Of a stretch of DNA of 64,000 nucleotides, positions 1 through 64,000 are shown one piece after another. Source of the DNA: Siphonodentalium dalli (lineage: Eukaryota > Mollusca > Scaphopoda > Gadilida > Siphonodentaliidae). The notes beneath the pieces are model-generated. The model ran no database searches. It was not told where the DNA came from and saw only the letters and a list, made by a program, of their open reading frames with translations. Location of the stretch: assembly GCA_032622095.1 (NCBI GenBank), contig CP136068.1:53376443-53440442 (forward strand). The letters run 5' to 3'. Position numbers and translations under genes: made by a program. Every line of letters begins with the position of its first letter. Position 1 is the stretch's first letter.

Positions 1-406
1 GGTTATTTGTATGCAGCTCAGTTATGAGACATTGGACAAGTATTTTATCCATATAATATATTTCTATATGGCCCGGCTCCAAATGAAGCCACCGTTTCGG
101 GGGACACTGCGGCTGAGCGGCCTTTTGTTTAAATTATTATCTGAACATCCCTAAATATGAAAGAATAGGACCCCATAGGAAGTTTATCTTTCATTTACGA
201 TATATTCCTAGCAAACAAAAAGAAAGGCCTATTGCAATTTAACTTTCAGAATAGAATGTTATCAACCTCAAAGTCCCAATTAGCAAACAGAACGTTTTTT
301 GTTTAACCATTTCTTTACTAAATACTCATTGACAATAGCTCCTTTTAGAGTCCTTTAGGAAATATTCAGATAAGAAGTTCAACAAACAACAAAAGATTAT
401 TTGTAC

Positions 407-832
407 TAATGGTATCCAGAATGTACTTTATATATCTAACAACCTGAATTAATGGTATCCAGAATGTACTTTATATATCTAACAACCTGTATTAATGGTA
501 TCCAGAATGTACTCATACATTGTACATCTAACAACCTGAATTAATGGTATCCAGAATGTACTTCATATATCTAACAACCTGAATTAATGGTATCCAGAAT
601 ATACTTCATATATCTAACAACCTGTATTAATGGTATCCAGAATGTACTTCATACATTGTGTATCTAACAACCTGAATTAATGTTATCCAGAATGTACTTC
701 ATATATCTAACAACCTGAATTAATGGTATCCAGAATGTACTTCATATGGTATATCTAACAACCTGTATTAATGGTATCCAGAATGTACTTCATATGGTAT
801 ATCTAACAACCTGTATTAATGGTATCCAGATT
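407..832. repeat. Minisatellite, about 42-52 bp unit, 10 copies
   Basis: Ten copies built on TAATGGTATCCAGAATGTAC followed by TTCATATATCTAACAACCTG, with units lengthened by an extra ACATTGT or GGTAT. It lies in the GALNT intron upstream of exon A. The left flank (90-400) carries pieces of the TTTCTTTACTAAATACTC MITE family. Confidence 0.9.
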
Positions 833-942
833 GTAACAAAAGCAAACTATTGCTAGCTTCAGTTGAAGACTTGAAGATTATATACATGTATTTCTTGTTA
901 ACCTCCAGAATCATGAGTCACATGCATGTTTCAAATTCTTAG

Positions 943-1146
943 GTTAGAACCACTCTTGTCTCGAATAAAGCAAGATAGAACAGCTGTACTTTGTCCAGAA
1001 ATTGATATGATAGACAAGATGGACCTGCGCTATGCCGGCACGGGGAGTTATTCTGTGGGAGGCTTCTGGTGGAGTCTTCATTTCTCCTGGCGACCGATGC
1101 CAGAACACGAGAGAGCTCGTCGACGATCCTCTACAGATCCTATTAG
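943..1146 (+). CDS. GALNT (GT27) exon, alternative copy A
   Basis: Internal exon of a polypeptide GalNAc-transferase, the Golgi enzyme that moves GalNAc from UDP-GalNAc onto Ser/Thr to start mucin-type O-glycans. It opens after TTCTTAG with one base of a split codon (presumably the Trp of the family's GW-LEPLL) and encodes LEPLLSRIKQDRTAVLCPEI through GGFWWSLHFSW to DPIR, ending in AG before donor GTAACT. This is the stretch that follows the DxH motif in the family; its GGF-x-W loop contributes to the acceptor groove in solved family members. Length 204 bp, phase 2 at both ends, the same as copy B 59 bp downstream, with 38 of 68 residues identical. Exons of the N-terminal half, including DxH, are not in the window, so the gene is 5'-partial. 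The motifs look closest to the GALNT11-like group, but this is from memory of the family. Confidence 0.93.
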
Positions 1147-1205
1147 GTAACTGTTTGTCATGAATAAAAATATTCACATACCCTGTTTACCATTTGAATC
1201 TGCAG

Positions 1206-1409
1206 GCTGGAGCCTCTTCTAGCAAGGATCAAAGAAGACAGAACATCAGTATTATGTCCAATCGTTGATCTAATTCATGATGTAAATTTGGGATACTCAT
1301 TGAATGGAGGTTATCAGCCTGGCGGGTTCTCATGGAGTTTACATTTTACATGGGAGGAAGTTCCTGAACGTGAAAAACGTAGGCGTACGAAAACCACAGA
1401 GCCTCTGAG
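1206..1409 (+). CDS. GALNT (GT27) exon, alternative copy B
   Basis: Second version of the preceding exon, again 204 bp and phase 2/2. It starts after CTGCAG and ends in AG before GTAAATTG. It encodes LEPLLARIKEDRTSVLCPIV through GGFSWSLHFTW to TEPLR and is open throughout, with conserved residues intact (LEPLL, DRT, CP, GGF-x-W, RR, final Arg). Differences from copy A cluster at residues 19-38 and 50-65, whereas the ends are nearly identical. Either copy joins in frame to the exon at 3997 (AG plus A gives Arg, then SPTMAGG). The intact splice sites and conserved reading frame argue for a functional mutually exclusive exon rather than a dead duplicate. Using both would add 68 residues in frame inside the catalytic domain. 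Confidence 0.92.
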
Positions 1410-3996
1410 GTAAATTGTCAAAATGTTCCATAGAAAATATATTACTGTCAACATGTTCACATAATATTCAGAACATTACTCTTATTCTGGCATAAAGCTT
1501 CAAAGAGTTATTCCAGGTTTCTGACCTGACACCAGAACACGATAAAAGGAAACAATTACTCAATTTGTACCTACATGACCGAACATGCAAAACTGACAAG
1601 AAAGTTATGCATGTACGCGTTTCAAACCATGAAAACACTAATCTGAGACACCTGCAGCTCTGTTCATCGTTTTGCGTATTCTACCACCCCAAGAATGTTA
1701 GTTAATACATGGAGAAGAAAGTAGCCTAATGTGTACTATTTTAATTGATGTGTATATTTGCATGGATGAAAACTATTGACAATTATTGGTTGCTACTTTA
1801 TATGTAATCTACCTTTCTGCATATTTCATGGACTTTGACTCCGTGACAATGAACACATGCTTAATGCTTTATAACACATATATAACAGGACCTGGGGGAT
1901 CTCGATGTGATATTTTGTGTAACGCATACAAAACAGAATAACAACGATGTCAGGATAGGAGTTGGAAACATTATGTTATAATATGTTACATATAAACACA
2001 CTAGTTTAATAATAGACAAAATATTAATAACACGTGTTTCCGATTGGTTGACCTGAAAACTCCAGGTAGCTAGGTACATGTATGTCGGCGTTTTCATAGA
2101 TATATACTGCTAGCATAAAGTGTGTTGATTTTATAGCATAACTACCAGTATCTGAGCGTCATTCTTGTAACGGAAATGTAATTGTATTATATAATTTGGC
2201 AGAAATACAAATTGCACACTAAACATGTGAACATGGCGAATTTACATTCGAGATGAAAGTGAAAAATAAAGTAAGATTCTGGGATCCTATGAGGTAGCTC
2301 TGTATGATTACAAAATATTACAGAAAATAGGTCCCGTTTAAATCACTGTTTAATTGTTTTATAATCACATGATTACGCTATATTACAGAAAATAAGTCCC
2401 GTATAAATCACTGTTTAATTGTTTTATAATCACAATGATTACGCTATATTACATAAAATAGGTCCCGTATAAATCACTGTTTAATTGTTTTATAATCACA
2501 ATGATTACGCTATATTACAGAAAATAGGTCCCGTATAAATCACTGTTTAATTGTTTTATAATCACATGATTACGCTATATTACAGAAAATAGGTCCCGTA
2601 TAAATCACTGTTTAATTGTTTTATAATCACAATGATATTTGTTCTTGAATAAAACAACGCTAATGTGTGAAATATTGACGTATATTTATGAATTTTTAGT
2701 CCGCTGTTCCTAACTTATTTGACCAACTTGAAATTACAGGAGGACCTCAACCAAATGAGGTGCTCTTACTAAAAAAAAACAACGAAACTATGACCAGTTT
2801 CTTAATAAACTAATACATTTTATAAGCCAACAAGAAGATAAAAAAAAACGCTGTTAAATAACAAAATATCTGGCGTCATATTGTTCAAGGCACGTTTTCG
2901 TTTTGTTTATGACCATCTACACCATGTTATATTTCGTTGGCGGTTATCTCAGCTCCGTTTAGTTGCGTTGATGGTTACACCGACCACGTTATATTGAGTT
3001 GATGGTTACCTCAACTGCGTTGAAAATTACAACCGCATTGGAGTAACATTACAACCGCGTTGTGTTAACACTAAAACCGCTTTGATGGTCATTTTTCAAC
3101 GCGGTCTCACAGCGGTTCCAACGCAGTCAAGAGGGACACTTATTTTGAGAATATGTACTGTATACGTAATATATATGAAATGACTGGATGATCGATCGGG
3201 TAATTGGAATTTGACTGGCATAGTAATTAAACAAAGTGTGTGAATCCCAAAACATTGTTTAATTACTCTGCCGGTCAAAACTAGTGACCCCAATCGATAT
3301 TCCAGTCATTCCTTATAATCATATACCAGTACATTGTAATAGAACATTGATAACATAAACAACTTTTCAAAACTACCAAAACAATTATAAGTAACCTATT
3401 AAATAAATTCCAACACAGTCTCCCAATAACAACATGCAGCGAGTGCGTGCACATGATCTGATTGAAGTGACGCACATGTAGGTGGTTCATCGCTTTTATG
3501 CAGTGGAAGCTGCGGTTATTGCTTGATAAACGATTTGTACTGAATCTTACCATTTCTAATTGTGTGAATGTAGAGGTTGTGTGATTATATATAAATGTTT
3601 GATAGAATATGATTGTGATGAGACAAGAACAACAACATGAATCTATTCTTAGCTGCAATGTCAGAATATAAGGAAGTAGTGTCTTGTAGATCAGCTAATT
3701 CTATGAATTGTTGAGTTGGCATTGTTTGAAATTTCGGCAAATCAGTCAAAACAAAATATTTTACTGTCAATTATATGCATAGCAAAGCCATATAAAAAGC
3801 ATCATTACTCAAAATCATTCTTGGAAATAAAAAGAAGAATAGTCTGCAACCAAGTTGCCAAAGATACGTTCTAATGATGAACGCCTACATGTACAATGCC
3901 TAGTGAACTCTTTCTAATAAAAAATAACCCATTTTTAGGTTGCTGATAAATGGCTGGTTTTGACTCTTTGCATTAATAACCTATCACTTTTTTTAG
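1410..3996 (+). other. GALNT intron between exon B and exon 3
   Basis: 2.6 kb without coding signs. It contains a five-copy array of about 67 bp at 2296-2636 (core CGCTATATTACAGAAAATAG then GTCCCGTATAAATCACTG), a degenerate GCGTTGATGGTTAC run at 2930-3110, and nothing else recognisable. Open frames on the minus strand at 3096-3770 look like chance. Confidence 0.7.
2296..2636. repeat. Tandem array, about 67 bp unit, 5 copies
   Basis: Five near-identical copies differing mainly by one base (CACATGATTACG versus CACAATGATTACG). The last copy breaks off at CACAATGATATTTG. Confidence 0.9.
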
Positions 3997-4114
3997 ATCA
4001 CCTACAATGGCTGGAGGACTTTTTGCTGCTGATAGGAAATTTTTCTTTGAAATCGGTGCTTATGATAATGGGATGGAGGTGTGGGGAGGAGAAAATCTCG
4101 AAATTTCTTTCAGA
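3997..4114 (+). CDS. GALNT exon 3 (Gal/GalNAc-transferase motif)
   Basis: Encodes [17 protein letters not shown] through [18 protein letters not shown]. It has a TTTTTTTAG acceptor and donor [22 protein letters not shown] is the family's Gal/GalNAc-T signature, which forms part of the catalytic pocket and the loop that closes over UDP-GalNAc. The phase is 2 on entry and 0 on exit. The exon is shared by isoforms A and B. Confidence 0.95.
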
Positions 4115-4430
4115 GTGAGTGTTTAATCAGTAATTTTGTTCACTCCTTGTTGTATAAATTTATAACTGAGTGAAAAGGAACAATGATGTATTGATTATAA
4201 CGAGATTGCCACACCTGGGGATGCGCTGGTGCAGCATTAAATATCCTGTGCCAGTGCATTCTCTTCAGCAGGTATTGAATTATGAAGAGCCAATAAATAA
4301 CCTAACATAATCATTTTCAAGGAGTATCTTCATTTATTTTATGTTTATCAAGATGGTGTGTTGCTGTTACATGTAATCAATGTAAATTCTGATTGATTAC
4401 AAGTTAAAGTCCTAAAGGGACCAAAGCACT

Positions 4431-5009
4431 TTTTTTCGAACCATGCAGATAGCTTCTTTTTTTCTTTGGGCTTATCCCATTAAATTCTGATTAAATCAGT
4501 GTTATTCATACCACATGTAAGAGATATACATGTAGTAAGCTTGTATTGCTGGATCTAATCAATGACAGGTTGCTTGTCTAGAAAACAAATCAAAAGAAGA
4601 ATTCCTGCATTTAAGTTATGGCAAGTCTCCCATAGTTTGCCTCTCATAATTAAGAGAATGCACTGGCTGACAAGGACTAGGTAAATATTGTTAGGCCAAT
4701 GTATTCTCTTATATATGCGAGGCTCCCTATGGGAGACTCGCATATATAAAAGAATACGTTGGTATAGGGTGCAAAATTTCAGGAAGCTCCAGTCATGGAA
4801 GGGTTAATGATTCGTTTGTCAGGTATTTTTTTTTAACCATGCAGATACATGTAGCTTCTTTTTTATTCTTTGGGCTGTTAAATTCTGATTAAATGAGTCT
4901 TATTCATACCACATATAAGAGATATACATGTAGTCAGCTTGTATTGCTGGATCAAATCAAGGACAGGTCTAGAAAACAAATCAAATGAAGAATTCCCATG
5001 CATTTAGTG
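4431..5009. repeat. Direct duplication of about 185 bp flanking a foldback
   Basis: Segments 4431-4616 and 4828-5009 are about 85-90 percent alike (both with CCATGCAGATA, AGAGATATACATGTAGT, GCTTGTATTGCTGGATC, GAAGAATTCC). Between them lies a foldback, 4695-4760, with arms TTCTCTTATATATGCGAGGC and its complement, then a right terminal GGAAGCTCC...GAAGGG and TTAA at 4804-4807. Confidence 0.75.
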
Positions 5010-5909
5010 TAGCCTAGGGATGTTCAGAAAATATGAAGAGACCTATGTGACTCATAATTTCAAATGAATGTATATGAATTATTAACTACCTATCGGCGAT
5101 ATGATATCAATGGGTTGCAAACAGATATTCATCAAAATGTTGTACCTGAATCATGGCTTGTTTTGCACTATCTGTACCAGGTATTAATGGTGTGCGCTAT
5201 TATATTCATATCTACTACATACAATTGTATGTATTCATGTACGCTAGGTATAACATATGCTATATATATGCCATTAAACTGGTAACACCTTTACACCAGC
5301 GGGTAATGAATTATGAAAAGCCAATAAATAACCCACATTGTAATATAATCAATCTCATGGAGTATCTCCTGTGCATGTAATCAATGTATTGATTTGTGTC
5401 ATCTGTGTGAGTTTATTCTGGAGCTTCTCAACATTAAAAACCCAATTGCTCTCATGTGCATTTTCTCGCAGGCAAATGTTAATAGTGAAGGCCAAATAAA
5501 TAGGTGTATATGAAACTAAACCTCACCTTTCACGCAAATAATGCCTGCAATTGTGGAAAATTAATAATAGTGCCGTGGCTGAATAACACAGGAGACATGT
5601 TTGAGGCATTTTGACAAATATTTCAAGACAGTTACAAAACTAATGTAAATACGATATTGATTTGTCACCCGAATACTTCACAGACAGGGACCCAAGGCAC
5701 TCAGTCGGTAAATGTGCAAAAAATATAAAAGTCTGTAAAAAAAATCACCACTAAAAAGAACATGAAGAAATAGATAAACTTTGTTCTTGTATGCATTATT
5801 GATAGTTCTCCGATAACAAAATTTTGCTTTATCATCAAGTTTTGACAAATATTTAATATTGCCCACTCTAATGTGTCTGAGGCATATGCCACGTTTGGCG
5901 TTGCACTTG

Positions 5910-6342
5910 TTAAAAGTACTCAATCCGATTTGATGGTCCCCATATAATCAGATTCCAACATCAGCAAAATTATTAGAAATGCCTTTTCAATTATCAGAAT
6001 CGATTAATTGCCCAAAAATAATGCTAACCACTGTCAACTATGGTATAAAATTTGCCCGAAACGTGTTATTTATCAACATGTTGTTCGATGAAATTTTGCC
6101 TTATTATCAACACAAAGCCTCTTGATTTTAGAGTTATCCATCTTCATCCACAATTTGGTCCCAGACCGTCGGCTTGTCGACTGATTACTGGACCACTGAT
6201 AAGTCTGAATGGTGAAAAATAATAGATTTTAAAAATTTATATCTGATAACACTGAGCTTTGATAGGAGGAGCAAATATTTTTTACCCCCGAAATCAAGTA
6301 AATAGTAATTGAGGGGCGCTTAGTCGGATTGTGCATCTTTAG
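5910..6342 (+). mobile_element. MITE-like repeat, TTAAAGGTACTCAATCCGA family, copy 1
   Basis: About 430 bp with imperfect inverted ends: left TTAAAAGTACTCAATCCGA, right reading GGATTGTGCATCTTTA. Internal landmarks are AATCGATTAATTG, ATAATGCTAACCACTGTCAA and GTGTTATTTATCAACATGTT. Related copies at 15062-15558 (minus), 16480-16739 (minus, partial), 27378-27742 and 45938-48404 (interrupted) define the family. Confidence 0.75.
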
Positions 6343-7082
6343 TAATGAAAATAAGAACAAGGTCAATCTATTTTTTCATGCTCTTGTTGATGATACTATT
6401 TTTTCATGCTCTTGTTGATGATACTAGTAGTTGTTTTACAGAATTTTTTATGCTGAAATTGCACACCTATGAACTCATTCTCATTTAATTTTCAAGAATC
6501 CAATTAGACACCTAACAATTATCAACATATCGGAGATTAACAGCAAAAAAATATAGATTTGTTCTATGCCTATTTTTTAAAGAAAAATGGTGAATATACC
6601 AGATTGACTTTTTCTGTCCTTTCGCCTGGGCGTCCATACAGTCATATATCTCAGTCACGGTCTATTTGATAACATTGAAATTTGAGATTCATGTTACAAG
6701 TTGCTTTCAAAAAAGGGTTCAACATTTTCCATTCTATTTCCAGTTATCCTTGTTTGCTAATCTATAATTAAATGTTATGGTTTTCTGTTTGCCTGTGCAG
6801 ATATCTCAGCCCCAGATCTCAATGAAATTTTGTATGAAGATTTGTCTATAAGAATGATTTCATTTAGGGTCCAATGATCTTTTCCACATGTGCCGTTCTT
6901 GCGTCTACTTTGTCTTAAGATTTGGCTTCTCAGCACTTTTGTGTAACTTTATTGATCATGAAGTGTTATAATAGTTGTTAAGACATGTATATTGTAGGTC
7001 TTTAAGTGGATAATCATGTTCACCAGCACATTTTAGATACATGTTTGATGCGAGACATACATAGCATACTCTTCTCTTTCAG

Positions 7083-7170
7083 ACTTGGATGTGTGGTGGA
7101 AAATTAGAATTCATTCCTTGCTCAAGAGTCGGCCATATATTCAGGTCCAGCCATCCATATACATTTCCAG
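7083..7170 (+). CDS. GALNT exon 4 (metal-ligand His)
   Basis: Encodes [20 protein letters not shown] then RSSHPYTFP plus the first base of Gly. The acceptor is TTTCAG and the donor CCAG|GTAAAA, leaving phase 1. The His in CSRVGHIFR corresponds to the family's third Mn2+ ligand, which acts with the DxH motif encoded upstream of this window. CGGKLE and the paired cysteines are typical of the family. Confidence 0.95.
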
Positions 7171-7869
7171 GTAAAATATACTTGTTTCCCTAATGCCGAT
7201 TGAAGAATGGCTCTCTTCTATTGATCTAAGCTATTTTAATTCCCATAAACATGGTTAGTTTGTGTTTTTTATTTGATGTTGATTGTGAAATCAGAGAGAC
7301 AGCGAAAATGCTTGAGGAAAAGTACAATATATCATTCCAGACGTTGTACAGACTACTAACTGAAGAGAACTCTTTGATTATTAAATTTTGTTTTTGCATC
7401 TTAATCTGAAGTTTATCCTCAACAATCGAGTGACCAATTCACTTACATGTGCCATCACACAGTCAGAATATTTCACATGAATGAGTCAAGTTATACTTAC
7501 TTTTATTACTATGGTTATGATATAAAGTTCTCTATGTTGAAATTCAACATACCTATGCAAAAATTAGTGGATTAATATAATTTAATATGGGAACTTTGAC
7601 TTCCCGCCGGCGCACAGTGACGTAAAATTGAATAAGTGGACAGAGATCAACTGTTGCCTTTGATGCAATGATTGAAGGGGACTATGAGAAAGTTTATCGT
7701 TATAACTGGTGAATTTCTTTGGAAACACGTATACAATAAAATCTAGTATTTTTTAGTAGATACCAAAAATTATTGTAAACATTTGTCATGATTACTCATG
7801 AGATAATCCTCTATTAACCCCTTTATAATACCCCCATGACTGAAGGGAATTGTGGTACATAAAGAAATT

Positions 7870-8005
7870 GTAGCTAGTGCCGTCGCTGAAACTGTTCCTG
7901 TCCATGAGGGGGATTTGACATCTATTGGACTCAGCAGAGTCTCACCCAATAGATGCTCAAATCCCCAGAGCGGACATAAACAGTTTAATCAATGGCATTA
8001 GCTAC
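7870..8005. repeat. Foldback element, about 136 bp
   Basis: Arms GTAGCTAGTGCC...ACTGTTCCTGTCC...GGGGATTTGACATCTATTGG and their imperfect complement, separated by about 17 bp around CTCAGCAGAGTCTCA. It looks like a short foldback MITE in the intron before exon 5. Confidence 0.65.
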
Positions 8006-8724
8006 ATATTTTATTGATTTATCGAACAAAAATTTTCCTTTTTTTATTTCGATGACACCCTTGCGTTTATGAGATCGGGCAAACTACTAGTAATTGTTAT
8101 TCATAACGTGGGCAAACTGTAGCGACATAAAGCTGGCATTGTTCTTATGGTTCTATGCTTTAGAACAAAAATGCATATCCTTTTTACTCATTTTGTATCA
8201 ATTAAGGTGAAGAGCATCCCAAAACAGAACGTCATTTATGCCGGTTGACGTCCTTGGTTACCTGCGCAATTTGCATACATAATTACATCATGGAAGTAGT
8301 ACCTACAAAATAAAGCTACCTTGAAGTAATATTTTAACGTTTATTAGGTAGGCTTTATGTGGGCAATAGAGGTAGTGAGCTGTGTATAAACTGGATAACA
8401 TGTGTCTGATCCTCCTTCATTAGTCCGCCCATCCGTCCGGCTGTCACATTTAAATGAAATTTGATGTGGATGTTCCACTATAAGGACATTTAATGGAGTG
8501 TTCATTCGTTTTGTTTGAGTTTTCCATTCTAGAGTTATTCATATTTGTTTATCTGAAAATGTTTATTTTTTGTCTCTGCCTGAGTATCTCAGCTATGGGT
8601 TATAGGTACATGTTCCACAATTGTTTATGTTTCAACATGAATGAATGGGAATCACTTAACTACTCATCTGGGTGTATGATTTGAATTGAGGCTAGCAAGC
8701 ATTAATCACATATCTGGCTTTCAG

Positions 8725-8822
8725 GTCATAAGGATACTCATGGTTTGAATTCTATGAGGCTGGCTGAAGTCTGGATGGATGGATACAAGAGATTGTACTA
8801 CAGCCACAGACGGGACTTGCTG
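8725..8822 (+). CDS. GALNT exon 5 (end of catalytic domain)
   Basis: Encodes GHKDTHGLNSMRLAEVWMDG then YKRLYYSHRRDLL. RLAEVWMDxYK is conserved in the family. The acceptor is TTTCAG and the donor DLL codon CTG|GTAAGATT. The donor is the first member of the 35-bp array that follows: the last bases of this exon plus the first 15 or so intron bases recur about 160 times downstream. Confidence 0.95.
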
Positions 8823-11800
8823 GTAAGATTAGATACCATGAGGGCCCCGGCCATGGATGGCTGGTAAGATTAGATACCGTGAGGGCCATGGATGGCTGGT
8901 AAGATTAGATACCGTGAGGGCCATGCTTGGCTGGTAAGATTAGATACCGTGAGGGCAATGGATGGCTGGTAAGATTAGATACCATGAAGGCCCCCGGCCA
9001 TGGATGGCTGGTAAGATTAGATACCGTGAGGGCCATGGATGGCTGGTAAGATTAGATACTGTGAGGGCCATGATTGGCTGATAAGATTAGATACCGTGAG
9101 GGCCATGGATGGCTGGTAAGATTAGATACCCTGAGGGCCATGGATGGCTTGTAAGATTCGATACCGTGAGGGCCATGGATGGCTGGTAAGATTAGATACC
9201 GTGAGGGCCATGGATGGCTGGTAAGATTAGATACCGTGAGGGCCATGATTGGCTGGTAAGATTATATACCGTGAGGGCTATGCTTGGCTGGTAAGATTAG
9301 ATACCGTGAGGGCCATGCTTGGCTGGTAAGATTAGATACCGTGAGGGCCATGGATGGCTGGTAAGATTAGATACTGTGAGGGCCATGGATGACTGGTAAG
9401 ATTAGATACTGTGAGGGCCATGGATGGCTGGTAAGATTAGATACCGTGAGGGCCATGGATGGCTGGTAAGATTAGATACTGTGAGGGCCATGGATGGCTG
9501 GTAAGATTAGATACCGTGAGGGCCATGGATGGCTGGTAAGATTAGATACTGTGAGGGCCATGGATGGCTTGTAAGATTAGATACTGTGAGGGCCATGGAT
9601 GGCTGGTAAGATTAGATACCGTGAGGGCCATGATTGGCTGGTAAGATTAGATATCGTGAAGGCCATGGATGGCTGGTAAGATTATATACCTTGAGGGCCA
9701 TGATTGGCTGGTAAGATTAGATATCGTGAAGGCCATGGATGGCAGGTAAGATTAGATACCGTGAGGGCCATGATTGGCTAGTAAGATTAGATACCGTGAG
9801 GGCCATGGATGGCTTGTAAGATTAGATACTGTGAGGGCCATGGATGGCTGGTAAGATTAGATACCGTGAGGGCCATGGATGGCTTGTAAGATTAGATACC
9901 GTGAGGGCCATGGATGGCTGGTAAGATTAGATACTGTGAGGGCCATGGATGGCTGGTAAGATTAGATACCGTGAGGGCCATGGATGGCTGGTAAGATTAG
10001 ATATCGTGAAGGCCATGGATGGCTGGTAAGATTATATACCTTGAGGGCCATGGATGGCTGGTAAGATTAGATACCGTGAGGGCCATGGATGGCTGGTAAG
10101 ATTAGATACCGTGAGGGCCATGGATGGCTGGTAAGATTAGATACTGTGAGGGCCATGGATGGCTGGTAAGATTAGATACTGTGAGGGCCATGGATGGCTG
10201 GTAAGATTAGATACCGTGAGGGCCATGGATGGCTGGTAAGATTATATACCGTGAGGGCCATGGATGGCTGGTAAGATTAGATACTGTGAGGGCCATGGAT
10301 GGCTGGTAAGATTAGATACTGTGAGGGCCATGGATGGCTTGTAAGATTAGATACCGTGAGGGCAATGGATGGCTGGTAAGATTAGATACCATGAAGGCCC
10401 CCGGCCATGGATGGCTGGTAAGATTAGATACCGTGAGGGCCATGGATGGCTGGTAAGATTAGATACTGTGAGGGCCATGATTGGCTGATAAGATTAGATA
10501 CCGTGAGGGCCATGGATGGCTGGTAAGATTAGATACCCTGAGGGCCATGGATGGCTTGTGAGATTCGATACCGTGAGGGCCATGGATGGCTGGTAAGATT
10601 AGATACCGTGAGGGCCATGGATGGCTGGTAAGATTAGATACCGTGAGGGCCATGATTGGCTGGTAAGATTATATACCGTGAGGGCTATGCTTGGCTGGTA
10701 AGATTAGATACCGTGAGGGCCATGCTTGGCTGGTAAGATTAGATACCGTGAGGGCCATGGATGGCTGGTAAGATTAGATACCGTGAGGGCCATGGATGGC
10801 TGGTAAGATTAGATACTGTGAGGGCCATGGATGGCTGGTAAGATTAGATACTGTGAGGGCCATGGATGGCTGGTCAGATTAGATACCGTGAGGGCCATGG
10901 ATGGCTGGTAAGATTAGATACTGTGAGGGCCATGGATGGCTGGTAAGATTAGATACCGTGAGGGCCATGGATGGCTGGTAAGATTAGATACTGTGAGGGC
11001 CATGGATGGCTTGTAAGATTAGATACTGTGAGGGCCATGGATGGCTGGTAAGATTAGATACCGTGAGGGCCATGATTGGCTGGTAAGATTAGATATCGTG
11101 AAGGCCATGGATGGCTGGTAAGATTATATACCTTGAGGGCCATGATTGGCTGGTAAGATTAGATATCGTGAAGGCCATGGATGGCTGGTAAGATTAGATA
11201 CCGTGAGGGCCATGGATGGCTGGTAAGATTAGATACCGTGAGGGCCATGGATGGCTGGTAAGATTAGATACCGTGAGGGCCATGGATGGCTTGTAAGATT
11301 AGATACCGTGAGGGCCATGGATGGCTGGTAAGATTAGATACCGTGAGGGCCATGGATGGCTGGTAAGATTAGATACCGTGAGGGCCATGGATGGCTGGTA
11401 AGATTAGATATCGTGAAGGCCATGGATGGCTGGTAAGATTAGATACCGTGAGGGCCATGGATGGCTGGTAAGATTAGATACTGTGAGGGCCATGGATGGC
11501 TGGTAAGATTAGATACCGTGAGGGCCATGGATGGCTGGTAAGATTAGATACCATGAAGGCCCCCGGCCATGGATGGCTGGTAAGATTAGATACCGTGAGG
11601 GCCATGGATGGCTTGTAAGATTAGATACCGTGAGGGCCATGGATGGCTGGTAAGATTAGATACTGTGAGGGCCATGGATGGCTGGTAAGATTAGATACCG
11701 TGAGGGCCATGGATGGCTTGTAAGATTAGATACCGTGAGGGCCATGGATGGCTGGTAAGATTAGATACTGTGAGGGCCATGGATGGCTGGTAAGATTAGA

Positions 11801-14450
11801 TACCGTGAGGGCCATGGATGGCTGGTAAGATTAGATATCGTGAAGGCCATGGATGGCTGGTAAGATTAGATACCGTGAGGGCCATGGATGGCTGGTAAGA
11901 TTATATACCGTGAGGGCCATGGATGGCTGGTAAGATTAGATACCGTGAGGGCCATGGATGGCTTGTAAGATTAGATACTGTGAGGGCCATGGATGGCTGG
12001 TAAGATTAGATACCGTGAGAGCCATGGATGGCTGGTAAGATTAGATACTGTGATTGCCATGGATGGCTGGTAAGATTATATACCTTGAGGGCCATGGATG
12101 GCTGGTAAGATTAGATACCGTGAGGGCCATGGATGGCTGGTAAGATTAGATACTGTGAGGGCCATGGATGGCTGGTAGGATTAGATACTGTGAGGGCCAT
12201 GGATGGCTGGTAAGATTAGATACCGTGAGGGCCATGGATGGCTGGTAAGATTATATACCGTGAGGGCCATGGATGGCTGGTAAGATTAGATACTGTGAGG
12301 GCCATGGATGGCTGGTAAGATTAGATACTGTGAGGGCCATGGATGGCTGGTAAGATTAGATACCGTGAGGCACATGATTAGCTGGTAAGATTAGATACCG
12401 TGAGGGCCATGGATGGCTGGTAAGATTAGATACCGTGAGGGCCATGGATGGCTGGTAAGATTAGATACTGTGAGGGCCATGGATGGCTGGTAAGATTAGA
12501 TACCGTGAGAGCCATGGATGGCTGGTAAGATTAGATACTGTGAGGGCCATGGATGGCTGGTAAGATTAGATACCGTGAGGGCCATGGATGGCTGGTAAGA
12601 TTAGATACCGTGAGGGCCATGGATGGCTGGTAAGATTAGATACTGTGAGGGCCATGGATGGCTGGTAAGATTAGATACCGTGAGGGCCATGGATGGCTGG
12701 TAAGATTAGATACTGTGAGGGCCATGGATGGCTGGTAAGATTAGATACCGTGAGGGCCATGGATGGCTGGTAAGATTAGATACCGTGAGGGCCATGGATG
12801 GCTGGTAAGATTAGATACCGTGAGGGCCATGGATGGCTGGTAAGATTAGATACTGTGAGGGCCATGGATGGCTGGTAAGATTAGATACCGTGAGGGCCAT
12901 GGATGGCTGGTAAGATTAGATACCGTGAGGGCCATGGATGGCTGGTAAGATTAGATACCGTGAAGGCCATGGATGGCTGGTAAGATTAGATACTGTGAGG
13001 GCCATGGATGGCTGGTAAGATTAGATACTGTGAGGGCCATGGATGGCTGGTAAGATTAGATACCGTGAGAGCCATGGATGGCTGGTAAGATTAGATACTG
13101 TGATTGCCATGGATGGCTGGTAAGATTATATACCTTGAGGGCCATGGATGGCTGGTAAGATTAGATACCGTGAGGGCCATGGATGGCTGGTAAGATTAGA
13201 TACTGTGAGGGCCATGGATGGCTGGTAGGATTAGATACCGTGAGGGCCATGGATGGCTGGTAAGATTAGATACTGTGAGGGCCATGGATGGCTGGTAAGA
13301 TTAGATACTGTGAGGGCCATGGATGGCTGGTAAGATTAGATACCGTGAGGGCCATGGATGGCTGGTAAGATTATATACCGTGAGGGCCATGGATGGCTGG
13401 TAAGATTAGATACTGTGAGGGCCATGGATGGCTGGTAAGATTAGATACTGTGAGGGCCATGGATGGCTGGTAAGATTAGATACCGTGAGGGCCATGATTA
13501 GCTGGTAAGATTAGATACCGTGAGGGCCATGGATGGCTGGTAAGATTAGATACCGTGAGGGCCATGGATGGCTGGTAAGATTAGATACTGTGAGGGCCAT
13601 GGATGGCTGGTAAGATTAGATACCGTGAGAGCCATGGATGGCTGGTAAGATTAGATACTGTGAGGGCCATGGATGGCTGGTAAGATTAGATACCGTGAGG
13701 GCCATGGATGGCTGGTAAGATTAGATACCGTGAGGGCCATGGATTGCTGGTAAGATTAGATACTGTGAGGGCCATGGATGGCTGGTAAGATTAGATACCG
13801 TGAGGGCCATGGATGGCTGGTAAGATTAGATACTGTGAGGGCCATGGATGGCTGGTAAGATTAGATACCGTGAGGGCCATGGATGGCTGGTAAGATTAGA
13901 TACCGTGAGGGCCATGGATGGCTGGTAAGATTAGATACCGTGAGGGCCATGGATGGCTGGTAAGATTAGATACTGTGAGGGCCATGGATGGCTGGTAAGA
14001 TTAGATACCGTGAGGGCCATGGATGGCTGGTAAGATTAGATACCGTGAGGGCCATGGATGGCTGGTAAGATTAGATACCGTGAGGGCCATGGATGGCTGG
14101 TAAGATTAGATACTGTGAGGGCCATGGATGGCTGGTAAGATTAGATACCGTGAGAGCCATGGATGGCTGGTAAGATTAGATACTGTGAGGGCCATGGATG
14201 GCTGGTAAGATTAGATACCGTGAGGGCCATGGATGGCTGGTAAGATTAGATACCGTGAGGGCCATGGATGGCTGGTAAGATTAGATACTGTGAGGGCCAT
14301 GGATGGCTGGTAAGATTAGATACTGTGAGGGCCATGGATGGCTGGTAAGATTAGATACCGTGAGAGCCATGGATGGCTGGTAAGATTAGATACTGTGAGG
14401 GCCATGGATGGCTGGTAAGATTAGATACCGTGAGGGCCATGGATGGCTGC
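8819..14450 (+). repeat. 35-bp minisatellite made of copies of a splice donor
   Basis: About 160 tandem units in GALNT intron 5. Each unit contains GCTGGTAAGATTAGATACC followed by GTGAGGGCCATGGATG. The first unit overlaps the end of exon 5: exon bases GCTG plus the real donor GTAAGATTAGATACC. The first spacing is 41 bp; from 8864 to the last donor at 14415 the 5551 bp equal 155 units of 35 bp plus 3 of 42 bp, and the three long variants (CCATGAAGGCCCCCGGCC) are visible near 8985, 10390 and 11550. Common variants are CCGTGAGGG/CTGTGAGGG, TTGTAAG, GATTATATACC and CATGATTGGC. Small minus-strand ORFs at 9052-9246 and 10459-10653 are by-products (three units equal 35 codons). Confidence 0.97.
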
Positions 14451-14740
14451 ATGGATTTTTTCGGGACACCTGTTTTCTGACCATGATATGCTGAAGGCAT
14501 ATCCCAAAGGGTTACGGCCTGAGTTTGGGCGGATATGGGAGGTGTACCTCTCCCATTGACAAGGGGTTTGGGTTCTCACCCAAGATAATTTTTGAAAATG
14601 ATATGCATTGAGAGAGAGAGTCTAAGGCTCTCTCAGCCTCTCTGACTCACTATTTTGGAGAGAGAGTTAGGACAGTTTATTAAAATTAACTTTTGAAATT
14701 CAAATAGATATAGGCCTACATGTATGTATTGTAAATGGGG

Positions 14741-14830
14741 TTGATACTATCTATGCATGGGTATGGGTATGGGTATCAAAATTGCTTGATACTATCTATG
14801 CATGGGTATGGGTATGGGTATCAAAATTGC
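14741..14830. repeat. Two-copy 45-bp tandem duplication
   Basis: Two copies of TTGATACTATCTATGCATGG with GGTATGGGTATGGGTATC and AAAATTGC, just before the exon 6 acceptor. The GA/CT-rich stretch 14610-14660 precedes it. Confidence 0.9.
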
Positions 14831-14860
14831 TTCCAGTCTCATTAATTAATTTATTTTTAG

Positions 14861-14995
14861 GGCCAAGATTATGGTGATATATCAGAACGGAAGGCTCTGA
14901 GGCAGAGACTCAATTGTAAAAGCTTCAGATGGTATTTGGAGAATGTTTATCCTGAAAAGTTCATTCCAGATGAAAACGTCCATTCCTGGGGCATG
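14861..14995 (+). CDS. GALNT exon 6 (catalytic-lectin linker)
   Basis: Encodes [36 protein letters not shown] and [32 protein letters not shown] is the hallmark end of the GALNT catalytic region just before the lectin domain. Phase 0 at both ends, acceptor TTTTTAG, donor ATG|GTGAGT. It lies 410 bp after the end of the minisatellite, so its normal partner exon is 6 kb upstream across the repeat. Confidence 0.95.
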
Positions 14996-15061
14996 GTGAG
15001 TGCTATGATTACCATCAGGAATAGATTTGGTTCTAATTGTGCGCAATATAGCTTTTGTTAT

Positions 15062-15558
15062 TTTAATGATGCTTTATCCGAATTAACGCTCCTAAATTAC
15101 TATTTCTTTGGCTTCGGGGTAAAAAATATTTGATTTGAGTCGAGGAACCCACCCATCAAAGCTCCAGAGTGATTTTTGATTTTTGAAGTTTGTTAAAAAA
15201 TATTTGATTCCAGTCGAGGAACCCTCCCATCAAAGCTCAGAGTGATTTTGATTTTTGAAGTTTGTTATTTCAATTATTTGTGGCCAGAAGCACGTAGTCA
15301 AATGGATAACTCTAAAAACAAGTGGTAATACGGCCAAATTTCGTGAATACTCAAGTGATAATACATGTACGGCCATATTTTGTTGAACAACATGTTGATA
15401 AATAACACATTTTGGGAAATTTGATACCATAGTTGACAGTGGTTATCATTATTTTGTTGCAATTAATCGATTCTGATAACTACAACATATTTTGAAGAAA
15501 TGTTATTGTTGTATCTTGATGATATGGGGACACTATGATCAGATTGAGTACCTTTAAT
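15062..15558 (-). mobile_element. MITE-like repeat, TTAAAGGTACTCAATCCGA family, copy 2
   Basis: Minus-strand copy in intron 6, ending in AGATTGAGTACCTTTAA. It contains an internal duplication of about 75 bp (AATATTTGATT...TTTGAAGTTTGTT occurs twice, 15125-15270). A partial relative, 16480-16739, lies one intron further on. Confidence 0.75.
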
Positions 15559-15610
15559 ACCATATAAAAATCATCAGGAATCATCTATAAACTTTGAACT
15601 CTCCTTGCAG

Positions 15611-15718
15611 CTCCGCAATCCGACCAGTAATATATGCCTGGACACGCTACAGAAAGATGAGAAGATGATATTTGACATTGGTTTGTTTGGCTGTCAGAAT
15701 GGCGCCAGTGCTGGACAG
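15611..15718 (+). CDS. GALNT exon 7 (lectin alpha repeat)
   Basis: Encodes LRNPTSNICLDTLQKDEKMI, then FDIGLFGCQNGASAGQ. This is the ricin-B alpha repeat: CLD with its sugar-binding Asp, the second Cys in GCQN, and the Q of a Q-x-W/F motif at the exon end that continues as VF in the next exon. Phase 0/0, acceptor TTGCAG, donor CAG|GTGTGT. Confidence 0.93.
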
Positions 15719-15939
15719 GTGTGTGAAATACTAAGTATGCGGTATTCTGGGTTCTGACTGGTATGACCACTCCAGACCTGGTTACCTTTGTCTACTAGCT
15801 TGTAATATTTAGTGTTGATAGATGTATCCTACATACAGCTAACATATAGATAGAATGTCACAATTAAGTGTGTGAACTGGTAATTTTATTGCAGGAGTTT
15901 GTTGTAACACCACGAAATATGAATTAGATTGTGTTAAAC

Positions 15940-16208
15940 TATTCAGACCACTTTATCTTGCAGCCTGAAATACGAGTGTGATTGTACAAACCTATTCAGA
16001 CCACTGTGTCATTCTATATTTGTGATTTGTAAACCTATTCACACCACTGTGTGATTCTACGTGTGTCATTATGCTACCTATTCAGACCACTGCGTGATTC
16101 TACGAGTGTGTTTGTGCTTCTAGTACCTATTCAGACCACTGTGTGATTCTATGTGTATGATTGTGCTAACCAATTCAGACCACTGCGTCATTCTATGTGT
16201 GTGATTGA
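15940..16208. repeat. Degenerate tandem repeat, about 55 bp, 6 copies
   Basis: Six diverged copies built on CTATTCAGACCACTGTGTGA and TTCTACGTGTGTGATTGT in GALNT intron 7, ending about 35 bp before the exon 8 acceptor. Confidence 0.8.
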
Positions 16209-16243
16209 TGTTTGCCTTTAATATATGACCATAATATATTCAG

Positions 16244-16375
16244 GTTTTCTCCTTGAGCATGAATGATGAGCTGCGACGAGAAGATGGATGTTTAGCAGCT
16301 AATGGCAAAGACAATGAACGTCTCAAGCTGTCACCATGCACTGGCACCAAATTCCAGAAGTTTAAGCATGATAAA
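16244..16375 (+). CDS. GALNT exon 8 (lectin beta repeat, degenerate)
   Basis: Encodes VFSLSMNDELRREDGCLAAN, GKDNERLKLSPCTGTKFQKF and KHDK. It is the beta repeat of the lectin domain, with a conserved Cys pair (GCLA, SPC). CLD is replaced by CLA and QxW by QKF, so this repeat probably does not bind GalNAc. Phase 0/0, acceptor ATATTCAG, strong donor AAA|GTAAGT. Confidence 0.92.
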
Positions 16376-16381
16376 GTAAGT

Positions 16382-16470
16382 GATTTTATCTTTATCTATT
16401 ATTATTATTTATCTACTATTATTATCTATTATTATCTTTATCTATTATTATTATCTATTATTTTTCACCA
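16382..16470. repeat. TATTATTATCTATT low-complexity tract
   Basis: Simple AT-rich repeat of TAT/ATT/ATC triplets beginning six bases after the exon 8 donor. Confidence 0.9.
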
Positions 16471-16739
16471 CCAATAATTTAAAGTGGCCCAGTAAACAGT
16501 CAACGAGAAGACTTTCTCTGACCAAATTGCAGATGAAGATGGATAACTCTAAAAGAAATCAAGTGGCTTTTTTGTGTCAGATATTTGACAAACCAGCAAA
16601 ATGTTGATAAATAACAGGTTTTGGGCAATTTTATACTATAGTTGACTGTGGTTAGCATTATTTTTGGGCAAGTAAAAATGTTGTTGTTGTTGGAATCTGA
16701 TGATATTGGACCATCAAATCAGATTGAGTAGCTTTAAAA

Positions 16740-17690
16740 CTGGAATTTATTTCACCTGCTATGGTATTCTCACACAAAACACCTTCTCCAGGCTGTGTGG
16801 TACGTTTTTGGCAGATTGCACTTGAGTCTCCATGTCAACTATCTGTTGAATTAAATTACCTTTGAATAAGTGTGTGGTGGTCAATCAACTTAAAACATTA
16901 ATATAATTTCTTAATGATTATCTATAAGATGTCATTTATTTATGTATTTTATTCTTGGATTACGCTAAAACATGGTTATATCCAATAAAGAATTTGAATT
17001 TGAATATGCTGCTTCTTGCCATTCAGGCATCACAGGTAGCCTTTGACAAGTAACTTCCTACTGCGATGGTTGCAGCGGACTCGCCCATAAACCGACTACC
17101 TGGCTTGGGGGCGGACATGCTGAACATTCTCTAATTTGTGTAATGAATATATCAATTACTATTATTCTATTACACCAATCAATCAATTAATTCATGTTAT
17201 TGGGAATTTTTTCCATGAAGATAAAATGCAATCGTTATATATTCATTCTCCACTCCATTGTTAAATAGTCCCCTTTATTTCAAACTGATATATTTTTATG
17301 TACATCACTGTTAAACAGCATTGTATTTTAACAATAGTACCATTTGTAGTCCCAAGGTGCTAGTGTGAAAAGAAAAAATTTGAAGAAAAATGTTTTGTAA
17401 TTTCTGTTAGTCGAGTATCCAGTTCGAACGAGTGGACAAAATTTTATTTGGGAAATTTGGAGATAACTTATTGTTTGGCATCTTTTATGATAAAAAATGA
17501 AACAACGCGATCAGTTTATGCTTTGAAGAGAACACTTTCAATTCACCGAGAAATGATCAGTAACTAAGGACACACCATAAACACTCTAGGTAAATTCGCC
17601 CCGGGGACAATCGACTCACGCGAATGTTAACCCTTCCCGAATTCCTTTCCTGGTGACTCGGCCACTTACATCTTTATCGAGAAATACAAA
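16740..17690 (+). other. GALNT intron 8, unannotated part
   Basis: No coding signal. The word ATAAAGAATTTGAATTTGAA near 16985 resembles the 3' tails of some mollusc SINE/RTE copies, but nothing upstream confirms one. Confidence 0.4.
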
Positions 17691-19623
17691 TGAAAGTGTC
17701 AATGACACTGTAGCTCAACTTAGGTAGGGGAATAATTTAATGGTTGACAGTAAATGGAGGAATAGGAAAGATGCTAATTGAAATGTCTAACCTAGCTGTG
17801 CCAAAGGATTTAGTCATGCAAAGAGTAAAATCCAAGATGGCTGCTGACGGCCATGTTTTTTGGCCGAATGACCCCAAAATGACTCGTTCCCATCTACATG
17901 TCAATATTACCATTCATGACAAATTTCATGATGATCAGACGAATAGTACGACCTTTCGCCCGTGCCAATGAATTTAATTTTGAAATCCAAGATGGCCACC
18001 AACGGCCATGTTTTTTGGCCGAATGGCCCCAAAATAACTCGTTCCCATTTACATGTCAAGGTCAACAGCCATGACAAATCTCATAATGATCTGACCAAAG
18101 GTACGACATGTAGCCTGTGCCAAAGGATTTAGTCATGCAAAGAGTAAAATCCAAGATGACTGCTGGCGGCCATGTTATTTGGCCGAACGATGCCAAAATG
18201 ACTCGTTCCCATCTACATGTCATTGTTAACATCCATGACAAATTTCATGAAGTTCCGACCAAAGCTACGACCTGTAGCTCGCGCCAAAGGATTTAGTCAT
18301 GCAAAAAGTAAAATCCAAGATGGCTGCTGGCGGCCATGTTTTTCGGCCGGACAACCCCAAAATGACTCGTTCCAATCTACATGTCATTGTTAACATCCAT
18401 GACAAATTTCATGCAGTTCCGACCAAAGTTACGACCTGTAGCCCGCGCCAAAGGATTTAGTCATGCAAAGAGTAAAATCCAAGATGGCTGCTGGCGGCCA
18501 TGTTTTTCGGCCGAACAACCCCAAAATGACTCGTTCCAATCTAAATGTCATTGTTAACATCCATGACAAATTTCATGAAGTTCCGACCAAAGCTACGACC
18601 TGTAGCCCGCGCCAAAGGATTTAGTCATGCAAAGAGTAAAATCCAAGATGGCTGCTGGTGGCCATGTTTTTCGGCCGAACAACCCCAAAATGACTCGTTC
18701 CCATCTACAGGTCATTGTTAACATCCATGACAAACTTCATGAAGTTCTGACCTAAGCTACGACCTGTAGCCCGCACCAAAGGATTTAGTCATGTAAAGAG
18801 TAAAATCCAAGAGGGCTGCTGGCAGCCATGTTTTTTGGCCAAACAAGCCCAAAATCACTCGTTCCCATCAACATGTCAATATTAACATCCATGACAAATT
18901 TCATGATGATCAGACGAACAGCACGACCTCTAGCCCGCGCCAATGGATTGAATTTTGAAATCCAAGATGTCCGAATGACCCTAAAATGACTCGTTTCCAT
19001 CTACATTCCAATTTCAACAGCCATGACAAATTTTATGATGATCAGACTAAAGGTACGACCTGTAGCCCGTGCTAAAGGATTTAGTCATACAAAGAGTAAA
19101 ATCCAAGATGGCTGCTGGCCGAATGACCCCAAAATGACTCGTTCCCATCTACATGTCATTGTTAACATCCATGACAAATTTCATGAAGATCCGACTAAAG
19201 CTACGACCTGCAGCCCGCGCCAAAGAATTTAGTCATGCGAAGAGTAAAATCCAAAATGGCTCCTGGCGGCCATGTTTTTTTACAGAACGACCCCAAAATG
19301 ACTCGTTTCCCATCTACATGTCAATATTAACATCCATGACAAATCTCATGATGATCAGACGAACGGTATGACCTGTAGACCACCGCGCCAATGGATTTAA
19401 TTTTGAAATCCAAGATGGCCACCAGCGGCCATGTTCTTTGGCCGAATGACCCCAAAATGACTCGTTCCCATCTACAAGTCAATGTCAACATTCATGACAT
19501 ATTTCATAATGATCAGACCAAAGGTACGACCTGTAGCCCACGCCAAAGGAAATTGTTGATGGACACACGGACGACGGACGCCAACCCACGGCAATAGCTC
19601 AAACTTACAAAGTAAGTTGAGCT
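17691..19623 (+). mobile_element. Repeat element with internal 164-bp tandem array, copy 1
   Basis: Starts near TGAAAGTGTCAATGACACTG TAGCTCAACTT and ends at a hairpin, AGCTCAAACTT..AGTTGAGCT then AA. The inside is a tandem array of a 164-bp unit (exact spacing 18293, 18457, 18621, 18785, counted at TTAGTCAT), each with ATCCAAGATGGCTGCTGGCG, CCCAAAATGACTCGTTCCCA and ATCCATGACAAATTTCATGA. The other copies are 44385-45450 and 51592-52911 (minus) and 56443-57734 (plus). The short ORFs inside are not conserved. A Helitron-like non-autonomous element is possible from the terminal hairpin, but not shown. Confidence 0.75.
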
Positions 19624-19792
19624 AACAACAAGTAACTAAGGCATTGTTAGGACTTGTCCAATCATAATCAAGGAAAATGAAAGAGAAACATAGAGGTGTA
19701 AAGACAGACACGATTTTTAATGGAGAGCTATTAGACACTCCCTTGAATAATGTTATTGTTCTCAAGTAATGCTTACTTTATTTTATTTACAG

Positions 19793-19933
19793 AAAACAGG
19801 TCAAGTGGTGCATGAGAGCAGCGGCAAATGTCTGGACAGTCCAATACCGAAAAACAGTGAATATGCCGTCATAAACCCATGTAACAACAAACCATCACAG
19901 TTCTGGGCGTTTGAACACTATCTAAACAGCTAA
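19793..19933 (+). CDS. GALNT last exon (lectin gamma repeat and stop)
   Basis: Encodes KTGQVVHESSGKCLDSPIPK, NSEYAVINPCNNKPSQFWAF and EHYLNS, then TAA at 19931-19933. The gamma repeat keeps CLD and QFW, the intact ricin-B signature. Adding the visible exons with either A or B gives 340 residues, against a usual total near 560-620, so 220-280 N-terminal residues are missing upstream. A possible poly(A) signal AATAAA is at 20341, weakly supported. Confidence 0.95.
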   Translation, partial: KTGQVVHESSGKCLDSPIPKNSEYAVINPCNNKPSQFWAFEHYLNS

Positions 19934-20147
19934 CATATTGTCTCATCATAGATGTATCAATCGCTTGTGTTTTCATCAAATTCATTTATTGTCAATAATG
20001 TGCAATACTTATTCTTTAAACAGACTCATAATCTTAAAGTCTCAAATTATACAAAACAATTGCTCACTTGAGTCACATTCTAGGACTTAAAATAGGTCGA
20101 TACGGCCACAAAAAGTCAAGTCCCAATTTCTCAGGCTGAATGTTTAT

Positions 20148-20270
20148 TTAACCCTTTCATGACGGGAGCTTCCTTAAATTTTGCAAAGACCCTGTGCCAA
20201 TGTATTCTCTTATATATGCGAGTCTCCAATAGGGAGCCTGGCATATATAAGAGAATACAATATTTACCTT
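20148..20270 (+). mobile_element. TTAA-flanked MITE fragment (piggyBac-type ends)
   Basis: TTAA at 20148-20151, then CCCTTTCATGACGGGAGC and a foldback with TTCTCTTATATATGCGAG arms at about 20203-20258. The right terminus is missing. It lies in the 3' flank of GALNT. Confidence 0.7.
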
Positions 20271-20829
20271 GACCTTGTAAGCCAACACATGCACCAACAT
20301 AGTTACCAACTACAGTAATTTTTCCCGGACATTAAACGGTAATAAAATGGTTGCATGTGCGAGATGTCAGGACCATGCACATGGGCCTGAGGCATGGGAA
20401 ATTGACTTTACCTGGTCTAAATACATGAAATATTTACATAATGCAAGGACTTAAAAGCCCTGCATGAGGTACACATGAATCAATCAATTTGTGAGAAAAT
20501 TAGGACGAACAAATCATGCAAATAAATGCGATTCTCCAGTGACGCAGCCAGCAGATTAGATACATGCTCTTAAGTTGGCAGCAATGTCATATGAATCGTG
20601 CAAATCGCAATCAAATGGTTGAGTGATTTGGCCTTTTGCATCAATGATGTAAAATGATGAAGATATAAGAAGAAACATTCAATATAGTAGATTTGATTCA
20701 ACTGTTCAAATATGTCATACAAAATTTACACAATAGATAACCAGCTTAGTGCAACATAATTTCATTGAAATCTGCAGATTTAGTGATTGTCAATCGTTCG
20801 CATCCCACACTCATCTGGAAAGACATTAA

Positions 20830-21270
20830 CCCTTTCATGACGGGAGCTGTGCTGGTGCAGCATTAGAGATCCTATGCCAGTGCATTATCTTATATATGCG
20901 AGTCTCTCATAGGCAGTCTTGCATATATAAGAGAATACTCTGGTGTTTTAGCTTCTTCCTGAGATGGTAAAGAGAGTTTATCTCACTTCTATGCTAAATG
21001 TTGAAAGCAGTTAACCCTTTCATGACTGGAGCTTCCTGAATTTTTGCGAAAACACTGTGCCATTTAAAACAAAATATTTGTGAGTTGCCCATAGGGCGCC
21101 TTGCATTTATCAGAGAATGCATTGGCCTAGCAATATTTACCTTGATCTTGTTAGGCAGTGCATTCTCTTATATATGCGAGGCTCCCTATGAGAGACTCGC
21201 GCATATATAAGAAATTGCACTGGCGCAGGGTATATAATGCTGCACCAGCGCAGCTCCCATCATGAAAGGG
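20830..21270. mobile_element. TTAA-flanked MITEs with CCCTTTCATGA ends
   Basis: Begins after TTAA (20826-20829) with CCCTTTCATGACGGGAGC then TGTGCTGGTGCAGCATTA, and ends with the complement TAATGCTGCACCAGCGCAGC then TCCCATCATGAAAGGG and TTAA (21271-21274). A further internal left end, TTAA plus CCCTTTCATGACTGGAGC at 21011-21032, suggests two abutting copies (20830 to about 20960, and 21015-21270). Each has a central foldback CTTATATATGCGAG. A TTAA duplication with CCC-starting inverted ends is the piggyBac pattern. Confidence 0.8.
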
Positions 21271-21371
21271 TTAATAAATTGTTGTGACATCAGTATGTCA
21301 TTCTGTAGCATATACAGACCGTATCGAATGTATTTATCAGCCTATTTTGATCACTGGAATGTAAAAAAAAC

Positions 21372-21547
21372 AAGAGATTACTAGAGATTACTAGGCTTAA
21401 TTTGAGATTACTAGGCTTAATTTGAAATTACTAGGCTTAATTTGATATTACTAGGCTTAATTTGATATTACAAGGCTTAATTTGCTATTACTAGGCTTAA
21501 TTTGAGATTACTAGGCTTAATTTGAGATTACTAGGCTTAATTTGAGG
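21372..21547. repeat. 20-bp tandem repeat, 8 copies
   Basis: Unit GAGATTACTAGGCTTAATTT with one or two changes per copy. Confidence 0.95.
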
Positions 21548-21549
21548 TT

Positions 21550-22625
21550 TGAAGATTATGAGTCGCTTTAAAGATGTATTTTAGTGTCGGGCTATTTATT
21601 ATCAAAACCTATATCTAATTAACCACCTGAGGTGTGAAGGAAAGGGCCTATCGGCCCTTACGAGCATCCGGTGGTTAGCTCCCCCGAAATACTTTCCCTA
21701 TTAATTCACCACCTGTATCATTAGCAGCCGCTACTTCATCTTCCCATCATGTTCCACGTCTTCTGTCTCACCCGCCTTATCACATTGTGTGACACTCTCA
21801 CCATCGGTTGTATCTGCTCTTGTGTTCCCAAAGAAATGTACTGGGTCGAAATCCTTATGATTTTAAACGACCATGCAGGGAGGTTCGGTACCAGATTTGA
21901 ATTGCTAATGTGAATAATTTGGCAGCATGCATGCACGTATTATTTGGAGCACTAGAGAACCTTAACAGCCAAATCCACTTCAGCCCATTTACTGCGAGGA
22001 TGAAATGACAATTTCCGCTCTTAAAATATATATTGCTGATACGTGATTGTTCAATCATTGGTAACTCAGAATGGTCTTTTTTGTAAATTCTGATAAAATA
22101 TTTTTGCATCAACGAGGATTCTTTGCATTTTTACACCAACATTTCCAAATAACTCATCCGTCCATCAACATGCAACAAATTGAGACTGTAAAACAGATCA
22201 TAGTTGTTGCATAAAAAATGAATGATTGCGGACACCACTATAGTATATGGTTTGTAACAAATTTCCATCCTTCTTGTAATACATCAGTGCATATATCTTA
22301 AAAGGTTATGCTGAATACAGAACTTTTCCCTTATATACAAGAACTGTCAGGTCTCATTTAGGGCCTGAGCATTGCCTGGGTATAGCATAGATGCAGAGTA
22401 TTAGTGCTGTCCTGAGAACTTAGCGGCTTTGGAGTTAGATATTCTCATTTATTAGAACTCAATAGCTGTGAGTAGGAGTGTAAAAATAACCAACATTTTC
22501 CAATAGAAAATAGCATATTGGTAATATTGAAGGCTAAACTGAAATTCAATGTGATTTTGACCATTTCATTGAATATGAGATACAGAGAAGGTAATAAATA
22601 GCTAGAATTATAATGAAACCATTCT
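21550..22625. other. Intergenic, nothing recognised
   Basis: A short inverted stretch around AACCACCTGAGG...CCGGTGGTTAG at 21620-21676, otherwise ordinary AT-rich sequence; minus-strand ORFs at 21736-22112 show no recognisable protein. Confidence 0.5.
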
Positions 22626-22628
22626 ATC

Positions 22629-22844
22629 CCTTTCTTTCCTTAATACTTGATGACGATTAGTTTCCATAGGAATGTTCAGATAATAAGTCCAACAAATGGT
22701 AGTTTGTTGAACTTAACATCTGAACATTTTCCACCAATGAATCTGTCTGTAGTCTGCATATATTTCCTGAGCATGCCTCCAGATGAATAATAGATTATTC
22801 CAATGGATACTTTTATACTGATGGGAGAATCCATTTAGTAAGGG
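22629..22844. mobile_element. TTAA-type MITE, CCCTTTCTTTACTAAATAC family, copy 1
   Basis: Left end CCCTTTCTTTCCTTAATAC (flank TTAA mutated), central inverted pair AATGTTCAGATAATAAG / CTTAACATCTGAACATTT, right end GAGAATCCATTTAGTAAGGG then TTAA at 22845-22848. It matches the better copy at 26237-26482. Confidence 0.7.
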
Positions 22845-23379
22845 TTAAGGCATCTGCATTGATTTATTGCATAGATGTAGCTGTATTACATGCAAAAACT
22901 TATTCTTATTCATAGATTCATTATGTATGTGTAGTTGTAATATGGTGTGTGATATAAGGAAAGCTGCTTCATCATTCTTGATGGAATATGCAAATGGTTT
23001 GTATGGGTTCATTTAGAGTATTTGAGGAGAAAGTGAGAATTGTTATATGGTGAATGGTGATATATAATAAATATGTTATGGTATATACATGTATATATAT
23101 AATACATAGTTATGTATATTTTTAGGATACAATGTTATGTTTTATTGTGAAAAGGGATTATTTTCTTACTTGTTAGTGTGTTTTAAATTGTTCATATTTA
23201 AGTAATTGATACACGTTTGTGTTAATTTCACTAAGGGGAGACAATCTGCAGTGATAAGACTCAAAATAAGCGTTTTATGATTGATGTCAAATGCTATTCC
23301 TCCCTCTAAATTTTTAACATTTATATTCTATTATAATATATATATATATATAATTGGGATGAAATAATATTGTTGTTCC

Positions 23380-23900
23380 CCAAAACAAATATTTGTGGGG
23401 TACTATAGAAATCACCGGTGTTCATCCGTGCATCGTCTCAGATGGTTTCCGGATCATCGGGATGATAACTTTAGTTTTAGAAATCCAATTTTGAATGTGG
23501 ATTACCCACATGAAATACAAGTCATATTCATAGTTATACTGTAGTTATCTAATTATTTGCAAATTTGGTATATGGATTACTCACATAAAAATTAAGTTGA
23601 AGTTCAAATTTGGGTTTGGTCCACCAACTTTTACCGGAATTATGGCTCTTGTCGACTTAGAAATTACTGATTATTTTGCTTTCTGGGTTATAACTTTTGT
23701 TTCAGTTTTCTGATTGATTTAAAATTTGGAATATCGATTACTCACATGAACTTGCAGGTCATGTTCGAATTTGGGCTTGGTCCACCCCTTTCTACCGGAG
23801 TTATGGCCTTTGTTGACTTTGAATTTCATGATTATTTTGGTTTATGGATTGTAATTTCACAGATTTAAAATTTACTTCTTATTCTGGTGTCTAAGCAAAT
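23380..23900. mobile_element. Mollusc-type interspersed repeat, probably Helitron-like
   Basis: Starts with the hairpin TTCCCCAAAACAAATATTTG then TGGGGTACTATAG and continues with repeated sentences such as TTATAACTTTTGTTTCAG, TTAAAATTTGGAATATCGAT and ACTCACATGAA. Similar sentences recur at 8395-8690 and 39800-40260. No coding content. Confidence 0.5.
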
Positions 23901-24049
23901 AAAACTAGGAGTGTTGTCAACAAGGACAGTTGGAAGCAAATTTTATTAAATGTTTGTTCCCAGAATCAGAGATTTATCATTTGAAAAAATGTCACCGATC
24001 AAATAAAGCCACCTTATTTGGGGGACATGTGGCCTTAGCAGCCTTTTAT

Positions 24050-24646
24050 TATACCCCCGCAACGAAGTTAGGGGTGTATACTGGAGTCAGCTTGTCCGTC
24101 CGTCCGTCGTCCATACGTCCGTCCGTCCATCTGTGGACACAAATTTGTCTGGAGTTTTTCTCAGTCGTTTTTTTATCAATTTCCGTGACACAATTTCCTT
24201 GGCACAGACATCAACCACCATGGGAACCTGTGCACCTGCGATTATGACGTCTGTCGGACTTTTTTTGTTGGAGTTATTCCCCCTTTTTCGACTTAGAAAA
24301 TTTCGCAACATGTATACTTTTGTCCGAGCTTTTATTCCTACATTTTTCGGTCAATTTTTTTAAAACGTGGCTCAGATATTTAGTACCATTGGAACTTGTG
24401 CACCTGCGATTATGACATCTGTCCGCCATTTTTTGGTGGAGTTATCCCCCTTTTTCGACTTAGAATTTTTTTCGCAACATACATAATTTTGTCCAAGCTT
24501 TTATTGCTACAATTTTCAGTCAATAGGTTTAAGATTAGGGTTATGGTTGTACACCTGCAATGGGAACTGTTATTTTATGTGAAACATCTTAGTATTTAAA
24601 AAAAAGGGGGGTATCCGTAGTCCCATTGGGACAGTCACACCTCTAG
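24050..24646 (+). mobile_element. Helitron-like non-autonomous element, copy 1
   Basis: The 5' end TACCCCCGCAACGAAGTTAG is followed by GGGTGTA, a hairpin-forming start. The 3' end is a hairpin GTCCCATTGGGAC (24620-24632), ten bases, then CTAG followed by T: the hairpin-plus-CTRR|T arrangement of Helitrons. The body has (GTCC)n-rich CCGTCCGTCC and the sentence AATTTGTCTGGAGTTTTTCT. A second copy is at 28912-29339. Confidence 0.7.
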
Positions 24647-24966
24647 TTTAAACTAGTTCTTTAAAATAAAATTTTAATTTCCTGATATGATTACACTGTA
24701 TTAACACTTTAATGTCAAAGTTTGTGATTATACTGTTCAACCAAATCAGAAAATGAAGATAATTTGTTATAATTACATCTCGGTTCAACATATTAACCCG
24801 AAAATGCATTTGGAATTGGAAATAATATTAGTTATTGGGAATTTCATGGTGACATAGCTTTGACATCACATCCTACCGTGATGATGAAGGACAATTGTTC
24901 TAAGTTGATTGGTGCTCTCATTGCTTGATAAAAATCTTAGAATGGATGTTCTTGGTACCTTAACCC

Positions 24967-26231
24967 TAGGGATCTGCGAATATTTGAGATTCGATTCGAT
25001 GTCGATATTGGGCACCCGATTCGAGATCGACACCGAATCGGTCCGCTGATTCGGATATTTTTGAATCGGTGTCACTTTGATGTGGTCTTGTTTTTTGCAT
25101 CTAAATAACACATGCCAAATGACATGAACTCACAAAAATTGAAGCACAAGGTTGCCAAGATAGCCAACGTATGTAATTTTGAATGTACGTCGTTCAGAAT
25201 AGACGTGCATTATGCAAATTAAGTGCTTCGATCGCAACCCATGATGGTGATCAATCGCCGCATATATTTGTAATCTGTATCAACACTATATAAATTGTCT
25301 ACACGGTGCATGATCGCTAGATGCGGAACTCAATTGATTACCTTATGTTGAGAATTTCAGATATCCAATTCAGATTATACAAATAAAATTCAATGTCAGC
25401 CGCCATCATGAGCGACAAAACATAGATTTGAATGAACAGAATCGGTGAAAAATCCTAGAACAAACGGTTTATTACGTTCTTAAATGGACGTCATCATGTG
25501 CGACCAGTAATCTGCACACTGCCGGCAAAATTCCTATAAATGTCCTACTTTCAGTTTCTCTTTCCCGGGAAATCGAGCGTTGCACCAAGTTTCGATCTGT
25601 TGAATCTTCAACATTTAGCACTTGTAATTTATGTCTGTTTTCTGGGAACCCCTCTGTGAAGACAACTACTGCTAATATGTGATGTAGGTGTTTTGATCTA
25701 TTGTGGGGTGAACAGTTTAGGTTTAAGTTAACAGATAACTACCATTGGTATCGGACTACAACAATTATATAGCTTAACCATGTACCCATGTCCACTTGCT
25801 TCAAAACTTTATTATCTTTATTAAATAATGTAGACAAGTGACTTCCATTCCATGGGGTTTGTGATACGTTGACGGAATTGTCTTTAAGTGTCTTACTGTC
25901 ACTTCTTGTGTGTCATGTTTGTTCGCCATGACACAGCTAGATAGAAATTCAATGCAACATATCCCAAAACCTGCATGAGAATGAGAGTGACTTGCCTATG
26001 TCGTTGATTTTCCAAAAGAAAACCAAGTTCCAACAGACGTTTAAGGAGATTAACATTGGTATATAGTATCTAGTGAATTTTGCATTTTTGTCATGAGACA
26101 CCGAAATACACACTGGTAAACACTCAATCACTAGCTGATTCGATTCGAGATTCGATTCGATGTTGATATCAAGAAGGAGATTCGATATCGAGATTTGATT
26201 CGATGCAACACCCCCAATTCGCAGATCCCTA
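24967..26231. mobile_element. Non-autonomous hAT element with 8-bp TSD
   Basis: 1265 bp bounded by perfect 15-bp inverted ends TAGGGATCTGCGAAT and ATTCGCAGATCCCTA, flanked by an exact 8-bp duplication CTTAACCC (24959-24966 and 26232-26239). Subterminal GATTCGATTCGATG words occur at both ends. No transposase ORF is visible. An 8-bp duplication with TAGGG ends is the hAT pattern. It sits in the left end of the MITE at 26237. Confidence 0.9.
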
Positions 26232-26236
26232 CTTAA

Positions 26237-26482
26237 CCCTTTCTTTACTAAATACTCATTGACGACCAGTTATCCCTCAGGAAATGTTCAGATAATAAGT
26301 TCAACAAACTTATGTTGAAAATATTATCTGAACATTTCCCACCAATGAATATGATTCCTTTTGCACTTTCTATTATCTTTCATCTGCTTATATTTCTGAA
26401 CATCCCTCGAGATGAATAATATAAAGCCTTCCTATGTATTCTTTTTATAACTGATGGGCGAATACTTTAATAAAGAAAGGGT
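26237..26482. mobile_element. TTAA-type MITE, CCCTTTCTTTACTAAATAC family, copy 2
   Basis: TTAA (26233-26236), CCCTTTCTTTACTAAATACT ... GAATACTTTAATAAAGAAAG GG, TTAA (26483-26486). The central inverted pair is AATGTTCAGATAATAAG / TATTATCTGAACATTT. Its left TTAACCC is part of the hAT target duplication, so the hAT element landed in this MITE. Fragments of the family lie at 120-400 and 56140-56265. Confidence 0.85.
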
Positions 26483-26882
26483 TTAAAGTCTATAATCTTG
26501 ACTGATCTACAGGAATACGAGTAATTCTTCAGATGATAAAGAAATTTCCTGGAAATGTCATGGAATAGTTGCCACTAGCTAAAAGATTATCGTATAGCTC
26601 GTTGTTTCCATCAGCATTGCATATAAAATTTCGGTGTTTGAGCTATGAGTTTCAAGTTGACAAAATGTTTGTATCACCTTTATTTTTTTACATAAATTAT
26701 TTTAAATAAATAAGCTATTTAGGACATTAATTGAGTCGTATAAACAATTATTGGATGTTGTCATCATACTTGTTTGAAACCCTAACACACACCTAAAATT
26801 GTGGTCACAGTATTATTTTGTGTTATTATTAAAAGCGTTATATTTGTTACACTGGTTGTGGAACAGTGACTAAATGTTACAT

Positions 26883-27227
26883 TCAACTTGGAACCAATAT
26901 TTCCAGCAGCCCGCAAAATATCAATTGCTCTTCAAGATGGGTTTCTTCTTGGAGCCTATCTTCAACTTGGAACAAGTCATCTCGGTCCACAACAGCTTGG
27001 GATATATCGGTTGGGTTGATGCTGTTTTGGACCGAGTCCTGTCTCATTACTCTTCTGTAACAGACTTTATGCCTATAATCATTTGCGGGAGTTATCTTGT
27101 TTGCATGTCTTCTGATTAGGTCAAATGAACACTTTGCATGTATGAACATAGAGGGCAGCCTTTCCCAAACATGATATATATCAGATGTCCGTTGAATGTC
27201 AAAGCAACAAGATTTCTGGGTAAACAA
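26883..27227 (-). pseudogene. Unidentified minus-strand ORF, 114 aa
   Basis: An open frame on the minus strand (MFTQKSCCFDIQRTSDIYHV ... EEQLIFCGLLEILVPS) with a Glu/Leu-rich end. Its stretch PTDISQAVVDRDDLFQVE has an inverted partner at about 27785-27850 on the + strand, PISQAVVDREDLVYVQPS, which ends at a TAA. A 2-nt indel lies between the two DNA copies, so the upstream frame is not shared. No domain is recognised. It may be a fragment of a transposon protein or an exon. Confidence 0.2.
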
Positions 27228-27377
27228 AGTCTTGTTTTCCAGAGAATTTTGATTTGTTGTGCTATCAGAAAATGTATGTAAATAATATATTAAACAATCG
27301 TATCATCACATTAACTTTTTCTATCACGTAAATTATTTATCATTTTGAAGACCGAGTTATGCGGACATGTCAGATGA

Positions 27378-27742
27378 TTAAAGGTACACAATCGGATTTG
27401 AGGGTCCCCGCATCATCATTTCTTCAAAAGAAGCTTTAGTTATCAGAATTGATTAATTACTAAAAAATAATGCTAACAACTGTCAACTCTAGTATAAAAT
27501 TTTCCAAATCATGTTATATATACAGATTTTGTTGAACAGAATTTGGTATCAAGAGTTTATCGGTCGTCTCGACGAATATTTGCTAGGCCACCAAATATTC
27601 CAGGTGGTGAAAAATAACAGATTTCAAAAATTGATATCTGATAACTCGGAGCTTTGATGGGTGGGTTCCTCGACTCAAATCAAATATTTTTTACCCCAGA
27701 AACCAAAGAAATAGTAATTTAGGTGCGTTGATTCGGATTTAA
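27378..27742 (+). mobile_element. MITE-like repeat, TTAAAGGTACTCAATCCGA family, copy 3
   Basis: TTAAAGGTACACAATCGGAT to GTTGATTCGGATTTAA, with the family's internal landmarks (AATTGATTAATTAC, ATAATGCTAACAACTGTCAA, CTTTGATGGGTGGGTTCCTC). Confidence 0.75.
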
Positions 27743-28320
27743 TATGTATATTTAATCACATTCAGGGGTTCACGTGCATGCCTGGGCTCAGTCCAAAACA
27801 GCATCAACCCAACCGATATCCCAAGCTGTTGTGGACCGAGAAGACTTGGTTTATGTTCAACCAAGCTGTCAGTGTTAAACCTTGGTACTGCTAATCAACT
27901 AAAATAACTAGTTTACTATGAATCATGCTGATGATCCAAAAGTCATAAACCTATCTTGTATTTGAAGATGAGTTGAATAGTATTGTGTTGTACTCTTGTC
28001 AATTTATGTGTATCTATCTCTCTCACACATTATAGTTTTGTGATATGTTCATGACATCTCAAGATAATTGTCATATATTCTGTGATAAAATATTTCTTAT
28101 GGACTGTCCTACTTACCAGCCAGCAACATCTTAAATTGTAACTCATTGATGTTTTGGATTCTTTAATAAAATATTTTATTATGAAACGCCCAGTTCCATT
28201 TCATCATTAGAGTTAATGGTAGAACATTGATCAAATTTAACATGTATCAACTTTAAAAGAGGGAGCTTGGATTGAAAGATGAGATGTGCATATTTACACA
28301 ATATAATATGCGCCACTTTA

Positions 28321-29480
28321 TGGGAGGCCCTTTTCACATTTCTTATTTATTTGAGCTTAAGCATTCCAAATATGTGTCTTATCAATTTATTTGCGCTTAA
28401 GCATAATCATTTGCTCTTAAGCATAAATCATTTGCGCTTAAGTGAAAATACTTAAGACTCCCTTACTTCCCTCCGATTGTGAATGATTGAAGAAAAAACA
28501 TATTTCAATATTCATATCAGCATCCCTATCCCTGTTGTCCCAAGAATTGGTGCCTCACTCCCGGAGCTCTGGTATATTTTATTAAAGGGAGATCTCCTGC
28601 ACAGATATATACAATTTCCATGGCCATAAAAAGGGAATTAGGGGTTACTGGGGGGCTTGTTTCACTCATACAGTGTGCTTATTGACTTGAAATAGGGGAC
28701 AAAATCAGCATCCCTGCCACCAATAATTTGTGTCTCCATCCCAGAGATCTAGTTTATTTTATAACAGAAATATCCTGCACAGATAGATCTATACCATTTC
28801 CATGGTCATAAAGAGGGTAGTATGGGTTACTGTGGGATTGCTTCCCTGATGGTGGGCCTATATAAACATGAGTGATCGATGTATTCAGGCCTGTGCCATT
28901 TAAAATTAATTATACCCCCCCGCAACGAAGTTGGGGGTGGGAGTTTACTGGAATCAGCTTGTCCGTCGTCCGTGGACACAAATTTGTCCGGAGTTTTTCT
29001 CAGTCGGTTTTTTATCATTTTCCGTGAAACTTGGCACAGACATCAACCACCATGGGAACCTGTCTGTCAGACTTTATTTGGTGGAGTTATCCCCCTTTTT
29101 TTACTTAGAAAATTGTTTGCAACATGCATAATTTTGTCCGACCTTTTATTCCTACATTTTTAGGTCAATAGGTTTAGGATTAGGGTTAGGATTGTGCACC
29201 CGCAATGGGAATCTGTTATTTTATTATTTTAACTAAGTGTTTACTCACATGACATGTGAAACATCTTAGAGTTTTAAAAACATGGGGGGGGGGGATATAT
29301 ACTTACTCCTTACTCCCATTGGGACAGTCACACCTCTAGTTCAGGGTCAATGCATATGAATTTTTGTTTGAGTGCAAATGATTTCCGCTTATTAAAGTGT
29401 AAATATTTGCGCTTAAGCGCAAATGACATATTATTTGCGATTAAGCGCAAATAAGGAATAAATGTGAAAACGGCCTCCCA
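28321..29480. mobile_element. TIR element with TTTGCGCTTAAGCGCAAA palindromes
   Basis: Inverted ends TGGGAGGCCCTTTTCACATT and AATGTGAAAACGGCCTCCCA. Inside each end lie several perfect or damaged palindromes of the form TTTGCGCTTAAGCGCAAA (28350-28445 and 29385-29455). The centre holds a Helitron-like insertion (28912-29339) and two copies of a GGGTTACTG/CATCCCTACC segment. The same TGGGAGGCC...CACATTTAT ends occur on the 31697-34367 element. Confidence 0.8.
28912..29339 (+). mobile_element. Helitron-like non-autonomous element, copy 2
   Basis: Same start (TACCCCCCCGCAACGAAG) and same 3' end (TCCCATTGGGA hairpin, then CTAG|T at 29336-29340) as the copy at 24050, nested within the palindrome TIR element. 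Confidence 0.7.
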
Positions 29481-29744
29481 TTCCACTTGAATGATTTACA
29501 ATTCAACGTGGAGATATCAATCTGTTGATAAACTTGGAAGAGGTGACCAAGGCAAGGACTCAAGAGTGGAATCCTGAAACATGACCGCCTACACCAAATG
29601 GCACAAGAACGTTTGTGGCGCATTGGAAAACGGCCAGGTCACTCACTATATATAGCCCATTACCATTAGTTGTACACCGTAGAAAATTATCTGTAAAGCT
29701 TGAAATGTCCTAAGTTTTTTACTTTTTATTTTACTTTTCATGCA

Positions 29745-31693
29745 CAAACTTGTCATTTGTATTTTACTGGTTTTGTTTCTATGACCCTGATCTATTGCCT
29801 GTCCAACTTTTGAAATTTGATGGAAGTGATGGATTTACTGTTAATTTTTATAAATATTTTTGGAAAGACTTGGGGCAATATTTGATAAATTCATTAAATT
29901 ACAGTCAATTATCACAAGAAATGTCAACCACACAAAGATGTGGAATAATAACTTGCATTCCAAAACCTAATAAAAATAAACTCCTTTTGAAAAATTGGAG
30001 ACCTATTACACTTTTAAATGTAGATGCTAAAATAGCATCAACAGTTATTGCTAACTGCATAAAAAAGTACCTACCAGAACTTATATCTAGTTCACAACTT
30101 GGATTTATGTCAGGGCGCTATATTGAAGAGTCAACTAGACTCAACTTTGACTTGATAGAGAAGTGTGAAAAAAATCAGATTTCGGGCATACTTGCAACTC
30201 TTGACTTCGAAAAGGCATTTGACTCGTTGGAATGGAGTTTTATTCAGAAAAGCTTAATTTTCTTTGGATTTGGCCCTTTATTGAGAAACTGGGTAAAAAC
30301 TTTCTACAACAATATATATAGTTATGTCATTAATAATGGGAATATAACAAATAAAATCGACATTAATAGAGGAGTAAGACAAGGCGACCCACTATCACCT
30401 TACCTCTTTATCCTATGCGCGGAAATACTTAGTGCCAATATTAAATTTAACCCAGAGATAAAAGGTATACAAATAAAAGGATCAGAATACACTGTAACCC
30501 AATATGCAGATGACTTAAACCTCTTCCTCCAGGATGATCAGAAATCCCTCGATACAGCATTAAATACTTTTGAAGTTTTTGCAGCCATCTGAGTGATCAG
30601 ACCTAAAAATCAATTATGACAAAACACAAGCCATATGGATAGGTGCAAAACGGGGTTGTGTTGAGGAAATTATTACGGATAAAAAAATAATATGGAACCA
30701 TAACCAATCTATTACAATCCTTGGAATTGAATATAATCTATTCAGTGAGAATTATATAGAAAATAACTATCACAAAAAGATACAAAAAATAGATAATTTA
30801 TTGAACGATTGGTCATTCAGAAACCTTAGCCTATATGGTAAGACAACTGTTGTAAAGACACTGGCCTTGCCTATGTTAACACACTGTTTCTCAGTTCTAC
30901 CTTCACCCTCTCAAGAGGTGTCTGAAAAATTAAAAAAAGTTATTTTCAAATTTTTATGGTCAGGAAAGCCAGACAAAATTAAAAGAAATGTAATGATAAA
31001 CAACTGGGAAAATGGGGGAATTTTATTCCCCCACATTGACTCATTTTTATAAAGCATTAAAGATGACTTGGATTAAAAAAGTTTTAGACCCACAGACAGA
31101 AGCTGGTTGGAAAACATTACTGGTAGATGATCTAGAAACTTTCGGTGGCCACAAAATATGGAACCTTCATAAAGAAGGGCTTAAGATATTGAGTAACACA
31201 CTATCCATTCTGGAAGGATGTGATAAATGAATGGTCCAGTTTGGATAAAAATATTACCATAACCCCAGAAGATGAGATATTAAAAGAACCGCTATATTAT
31301 AATCAAAACATATTGGTGAATCAAAAAATGTTCTTTAATAAAACATGGATTAAAAAAGGCATATACATTTTAAACGATCTTATTGAAGAAAACTCAGGGC
31401 TACTGGAATACGAGAGTTTCTGTAAAAAATATGATATAAAAACTCCCTTCACCACCTATAATTGGTTACTTGCAGCATTACCAGCTTCCTGGAAGCAATA
31501 TTCTATCCAATATTCTTAGAGCAATACTCTAAACCCCCAGATATATCTAAAAAAAATGGGAAGACAGATTAGAAATAAAGTTCACGATAGATGAATGGAA
31601 AAGAAACTACACAAAAACTAGTAAAATTACAAATGACACAGATCTATTGTCTTTTCAGTTTAAAATAAATCATAACATTTTATATACTAACAC
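29745..31693 (+). mobile_element. L1/Tx1-like LINE, reverse transcriptase remnant
   Basis: A non-LTR retrotransposon ORF2 fragment. The first frame (29750-30592) carries NWRPITLLNVDAKIAS, LGFMSGRYIEES, DFEKAFDSLEWSF, GVRQGDPLSPYLF and the catalytic QYADD box. Coding then shifts frame near 30590 (LKINYDKTQAIW), and again near 31010-31230, each followed by recognisable C-terminal LINE sequence up to FQFKINHNILYTNT at 31625-31693. The 5' end is truncated (no endonuclease), and the 3' end stops exactly where the palindrome-bearing TIR element begins at 31697. The element is inactive. Assignment to L1/Tx1 rests on the RT motif style. Confidence 0.88.
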
Positions 31694-31696
31694 ATA

Positions 31697-34367
31697 TGGG
31701 AGGCCAAATTCACATTTATTAATAATTGCGCTGAAGCGCAATTCAATTGCACTGAAGCGCAATTCAATTGTGCTGAAGCGCAATCCAATTGCACTGAAGC
31801 GCAATCCAATTGCGATGAAGCGCAATCCAGCTTGATTCATATCAATTGCGCTGAAGCGCAATTCAATTGCGCTGAAGCGCAATTATTGTTACAAGCTCAA
31901 ACCCCTGAATAGATAGGTTATTCCATTATCATCAATTCATATGGGATATCCACCAATTGCGATTCAGCGCAATTCAAAATTAATTGCGCTTCAGCGCAAT
32001 TAATTTTTCACATACTACCCAAGCAATTCAATTGCGCTTCAGCGCAATTATTATTATTAAAGTTGGGTTGAAAATTAACTGGTATCGCATCGCAATTTGC
32101 TACCCAAATTTGGATAATAGCTTTGCAATTTGGTATGAATTTTATATGATTTCAGAACAATGCTATCTAATTATGTCATGAGGTTATTTGATAATCAAAA
32201 TTTGAAAAGTAATTTGCTCCCTGAATAGGTGGGTTATTCCACTATCATAAATTCATATGCGATACCAACCAATTGTGCTTCAGACTGCTTCCTTGCCTCT
32301 TATCATGAGTATTATGAGTTAACTTATAAAGACAGTAAACAATCATGAGAGCACCCCTACCTTTTACATTAAGGGCTGAGAGGATAATATCAAATTATTT
32401 ATGGACTGAGTCATTTTTATTCGTTTAAAACCACATCTCAGAAAATTCTTTAGAAGTCTTCATGAGTGAGTCACATACAGAAGGAATAAAGGCAAGGAGA
32501 CTAAGTTTCCCCTGCCACACCACATAATAGCGTTCCTTTCAGGGCGACTCACAAAACATTTCCTTCTGTTTTAGTCGGTGTGACTCTCGATAGCATTACC
32601 TTATGTATTAGTCGGGGTAACTTGCGACACCGCGCGGGTACCTTCTGTTTTAGTCGGGGCAACTAATGATAGCATTATAATCTGTATGAATCGGGCCGAC
32701 TCGTGATAGCATTGCCTTCTGTATTAATCAGGGGGACTCACAATAGCATATTTCCTTCTGTTTTAGTCGGTGCTACTCGTGATAGCATATATTACATTCT
32801 CTATTAATCGTGAAGACTCGCAATAGAATTAGCTTCTGTTTTAGTCGGGGCTACTCGTAATAGCATTATCTTCTGTTTTAGTTGGGCCGACTCGCGATAG
32901 CATTATCTTCTGTATTAGTCGGGGTAGACTCACAATATATATAATTATCTTCTGTTTCAGTCAGGGCGACTTGCAATAGCAATAATTAGCTTCTGTATTA
33001 GTTGGGGCGACTCGCAATACCAGTACCTTCTGTTTTGTTCTGTTTTTGTTTTAGTTGGGAAAATAATTGCGCTGAAGCGCAATTATTTTTCTATTGGATT
33101 TATTCATACCGGTACCTTCCGTTTTAGTTGGGAAAATAATTGCGCTGAAGTGCAATTGAATTGCGCTGAAGCGCAATTATTTTTCTATTGGATTTATTCA
33201 TTAATTAACTGGGGGGTTTAGCCATATATGAAAAATGAATTGCGCTTCAGCGCAATTAATTATGAATTGCGCTTCAGCGCAATTGAATTGCGCTTCAGCG
33301 CAATTATTAATAATAATATTAACTAGAATGCACTCAGAGAGATGTCAACGTGCGCAAAAATGTAATAAACAATAATTTAAAAAAAAAATTCACTGTATTT
33401 TACTTTATTTAATTTAATTTAATTTAATGTATTCACTGTATTTAAATTTATTTTATTTAATTTAATGTTTATAGCAAAAAAAGACAATTACCATTTCTCA
33501 TTTCATCACAGATAAAAGGCAAATTACTATATTAATCATTTAAGTAATTAAAACCAATTCCATGTTGCCGAAAGGATAAGACTTTAATATCGATTACATT
33601 TTTTTCAGCGGCATATTTTCATTTTCATTTTCCGATAGTCAAAGTTGACCAAAGGAGCAATTATAACAAATAATTAATACCATTTGTGTAAATATTGATA
33701 GCAGCCAATATGCAACAATAAATATCAATAATTAATCAATAATTAATCAATAACGATCATTTTATGTAATAATAAACTCTTCAAACGGTGTTTGTGTCAA
33801 CAAATGCGTTTTGTTTTGTGTTACGTCATTCGTCGTATTTGAACCCGGAACTCGGCTGAAGGTTAGGCTATTCAGCCTATTGCGTCGAATTACGAAATCG
33901 CGTTTTGAATGTCTCTCTTTTCCCGCACGATAAAAAGAGGTCTTCGCACGAACCAAAAATGATAAAACTTCCAAATTATAAGTAAAAATAACCAAATGAA
34001 GGCGTCTATGTAGGTCCCGAAGGAGTATATAGACTCTTTGATATAGAGTTCTGATGGAGAAAATGTAGGTCGATCTATTTTTGTCATAACTCTGACGTAT
34101 TTTAATATATATGGCTACCCCCCCCCCCAGTTAATTAATGAATAAATCCAATAGAAAATTAATTGCGCTTCAATTAAATTGCGCTTCAGCGCAATTATTT
34201 TCCCATATCAGTATGGGAACCCCCAGTTAATTAATGGAATAACCTATCTATTCAGGGGTGTAAGCTTGTAACAATAATTGCGCTTCAGCGCAATTGATAT
34301 GAATTCAATCAAGATGCATGGATTGCGCTTCAGCGCAATTATTAATAAATGTGAATTTGGCCTCCCA
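31697..34367. mobile_element. 2.7 kb TIR element with arrays of a 20-bp palindrome
   Basis: Left end TGGGAGGCCAAATTCACATT, right end its exact complement, flanked by TA (31695-31696, 34368-34369). The inverted homology continues inward through TTGTTACAAGCT and CCCCTGAATAGATAGGTTAT (31895-31925 versus 34235-34275). About 20 copies, some damaged, of AATTGCGCTGAAGCGCAATT or its reverse form AATTGCGCTTCAGCGCAATT occur at 31722-31885, 31955-32050, 33062-33305 and 34158-34340. An inner inverted pair (CTATTGGATTTATTCATTAA) brackets 33172-34165. A degenerate GTTTTAGTCGGGGCGACTCG array fills 32520-33060. No transposase ORF is seen; 33780-34090 is CpG-enriched unknown sequence. It cuts into the end of the LINE. 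Confidence 0.88.
32520..33060. repeat. Degenerate tandem repeat, TTCTGTTTTAGTCGGGG
   Basis: Roughly a dozen diverged units of about 40-50 bp (TTCTGTTTTAGTCGGGGCGA then CTCGCGATAGCATTACC) in the interior of the palindrome TIR element. Confidence 0.8.
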
Positions 34368-34559
34368 TAGGCATGTGTCCATACAGTGTCATATAAGAAG
34401 TTTAATTAGAACTATGAATTCCTTGTCAGTACCACTGATTACATAATTATATGTTATAAATTTATGTTCGCACTTTTAAATCCTTGTTTGAAGACAACAT
34501 AAATAAGAACAATTGTTCAAACAATGAAGAATATATTTGCATGAATTAAAACTATCGCG

Positions 34560-34713
34560 AGACTTGGAAACACTAATTAGGATTTCAATACAATGACGTT
34601 CGTTTCGTCACGCGTATTTCGATCTGATTATTGCATCCGTCGAAACCGGAAATACCGCGAAATGAGGCAACCAATGTAGTCGAAATTGGCATGTGAATTG
34701 ACCTTTGAAAACA
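34560..34713 (+). promoter_or_regulatory. MRPL17 proximal promoter / 5' UTR
   Basis: CpG-rich patch just upstream of MRPL17 exon 1, standing out from AT-rich surroundings. It holds a TGACGTTC CRE-like word near 34593 and ACCGGAAAT at 34645-34653, an ETS-type (NRF-2/GABP-like) site of the kind common at genes for mitochondrial ribosomal proteins. Short upstream ATGs (34662, 34673) have immediate or early stops. No TATA box was seen. Confidence 0.55.
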
Positions 34714-34890
34714 ATGCTTCGGTTTCGCATCAGAACTCGACCGAATAGATTAAGGAAAAGTTTCGGTTGGGGTAGTGGCCCGGTAGAGCGACTGAGGCGC
34801 TTGAGGGTTGTTGTCACCGCTTTATTCAGACACGAGCGACTGGAAGGATCCGCAGATGTTTTGAAAGAAGCCAGAGATTACGCCGAAAGG
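34714..34890 (+). CDS. MRPL17: Mitochondrial ribosomal protein bL17m, exon 1
   Basis: First coding exon of the large-subunit mitoribosome protein L17. The ATG at 34714 opens MLRFRIRTRPNRLRKSF, an Arg-rich, acid-free start suited to mitochondrial import, followed by the bL17 core LRRLRVVVTALFRHERLEG and KEARDYAER. FRHERLE...YAE matches the L17 signature (human: VRHERIE...YAEKL). The in-frame TTG at 34705 is not a credible start. The exon ends AGG|GTACGA in phase 0 and joins LIQIAIRNGD 18 kb downstream. The full spliced product is 235 residues (59 + 24 + 152), longer than the roughly 175 of human because of a C-terminal tail. Confidence 0.92.
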
Positions 34891-35734
34891 GTACGACTAG
34901 TCGGACTACGATCCCTGGGGGAGGGGGGAAGGCGATTCCAATTCCCATTCATACAATGAATCATTGAATGCCTACAATGGGTAAATTACCCTGGGCAAAA
35001 GTTAATGGGCATACTGAATCTGAATCTTGTACGCCATGTACGGCACAGTATCCTTTCAGACGTATAACTTACTATAAGTGCTGGGTAGAGGAGGTTAGGC
35101 TGTAGGTGTTGAACTTGGAGCCTGCAGGACTGATGATGTAGAGTCCAGCGCTGTGATGTCGTCCTGGTCGAGCACATTCCACTACCGGAACAGCACCTAT
35201 GACCTTTCATGTGTATATATTCATGTGCACAACACATTTTGAATTTGAATCGGTAAATGTGTGTTTTGTTGGTCACGTTATTTTATCAGAAAAACAGTTT
35301 TCTGTCGTATATATATATACTACCGGAACACATCCTATTTTATGGTTAAAAGTATGGGAAATAGGATGCGTTCTGGAACTATATATTTCCGTGGAAAACA
35401 TTGTTTTGTTGTAAACTAACAATTACACATGTCGATATCACGTGACCTAGAAAGCACACTTTTTCCGGTTCGAAACGTGCCGTGTACATGAATACAACTT
35501 ACAAGTGATATTACCTTCAACAAATAAATAAATGAACATAAGCCTAACAAATGCTATTATTGGGCTATATGGATGTCAATAAATCGTTCTAAATCTAATA
35601 TTATTAAATATGTAGTAGTGTGTAGCATGATGAAAATAGTAATACAATGCGAGACATGTTTTTGTCACGTGACGTGGGTCATCTCTGACTAAAACATGTT
35701 TTCATTAAGTATTTGCAGTGAATATAAATGCATA
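34891..35734 (+). other. Start of MRPL17 intron 1
   Basis: No gene seen. 34986-35200 is moderately GC-rich with a minus-strand ORF that I cannot identify. A short foldback around ACTACCGGAACA/ATAGGATG lies at 35310-35370. Confidence 0.4.
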
Positions 35735-35799
35735 TGACATACATTGTATCCTCTACTATTGCGTTTAAAACGCAATAGTAGAGGATACAATGTATGTCA
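35735..35799. repeat. Perfect 65-bp palindrome
   Basis: Two 32-bp arms (35735-35766, 35768-35799) without mismatch around a single A at 35767; the centre reads GCGTTTAAAACGC. It marks the left edge of the composite inverted-repeat structure. Confidence 0.97.
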
Positions 35800-37260
35800 A
35801 TGACGATGTAGCTATACATACAGGCTAATTTGATAAACACCATATATTAGTTTGCTTATGTGTTGCCTTTGGGTCGCGTCCATTTAGGATAAGTTAGGAT
35901 GTTCCCAAGGTGGTCATGGGGGGGGGGGGGGCAACTTCATCGCTCATTGTCTGATCTAATTTATATCTGTTTAAACGTATTAGTACACGAAAAACGTACG
36001 TCAATTACGCTATATAGCTACATGTAGGCTATATAATCATCGATAAAACCCCAGAAATCAGTCTGCTCATGTTTTGCCTTTGTTCAAACCAAGTCCGTAG
36101 CCAGCCATAAAAGAAGGCAGTTCGTCATATATTTGGAGGGCATTTGAATCGAGCCGCGGAGAAGAGCGCCAGAGGGGGTGTCCCCCTTGCGTTTAAGGGG
36201 GGTGCGGGGGCCCTCCCCCGGGAATTTTTTTCTGAAAAGACAATGCAAATGGCATAATTTAGACCACCCTAAAATCTAAAGAACCTTCAGAATAAAGAAC
36301 CTAATGTTTATACCCGACCTAAACTATATACCATCACACGGGGATACTTTGGACACGGGGGTGAGTTTGAACAGTTTTCCTGAAAAAGAATTATTTATTC
36401 CCAGTAATAAATGGCAATTGCTTATTTGCTCAGATAAAATTTAAACTACATATATGTGATTTATTTGAGGAACATGGTACTGTGTTATTTTGGATGGAAA
36501 TTTTAATTTCAGTCCCAGAGTAAATATCACATGGTGATCACACATGGGATATTAAAATTTTACTTTCACACAAAAATACAGATGGCTGTAATAAACTCCC
36601 CGAAGAAACATTGTTTTAAATTTAATGTTGTTTATAGGTCAATGGAACCAAGAAAATACTTTGTGATCTGTCAACATATAAATTATGATTAGAAATAATT
36701 CAGAACCATAAAATCGCAGGTGTATCTTATGGGATGGGGGATACTTTGAACACTCAAAGTATCACCAAAGTCATTCAAATGTTATGTTTCAGTATGCTGA
36801 TTCTGTTATTATAGCTGTCAGTATCACGCAGATTTGCGAAATGGCCGGGTGTGGTACATGCATGGGCATAATCAGAATCTCCCTTATGTTTATATAGGAG
36901 GATCAGGTTTGATAAGGCCAAAACGAAGAATACCTGTGTTTAGGGTAACCCGCCCGCCCCTACTCAAAACCTGCCGCCAAATTCCATTTTATCGTTTTTC
37001 AAAAATTTCCTCCGACTTCATTTTATTTTTTTGTAATTAGGAATTCGCGACTACGGAATTAGCTTAAACAAGTAAACCATTTCCTTGCAAATATCGTCAA
37101 TTCAAGAAAAACGGAAGTGCTGCCATTGTTGTTGTAGTATATTCGTATTCCCTCGTCATTTGCGGCAAACCTCGCCGATTTCTCGAAAGCGGAAAGCAGA
37201 AAACACGCGATATGTATTAACAAGCAAATCGAAAGTAACCGGATATTTTGCCGATTGAAT

Positions 37261-37676
37261 ATGGCGGAAACACTTCCGTGTGCGGATAGATCCTGCATTT
37301 TAGCTATTAAACTTCACAAATGCGTTCATATGAATCAGAATAGAAACATCATGGCGCCTGTCAACTATAGCACAGACATGTTGTCGTGCGTGAACCGGTA
37401 CCACACAGATTCTGAACTGACAGAAAAGGACATAGTAATAAAATGTCAGATTAAAAATAATTCTGTACGTCACGTTCGCGTTGCCGCATGTATGTGCCAT
37501 TTCCAATAGAGGAACTCTTGTTAAATTCACCTTCTGAGTTGAATATTTCGCATAATGTCTTAGTATTCGAGTCAGTGGATAAACAAAATATCATAAGTCT
37601 CTTGTGTGGGAAATTGAACAGTAATATGTCCACTCGTAGGATTTGGCCTGTAATATTTATCCGAGCTTCAGCGTGA
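37261..37676 (+). pseudogene. Unidentified coding-like stretch in two frames
   Basis: An ATG in a good context (AATATGGCGG) opens 82 codons (37261-37509, MAETLPCADRSCILAIKLHK...). A second open stretch overlaps its end in another frame (37488-37676, MYVPFPIEELLLNSPSEL ... RRIWPVIFIRASA). Together they look like one protein of about 140 residues broken by a frameshift near 37488-37509, or two exon pieces; the upstream 200 bp are CpG-enriched like a promoter. I do not recognise the protein. It lies in intron 1 of MRPL17, inside the 35.7-42.5 kb inverted-repeat structure, so it may be cargo captured by a transposon. It could also be chance ORFs in a CpG-rich repeat. Confidence 0.25.
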
Positions 37677-37734
37677 ACCTAAACCGTTTAATTTCCAACA
37701 CTAGACACTTATCTATTATATATTTTGGAAGATC

Positions 37735-38338
37735 TGTGTGTGTGTGTGATCGCGATGAACTCGAAAACTGCCGGACGGATTGAGACCAAACTTCCTATCT
37801 AAGGGTAAAATACCAGATGAAGTGGCATCGCATCGCTTCTGAGAACGTCAGAGCACCCATTCTCCACCCCCAGTCACAAAAATTACCGCCATTGGCACGG
37901 TGGGGATAATCGCGTTGATAGTTAAAGAGCGTTCATATCCGCAGTGTCGTCGATAAAGAGCGTATGTGTGTAATGTGATTATTACGTCTGGGCCTGGGCG
38001 TGTGCGTGTAAGACTGTATCCAGACATGAGCGTGTTGTGTGACGTACTTAGGGCTTTCCGCCCGAGGTGATCTTCACCTTGAAACGGTACCCACAAACAT
38101 ACCTCTTTTAGGGACGGGTACCATCACGGGACGGCTACCATCATGTCTCTTGATTAAAAAGGCAGAATTAACTCAAATTAAATTAAACAATTAACGGATT
38201 TCGACGAAATTTGATACCTACGGATACTTTTATCGGGGGAGTGTTTTCGACGGTTCAAATTGTGACCCCGAACTGACCTTGACCTTCAAAATTGTCAATT
38301 CAAGGTCAAAGCCCGGACGAAGTCGGGTCACCTTCTAG
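37735..38338 (+). mobile_element. Helitron-like element, CTAG|T end
   Basis: Ends with the hairpin CCCGGACGAAGTCGGG (38312-38327), then TCACCTT and CTAG (38335-38338) followed by T. The start is uncertain, near the (GT)n tract GTGTGTGTGTGATCGCGATG. The body includes ACTGCCGGACGGATTGAGAC and TGACCTTGACCTTCAAAATT. Confidence 0.55.
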
Positions 38339-39164
38339 TTCTATATATAATATCATTTAATATCATGCTGTATACATGTCATTGGACTTCTGTAACACCA
38401 TTAAACTGATTAAAGCTACCATGACATTGATTAGTGTGACAATGACTTGCCCAAGCTTTATACGAGTGACACTGGCAGACGATTAGAAGGCACGAATACT
38501 TAAATACTATCCCCTGTGAAAAATAAACTGAAAAAATAAAATAAAATGAAGTACCGCCCGCCCGCCCCTGTTTTTTTCCTTCATGCTACCCTAAACTCAG
38601 GTATTCCTTTTGGCCTAATATTTGTGATGGGGGATTCAACTTGGCCGACCCAAATCCCAATACATCGGTATGGAGGCGTTAAAATAATGTTCGCCGGATG
38701 TTGCCCTCATTATTCCCCAAATCTGGCTTCTACTAACATATGGGGTGAACAGTGGATATATTCAATTAATCTACTAGTAGTTTAGTACATCTAATTCATT
38801 CTTGGGAAAATTTTGAAAAATTAATGTGGCACCTATACTAGTACCAGTAGTTCTGACAGTGAATCCATTCCTAAGTCACTTGCCAAATATTGCATGGCTA
38901 TTGGAGTATCTTAAGATAGGGAGCAGTATTCAATTGGTACTCTGGGGAAGTGGTTCTGAACCGCAATGTGGGGGTATTGATGGTATATAATGATTATTAG
39001 TTAACTGGTTCGCTGCTAAATATCCTACATACGCATAATGAAATGCGTATATTTATTTCAATAAACAGAAAAATCATTGGATTTTATGCTCGGAGTAGGT
39101 AGTTTACTACATTTGCACTCTTTTATCAAATTTTACCCCCACATATTTACATTTGTGATTATGT

Positions 39165-39490
39165 TATGAGCCTGGATGTCTCAATATGCTATGGTTATGA
39201 GCCTGGATGTCTCATTAGGCTATGGTTATGAGTCTGGATGCCTCATCAGGCTGTGGTTATGGGCCTGGTTGTCTCATTAGGCTATGGTTATGAGCCTGGA
39301 TGTCTCATTAGGCTATGGTTATGGGTCTGGATATCTCATAAGGATATGGTTATGAGTCTGGATGTCTCATTAGGCTATGGTTATGGGCCTGGATACCGCA
39401 TTAGGCTATGGTTATGAGCCTGGTTGTCAAATTAGGTTATGGATATGAACCTGGATGACTGATTAGGTTATGGTTATGAGCTTGGTTGTC
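39165..39490. repeat. 31-bp tandem repeat, about 10 copies
   Basis: Diverged units of TATGGTTATGAGCCTGGATG then TCTCATTAGGC. No long open frame. Confidence 0.9.
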
Positions 39491-39799
39491 GGACGCCGTT
39501 GGGCAAAACAGTTTATCATTTTTCTAAAACTTTTTGCAATAGAAGTACCTTTTCTGACAATTTTATTGGTCTGCATCCATTAAAACTTCACAATGTCCCA
39601 ATTTAATTATATATGCAACAATATTTCCAAAATATTACCTGACAAACTCTATTTAAATGATTAAACTAAACAAGCAATACAGTGTCATCGCCAAAGCCCA
39701 TATCTGGGCTTCCAGCACTCTTACATAGTTTCCAAATATGGGCTTTCAGCACTGAACCAGTTAAGTAACTAAGCCTAATATCCATCATGATAATATTAA

Positions 39800-40260
39800 A
39801 GTATTTGTTTTTCTCTGTTCGGGTTATAACTTGAACAATATAGTGCTTGGATCTTTATGAAATTTGGTATATTGATGTTCACTAAGTTCTATTAGGACAT
39901 TCAATATTTAGGGCTCAATTGTTTTGTTCAGGTTTTCTATACTAGAGTTATTCATCTCTGTTTATCTGGAAATATTGGCTTTTTGGTCCGTCAGATGTCT
40001 ATTCGACAGTTAGAGCCCAAATATATGTAATATATTAATATCGTGTTAAGTTTTAAATTAAAAAAAAATTTTTTATTTGATTGAGCTGAGAAACGCAATA
40101 TTGGCTTTAGAGTTATTCATCTTCGTTTATCTGAAAATAATTATTGTTCGGTATGTTTGTCTTCAGAGTATGTATCAGGCATGACTCATCGGTTATAGGT
40201 ATATGCCCACAATAGCTAGTATGTCACATGGGTGTATGCACCGGACGACAGTCCATCTCT
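39800..40260. repeat. Interspersed repeat, non-coding
   Basis: Sentences GGGTTATAACTTGAACAATA, TAGAGTTATTCATCTCTGTT and TATCTGGAAATATTGGC, shared with 8395-8690 and 23380-23900. No conserved ORF. Confidence 0.5.
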
Positions 40261-40897
40261 TGTTGGCACTAAAAGGGAATATCTATAAACAGACCCAGAT
40301 ATGTCCTGATGGCAGGAGCTGTTGGTTGTTAGGTTAGGGTGAGGTATATAGGGGGTCTACAGTGTGATTTACATTGGTGTCAGACCAAATATGGCATATA
40401 TATATTATATTGTCCAGATTGTTTGCTAGGTTCAAATATGATATGGGCGATTGGGCGTGACTTTACTTAAACAGCATGATTCATTTCTGTAAGGACTTCT
40501 CAGTGTTCAAAGTATACCCAATGTGGTGAAACTTTGAACGCAACATATTTGATGTTGGTATCAAACTATTAGGGCACAAGACCCTTGTGCAAGTTTCATA
40601 TTACAATAAATCCAACACAGCCCAAAAATTGTATGTCAATAAAATCAACATACAGCCCACATTTTATCGATATGATACTAAACATATTAAAAGTGTTCAA
40701 AGTATCCCCATTTGACGGTAGCTTTAAAACACGATAATAAACTATTGTTGGCCAGAATATTATTAAGGCATAAAGTGATCGTGAAACGCTTGTTTTCCAG
40801 AGATATTTAGTGAATGTGGCTCCAGTTGTGGAATGTATACACGTATATGCATAAACAGACAAAAACAAACAACTGTGGTCATGTTGATGTATATATA

Positions 40898-41160
40898 GCC
40901 ACACATGCATGCGTAAGCGTTAGCGAAAATAATCGGATTCGTTCGTCGGATCCGTTCGTCGTGCCGTTGGGGTCATGCGAACGTTGTCCGATAGTGATCG
41001 TTTCAGTCACTTCACCATAGATTTAAGCTAGCCACACATGCTTGCGTATGCGTTAGCGAAAATAATCGGATCCGTTCGTCGGATCTGTTCATCGTGCCAT
41101 TGGGGTCATGCGAACGTTGTCCGATAGTGATCGTTTCAGTCACTTCGCCATGGATTTACA
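40898..41160. repeat. 133-bp tandem duplication, CpG-rich
   Basis: GCCACACATGCATGCGTAAG...GATCGTTTCAGTCACTTC occurs at 40898 and 41031 with a few changes. It is unusually rich in CpG for this window. Confidence 0.9.
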
Positions 41161-42499
41161 TGCGAACGCAAACGGAGCAACGGTTTCTATATATACGAGT
41201 ATTTTCGGTCCAATAAAAATTCGGAGCGTCAGAATTTTACTGTATATACACGGCACCCTTCCGTTGGATGGTCATATCCAGTGATTATATCATGCTAGTT
41301 TGAGCTGCATTCTGTTGAAGCCCCTGGTTGAATTCCGGAATATTACGATATGGGTTGTCATATAATTTGCGGGCATCGGTCTCTATCCAGGCTGTTGCAT
41401 TGCGCCGTTCATTCGAATGAAATGTTACTGTTCCGGGCATTAACTGGATCAATAGCAAATATACAGTTCAGCCTTGTATGCACGACACGAGCATAGAATG
41501 CCGCTCCGCGGCATGACATGTTTCTCCGAACGGCGAACGGCTATCACCTCCTCCGGGCACATGCATGGAAAAGGGCCGTTCGTTCGAATGGTACGAACCC
41601 CCCTGGCTACGGGCTTGGTCAAACAAAGGATGTTGTATGATGCCCCCGTTATATACTCTTTCACACTCCAAACAATCTCCGCCCAGATGAGTCCAACACG
41701 ATCAGTCCCTTGGGCGATTTAGGTCAAATGACAGTGCATGGCCCCAAATATTCCCTCAATTCGATCCATGCACAACATCCCACCCGATCCAAAATGGTCA
41801 CCGACCAAAGCATCACACGAGCGGATTTCTTGTGCTTTATCGATCATGTAGGTACAGCGTTATTGACGCATTACTGTCAAGCTGTCCTCTATAGCAAAAA
41901 TACTGTGGCCCACAAAACAGTCTTTAGAAACACTGGTTAAAATGGACGCTGCACAGAGGGATCCGAATATGGAACCCATATCCGAATATGGAACCCATAT
42001 GTCATTACTCAGCCCTCATATTGTAATACACAATACAGTATTTTGAAACACTCCACTCATTAAAAATGGACTCCACTCAGAGGGGTCTGAAAAGCTAGGG
42101 CACCCATGTCATTGATCAGTCCTCTTGTTCGATTTCGTTCAAACAAAGGGTGTTGTGTGTTGGTCTCATTACATCCGTTCGACTGCCTAATGCCCAACCC
42201 CAATCCAAAATGACCTCCGAACACCCTACCCCAATTTGTCCAAAAATAGGGAAAAGTCGTATCTTAGTCCCTTGGCCGATTTAGATCAAACGATGGGTGA
42301 TGTAGGGTGGCTTCCAAGACTCCATTGTGAACCATGCACCCTAACTGATCCTAAATGGTCGGCGCCCAAAGGCAACACACGAGCAGACTGATATCTGACC
42401 AGTGTTTATCGAATTAGCCTGCATGAACAGCTACATCGTCATTGACATACATTGTACCCGCTACTATTGCGTTTAAACGCAATAAATTATTGCGTTTAA

Positions 42500-43605
42500 A
42501 CGCAATGTTATGGCATTTAGATGCAATGTTATTACATTTAAACACATTTTTTTTTATTGTCACCCATGTGACTGCAATTGGCTTCCGTACAGATCAGAGT
42601 TCAATCTAAATTTTTTTTTTTAAATTTAATATAAATAAATTTTGTTTTAAATGTTTAAAGATAAAAATTTGCACAAATCATACATGAGTGTTTCAGCCAG
42701 TGCAAGTGCTGATGTGTTCACCTCAGAAGTCGATCTCACGTAACAGACAACATTTATATGGGCAAAGTCTTATTACCAGTGGGCAGTACTACCGCTGTGG
42801 GCGTGGTCTCTGTGTAAAGCTCCATTATCCTGCCATTTGATTTTGATATTTATGTATCCATGGCAACGGCCCAAATCTCGTCCGAAGTCACCTCATGGGT
42901 TGGGGTGAAATCGGACACTTATATAGAACATGAAATAAAACTCCAAATTATACAGAGGATCCAGACTAAATGTACCTGGATTATGATTTCTTTTAATCAA
43001 AATGTTTCATTGATAAAGCATAGACCATTAGTATAGCTGCCCAGGAGCTATTATAGCTCATTATATATATACATGTATTTAGGCCTACCCTGCCACTGTG
43101 ATGGACCAAGTGCAATTCTAACAGATCACTCCATAATGTTCGCTGCAGTTAAAAAACGTTCAACAGCATATGGAAAATAATCTACGGTCAGTGTGTGAAG
43201 AATTAAGTATGTCATAACACAGAAGGCCTAATGGCGAATACATTGAAATTAACAGGAATGCAAATGCAATGATTCACGGCTCATCAAATGATGCAGGGAC
43301 AATTAATGCTGACATGGTGATTTTCACATGCTTGGGTTAGTTACATGTACCGGGTATGTGTGAATAAATTTGTGGATATCATGCAGTATATTGATGGGAA
43401 ATATTCCGACCTACCCACACGTGTGTGTACTCTTCATGCATGTATTTCGTTATGGCATAAGATCCAACTAGGAGAGCCACCACATGCGATTCATATTCAC
43501 ACTGTTGACCTGTGTTGACAGGATTATTTCGGACACCACCCAAGGGGTCACAAAAACAAATATCACTACATTGCTATGATGGCTTAAAGAATATATATAA
43601 AAAAG
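42500..43605. other. MRPL17 intron 1, unannotated part
   Basis: AT-rich tracts at 42600-42660, otherwise no repeat or gene recognised. Confidence 0.5.
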
Positions 43606-43610
43606 TCATA

Positions 43611-43753
43611 CAGTAATGCTCTAATTAATCGACTCCTTAAACACAGGAGAGAGCTTTCCGATGAATGGCAACAAGCCATATTTCCGACTAAATCCTGAAA
43701 AGTTACCCATAATTCTGCTGTGTTTAAGGAGTCGATTAATTAGAGCATTACTG
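43611..43753. mobile_element. Tc1/mariner-type MITE, 143 bp
   Basis: Perfect 36-bp inverted ends (43611-43646 and 43718-43753) beginning CAGTAATGCTCTAATTAATC, separated by 71 bp and flanked by TA (43609-43610, 43754-43755). CAGT ends plus a TA duplication fit Tc1/mariner. The absence of mismatches suggests recent activity. Confidence 0.9.
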
Positions 43754-44384
43754 TACTTTCTTTAGACCTAATTACAAGCCTGGACACATTTAATTTATAG
43801 TGAGATAGAAAACATAGACTATATTAGCAGTTGTGGCGGAAGATGCATACCCTTGGGCCTTGGCTAGTGTCTGAAAGCACCCCAACGGAATTTGAAGGGG
43901 TCACAAAAGGGTGTTTCCAATATGACAAATCCAAAAGGTTGAGTTTTGGTTTTTGTCTCATTTTAAACCACATAATTGAACATGCATGTTTATCGGTCAT
44001 GATATGGTTTCAATGTGCAATTCAATGAAATTATCAGGGCGTATAATGTTTTGACGTACATTAAAAAACCAAGAAAAACATTCAACTGCGTTAAAGAGCG
44101 TTCCTAATGATATCTTGAACGTATTCGAGCTCAAACAACATTTAAAATGAAGGTCAGGGTTGATTGATAATTGAAAACAAATGGATTTATAAATTATAAA
44201 GTCGAAAAATAATGCGGGGAATTTATACATCAGCAGACGATGTTCCCAGCTCAAAATTAGATTATTTACATGACTTTTGAGAGCCGATTCCAGTTTAAAT
44301 ATTTATTTTGTTCCCTGTCAACAAGGTCAACAACCTGATATTGTAAGCGACCCAATACGGAAGTATTTGTGATTGGTTGATCGC

Positions 44385-45450
44385 CAACAGTTCATGAAAA
44401 ATTCATATGGATCTTCGGGGTGACATCTAGATTACCATATCTTTGGAGTTCTGTTAAAAAACATGGCTGCCAGTGGCCATCTTGGATTTTACTCTTTGTA
44501 TGAGTAAATCCTTTTGCACACCCTTCAGGTCACATCTATCATTTGATGTCACCAAACTTCATATGGATCTTCGTAGTGATCTCTAGATGGGAGCTTACCA
44601 TTTTTATTCAAATTCTGTTAAAAACATGAAACATGGCCGCCAGTGGCCATATTGCATTTCACATTTGAATCCATCGGCACACTATGCAGCCCACAATTAT
44701 TGTAAAAATGTTAAAATCTACAGGCATGTTTGAGATCACCGCTACTCTTATGTGTCAAATAGTTAAGTACAGGGTGGAATATAAGTGCAGGGTGGAAATT
44801 TCTGAAAAATTTATTAAAAAAGTGTGCACGGTGGAAATATATTCCAATAATAAATTCCAATAACTTGAACAATTATTTTTGTAGACTTGAATATAAAGCA
44901 AGTTTTCACAATTGACATACCTTACTTAAACTTGATAGATGCACAGGAAAATGTGATCCTCGTTGTCTACATGCCCCACGTGTGTAACATCTGGAATGAA
45001 AGATCAACATTATCTTGTAATTAAGCTAATTGTATAGAATTTGCTAATCAAATTTAGAACAGAGCCATCAATCTTTTAAAAAACGTACAGACCCGAATAA
45101 GCACAGTGCAGGGCGGATTTTTCTCACAAAATTAATAAAAGTATAGGTACCTTTATTTGGAACCCAAGAGCGATGAATAACATGGCCGCTTGCAGCCCTC
45201 TTGGATTTTACTCTTTGCATCACTAAATACTTTGGCACACCTTACAGGCCATGCACATATCTCATCCAAATGTCACCAAACTTCATATAGATCCTCAGGG
45301 TGACCTTTAGATGTGAGCTTACCATTTTTCCCGAATTCTGTTAATAAACATGGCTGTGGTGGCCATCTTGTATTTTACTCTTTATCATTAAATCTGTCAG
45401 CACACAGGCCACATCACACATTCGATTGTCACATGCGGCATCGTACTAGT
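44385..45450 (-). mobile_element. 164-bp-repeat element, diverged minus-strand copy
   Basis: Repeats of CTTCATATGGATCTTCG, GTGACCTCTAGATGGGAGC and CATGGCTGCCAGTGGCCATC with TTGGATTTTACTCTTTG, the complement of the units at 17691-19623 but more diverged. Ends are not clear. Confidence 0.6.
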
Positions 45451-45937
45451 ACATGGGTGTAAGGGGAATAATCCAGTGTGTTCCATGTGACTGACCAACC
45501 ACATGGATTAACAAATAGATTAGTTGGGAGAACTCTATTGTTTCAATTTGTTTGTATGTCATTTTGGACCAACTCACGTGTTTAGTACTGTTTACCCCAT
45601 TCGGCAAACCTTGTCCATGTCCATAAAGTATGCCTAGAGATCAAGGATTGAGGAGTCCAGAATGTTGTTTACCCTAATGAATTATACAATACAATGTGGT
45701 TGTCCCCCTTCTGTTAAATAATATTCTGTCAATGATTAAATGATATTTTCATTTATATATTAGAGAAAGTCGCACGAATCTCCCGGTGGGGGAGGATTTA
45801 GAAATTTGTCAAATCTTCATCATCATTTTCAACCACATCAAATGTTTTGCATGATTGCACATCAAATCAAATCTCTATTGTTCACAGTAGCCTACATTCT
45901 ACAGAACAATTATGTCTAAATAGTACTTGTCATGTCT

Positions 45938-48404
45938 TTAAGGTACTCAATCCGATCAGAGGGTCCCCATATCATCAAGATACAACAACAACAACATTAC
46001 TTCAAAATATGTTTTAGTTGTCAGAATCGATTAATTGCAACAAAATAATGCTAACCACTGTCAACTATGGTATAAAATTTCCCAAAACGTGTTATTTATC
46101 AACATCTTGTTAAACGAAATAAGGCCGTATTATCACTTGAGTATTCTCGAAATTTGGCTGTATCACCACTCTTTTTTAGAGTTATCCAACTTCATCTCCA
46201 ATTTTTAGCTCACCTGAGACGAAGTCTCCAGTGGAGCTATAGTCATCACTCCTCGTCCGCCATCCGTCCGTCTGTCGTACCGTCCGTCAACAATTCTTTG
46301 AACATCTTCTTTAAATCCATAGGACCGAATGGGTTCATATTTGGTGTGGATGTTCCCTAGGTGACTCACATTCAGATTTGTTCAAATGAGGTCACTGGGT
46401 CAAATAGTTGCGAAGCCAGGGCCATAACTCTTTCCCTCCATAGTAATTCTTAAAACAACTCCTTCTCAAGTGCCATCAGGCCGAATGGGTTCATATTTGG
46501 TATGAAGGGTCCTTGGGTGACTGGGGTTCAGATTTGTTCAAATGAGGTTACTGGGTCAATGTGGGCGGAGCCAGGGACATAACTCAAAAAACAAAACAAA
46601 ATTCAGATTGAACTCATTGCTCAATAAAATAAAATAAAAAATTCAGATTGAACTCATTGCTCAATTAAAAAAAAATATTAAAAACAAAAAAGAAAATATT
46701 TTATTTTTTTAAAATTAGACTGATTAATTTAGATTCAACTCCTTGCTCAATGATTTGTTTGTTTGTTTTTATTTTTATTTTTTAAACTTGTTAAAAGATA
46801 TGAAAAACTCTTGCCATTATAACATCCCCAGGTACCTGGAGTCCCAACAGCAAATTTGGTTTTAAATCACTCTAAAATCCAGAACATATGTACAAAGCAC
46901 AATGGGATATAGGAGACAGAATGTTTACTTAATAACAGCATAGAAGTCAGAAAGGTGATTATAAAGTCATTATGGCAGCTGTGATTAAATATGATTGTTG
47001 TGACAGCTCTGTGTGGAATATCCCATACTGCTACTGGTAACAGGCATATGCCATGCATGTGTCACAGTTTGAGCTGTTTGTATATAAATGGCCCAGAATG
47101 GCTATGATAACTAGCAATCCACCTTCTTAAGTTTGTTGTATTCATGGAGAAAAATGATGCCAAGTGTGATTCTGACATTAAAAATAAATACCTGTGTTCT
47201 AACACAATTATATATACATGTATGGGAAACTGGATGGAAGAGTGGGCTTTTTATCTCATCTGATACCAAGTCTCTGGTGGAGCTATAGTCTTCTTCTCAA
47301 GAACCATCAGACCTATTCAGCTTAAATTTGGTATGGAGGGTCCTTGGGTGACTGTGGTACATATTTTTACAAATGGGGTCACCGGGTCAAATAAGGGCAC
47401 AGCCAGGGATGTAACTTATCCATCAATTGTAATTCTTCAATTTTTTTTATCAAGAACCATCAGACCTATTCAGCTTATATTTGGTATTCAGAGTCCTTGG
47501 ATGACAGGGATTCAGATTTGTTCAAATTTGTTCACAGGTCAAATAGCGTTGGAGCCATGGGCGCAACTTGTTCCCTCTCTAGTATTTCTTAAAACACCTT
47601 CTTCTCAAGAACCATCAGCCCTATTCAGCATATATTTGGTATGGTTGGTCTTTGGGTGACTATGATTCAGATTTGTTCAAATTGGATCACTGGGTCAAAT
47701 CAGGGCAGAGCCAGGGATATAACTCTTTATCTCAATAGTTATTCTTTAAATATCTTCTCAAGAATCATTTAGCATATTTAGCTTATATTTTGTATGGAGG
47801 GTCCTTAGGTGACTGGGATTCAGATTTGTTCAAGGTCAAATAGGGGTTAGACCAGGGACATAACTCTTGACCCCATGTTAATTCTATGGGGTCAGCCATT
47901 AAAAAAGGGGGAATGTCAGGTTGGAAGTTTACAACAGTTGGGAAAGCTTGAGATATCAGTTGTAAAATTCCAACATGTGAAAAGGAATTTTTATAAACTT
48001 GGGAGTGTGTTTGCTTAAGTTAGGAGGCTATATGGGATGGGAGGTATCAGGGCGTGCAGTTGAACATTTCAATGTGGACACCCCACTGCTTAACGGAGAC
48101 CCTCTAGCTATTTTCTTGTTAAGTACTAACTCTTATGGTCTTCAGAGTCCCAGTCTTCTCAGTCTTTACAGTCTGCTGAGCGACCCACAGTCATTGACTG
48201 TCTTGTTACTGAGACCGTCTGTTTTACGGCATGTTTCTGGGCCACAAATAATTGAACATCTCGAGAAATAACAAACTTAAAAAATCGATATCTGATCACT
48301 CTGAGCTTTGATGGGTGGGTTCCTCAACTCGAATCAAATATTTTTTACCCCCGAAGCCAAAGAAATAGTAATTTAGGAGCGTTAATTCGGATTGGCATCT
48401 TTAA
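45938..48404 (+). mobile_element. MITE-like repeat (TTAAAGGTACTCAATCCGA family) split by an insertion
   Basis: The left half 45938-46206 (TTAAGGTACTCAATCCGATC ... TTAGAGTTATCCAACTTCAT) and right half from about 48230 (GGCCACAAATAATTGAA ... TTCGGATTGGCATCTTTAA) make one family member when compared with 15062-15558 and 5910-6342. The 2.0 kb between them is foreign. Confidence 0.75.
46207..48230 (+). mobile_element. Inserted repeat beginning AGCTCACCTGAGACGAAGTC
   Basis: Starts with AGCTCACCTGAGACGAAGTC then TCCAGTGGAGCTATAG, a start typical of an abundant mollusc non-autonomous repeat (from memory). The body repeats sentences of about 160-170 bp: TTCTCAAGAACCATCAGACC, TTTGGTATGGAGGGTCCTTG, GGGTCAAATAAGGGCAGAGC. 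No protein is recognised, including the open frame at 47999-48271. Confidence 0.65.
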
Positions 48405-48569
48405 TCTCTACTCTGGGTACTCCTAGAGAGATCATGTTCCATCAGTTCAAAACCTCGGAATGTTTAATTCAAAACCTCTTAGTTCAAAACCTCGGAATGT
48501 TTTGAAGTTCTGATGAGGAACTTTATAACATTGAAAAAATAATGTAAGTAATATATTTCTTAGTTAAAA

Positions 48570-50390
48570 CATGTTCCTTGATAATGTATATCACAGTAGG
48601 TGAAGGTCTCAGTGTAAGATTAAACATGTTCCTTGATAATGTATATCACAGTAGGTGAAGGTCTCAGTGTAAGATTAAATGATTTAAACATGTTCCTTGA
48701 TAATGTATATCACAGTAGGTGAAGGTCTCAGTGTAAGATTAAACATGTTCCTTGATAATGTATATCACAGTAGGTGAAGGTCTCAGTGTAAGATTAAACA
48801 TGTTCCTTGATAATGTATATCACAGTAGGTGAAGGTCTCAGTGTAAGATTAAATGATTTAAACATGTTCCTTGATAATGTATATCACAGTAGGTGAAGGT
48901 CTCGGTGTAAGATTAAATGATTTAAACATGTTCCTTGATAATGTATATCACAGTAGGTGAAGGTCTCAGTGTAAGATTAAATGATTTAAACATGTTCCTT
49001 GATAATGTATATCACAGTAGGTGAAGGTCTCAGTGTAAGATTAAACATGTTCCTTGATAATGTATATCACAGTAGGTGAAGGTCTCAGTGTAAGATTAAA
49101 CATGTTCCTTGATAATGTATATCACAGTAGGTGAAGGTCTCAGTGTAAGATTAAATGATTTAAACATGTTCCTTGATAATGTATATCACAGTAGGTGAAG
49201 GTCTCAGTGTAAGATTAAATGATTTAAACATGTTCCTTGATAATGTATATCACAGTAGGTGAAGGTCTCAGTGTAAGATTAAATGATTTAAACATGTTCC
49301 TTGATAATGTATATCACAGTAGGTGAAGGTCTCAGTGTAAGATTAAATGATTTAAACATGTTCCTTGATAATGTATATCACTGTAGGTGAAGGTCTCAGT
49401 GTAAGATTAAATGATTTAAACATGTTCCTTGATAATGTATATCACAGTAGGTGAAGGTCTCAGTGTAAGATTAAACATGTTCCTTGATAATGTATATCAC
49501 AGTAGGTGAAGGTCTCAGTGTAAGATTAAATGATTTAAACATGTTCCTTGATAATGTATATCACAGTAGGTGAAGGTCTCAGTGTAAGATTAAACATGTT
49601 CCTTGATAATGTATATCACAGTAGGTGAAGGTCTCAGTGTAAGATTAAATGATTTAAACATGTTCCTTGATAATGTATATCACAGTAGGTGAAGGTCTCA
49701 GTGTAAGATTAAATGATTTAAACATGTTCCTTGATAATGTATATCACAGTAGGTGAAGGTCTCAGTGTAAGATTAAATGATTTAAACATGTTCCTTGATA
49801 ATGTATATCACAGTAGGTGAAGGTCTCAGTGTAAGATTAAATGATTTAAACATGTTCCTTGATAATGTATATCACAGTAGGTGAAGGTCTCAGTGTAAGA
49901 TTAAACATGTTCCTTGATAATGTATATCACAGTAGGTGAAGGTCTCAGTGTAAGATTAAATGATTTAAACATGTTCCTTGATAATGTATATCACAGTAGG
50001 TGAAGGTCTCAGTGTAAGATTAAACATGTTCCTTGATAATGTATATCACAGTAGGTGAAGGTCTCAGTGTAAGATTAAATGATTTAAACATGTTCCTTGA
50101 TAATGTATATCACAGTAGGTGAAGGTCTCAGTGTAAGATTAAACATGTTCCTTGATAATGTATATCACAGTAGGTGAAGGTCTCAGTGTAAGATTAAATG
50201 ATTTAAACATGTTCCTTGATAATGTATATCACAGTAGGTGAAGGTCTCAGTGTAAGATTAAACATGTTCCTTGATAATGTATATCACAGTAGGTGAAGGT
50301 CTCAGTGTAAGATTAAATGATTTAAACATGTTCCTTGATAATGTATATCACAGTAGGTGAAGGTCTCAGTGTAAGATTAAATGATTTAAG
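48570..50390. repeat. Two-length minisatellite, 30 units of 55 or 64 bp
   Basis: Every unit starts CATGTTCCTTGATAATGTAT and ends GTGTAAGATTAAA; long units add TGATTTAAA. Reading the array gives 30 units: numbers 1, 3, 4, 8, 9, 15, 17, 22, 24, 26 and 28 are short, the other 19 long. 11 x 55 + 19 x 64 = 1821 bp, which equals the observed span exactly. Only two internal substitutions were noticed (CTCGGTG in unit 6, CACTGTAGG in unit 14), apart from the degenerate end. It lies in MRPL17 intron 1. Confidence 0.97.
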
Positions 50391-50499
50391 CAACTATCTT
50401 GCAACTATGCCTAATGTACTTCGTTAAATTACAGAATGTGATTACCCCATCCCTGCTATTTTGAACCGATTTTGTGATTAACATAAAATTATTACTGGT

Positions 50500-50516
50500 G
50501 GGGGGGGGGGGGGGTG
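50500..50516. repeat. Poly-G tract
   Basis: A run of about 15 G followed by TGTG, in AT-rich intron sequence. Similar but shorter runs lie at 35919-35932 and 29284-29294, and poly-C at 34119-34128. Confidence 0.8.
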
Positions 50517-50519
50517 TGA

Positions 50520-51590
50520 TTTTACATCATACTGCATTCTGCGTTCACATTGGCTTATGATTAGATAAATTGTAAATTATAAGAAACTATTGATTATATG
50601 CACGCGTGGTCAAATGCTATGCGCAGTAGAGCAATACTATATATCTCCTAAGCAATCCATGAAAAGAGTGCTATAACTGTGTAAATTACATGAAAAATTA
50701 TCACATTTATTTTTGTTTAAGAAAATTAGGGGATTTTCCAGGATTTCTTCCAAATATTCTGGGGATGTCCTGCATTAATTATTCACCTTCACTGATTAGA
50801 GTTCACAGCCAATCAAACACAGATCCCGTGAACAGGTTGTCAGTATGTGCGATGACCATCTTCTGTCTGCGCAGTGTGTGTGTATTTTTTTCCTATGCAG
50901 TAAAATAAAACATCTCATTAATGTGCTTTAGACTCGTGAATTGTCTTAATTTTTGGAAATTGTGGATTTTTGTTAATATCGTAACTTTGTTAATTGTATA
51001 TCGATTCGTACTTGGCCAGATAACTGACCAGAAGAGTTGAATAATTAACTAGGGGAAAGCCTATACTAGCCTATATAGTGGTGGTAACATGAAGGATATC
51101 AAATGTTCATGCATAGTTGTTATTTTTATGTCCTTCAGGATTGAAGCCTGGATTTCCCAGACACAGGAGCTACGATCACTAACAGGGGCTGCAGTGTCCC
51201 CAAACCCACCGGGTCAAGAAATATTGGGACAAAACTTGCAAAATCCATGCCAATGAATTGTTATTTTTTCTGTTTTCATGTTAATTCTCAGAATCTTTGC
51301 GAAAACTTCAACAGGGTATGCATCATCATGCATGATCTATAGCATGTAAAGTAGGATACAGTATTTTTAATAGGTAGTAATCAGTTTGGCAGTGTCATTT
51401 CTATAGCATTTCACGTTGTATACTGTCAAATCCATTCAAAAAGTGGCACAATCAGGCACAATGTGATCAAAATCTGTAACACCTACACACCCAAAGTCAT
51501 TGATTGATTGAACACTTAATGTCGTGTCTTGATGGCATAAAAAACACTCTATAATTTTATGGCGTAGAAAGCATTGTATAATTAGCTCAA
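50520..51590. other. MRPL17 intron 1, unannotated part
   Basis: No repeat family or gene recognised; one small chance ORF at 50690-50908. Confidence 0.5.
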
Positions 51591-51591
51591 C

Positions 51592-52911
51592 TTGAGAAAG
51601 TCAAGTTTGAGCTATTGGCAATTTTCGTTAGCACACCCTACAGGTCACATCTCTCATCCGATCGTCACCAAACTTCATATAGATCTTCTCGGTGACCTCT
51701 AGATGGGAGCCATCAATTTTTTCCGATATTCGTTAAAAAAATGGCGGACAGCAGCCATCTTGGATTTGAAATTTTAATCCATTGCCACACCCCTGCGGCC
51801 AGAATTTATTGTAGAATTGTTTTGAAAATTTACAGGCATGTTTAGGATCACCTCTAGATGGGAACTATCAAATTTGAACATATATCGATGAAAAACATGA
51901 CTGCCAACAGAAATCTTGGATTTTACTCTTTGCATGACTAAATCTTTTGGCACACCCTACAGACGACATCCCTCTTCCAATCATTGCCAAACTTCATCTT
52001 GGATTTCAAATTTGAATACATCGCCACACTCTGCAGCCAGCATTGATGGGATCATGGGAGAATTGTTTTGAAAATTTGTAAGCATGTTTACAGTCCTCAT
52101 AATTGGCTATGGAAATCAACAATGCAAACTGAGCCATGACAAAGGGGTGCCATAGCAGATTGCCGAAGCCAACCAATCTGAATTAAGTGGGTGTTTAGAA
52201 TCACCTCTTGATGGGAGCTATCGAATTTGAACTATTTTCTATGAAAAACATTACCACCGGCAGTTATCTTGGATTTTACTCTTTAATGATTAAATCCTTT
52301 GGCACACACTACATACCAAATCCCTTATCCGATCATCACCAAACTGCATATTGAATTTTTGGTTGACCTCTAAATGGGATCCATCAATTTTTTTCAAATT
52401 TTTTTCAAAAACATGGCTGCCAGCAGCCATCTTGGATTTTACTCTTTTATGACTAAATCATTGGCACATCCTACTGGCCACCTCCCTCATCCGATCATTG
52501 CCAAACTTCATATTGATCTTCAGGGGTAACCACTAGATGGGATTCATCAAAATTTCTGAATTTTTGTTTTTTAAAATGGCTGCCAGCAGCCATCTTGGAT
52601 TTCAAATTTGGATCCATTGACACAATCATGCAACCCGCATTTATTGGAGAATTGTTTTGAAATTTACATCCTTGTTTATAATCATCTATCGATTTTGAAT
52701 GATTTTCGATTAAAAATATGGCCGCTGGCAGCCATCTTGGATTTTACTCTTCGGCTTTCCCTACAGTCAACATTTTTCATCCAATTGTTCCCAAACTACA
52801 TATGGCATTTTTCTCTCTTCATTCCTATTCATCTCATTACCTGCAATGCATAAAAATCTTACAATTTCTCCCCTCTCCAAGTTGAACTACAGAGTCATTG
52901 ACACTTTCATT
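51592..52911 (-). mobile_element. 164-bp-repeat element, minus-strand copy
   Basis: Reverse-orientation member: starts TAGCTCAACTTGAGAAAGTC AAGTTTGAGCTATTGGC and ends CAAGTTGAACTACAGAGTCA TTGACACTTTCAT, the complement of the other copies' start. Internal units contain GCAGCCATCTTGGATTT and CCAAACTTCATATAGATC. It ends 243 bp before MRPL17 exon 2. Confidence 0.75.
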
Positions 52912-53154
52912 TGTGTATGTAAAAAAACTTGAGAATTTGATGGATACATCATTTAAACTGAGAAATTTTTAGAAAGAGCCAGTTGTAACAAGTTCCTCCT
53001 CATATATTAGGTTCAATTAAACTCAAATTATGAGAGGTGCATTGTCACATATTTCTCCTCCCCGCAGTGGTGACAATCAGCCTTTTGTGTCCACCCCCTC
53101 CCCCATCAGGCACCAAAAACCATTCAACCGTAATGCTATTCTTCTTTTCTTCAG

Positions 53155-53226
53155 CTCATTCAGATAGCCATAAGGAATGGTGACACACATAAAGAAACGA
53201 TGGAGTTAGCTGATTACTGGCTTCTT
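53155..53226 (+). CDS. MRPL17: MRPL17 exon 2
   Basis: A 72-bp, phase 0/0 exon encoding LIQIAIRNGDTHKETMELAD then YWLL. It follows a good acceptor (CTTCTTTTCTTCAG) and ends before GTGAGT. The pattern LI..A..GD....ME.ADYWL continues the L17 fold directly from YAER of exon 1 and leads into EKDLI of exon 3, as in vertebrate bL17m (LIDYGKLGDTNE...MADFWL). Confidence 0.95.
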
Positions 53227-54026
53227 GTGAGTAGGCACCTGTTGATATGTTTACCATCTTCTCCTCACCCCTCATGACCCTTGCTGTAATAGGATTTTTG
53301 ACTCTATGTGGAAGTATGCTATCTCATGCTGTCCAATAAATGTGTTTGTTTAAAATTCAATTGTTTTCGGCTTACTGCATCAATCAAGTTGGTAAAAATT
53401 GCCTAACAATGACATTTTTTAATATCAATTAGCTAACGGAAACAAATAGTCTTCTGATGTGGCACATTTAGATAAAGAGAATGTTGATAATTGATTACCT
53501 GACATATATAGTGATTTTTCTGGGTCCTGGGCCCTTTCATTGATAATGTTTTTTTGACATAGAGGCCTGTAAGTGGGAATACATGTATATTGAATATAGA
53601 AATAATCATTTTAATTGTGAATCTCAGTGTCATCTCAACAGTTTAATGTACTTGTTAATGTAGATTGTTTATTTCCATATTACACATATGGAGCGAGAGG
53701 ACTTGAAAATGCACATAAAAAGAAGGAGAAGTCTTTTTTCACAAAACAAAAGACTTTCTGTGAAAATATTTCAGGGTCAGAAATTCGAAGAAAAAAAACA
53801 TGACAACATTTATTTCCCCAATGGGAACATAGACCATTTTCAGTCTTTGCCTAAACAAATCTCTGAGATAACAAGAAATAGCTAATATCAGGCATTCATG
53901 AATTTGTTGCCTGCATGATTTTCAATTTGATTTTATATTTTAGATAAAAGGCCTGTGTCGGATGACAGCAGTTGACATGATCTATGCACTATGTCCCATG
54001 TATAAATCTGTGGTTATTCTTTTCAG
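53227..54026 (+). other. MRPL17 intron 2
   Basis: Plain intron of 800 bp. Open frames at 53433-53633 (minus) and 53688-53885 (plus) have no recognisable content. Confidence 0.6.
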
Positions 54027-54174
54027 GAGAAAGACTTGATCCACAAACTTTTCAAGGTATATGTGCCGAGATACCAACGTAATGCCTCGGCTTTCACTTC
54101 AGCTTACAAGCTTCCAATGCATTACCCAGCACACACAGGAGAGATCAGACATCAGTTATTACTGGAGATGAAAG
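54027..54174 (+). CDS. MRPL17: MRPL17 exon 3
   Basis: Encodes EKDLIHKLFKVYVPRYQRNA, SAFTSAYKLPMHYPAHTGEI and RHQLLLEMKG. EKDLI.KLF.V..PRYQ is the most diagnostic block of mitochondrial L17. The acceptor is CTTTTCAG and the donor AAAG|GTGAAC, leaving phase 1 completed by GA in exon 4. Confidence 0.96.
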
Positions 54175-54425
54175 GTGAACAGGGATTATCCTTGGTAGCG
54201 CCCTTTACCAATACCAACAGCAGCTCATTTTTTTTTCAATTTCTAGCAGATTTCTAGTCTTAAATTTCCCAATTTTTGAAGGTTATTAATTTCAGTATGA
54301 GGATACAAATATTAACTTCAAATTTTTTTATTTGGAAGTAATTAGATTAATTCGATTTCTCAATATTTATGTTATTACAGTTAAGTTTGATTTTGGCAAG
54401 TCTGAAAATAGCGTGCCTGTCATTT

Positions 54426-54518
54426 GCAGATTGAGGTCCCCAGAGGGTGAATTTAGTGATGCTATCCCGCACAGCGGGCTAGCATCACCAAATTCACCCT
54501 CTGGAGACCTCATTCTGC
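54426..54518. repeat. Foldback, 93 bp, arms of about 43 bp
   Basis: GCAGATTGAGGTCCCCAGAG, GGTGAATTTAGTGATGCTA and the complementary arm TAGCATCACCAAATTCACC, CTCTGGAGACCTCATTCTGC around CCCGCACAGCGGG. A degraded relative follows at 54610-54690. Confidence 0.85.
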
Positions 54519-54699
54519 TTAGGCCTCATCTTCTGGGAAGTATCTACAGTATCAAATTAACATTGTTTTTAGCTTTCCCTTCTGGGAAGTTTCTATATCA
54601 CCTAATTTGCAGCAGATAAAATGCATAATCGAGGTGCCCAATGGGTGAACATCACCAACTTCAACTAGGGAACTTCAATCTGATCCTAGATTTTGGTTT

Positions 54700-56130
54700 A
54701 TGGCTTTTTTATCAATTTCATAACGTTATATTGATATTCAACCATATTATAGTTAGATATACCTGAAACCAATAGTTGAATGTCGGATGTGCCATGTCTG
54801 TATATTGTGTATGTAAATAATAATATAATTTAGTGATGGCATGAGTGCAACTGCAGGCCTCTCTTTGTTCTATATAAGTCTCTGAATGCAATTTAGCTTC
54901 TTGGACAAAATATTTACACTCCTGCATGCCTTCACGCTGTGGAACTTGAATGGAGGACGTTGGTTGGTTGAAATCACATCATGTCACCTAAAAAACTTTT
55001 TTTCATATTGTATGAAAGCAACTTGCAATGCGATACCATAATATTGTTAAATTTGGATGCTAAATGCTCTGTTACTCTGCAAGTTGAGTGTAAATATAAG
55101 AAATGTATGTTTTGTGTTCCACACAATATGTCACACCAACTTGCATCCATACTATATGGAATCGCAACAAAATCAACATCCATTTGTTAAATAATTACAC
55201 TCACACATGCATTCACGCTGAAAAGAATATTAAAATATTCGTCTGTAAATTGCAGTATTCGAATATCAAAATCATATTTGATTATTCGTCCACCCTAAAA
55301 AGAGTACTTAAGTCAGGCAAATACATCACGCCTTTCGGTCAGAGAGAGTCAGAATGTAACTCAGGCCTCGTGATGTGATAAAAGTCAAGGTCCTCGCGCG
55401 TGCATACACAGCACACCATGTAAGTCCCGTCGGAGTGAAAAAAATTAAGTTAAAGATGAAAAGAAGCATCTCTTCTGGGCTTCTTCCCAAGATCAGAGAT
55501 ATACCGCTGAACTGCACCGACAGTGTCATTTGCGATAGCTTAACAAATTCCGACCATGAGTCTTGAATCAATTCTTCATTATCTATCGCGAAAACATGCC
55601 TTGTCTCATAGCACTGTTCACATAACCATGGGTGCATCTTTTAAAACTGGAATAGCCTCTTTCGATAACCAGAAATACAGTTCAAGAGAGACAACTCTGT
55701 TTGATTTGATAATGACAAATAATCTTGCTCACAATTATGTCGTGAATAGTTTGTGCAATTCAATCACATGAGATTTTTGTCCGCGATTTTCGTTTCCATG
55801 TTTTACGATGTTTCTTACCATTTAACAATTGATCACACTTTGCGGAAGTTGTGCTTGAATGTGCATACGTGTTCGTGTACGCGTCTGTCATATAGGTTCT
55901 GTCATATAAGGGGAATGTGATATAAGGGGAATGCCTTTTGAATCCAATATTCACGACTCCATGACTCAGATGGTAATTAGAAAATGTTGTATAATGTTTG
56001 CATCCTTAATGTTTGCGTCCTTTTCTTTCTGGATTTTTCGACCAACCAGATATATGAATTTGTGTTACATGTGGAAAAAAATCACACTTCTGATTGGATA
56101 TTGGGGTCACAGTTTAATATATCCAATGTA
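54700..56130. other. MRPL17 intron 3, unannotated part
   Basis: No gene seen. The minus-strand ORF at 55326-55637 (103 codons) spans a CpG-containing patch resembling interspersed repeat sequence and has no recognisable domain. Confidence 0.45.
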
Positions 56131-56442
56131 ATAGAGTCCGCTGAATTTGGAACAAAACATTTTCCCTTAGAAAATATTTAGATAATAATTCAACAGCCCA
56201 TAGACCATACCTTTATAGCTGATTGGGGGGAATCCATTCAGTATAGAAATGGTTAAAATAGTGTTGATGGGTTTTCATTCATGATTCTAATCAGACTAAT
56301 GACCACTTGTGTATTTCTACAGTGTATACCTTGGTCATGGGACATTATTAATGTTGGGAGGTTAACAGAGAAAACTTAACTCGATTACTAAGAGGCAACT
56401 TAATTCTCCGATTCTGCTTACCGCAGTCACTGTTTTTCAACA

Positions 56443-57734
56443 TGAAAGTGTCAATTACCTTGTAAAGAAGGTAATTTTTTTGTGATGAGCAATGAATAGA
56501 GAGATTAAAAAGGAGTGTAAAAAATGAGCAGTAAAGGATTTAGTCACACACAGAGTAAAATCCATGATGGCTGCTGGCGGCCATGTTTTTTGGCCGAATG
56601 ACCCCAAAATGACTCGTTCCCATCTACATGTTATTGTTAACATCCATGACAAATTTTATGATGATCAGACTAAAGGTACGACCTTTAGCCTGTACTAAAG
56701 GAATTAGTCATACAAAGAGTAAAATCCAAGATGGCTGCTGGCGGCCATTTTTTTGGCCGCTTGACCCCAAAATTAATCGTTCCCATCTACATGTCAATAT
56801 TAACATCCATGACAAATTTCATGATGATCAGACGAACAGTACGACCTGTAGCCCGTGCTAATGCATTGAATTTTGAAATCCAAGATGGCTGCTGGTGGCC
56901 ATGTTTTTTGTCCGAATGACCCCAAAATGACTTGTTCCCATCTACATTCCAATTTCAACAGCCATGATAAATTTCATGATGATCAGACTAAAGGTACGAC
57001 CTGTAGCTCGTGCTAAAGGATTTAGTCATACAAAGAGTAAAATCCAAGATGGCTGCTGGCGGCCATGTTTTTTGGCCGAATGACCCCAAAATGACTCGTT
57101 TCCATCTACATGTCAATATTAACATCCACGACAAATTTTATGATGATCAGACTAAAGGTATGACCTGTAGCCCGCGCTAAAGGATTTAGTCATACAAAGA
57201 GTAAAATCCAAGATGGCTGCTGGCAGCCATGTTTTTTGTTCGAATGAACCCAAAATTACTCGTTCCCATCTACATGTCATTATTAACATCCATGACAAAT
57301 TTTATGATGATCCGACCAAAGGTACACCTGTAGCCCGTGTTAAAGGATTTAGTCATGCAAAGAGTAAAATCCAAGATGGCTGCTGGCGGCCATGTTTTTT
57401 GGCCGAATGACGACAAAATTACTCGTTCCCATCTACATGTCAATATTAACATCCATGACAAATTTCATGACGATCAGTACGGCCTGTAGCCCGTGGTAAT
57501 GGATTGAATTTTGAAATCCAAGATGGCCACTGGTGGCCATGTTTTTTTTCCGAATGACCCCAAAATGAATCATTTCGGTCTAAATGTTGATGTAAACAGC
57601 TATGACAAATTTCATAATGATCCGATCAAAGGTACGATCTGTAGCCTGTATTGTTGACGCATCACGTAGACATGCACACACGGACGACAAAGCCATGGCA
57701 ATAGCTCAAACTTTACAAAGTAAAGTTGAGCTAA
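56443..57734 (+). mobile_element. 164-bp-repeat element, plus-strand copy 2
   Basis: Starts ATGAAAGTGTCAATTACC and ends ACGGACGACAAAGCC, then AATAGCTCAAACTTTACAAA and GTAAAGTTGAGCTAA. Same internal unit as 17691-19623. It ends 153 bp before MRPL17 exon 4. Confidence 0.8.
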
Positions 57735-57887
57735 TAACCGACCAATATACTTATTACTGTGTTGTTTATTAGTTTTTTTTTCTGCTGAAAATTATAGAAG
57801 AGACAGACTGCAACTGAATGACTAGCTAATGTAAATATGGAACTTTAGATTAGCTTCTTCCAAACCTCAGCTGAATATCTATTTCAG

Positions 57888-58198
57888 GAAATCCATGGCC
57901 GCCAGTTGTATGGAAAACCAGAGATCACAAGTATTCACTGACCAACATGCTACTGTCTGCTGCAAAACATGATTACAAACTGGAGAAAAGGGCACAAAAA
58001 CAATCGGACTCACAAGGAAGTTCAGTCGATGGCCCTATTATCAACGACCCAGTGACATATGAGGAAAATTCAGATGAAGTACCTCTCTGTGTTCAAATGG
58101 AACAATTGAATGTGAGCAGTCACAGCGAATCAGCTGTTTCAGAAGACATTCACTCTGATCCTACATCTGAAAAGAGTGCATCTGGAACACCTGTGTGA
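57888..58198 (+). CDS. MRPL17: MRPL17 exon 4 and stop
   Basis: Starts after ATTTCAG and completes Gly, giving NPWPPVVWKTRDHKYSLTN, MLLSAAKHDYKLEKRAQK and a Ser/Glu/Asp-rich tail ending SGTPV, TGA at 58196-58198. The first part aligns with the conserved LP-P end of bL17m. The tail of about 90 residues is acidic and low in hydrophobics, and is not conserved with vertebrates from memory. A T-rich run follows the stop at once; AATAAA occurs at 58340. Confidence 0.94.
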
Positions 58199-58295
58199 TG
58201 TTTTTTTTTTTTTAATATATAAAATTTATAAAACTGAATTACATTTACCCTTCATCATTACTAGTAACCCTTTTGTTACCAAATACCCACCAATG

Positions 58296-58425
58296 AATCA
58301 TAGTGTGGTCATTGGAGCAGAATTTGGGGGTCAACTCGGAATAAATTGTATACAAGCTGAATTTGGTGTCATTCGATGTGGAAAAGCCTCAGGAACAACT
58401 TTATATCCAAAATCCGCAAAAACCC
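58296..58425 (+). repeat. Interspersed repeat, inverted partner at 62425-62575
   Basis: TACAAGCTGAATTTGGTGTC, ATTCGATGTGGAAAA and ACATCCAAAATCCGC-like words occur here on the plus strand and at 62425-62575 on the minus strand. Not a gene. Confidence 0.65.
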
Positions 58426-58429
58426 ACTT

Positions 58430-59995
58430 TAAGGAAAGTTTGTTATCTAAGGTGGCATCCAACAAGTCATTACACGATATATCATGTCATTGAAATTACG
58501 CCGTTATACCAGTTTGTGTGAAATTACATTACGGGAGCGAATAGAGTGACACTGAGAGAAAATAATACAATCATGATCATGAAATGACTGTCAAAATGGG
58601 CACGACACCAAGCCATACCACAAAGAAAGCAATATTATTATTGGATAACCACATCGGAGTGAAAATACATATTGTTACTATACAAGTCTGTTGTTAAATA
58701 TCTTTAAATGTACACATATCATTAAAACAGATCCTTCTGAAGGATTTATCGGTCACTGCAATGCAAGTCAAACCCCCCCCCCCCCAATGATTTGCGTCCT
58801 TAAAGATCGGGTTTTTTGCTTACCCAACATCCAACTGTCAGGTCAAAAATAATAATTTTGGACATGTAACACACAAAGTATTGTTTCGTTACACAGTGCA
58901 TGGTAGTTTCATTCGGCATGATGATTAATTATTGAATATAATGCAGAAATTGAAGTGCATACCCTTGCAGTATAAATACTAGTTACATTTCCGGAATATT
59001 CAACACTATCAGTGATAATGAACCATACACATATGTCGCAATGATTATACTGTAGAGAAACACTCATATCTTCAATTTATTATCACTGTATCTCACCGGA
59101 ACAAAGACAGTACATGTAAGACTAATTTTCATGCTGCACCAAAGTGGTTTATTAATAATAGACAATTTTGTTCAAATTATTTCAGTCGCCAATTTACAAC
59201 TGGAATATGCTACCACGAATTGAACAATATTAGTTTTCAGTATTGTTTTGTTTGAAAATATCTTACCATTACCGCCCACATACTCATGCTACATATCAGG
59301 TGATCATTGTTTAAGGCTATTTCAACATTGAACATTCACACAATGTTGCTATTTGTGGTTTTGTGTGCAGCAACTGTGTGTAACATTAAGGAGAAGGGGT
59401 AAACACAGTCTCTGCCACATATAGGCAATTTTGGTCTTGTTGATAATTTATTGAAGATAGTCTATGCTACTATGTTTTGATAAATTGAGTTCATAGTATC
59501 CCACCATGCAATCTTGTGATAAAAGCGAAATAGTCATGATTCATCACTTGCTTGGAGGAAACTATGACTATTTTGAGATGCGGTCAATAGGATCTACACA
59601 TGTTAGTTACCCAGTACTATATGAATATCTCTCATACTGTTCTATATTTACATACTAAGTGTTGTCATCACTAAATCCAGCATTCTGATTGGTCGGCGCC
59701 CACCTGGCTAGTTGCAGTTATTTCTCGGTGAATGCGCAACACCTCATAACACCAAGCTCATAACACCATCGATACGTCATTGGGTTTGGAAAGACGAACG
59801 CGTAATGTTTTGGGCGCATTTGGACTCGCGCAGGATTGACTTAATACATCATCGGGTTTCAATATGAAGAGAAATTGTTCCTATTAACTTTTGCCAATGG
59901 TGCTATTGGGTATTTTGGGCTGTTTTTGTCACGATACACTTTTCAATTTAAATATATTTACAAAAGTGGCTTTTTTGCTAAATGTATATAAATAT
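58430..59995. other. Intergenic after MRPL17, nothing recognised
   Basis: AT-rich, with a poly-C tract at about 58773-58785 and a CpG-richer patch (59690-59830, GATTGGTCGGCGCCCACC) that may be repeat-derived. Confidence 0.45.
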
Positions 59996-59998
59996 AAA

Positions 59999-60150
59999 TA
60001 TAAGGATTAACTGTCATGTGGACTATTTTTATGGAGATGTAACTGTGAGGGAAGTGGTCATAACTTGTATGGGGTTTTACACAAGTTATGTCCACTTACC
60101 TCACGGTTACATCTCCATAAAACAAGGCCACATGACAGTTAATCCTTATA
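59999..60150. repeat. Large hairpin, 152 bp
   Basis: The left arm TATAAGGATTAACTGTCATG ... ATGGAGATGTAAC ... CATAACTTGT is complementary with few mismatches to ACAAGTTATG ... GTTACATCTCCAT ... CATGACAGTTAATCCTTATA, leaving a loop of about 10 nt. Foldback MITE-like. Confidence 0.9.
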
Positions 60151-60192
60151 TAGCAGTGAATTTTGAAAGGTTTGATGTTGTAGATATAGAGG

Positions 60193-60333
60193 ATCTCACA
60201 TGAGTTTCTATTTTATACGGAATTTATCAACCGAGTTCACTAAATTCGATTTGAGCCGAGGTTTACCGAGGCTCAAATAGAATTTAGTGGACGAGGTTGA
60301 TAAATTACGCATAAAATAGGACGAGTGTGAGAT
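60193..60333. repeat. Second large hairpin, 141 bp
   Basis: Arms ATCTCACATGAGTTTCTATT...AATTTATCAACC...CACTAAATT...ATTTGAGCC and complement, loop GAGGTTTACCGA. It is unrelated in sequence to the hairpin 42 bp upstream. Confidence 0.9.
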
Positions 60334-60359
60334 ACTTTTTATCACATGATCAAATAAAC

Positions 60360-60780
60360 GCGAAGCAATGCGAAATATCCATCGAAAACAACGATAATAA
60401 ACTGCAGCGATCGCAAGTCATTTGAAGAACGATGTGACGTCATCGCACGCGCTGATATTAAACGTGTCTATTACCGATAATTATGAAACTGCTTTTATGG
60501 CCAAATTATGTGATAAACCAAAATAAATGATGATCGGTCACATTCGTGACATTCTATTTCTGCTTCTCGAAATGGTCACATAATCAATACATCCCTACTA
60601 AATCCCACCTACCATACGATACGGGTTAATAAATGGGCAGGGCAATTGGAGTTGTTTATCGAACACGTGACAGTGAAGGCCAATCAGAGATGAGTTTCTG
60701 ATTCGGAGGGCCATGTGTTCAGGGCGTGTCGTCACTTTCTAGCGCGCAGTGGTCGGCTCATCAAGTTTCTAAAATATGAT
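60360..60780 (+). promoter_or_regulatory. CpG-rich promoter-like patch
   Basis: Contains TGACGTCA (perfect CRE, 60435-60442), CACGTG (60664-60669), GGCCAATCAG (CCAAT box near 60680) and GCGCGC, in otherwise AT-rich DNA. No first exon was identified downstream; the 60-codon ORF at 60915-61097 is unrecognised. It could equally be part of a repeat. Confidence 0.3.
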
Positions 60781-61099
60781 ATATATTTTACAGTATATTC
60801 TTTGTAAGTTTTTTAAATTACATCATGAAAATCTGTTTCTAAGTATTAATTTTAACACAGGGCATACGGTATTATGTAAAAGGCGAGAACCACCGCCTTC
60901 CCTGTAGACAGAGTTTGCTCCCGTTTGGTTGGTTCACAGATTTCCGCCTTCCAAAATATAAAACAGTCAGAAGGCGTTTTTTTTCTGTCCGGCGTGTCTG
61001 CTGTCGCATCTGGGGATATATATGTCAAATTGTTGGTGGTCAGGTCTTGTCTGTAAATATGAACATGAATAAATCTAGAGCCTGTCCGTGCGGCTAGTA

Positions 61100-62220
61100 T
61101 GCAAAAGGTGTTTTGTTGTCATTTATTCAGTGGAGGGAAGACGTTTAATTACACACATATCACAAGATTCAACATAAACATTACAAGATGAGCTAAAAAA
61201 AAATAAAGATATTTGATTTTCAGGCAATTTTTTTTTTTAAATCAATGCACAACCAAGGTTTGTATTTTATTTTGACCATAGACTGGGATAGTAAATGTCC
61301 AGAAAATGTAGGGTGAACTGTGTAATGGATATAAACTAATTTAATCTGATATAAAGAATGACAAATTATGACATTGTACTACCTGTACATCATATAGGGA
61401 TTACCCAGAATGAAATATATATTGATACGATTTTAATATCGGCACAATAATTTGTAACAACATGCAGAACTATCCGATTCATATAAAAATACAGAATGTA
61501 AAAAATGGCGAAAATACACCGCTTGTCAAATTAGTGCGCTCCGGTTTGCGTATCTTCTATGATCTATCGCAATAGTGTATCAAGGGGGAAAACTCAAGTT
61601 TGCAGGGTTACTTTCTTACTACTGTGCAAAGGTCAAATATCCAACTTCCTGCTGATATTTTATCCAAATATTTCAACACATTTGGCCAATATACTTGGGG
61701 GTTTGGACAGCCTGTGGTGACAATATGCCTGATAGTTATCGTTGCCTATGGTCTTTTGTTGAATACCCACACATACACAATTGTATTTAGCTCCTACTTG
61801 ATATTTGAAACATAACTAATTTCTTTGTAACAGTTTCCTATTTCATATTACCGGTTTACAACTACAGCAAAAATTTGAAAGCCAAATAAAATGGTCCAAC
61901 GCAGGCCATTTTTTTCGTTGTGGTGATGCCTGAGAATCAAAACCCCTTTTTTTGGGGGCTGAACACTGCATTATTTTTCCTTTTCTGGTCGACCAAAAGT
62001 CCAGATTTAGCCATTGTATGAGATCCTTCTTTCGCTTGCTGTCTTGTGAGACACATTGAAGAGAATTCATATATCTCTGATCAAAAGTTTCTCTTATACT
62101 CTGCAATCATTCTTCCTCACATAATTTGAGCGTTTGTTCTCTCTTATAGCACTAGCTATTCAATTTTGTACAAAATGTGAATTTTGTTATATTTTGTCCA
62201 TTTCGGGAAATTGGGACAGA
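61100..62220. other. Intergenic, nothing recognised
   Basis: Small ORFs only (61600-61815 plus, 61843-62106 minus), none with a family resemblance. Confidence 0.45.
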
Positions 62221-62228
62221 CCAACAGA

Positions 62229-62368
62229 TATGGTTTGTGACTAAGCATTATTTGTATATGGTTTATGTCTAAGCATTATTTGTGTATGGTTTACGACTAA
62301 GCATTGTTTGTGTATGGTTTATGACTAAGCATTGTTTGTGTTCGGTTTACGACTAAGCATTGTTTGTG
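62229..62368. repeat. 28-bp tandem repeat, 5 copies
   Basis: Unit TATGGTTTATGACTAAGCAT then TGTTTGTG; copies differ at one to three positions. Confidence 0.95.
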
Positions 62369-62634
62369 TATATTTAAATTTATTACGAATTTGGTATTAA
62401 TTGGAGCACCTACCACAGAAATAGAACAGCCAGTTTGGACGTCATCTGGGATTCTGAATATTCCCGTGAGCGGATTTTGGATGTGTTGTTCCTGGTGTTT
62501 TTCCCGTGTGGAATGACACCAAAATCAGCTTGTATCCAATTTCTTGCGGGTTCTACTCTGTTTGCTGAACATTCCAAGTGATTCCAATTGTAAGCTCCCA
62601 CCCAACTCCACTGAGAATATGAAGTGATCCTAAA

Positions 62635-62760
62635 AGGTCCCACCCTACTCCCCTGAGCATATGAAGTGATCCTATAAGCTCCCGGTCCTACTCCCTGAGT
62701 ATATGAAGTGATCCTTTTAGCTCCCGCTTAGCATATGAAGTGATCCTTTTAGCTCTTAAG
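62635..62760. repeat. Degenerate 45-bp repeat
   Basis: Three to four copies of ATATGAAGTGATCCTTTTAG with CTCCC and CTACTCCCCTGAG. Confidence 0.75.
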
Positions 62761-62769
62761 ATCTATTGA

Positions 62770-64000
62770 AGGTACATGTTCCAAGTGGGCGAAGTTATCA
62801 GCAGTAATAGGCGTTATGTTCTTACAATACTCAACCATGTTGAAATTATCACCTTCTAAATTGTTGACATTTCCAGGCAATGGATATCAAGATAACAAAA
62901 GAACTAAATTGCTAATTGATATGAATTTATTTCAATAAAAACAAAAAAGATCTGGTTCTTTCGACGGATTTATATTAAGAAAATATTTGGCTGTAGAAGC
63001 TATACTATATACAAACAGACTATAACTAGGAATGACGCTAGTCACACATCCACCTATTAATGAGAAATTAACATGCCACACCATAACCAAACATCTCAAT
63101 ATGACGACAAACATTTAAAACCCAGCATAGATAAAAACGCTCCCAGAATATTGTCCAAACATGAAAATTGGTTTCGTTCCCAGCAGATAGAGATTCACAA
63201 ACATGCAATATTGTCCAAGTTTGCGTCAGGGTCATCCACGGACAACTGTTGTGGAGACATTTTTGTTTCCATTGTGAAGGAGAAAGTTAATTATTTAATC
63301 ATTAAAGTAATTTATTCAGTTACTGAGTCTTGAATGTCTCAGTAACTGAATTTTTTATATAAAAACATTGAATTTAAAATTTCCTGCAAACTTTCTGAAC
63401 TACAATTTGTTTGTTGTGAACTCATTCCAGAGCGTTTAGAACCTAATGTAAACAACGATAAATAATTATCCATGTTGGAGCGAAGCTCCTGGCAGTGACA
63501 ACCATGCATACATCACTCAGGACACAGAAGTATGTAGTCATTAATTAACACAATCATTAAACCAGTTTCCTCATGATTTTAATGTTTTATGAAGTAGAAA
63601 TTCCTAATAACTCTCAGGGGCGAATTTACAACCATTGCAGAAATTGAACTTCCTAAAGCAAGAAAATAATGCATTCAGTTACAGAGAGGTATCAATGGGA
63701 TATCATTTATTTAGTAGTTCCAATTAGGTGGCATTTCTGAGTAGAAGAAATATCTTATAAATCACATTTTTTATTTTACCAATCTGGTATGAATGCTTTA
63801 TATGATTGCTGTAACAGTATAGACTTTCAAACTGATCCTGCCATTTAAAATAATGCATAAAATGAAATAACCATATTTTTTCCATGACCCTTGTTTAAAC
63901 GTTCAACAAGCTATGCCTTCCAATTACCCTTGAACAGATTGAGATAACTTACATTTGGGGAATTATAGAATTATTGACCAGAGTTTCCCCTCATATATAC
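62770..64000. other. Intergenic end of window
   Basis: A short hairpin TTCAGTTACTGAG..CTCAGTAACTGAA at 63315-63340; otherwise nothing recognised. The ORF at 63073-63333 ends in this hairpin and has no known domain. Confidence 0.5.

Follow-up and report, generated by a model that had tools for sequence, protein, structure and literature searches.

About 160 copies of a 5' splice site in a 35-bp minisatellite across an exon–intron boundary of a scaphopod GALNT gene

How is a 5' splice site chosen when it is followed by about 160 copies of itself in the intron that it opens? The question is raised by intron 5 of a GALNT gene of Siphonodentalium dalli, which we analysed in a window of 64,000 nucleotides (the whole stretch of DNA under study). 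The intron holds a 35-bp minisatellite on the forward strand, whose left end lies 4 nt inside exon 5 (Table 1). An earlier note on this DNA had stated that the array starts in the exon 5 border and that GCTG/GTAAGATTAGAT is both the true donor and the core of the unit, and both statements were borne out. A fuzzy scan for GCTGGTAAGATTAGAT, in which up to three substitutions were tolerated, gave 160 copies with starts at 8819, 8860, 8895 and so on to 14411, spaced by 35 bp in 155 cases, 42 bp in three and 41 bp in one. TRF reported 8849–14449 with a period of 35, 159.4 copies and a 94% match. The hexamer GTAAGA is intact in 154 of the 160 copies. The earlier figure of about 160 donor copies in the intron thus holds for the copies as such, whereas the possible decoys downstream number 157 because two copies carry AT in place of GT. 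GTGAGG, claimed as a second donor-like word in most units, does occur 133 times in the array, but its median score in a simple donor matrix is 0.48 vs 5.17 for the main donor. The unit types follow one another in irregular order, with 24 in the exon-proximal 80 units vs 15 in the distal 80, and recurrent blocks, 6 to 9 units long, are found within the array at shifts of, for example, 1,120, 1,442 and 1,645 bp. Unique sequence flanks the array on both sides. The 5.6-kb array is not a product of chance.

Table 1. Features of the GALNT gene around intron 5, in positions of the window.
Feature	Position	Strand	Details
Exon 5 of the GALNT gene (98 nt; exon numbering of the earlier note)	8725–8822	+	Translation, PDB matches; acceptor TTTCAG/GTCATA, donor TTGCTG/GTAAGA
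35-bp minisatellite across the exon 5/intron 5 boundary	8819–14449	+	160 copies, 32 unit types
First unit, 41 bp, sole unit reaching the exon	8819–8859	+	Like the 42-bp units at 8965, 10372 and 11534
True 5' splice site GTAAGA, phase 0	8823–8828	+	Stop-free join to 14861
In-frame TAA on read-through beyond the true donor	8865–8867	+	Frame reading
Rest of intron 5 (411 nt)	14450–14860	+	45-bp x2 duplication at 14741–14832; acceptor ATTTTTAG
Exon 6 of the GALNT gene	14861–14995	+	Translation, PDB matches; donor GGCATG/GTGAGT

The assignment of the true donor to 8822/8823 is well supported by frame and homology. Exons 5 and 6 join into a frame without interruption, and their translation matched solved GALNT structures, with 16 distinct PDB sequences at E ≤ 0.001, the best being GALNT9 (2.7e-20). 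What the earlier note had predicted for the use of other copies was confirmed on recomputation: the TAA met on read-through is in frame, use of the second donor (+41 nt) would shift the frame, and use of the third donor or a later one would leave a premature stop. Among the 159 downstream copies, 156 would place a stop in the extended exon, one would give the frameshift and two are without GT. Good acceptors were sought in the array and none was found, with at most eight pyrimidines among the 14 nt preceding any AG, so that the decoys have no obvious pseudo-exon partner. In GALNT paralogs, among them L009/L025 and L012/L021, there is an intron at roughly the same position, and no such 35-bp unit was seen in the paralogs sharing this position. 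Since the intron position is common to the paralogs, intron 5 probably predates the array, and its creation by duplication was rejected.

Minisatellites spanning an exon–intron boundary, called mirages, are known from Adh3 and the globins BflGb6 and BflGb9 of amphioxus, for which regular splicing is reported (PMC3087553). By its sequence, the GALNT array is a mirage, a known kind of repeat: it extends from exon into intron over a junction backed by frame and homology, and the splice signals are kept in the copies, as the count of GTAAGA indicates, its exonic part being far below that of the array at L013. Length instability among alleles or cells, another trait of mirages, has at most an indirect counterpart in the repeated blocks of this single assembly. 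It also resembles intron 7 (IVS7) of human factor VII, where highly homologous 37-bp repeats, nearly the same in length, have the true donor in their first unit and cryptic donors downstream, and where splicing normally uses the most upstream donor and no other (PMC6627357). The GALNT array likewise consists of donor-bearing repeats with the true donor in the first, but the two genes are unrelated, and donor use in F7 was tested in cells, whereas the GALNT array is known from sequence alone. Repeat number in F7 IVS7 is variable but small, about 5 to 8. Amphioxus mirages have few units where numbers are given (6 and 3 in the two haplotypes of BflGb6; PMC3087553) vs 160 in the GALNT array, and the analogy, drawn from F7 and amphioxus systems with far fewer copies, is stretched to 160. 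Nor is the genome amphioxus-like: its muscle myosin has its best scores against PDB entries of scallop and squid. The Rogers model of intron gain, described for potato RdRp and vertebrate ATP2A1, shares with the present case a tandem duplication carrying splice signals (PMC4974935), but in the GALNT gene an existing intron was lengthened and no new one created. In human segmental duplications, minisatellites at exon–intron boundaries can alter gene structure; they have units of ~30 bp, ~4 copies on average and are often retained in transcripts (PMC2812944). New here are the array size, the lineage and the measured frequency of such arrays.

It is quite probable that the array is a mirage-type minisatellite whose decoys are tolerated and whose exon-proximal donor wins. 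A short tandem duplication with its left end 4 nt into exon 5 would have arisen and carried the true donor along, and it would have grown to about 160 units, probably partly through block exchange, which would give recurring blocks such as those found. Donor choice would fall to the exon-adjacent copy via exon definition or oriented 5'-to-3' donor selection, and the remaining GT-bearing copies would be removed as inert intron; the array may be tolerated because this copy is chosen. By analogy with F7 and amphioxus, use of the first donor would be exclusive or nearly so, and leaky use of a decoy would nearly always yield early-stop transcripts. Among the mechanisms that had been offered for this locus, tolerance through a winning first donor is the best supported, by the layout shared with F7 and amphioxus and by the background rate of donor arrays.

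Elsewhere in this genome, arrays of this kind also overlap exon edges, about as often as the intron background would lead one to expect. This was measured in three gene families, unequal in size, with the studied gene's own sites left out, and the survey is small. In the main count, TRF placed 7 of 59 curated donors inside tandem duplications (L007, L009, L013, L023, L037, L081 and L085), where intron coverage predicts 6.2 (P(≥7) = 0.43); two of these positives, at L009 and at the second L007 exon, belong to the six donors hand-added after the arrays had been seen (L007 twice, L009, L012, L017 and L022), and without all six the count is 5 of 53. Four of the seven positives had at least 2.5 copies by TRF and none was near 160, two-copy duplications being counted. 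Only 2 of 56 acceptors lay inside tandem duplications (L008 and L021, the latter shifted to the last copy; one acceptor, of L017, was hand-added), vs 5.9 expected (P(≤2) = 0.055). Arrays are thus about as frequent at donors as in the rest of the introns. Excluded were loci judged intronless from long open frames (L001–L003, L061, L062), near-duplicate loci (L018, L064, L072, L075, L077, L084, L090), L024, which shares its donor with the first exon of L007, the loci of the window itself (L004, L005, L010, L011) and ends without a callable boundary; merging of near-identical myosin copies reduced the donors from 67 to 54 and the acceptors from 68 to 56. When TRF was run on one strand only, L013 was missed and the counts were 6 of 59 for donors and 2 of 57 for acceptors. 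In a strict 18-mer test, a nearby copy was found at 4 of 54 donors (L013, L023, L037, L085) and 3 of 56 acceptors (L008, L067, L082), the intronic background being 7.7% (417/5,442) and 7.3% (411/5,667), respectively. This test missed L081 and L021, which TRF had reported, and its set lacked L009 and the second L007 exon; the acceptors of L067 and L082 were not reported by TRF, and acceptors positive by either test numbered 4 of 56 (L008, L021, L067, L082). Nearby repeats were scarcer within exons (18 of 849 test words) than in introns, which fits selection against arrays in exons. Dispersed repeat families, for example one of 164 bp, are present in the window and the surveyed loci.

Alternatively, the 157 GT copies could compete for U1 or slow the commitment of exon 5, so that copy number would tune GALNT output via delay or decay. 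We consider this unlikely. The nine bases of CTGGTAAGA are intact in 142 of the 160 copies (the true donor's own included), the score of the true donor (5.17) exceeds those of 40 of the 54 sampled donors and nearly every downstream copy produces a stop, all of which would suit such a role. Predicted RNA folding is in line with it as well, since it does not favour the true donor consistently: its accessibility ranked 39th, 34th and 157th among the 160 copies for three window sizes. Exon 5 with the first units folded better than shuffles (z = -2.31), but the true donor was not singled out by this, and RNA structure was rejected as the cause of a first-donor win. Against a regulatory role, the donor columns show no special conservation (the hexamer ranks fifth of 35 circular windows in variability, five of 35, itself included, varying as little or less), and selection to keep the donors was rejected on this ground; the background rate of donor-spanning arrays also argues against it. 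Genome-wide word counts point in both directions. Triples of CAGGTAAGT with gaps of 20–50 gave 1,559 matches vs 295 for the reversed word, a 5.3-fold excess in matches rather than arrays, whereas the word on its own is less frequent than its reverse (14,385 vs 21,203). On contig C1, at least about seven CAGGTAAGT clusters were seen among the matches listed (to 257.6 Mb) vs three for the control. The triple excess could hint at a donor bias. In contrast, triples of AAGGTAAGT (120 vs 385) and of CTGGTAAGA (685, including the GALNT array, vs 2,345, of which 2,288 on one strand) were rarer than their reversed controls, although a few long arrays account for much of such counts. With one word above its control and two below, there was no consistent enrichment, and a genome-wide excess of donor arrays was rejected.

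It is very improbable that U1 bound to the array shields the intron from premature polyadenylation, as in telescripting. The sense strand does offer many U1-complementary sites, but none of the poly(A) words AATAAA, ATTAAA, AGTAAA and TATAAA was found in the array, and the other 411 nt of the intron contain one ATTAAA. Moreover, the array accounts for 93% of intron 5 (5,627 of 6,038 bp) and would shield mostly itself, since there is no long intron to protect without it. Thus, no positive evidence was obtained for the U1 sink, the polyadenylation protection or the copy-number tuning proposed in the earlier note: donor columns are ordinary, poly(A) words are absent from the array and word counts conflict. 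There is equally little to recommend the idea that a dispersed satellite or a repeat of transposon origin was inserted into the gene and supplied the donor: other repeat families here are dispersed, but a two-unit probe gave at least 75 matches in the 2.23-Gb assembly, all inside the array among the matches listed, which also led us to reject an introner or mobile element with splice sites, and the paralogs share the intron position with no such unit seen. An assembly that inflated or collapsed the copy number, so that the true array length differs, is hardly to be expected either: repeated blocks of up to nine units are hard to assemble but the many unit types, their irregular order and the unique sequence at both edges speak against it.

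Donor-spanning arrays could in principle be heritable, highly mutable splicing dials, each added unit offering U1 one more place to dock and so delaying the commitment of exon 5, with GALNT output following copy number and the 160-fold array as the extreme of a genome-wide class; this broader idea is unlikely. With a mirage in which the first donor wins, the gene is a natural stress test of 5' splice site choice, in which 157 GT copies follow the true donor. Since most downstream copies are identical to the true donor over nine bases, position, and not sequence alone, must decide. With about one in ten sampled donors (7 of 59) in a tandem duplication, the genome would be a ready panel of donor-copy-number variants for tests of oriented scanning and exon definition and for the study of intron growth.

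The window (C8:53376443-53440442, in an assembly of 2.23 Gb and 9 contigs) carries a gene for a polypeptide N-acetylgalactosaminyltransferase (GALNT); 5' of the window a single catalytic-domain match was seen, about 8.4 kb before its start. A peptide assembled from two myosin loci of this genome reached 268.7 to 266 bits against scallop and squid PDB entries, and 249 bits or less against those of tarantula and human; among these entries, which by their names included neither annelid nor brachiopod, the source is thus probably a mollusc or something closely related. Counting at the boundary of exon 5 and intron 5 detected 160 copies of GCTG followed by GTAAGATTAGAT between 8819 and 14449, which confirms the claim of the earlier note that about 160 donor copies lie in a 35-bp array starting inside the exon 5 border. 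The exonic part of the unit is GCTG, 4 nt only. Of the 159 steps between copies, 155 measure 35 bp; the first unit is 41 bp long and three other units are 42 bp. We distinguished 32 unit types, 24 among the first 80 units and 15 among the last 80. Blocks 6 to 9 units long reappear at offsets of, for example, 1,120 and 1,442 bp. Block exchange would give this recurrence and this distribution of types, and the material far from the exon is more uniform and perhaps younger.

With 156 of the 159 downstream copies as donor, the lengthened exon would contain an in-frame stop, and the copy at 8864 shifts the frame with an extension free of stops (1/159). The earlier note had expected this frame shift and a premature stop from every later donor; the frame shift stood, and the stop held for all but two later copies, which lack GT, leaving 157 GT-bearing possible decoys. 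A good acceptor was not found in the array, where no AG follows more than 8 pyrimidines in 14 positions, and four poly(A) words searched were all absent, so the decoys would mainly be able to compete with the true donor (GTAAGA at 8823) for the acceptor of exon 5 itself. Where U1 pairs, 142 of the 160 copies, the true donor among them, have the same nine bases, and predicted RNA structure did not mark out the first donor among the array copies. If GALNT protein is made, position would presumably have to decide donor choice.

Exon edges were surveyed in the same genome in three families, GALNT, myosin head, and CCT chaperonin, with 30 loci apiece. These were selected on protein similarity, without regard to repeats, and four GALNT loci that belong to the window itself were not counted. 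Every family contained tandem duplications that cross exon edges, and the window array is not special in kind within this genome. The clearest case is the GALNT paralog L013: its tandem copies take in some 50 nt of exon, the donor, and roughly 40 nt of intron, and GGGTAAGAGC stands at the true donor as well as in four copies. In another paralog, L009, the exon end homologous to window exon 5 is copied many times, and L085, a CCT gene, has a donor array of 39-bp units. Acceptors are copied as well: L021 repeats the acceptor of the homologous intron, and in both L008 and L021 the copy closest to the exon is the one called the true acceptor. In the GALNT paralog L014, a 39-bp minisatellite (x9.9, 1635-2021) starts about 13 nt past the exon donor, and most of the units displayed contain CTGGTAGTG words. 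A further candidate for a donor array is a AAGGTAAGT array with 47-bp spacing at C4:24393976-24394407, on the same strand as and inside a CCT gene span (matches from C4:24384047 to 24399817).

Exons found within the window (numbers 5 and 6 follow the earlier note) and boundary repeats at surveyed loci
Feature	Position	Orientation	Repeat
GALNT exon	window 3997-4114
GALNT exon	window 7083-7170
GALNT exon 5	window 8725-8822
GALNT exon 6	window 14861-14995
GALNT exon, lectin domain	window 15611-15718
GALNT exon	start at window 16244
GALNT last exon	window 19793-19933
L013 donor array (locus C8:28601800)	about 1577-2045	reverse complement	TRF period 86, 5.4 copies
L009 array	about 1641-2464	reverse complement	units of 48 and 93 bp, each divisible by three
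L021 acceptor-side repeat	1387-1550	reverse complement	46 bp x3.5
L008 acceptor-side repeat	1135-1538		60 bp x6.7

Seven of 59 curated donors lay inside an array, where the share of flanking sequence occupied by repeats (9.9% across 57 loci; 15.7% for GALNT, 4.9% for myosin, and 9.0% for CCT) predicts 6.2, and 5 of 53 did so without six hand-added donors. Thus donors show neither clear preference for arrays nor avoidance of them in this small sample. For curated acceptors the count was 2/56 with 5.9 expected on the same basis, and by TRF they look mildly avoided (P 0.055); a strict 18-mer test added two positives (L067, L082), for 4/56 when the two tests are combined. Arrays covered 4-6% of the 500 nt preceding acceptors and 12-16% of the 500 nt following donors (TRF, one strand, junction set prior to correction of two), figures shaped by long arrays at few loci; as a hint only, the difference would be consistent with a requirement for the branch point and pyrimidine tract to be preserved.

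Donor words occurring three times at short spacing were also compared genome-wide with the reversed words, the counts being dominated by a few long arrays. Triples of CAGGTAAGT were commoner than those of its reverse (1,559 vs 295) although the single word was rarer (14,385 vs 21,203), whereas triples of AAGGTAAGT (120 vs 385) and CTGGTAAGA (685 vs 2,345) were rarer. The three words together gave no consistent indication that donor arrays are selected for.

Other repeats were observed in passing. A 164-bp tandem family at window 17800-19550 and 56532-57646 was seen by eye also in L016, L029, L032, L068, L071, and L080, dispersed and satellite-like. The tandem array at 48567-50389 has units of 55 bp (11 spacings) and 64 bp (18 spacings) with TCAGTGTAAGATTAAA and AGTAGGTGAAGG words, and no exon was recognised bordering it. 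Short palindromic units of 21 bp, AATTGCGCTGAAGCGCAATTC for example, occur in several places (28389-34188 and 42465-42543), and broken reading frames at 29714-31519 resemble, by eye only, LINE reverse transcriptase (FEKAFDSLEW, YADD). On contig C4 (158.5M-291.7M), many similar muscle-type myosin exons occur, some matches having an internal TAG; 11 donors there form one near-identical group, which suggests that these exons recently expanded.

Boundary-spanning minisatellites have been named mirages in amphioxus, where Adh3 and globins carry them (PMC3087553). Intron 7 of human factor VII is laid out alike, with 37-bp repeats of which normally the most upstream donor alone is used (PMC6627357). 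Among openly licensed papers, an intron gain in potato (PMC4974935) and work on segmental duplications in human (PMC2812944) were the other relevant cases. That the array acts as a splicing rheostat is possible but unsupported, and we regard it as improbable. We consider it quite likely that the array is a mirage that the gene tolerates, with the donor next to the exon prevailing over the other copies. It belongs to a known kind, and is remarkable for its roughly 160 copies and for the lineage in which it is found.
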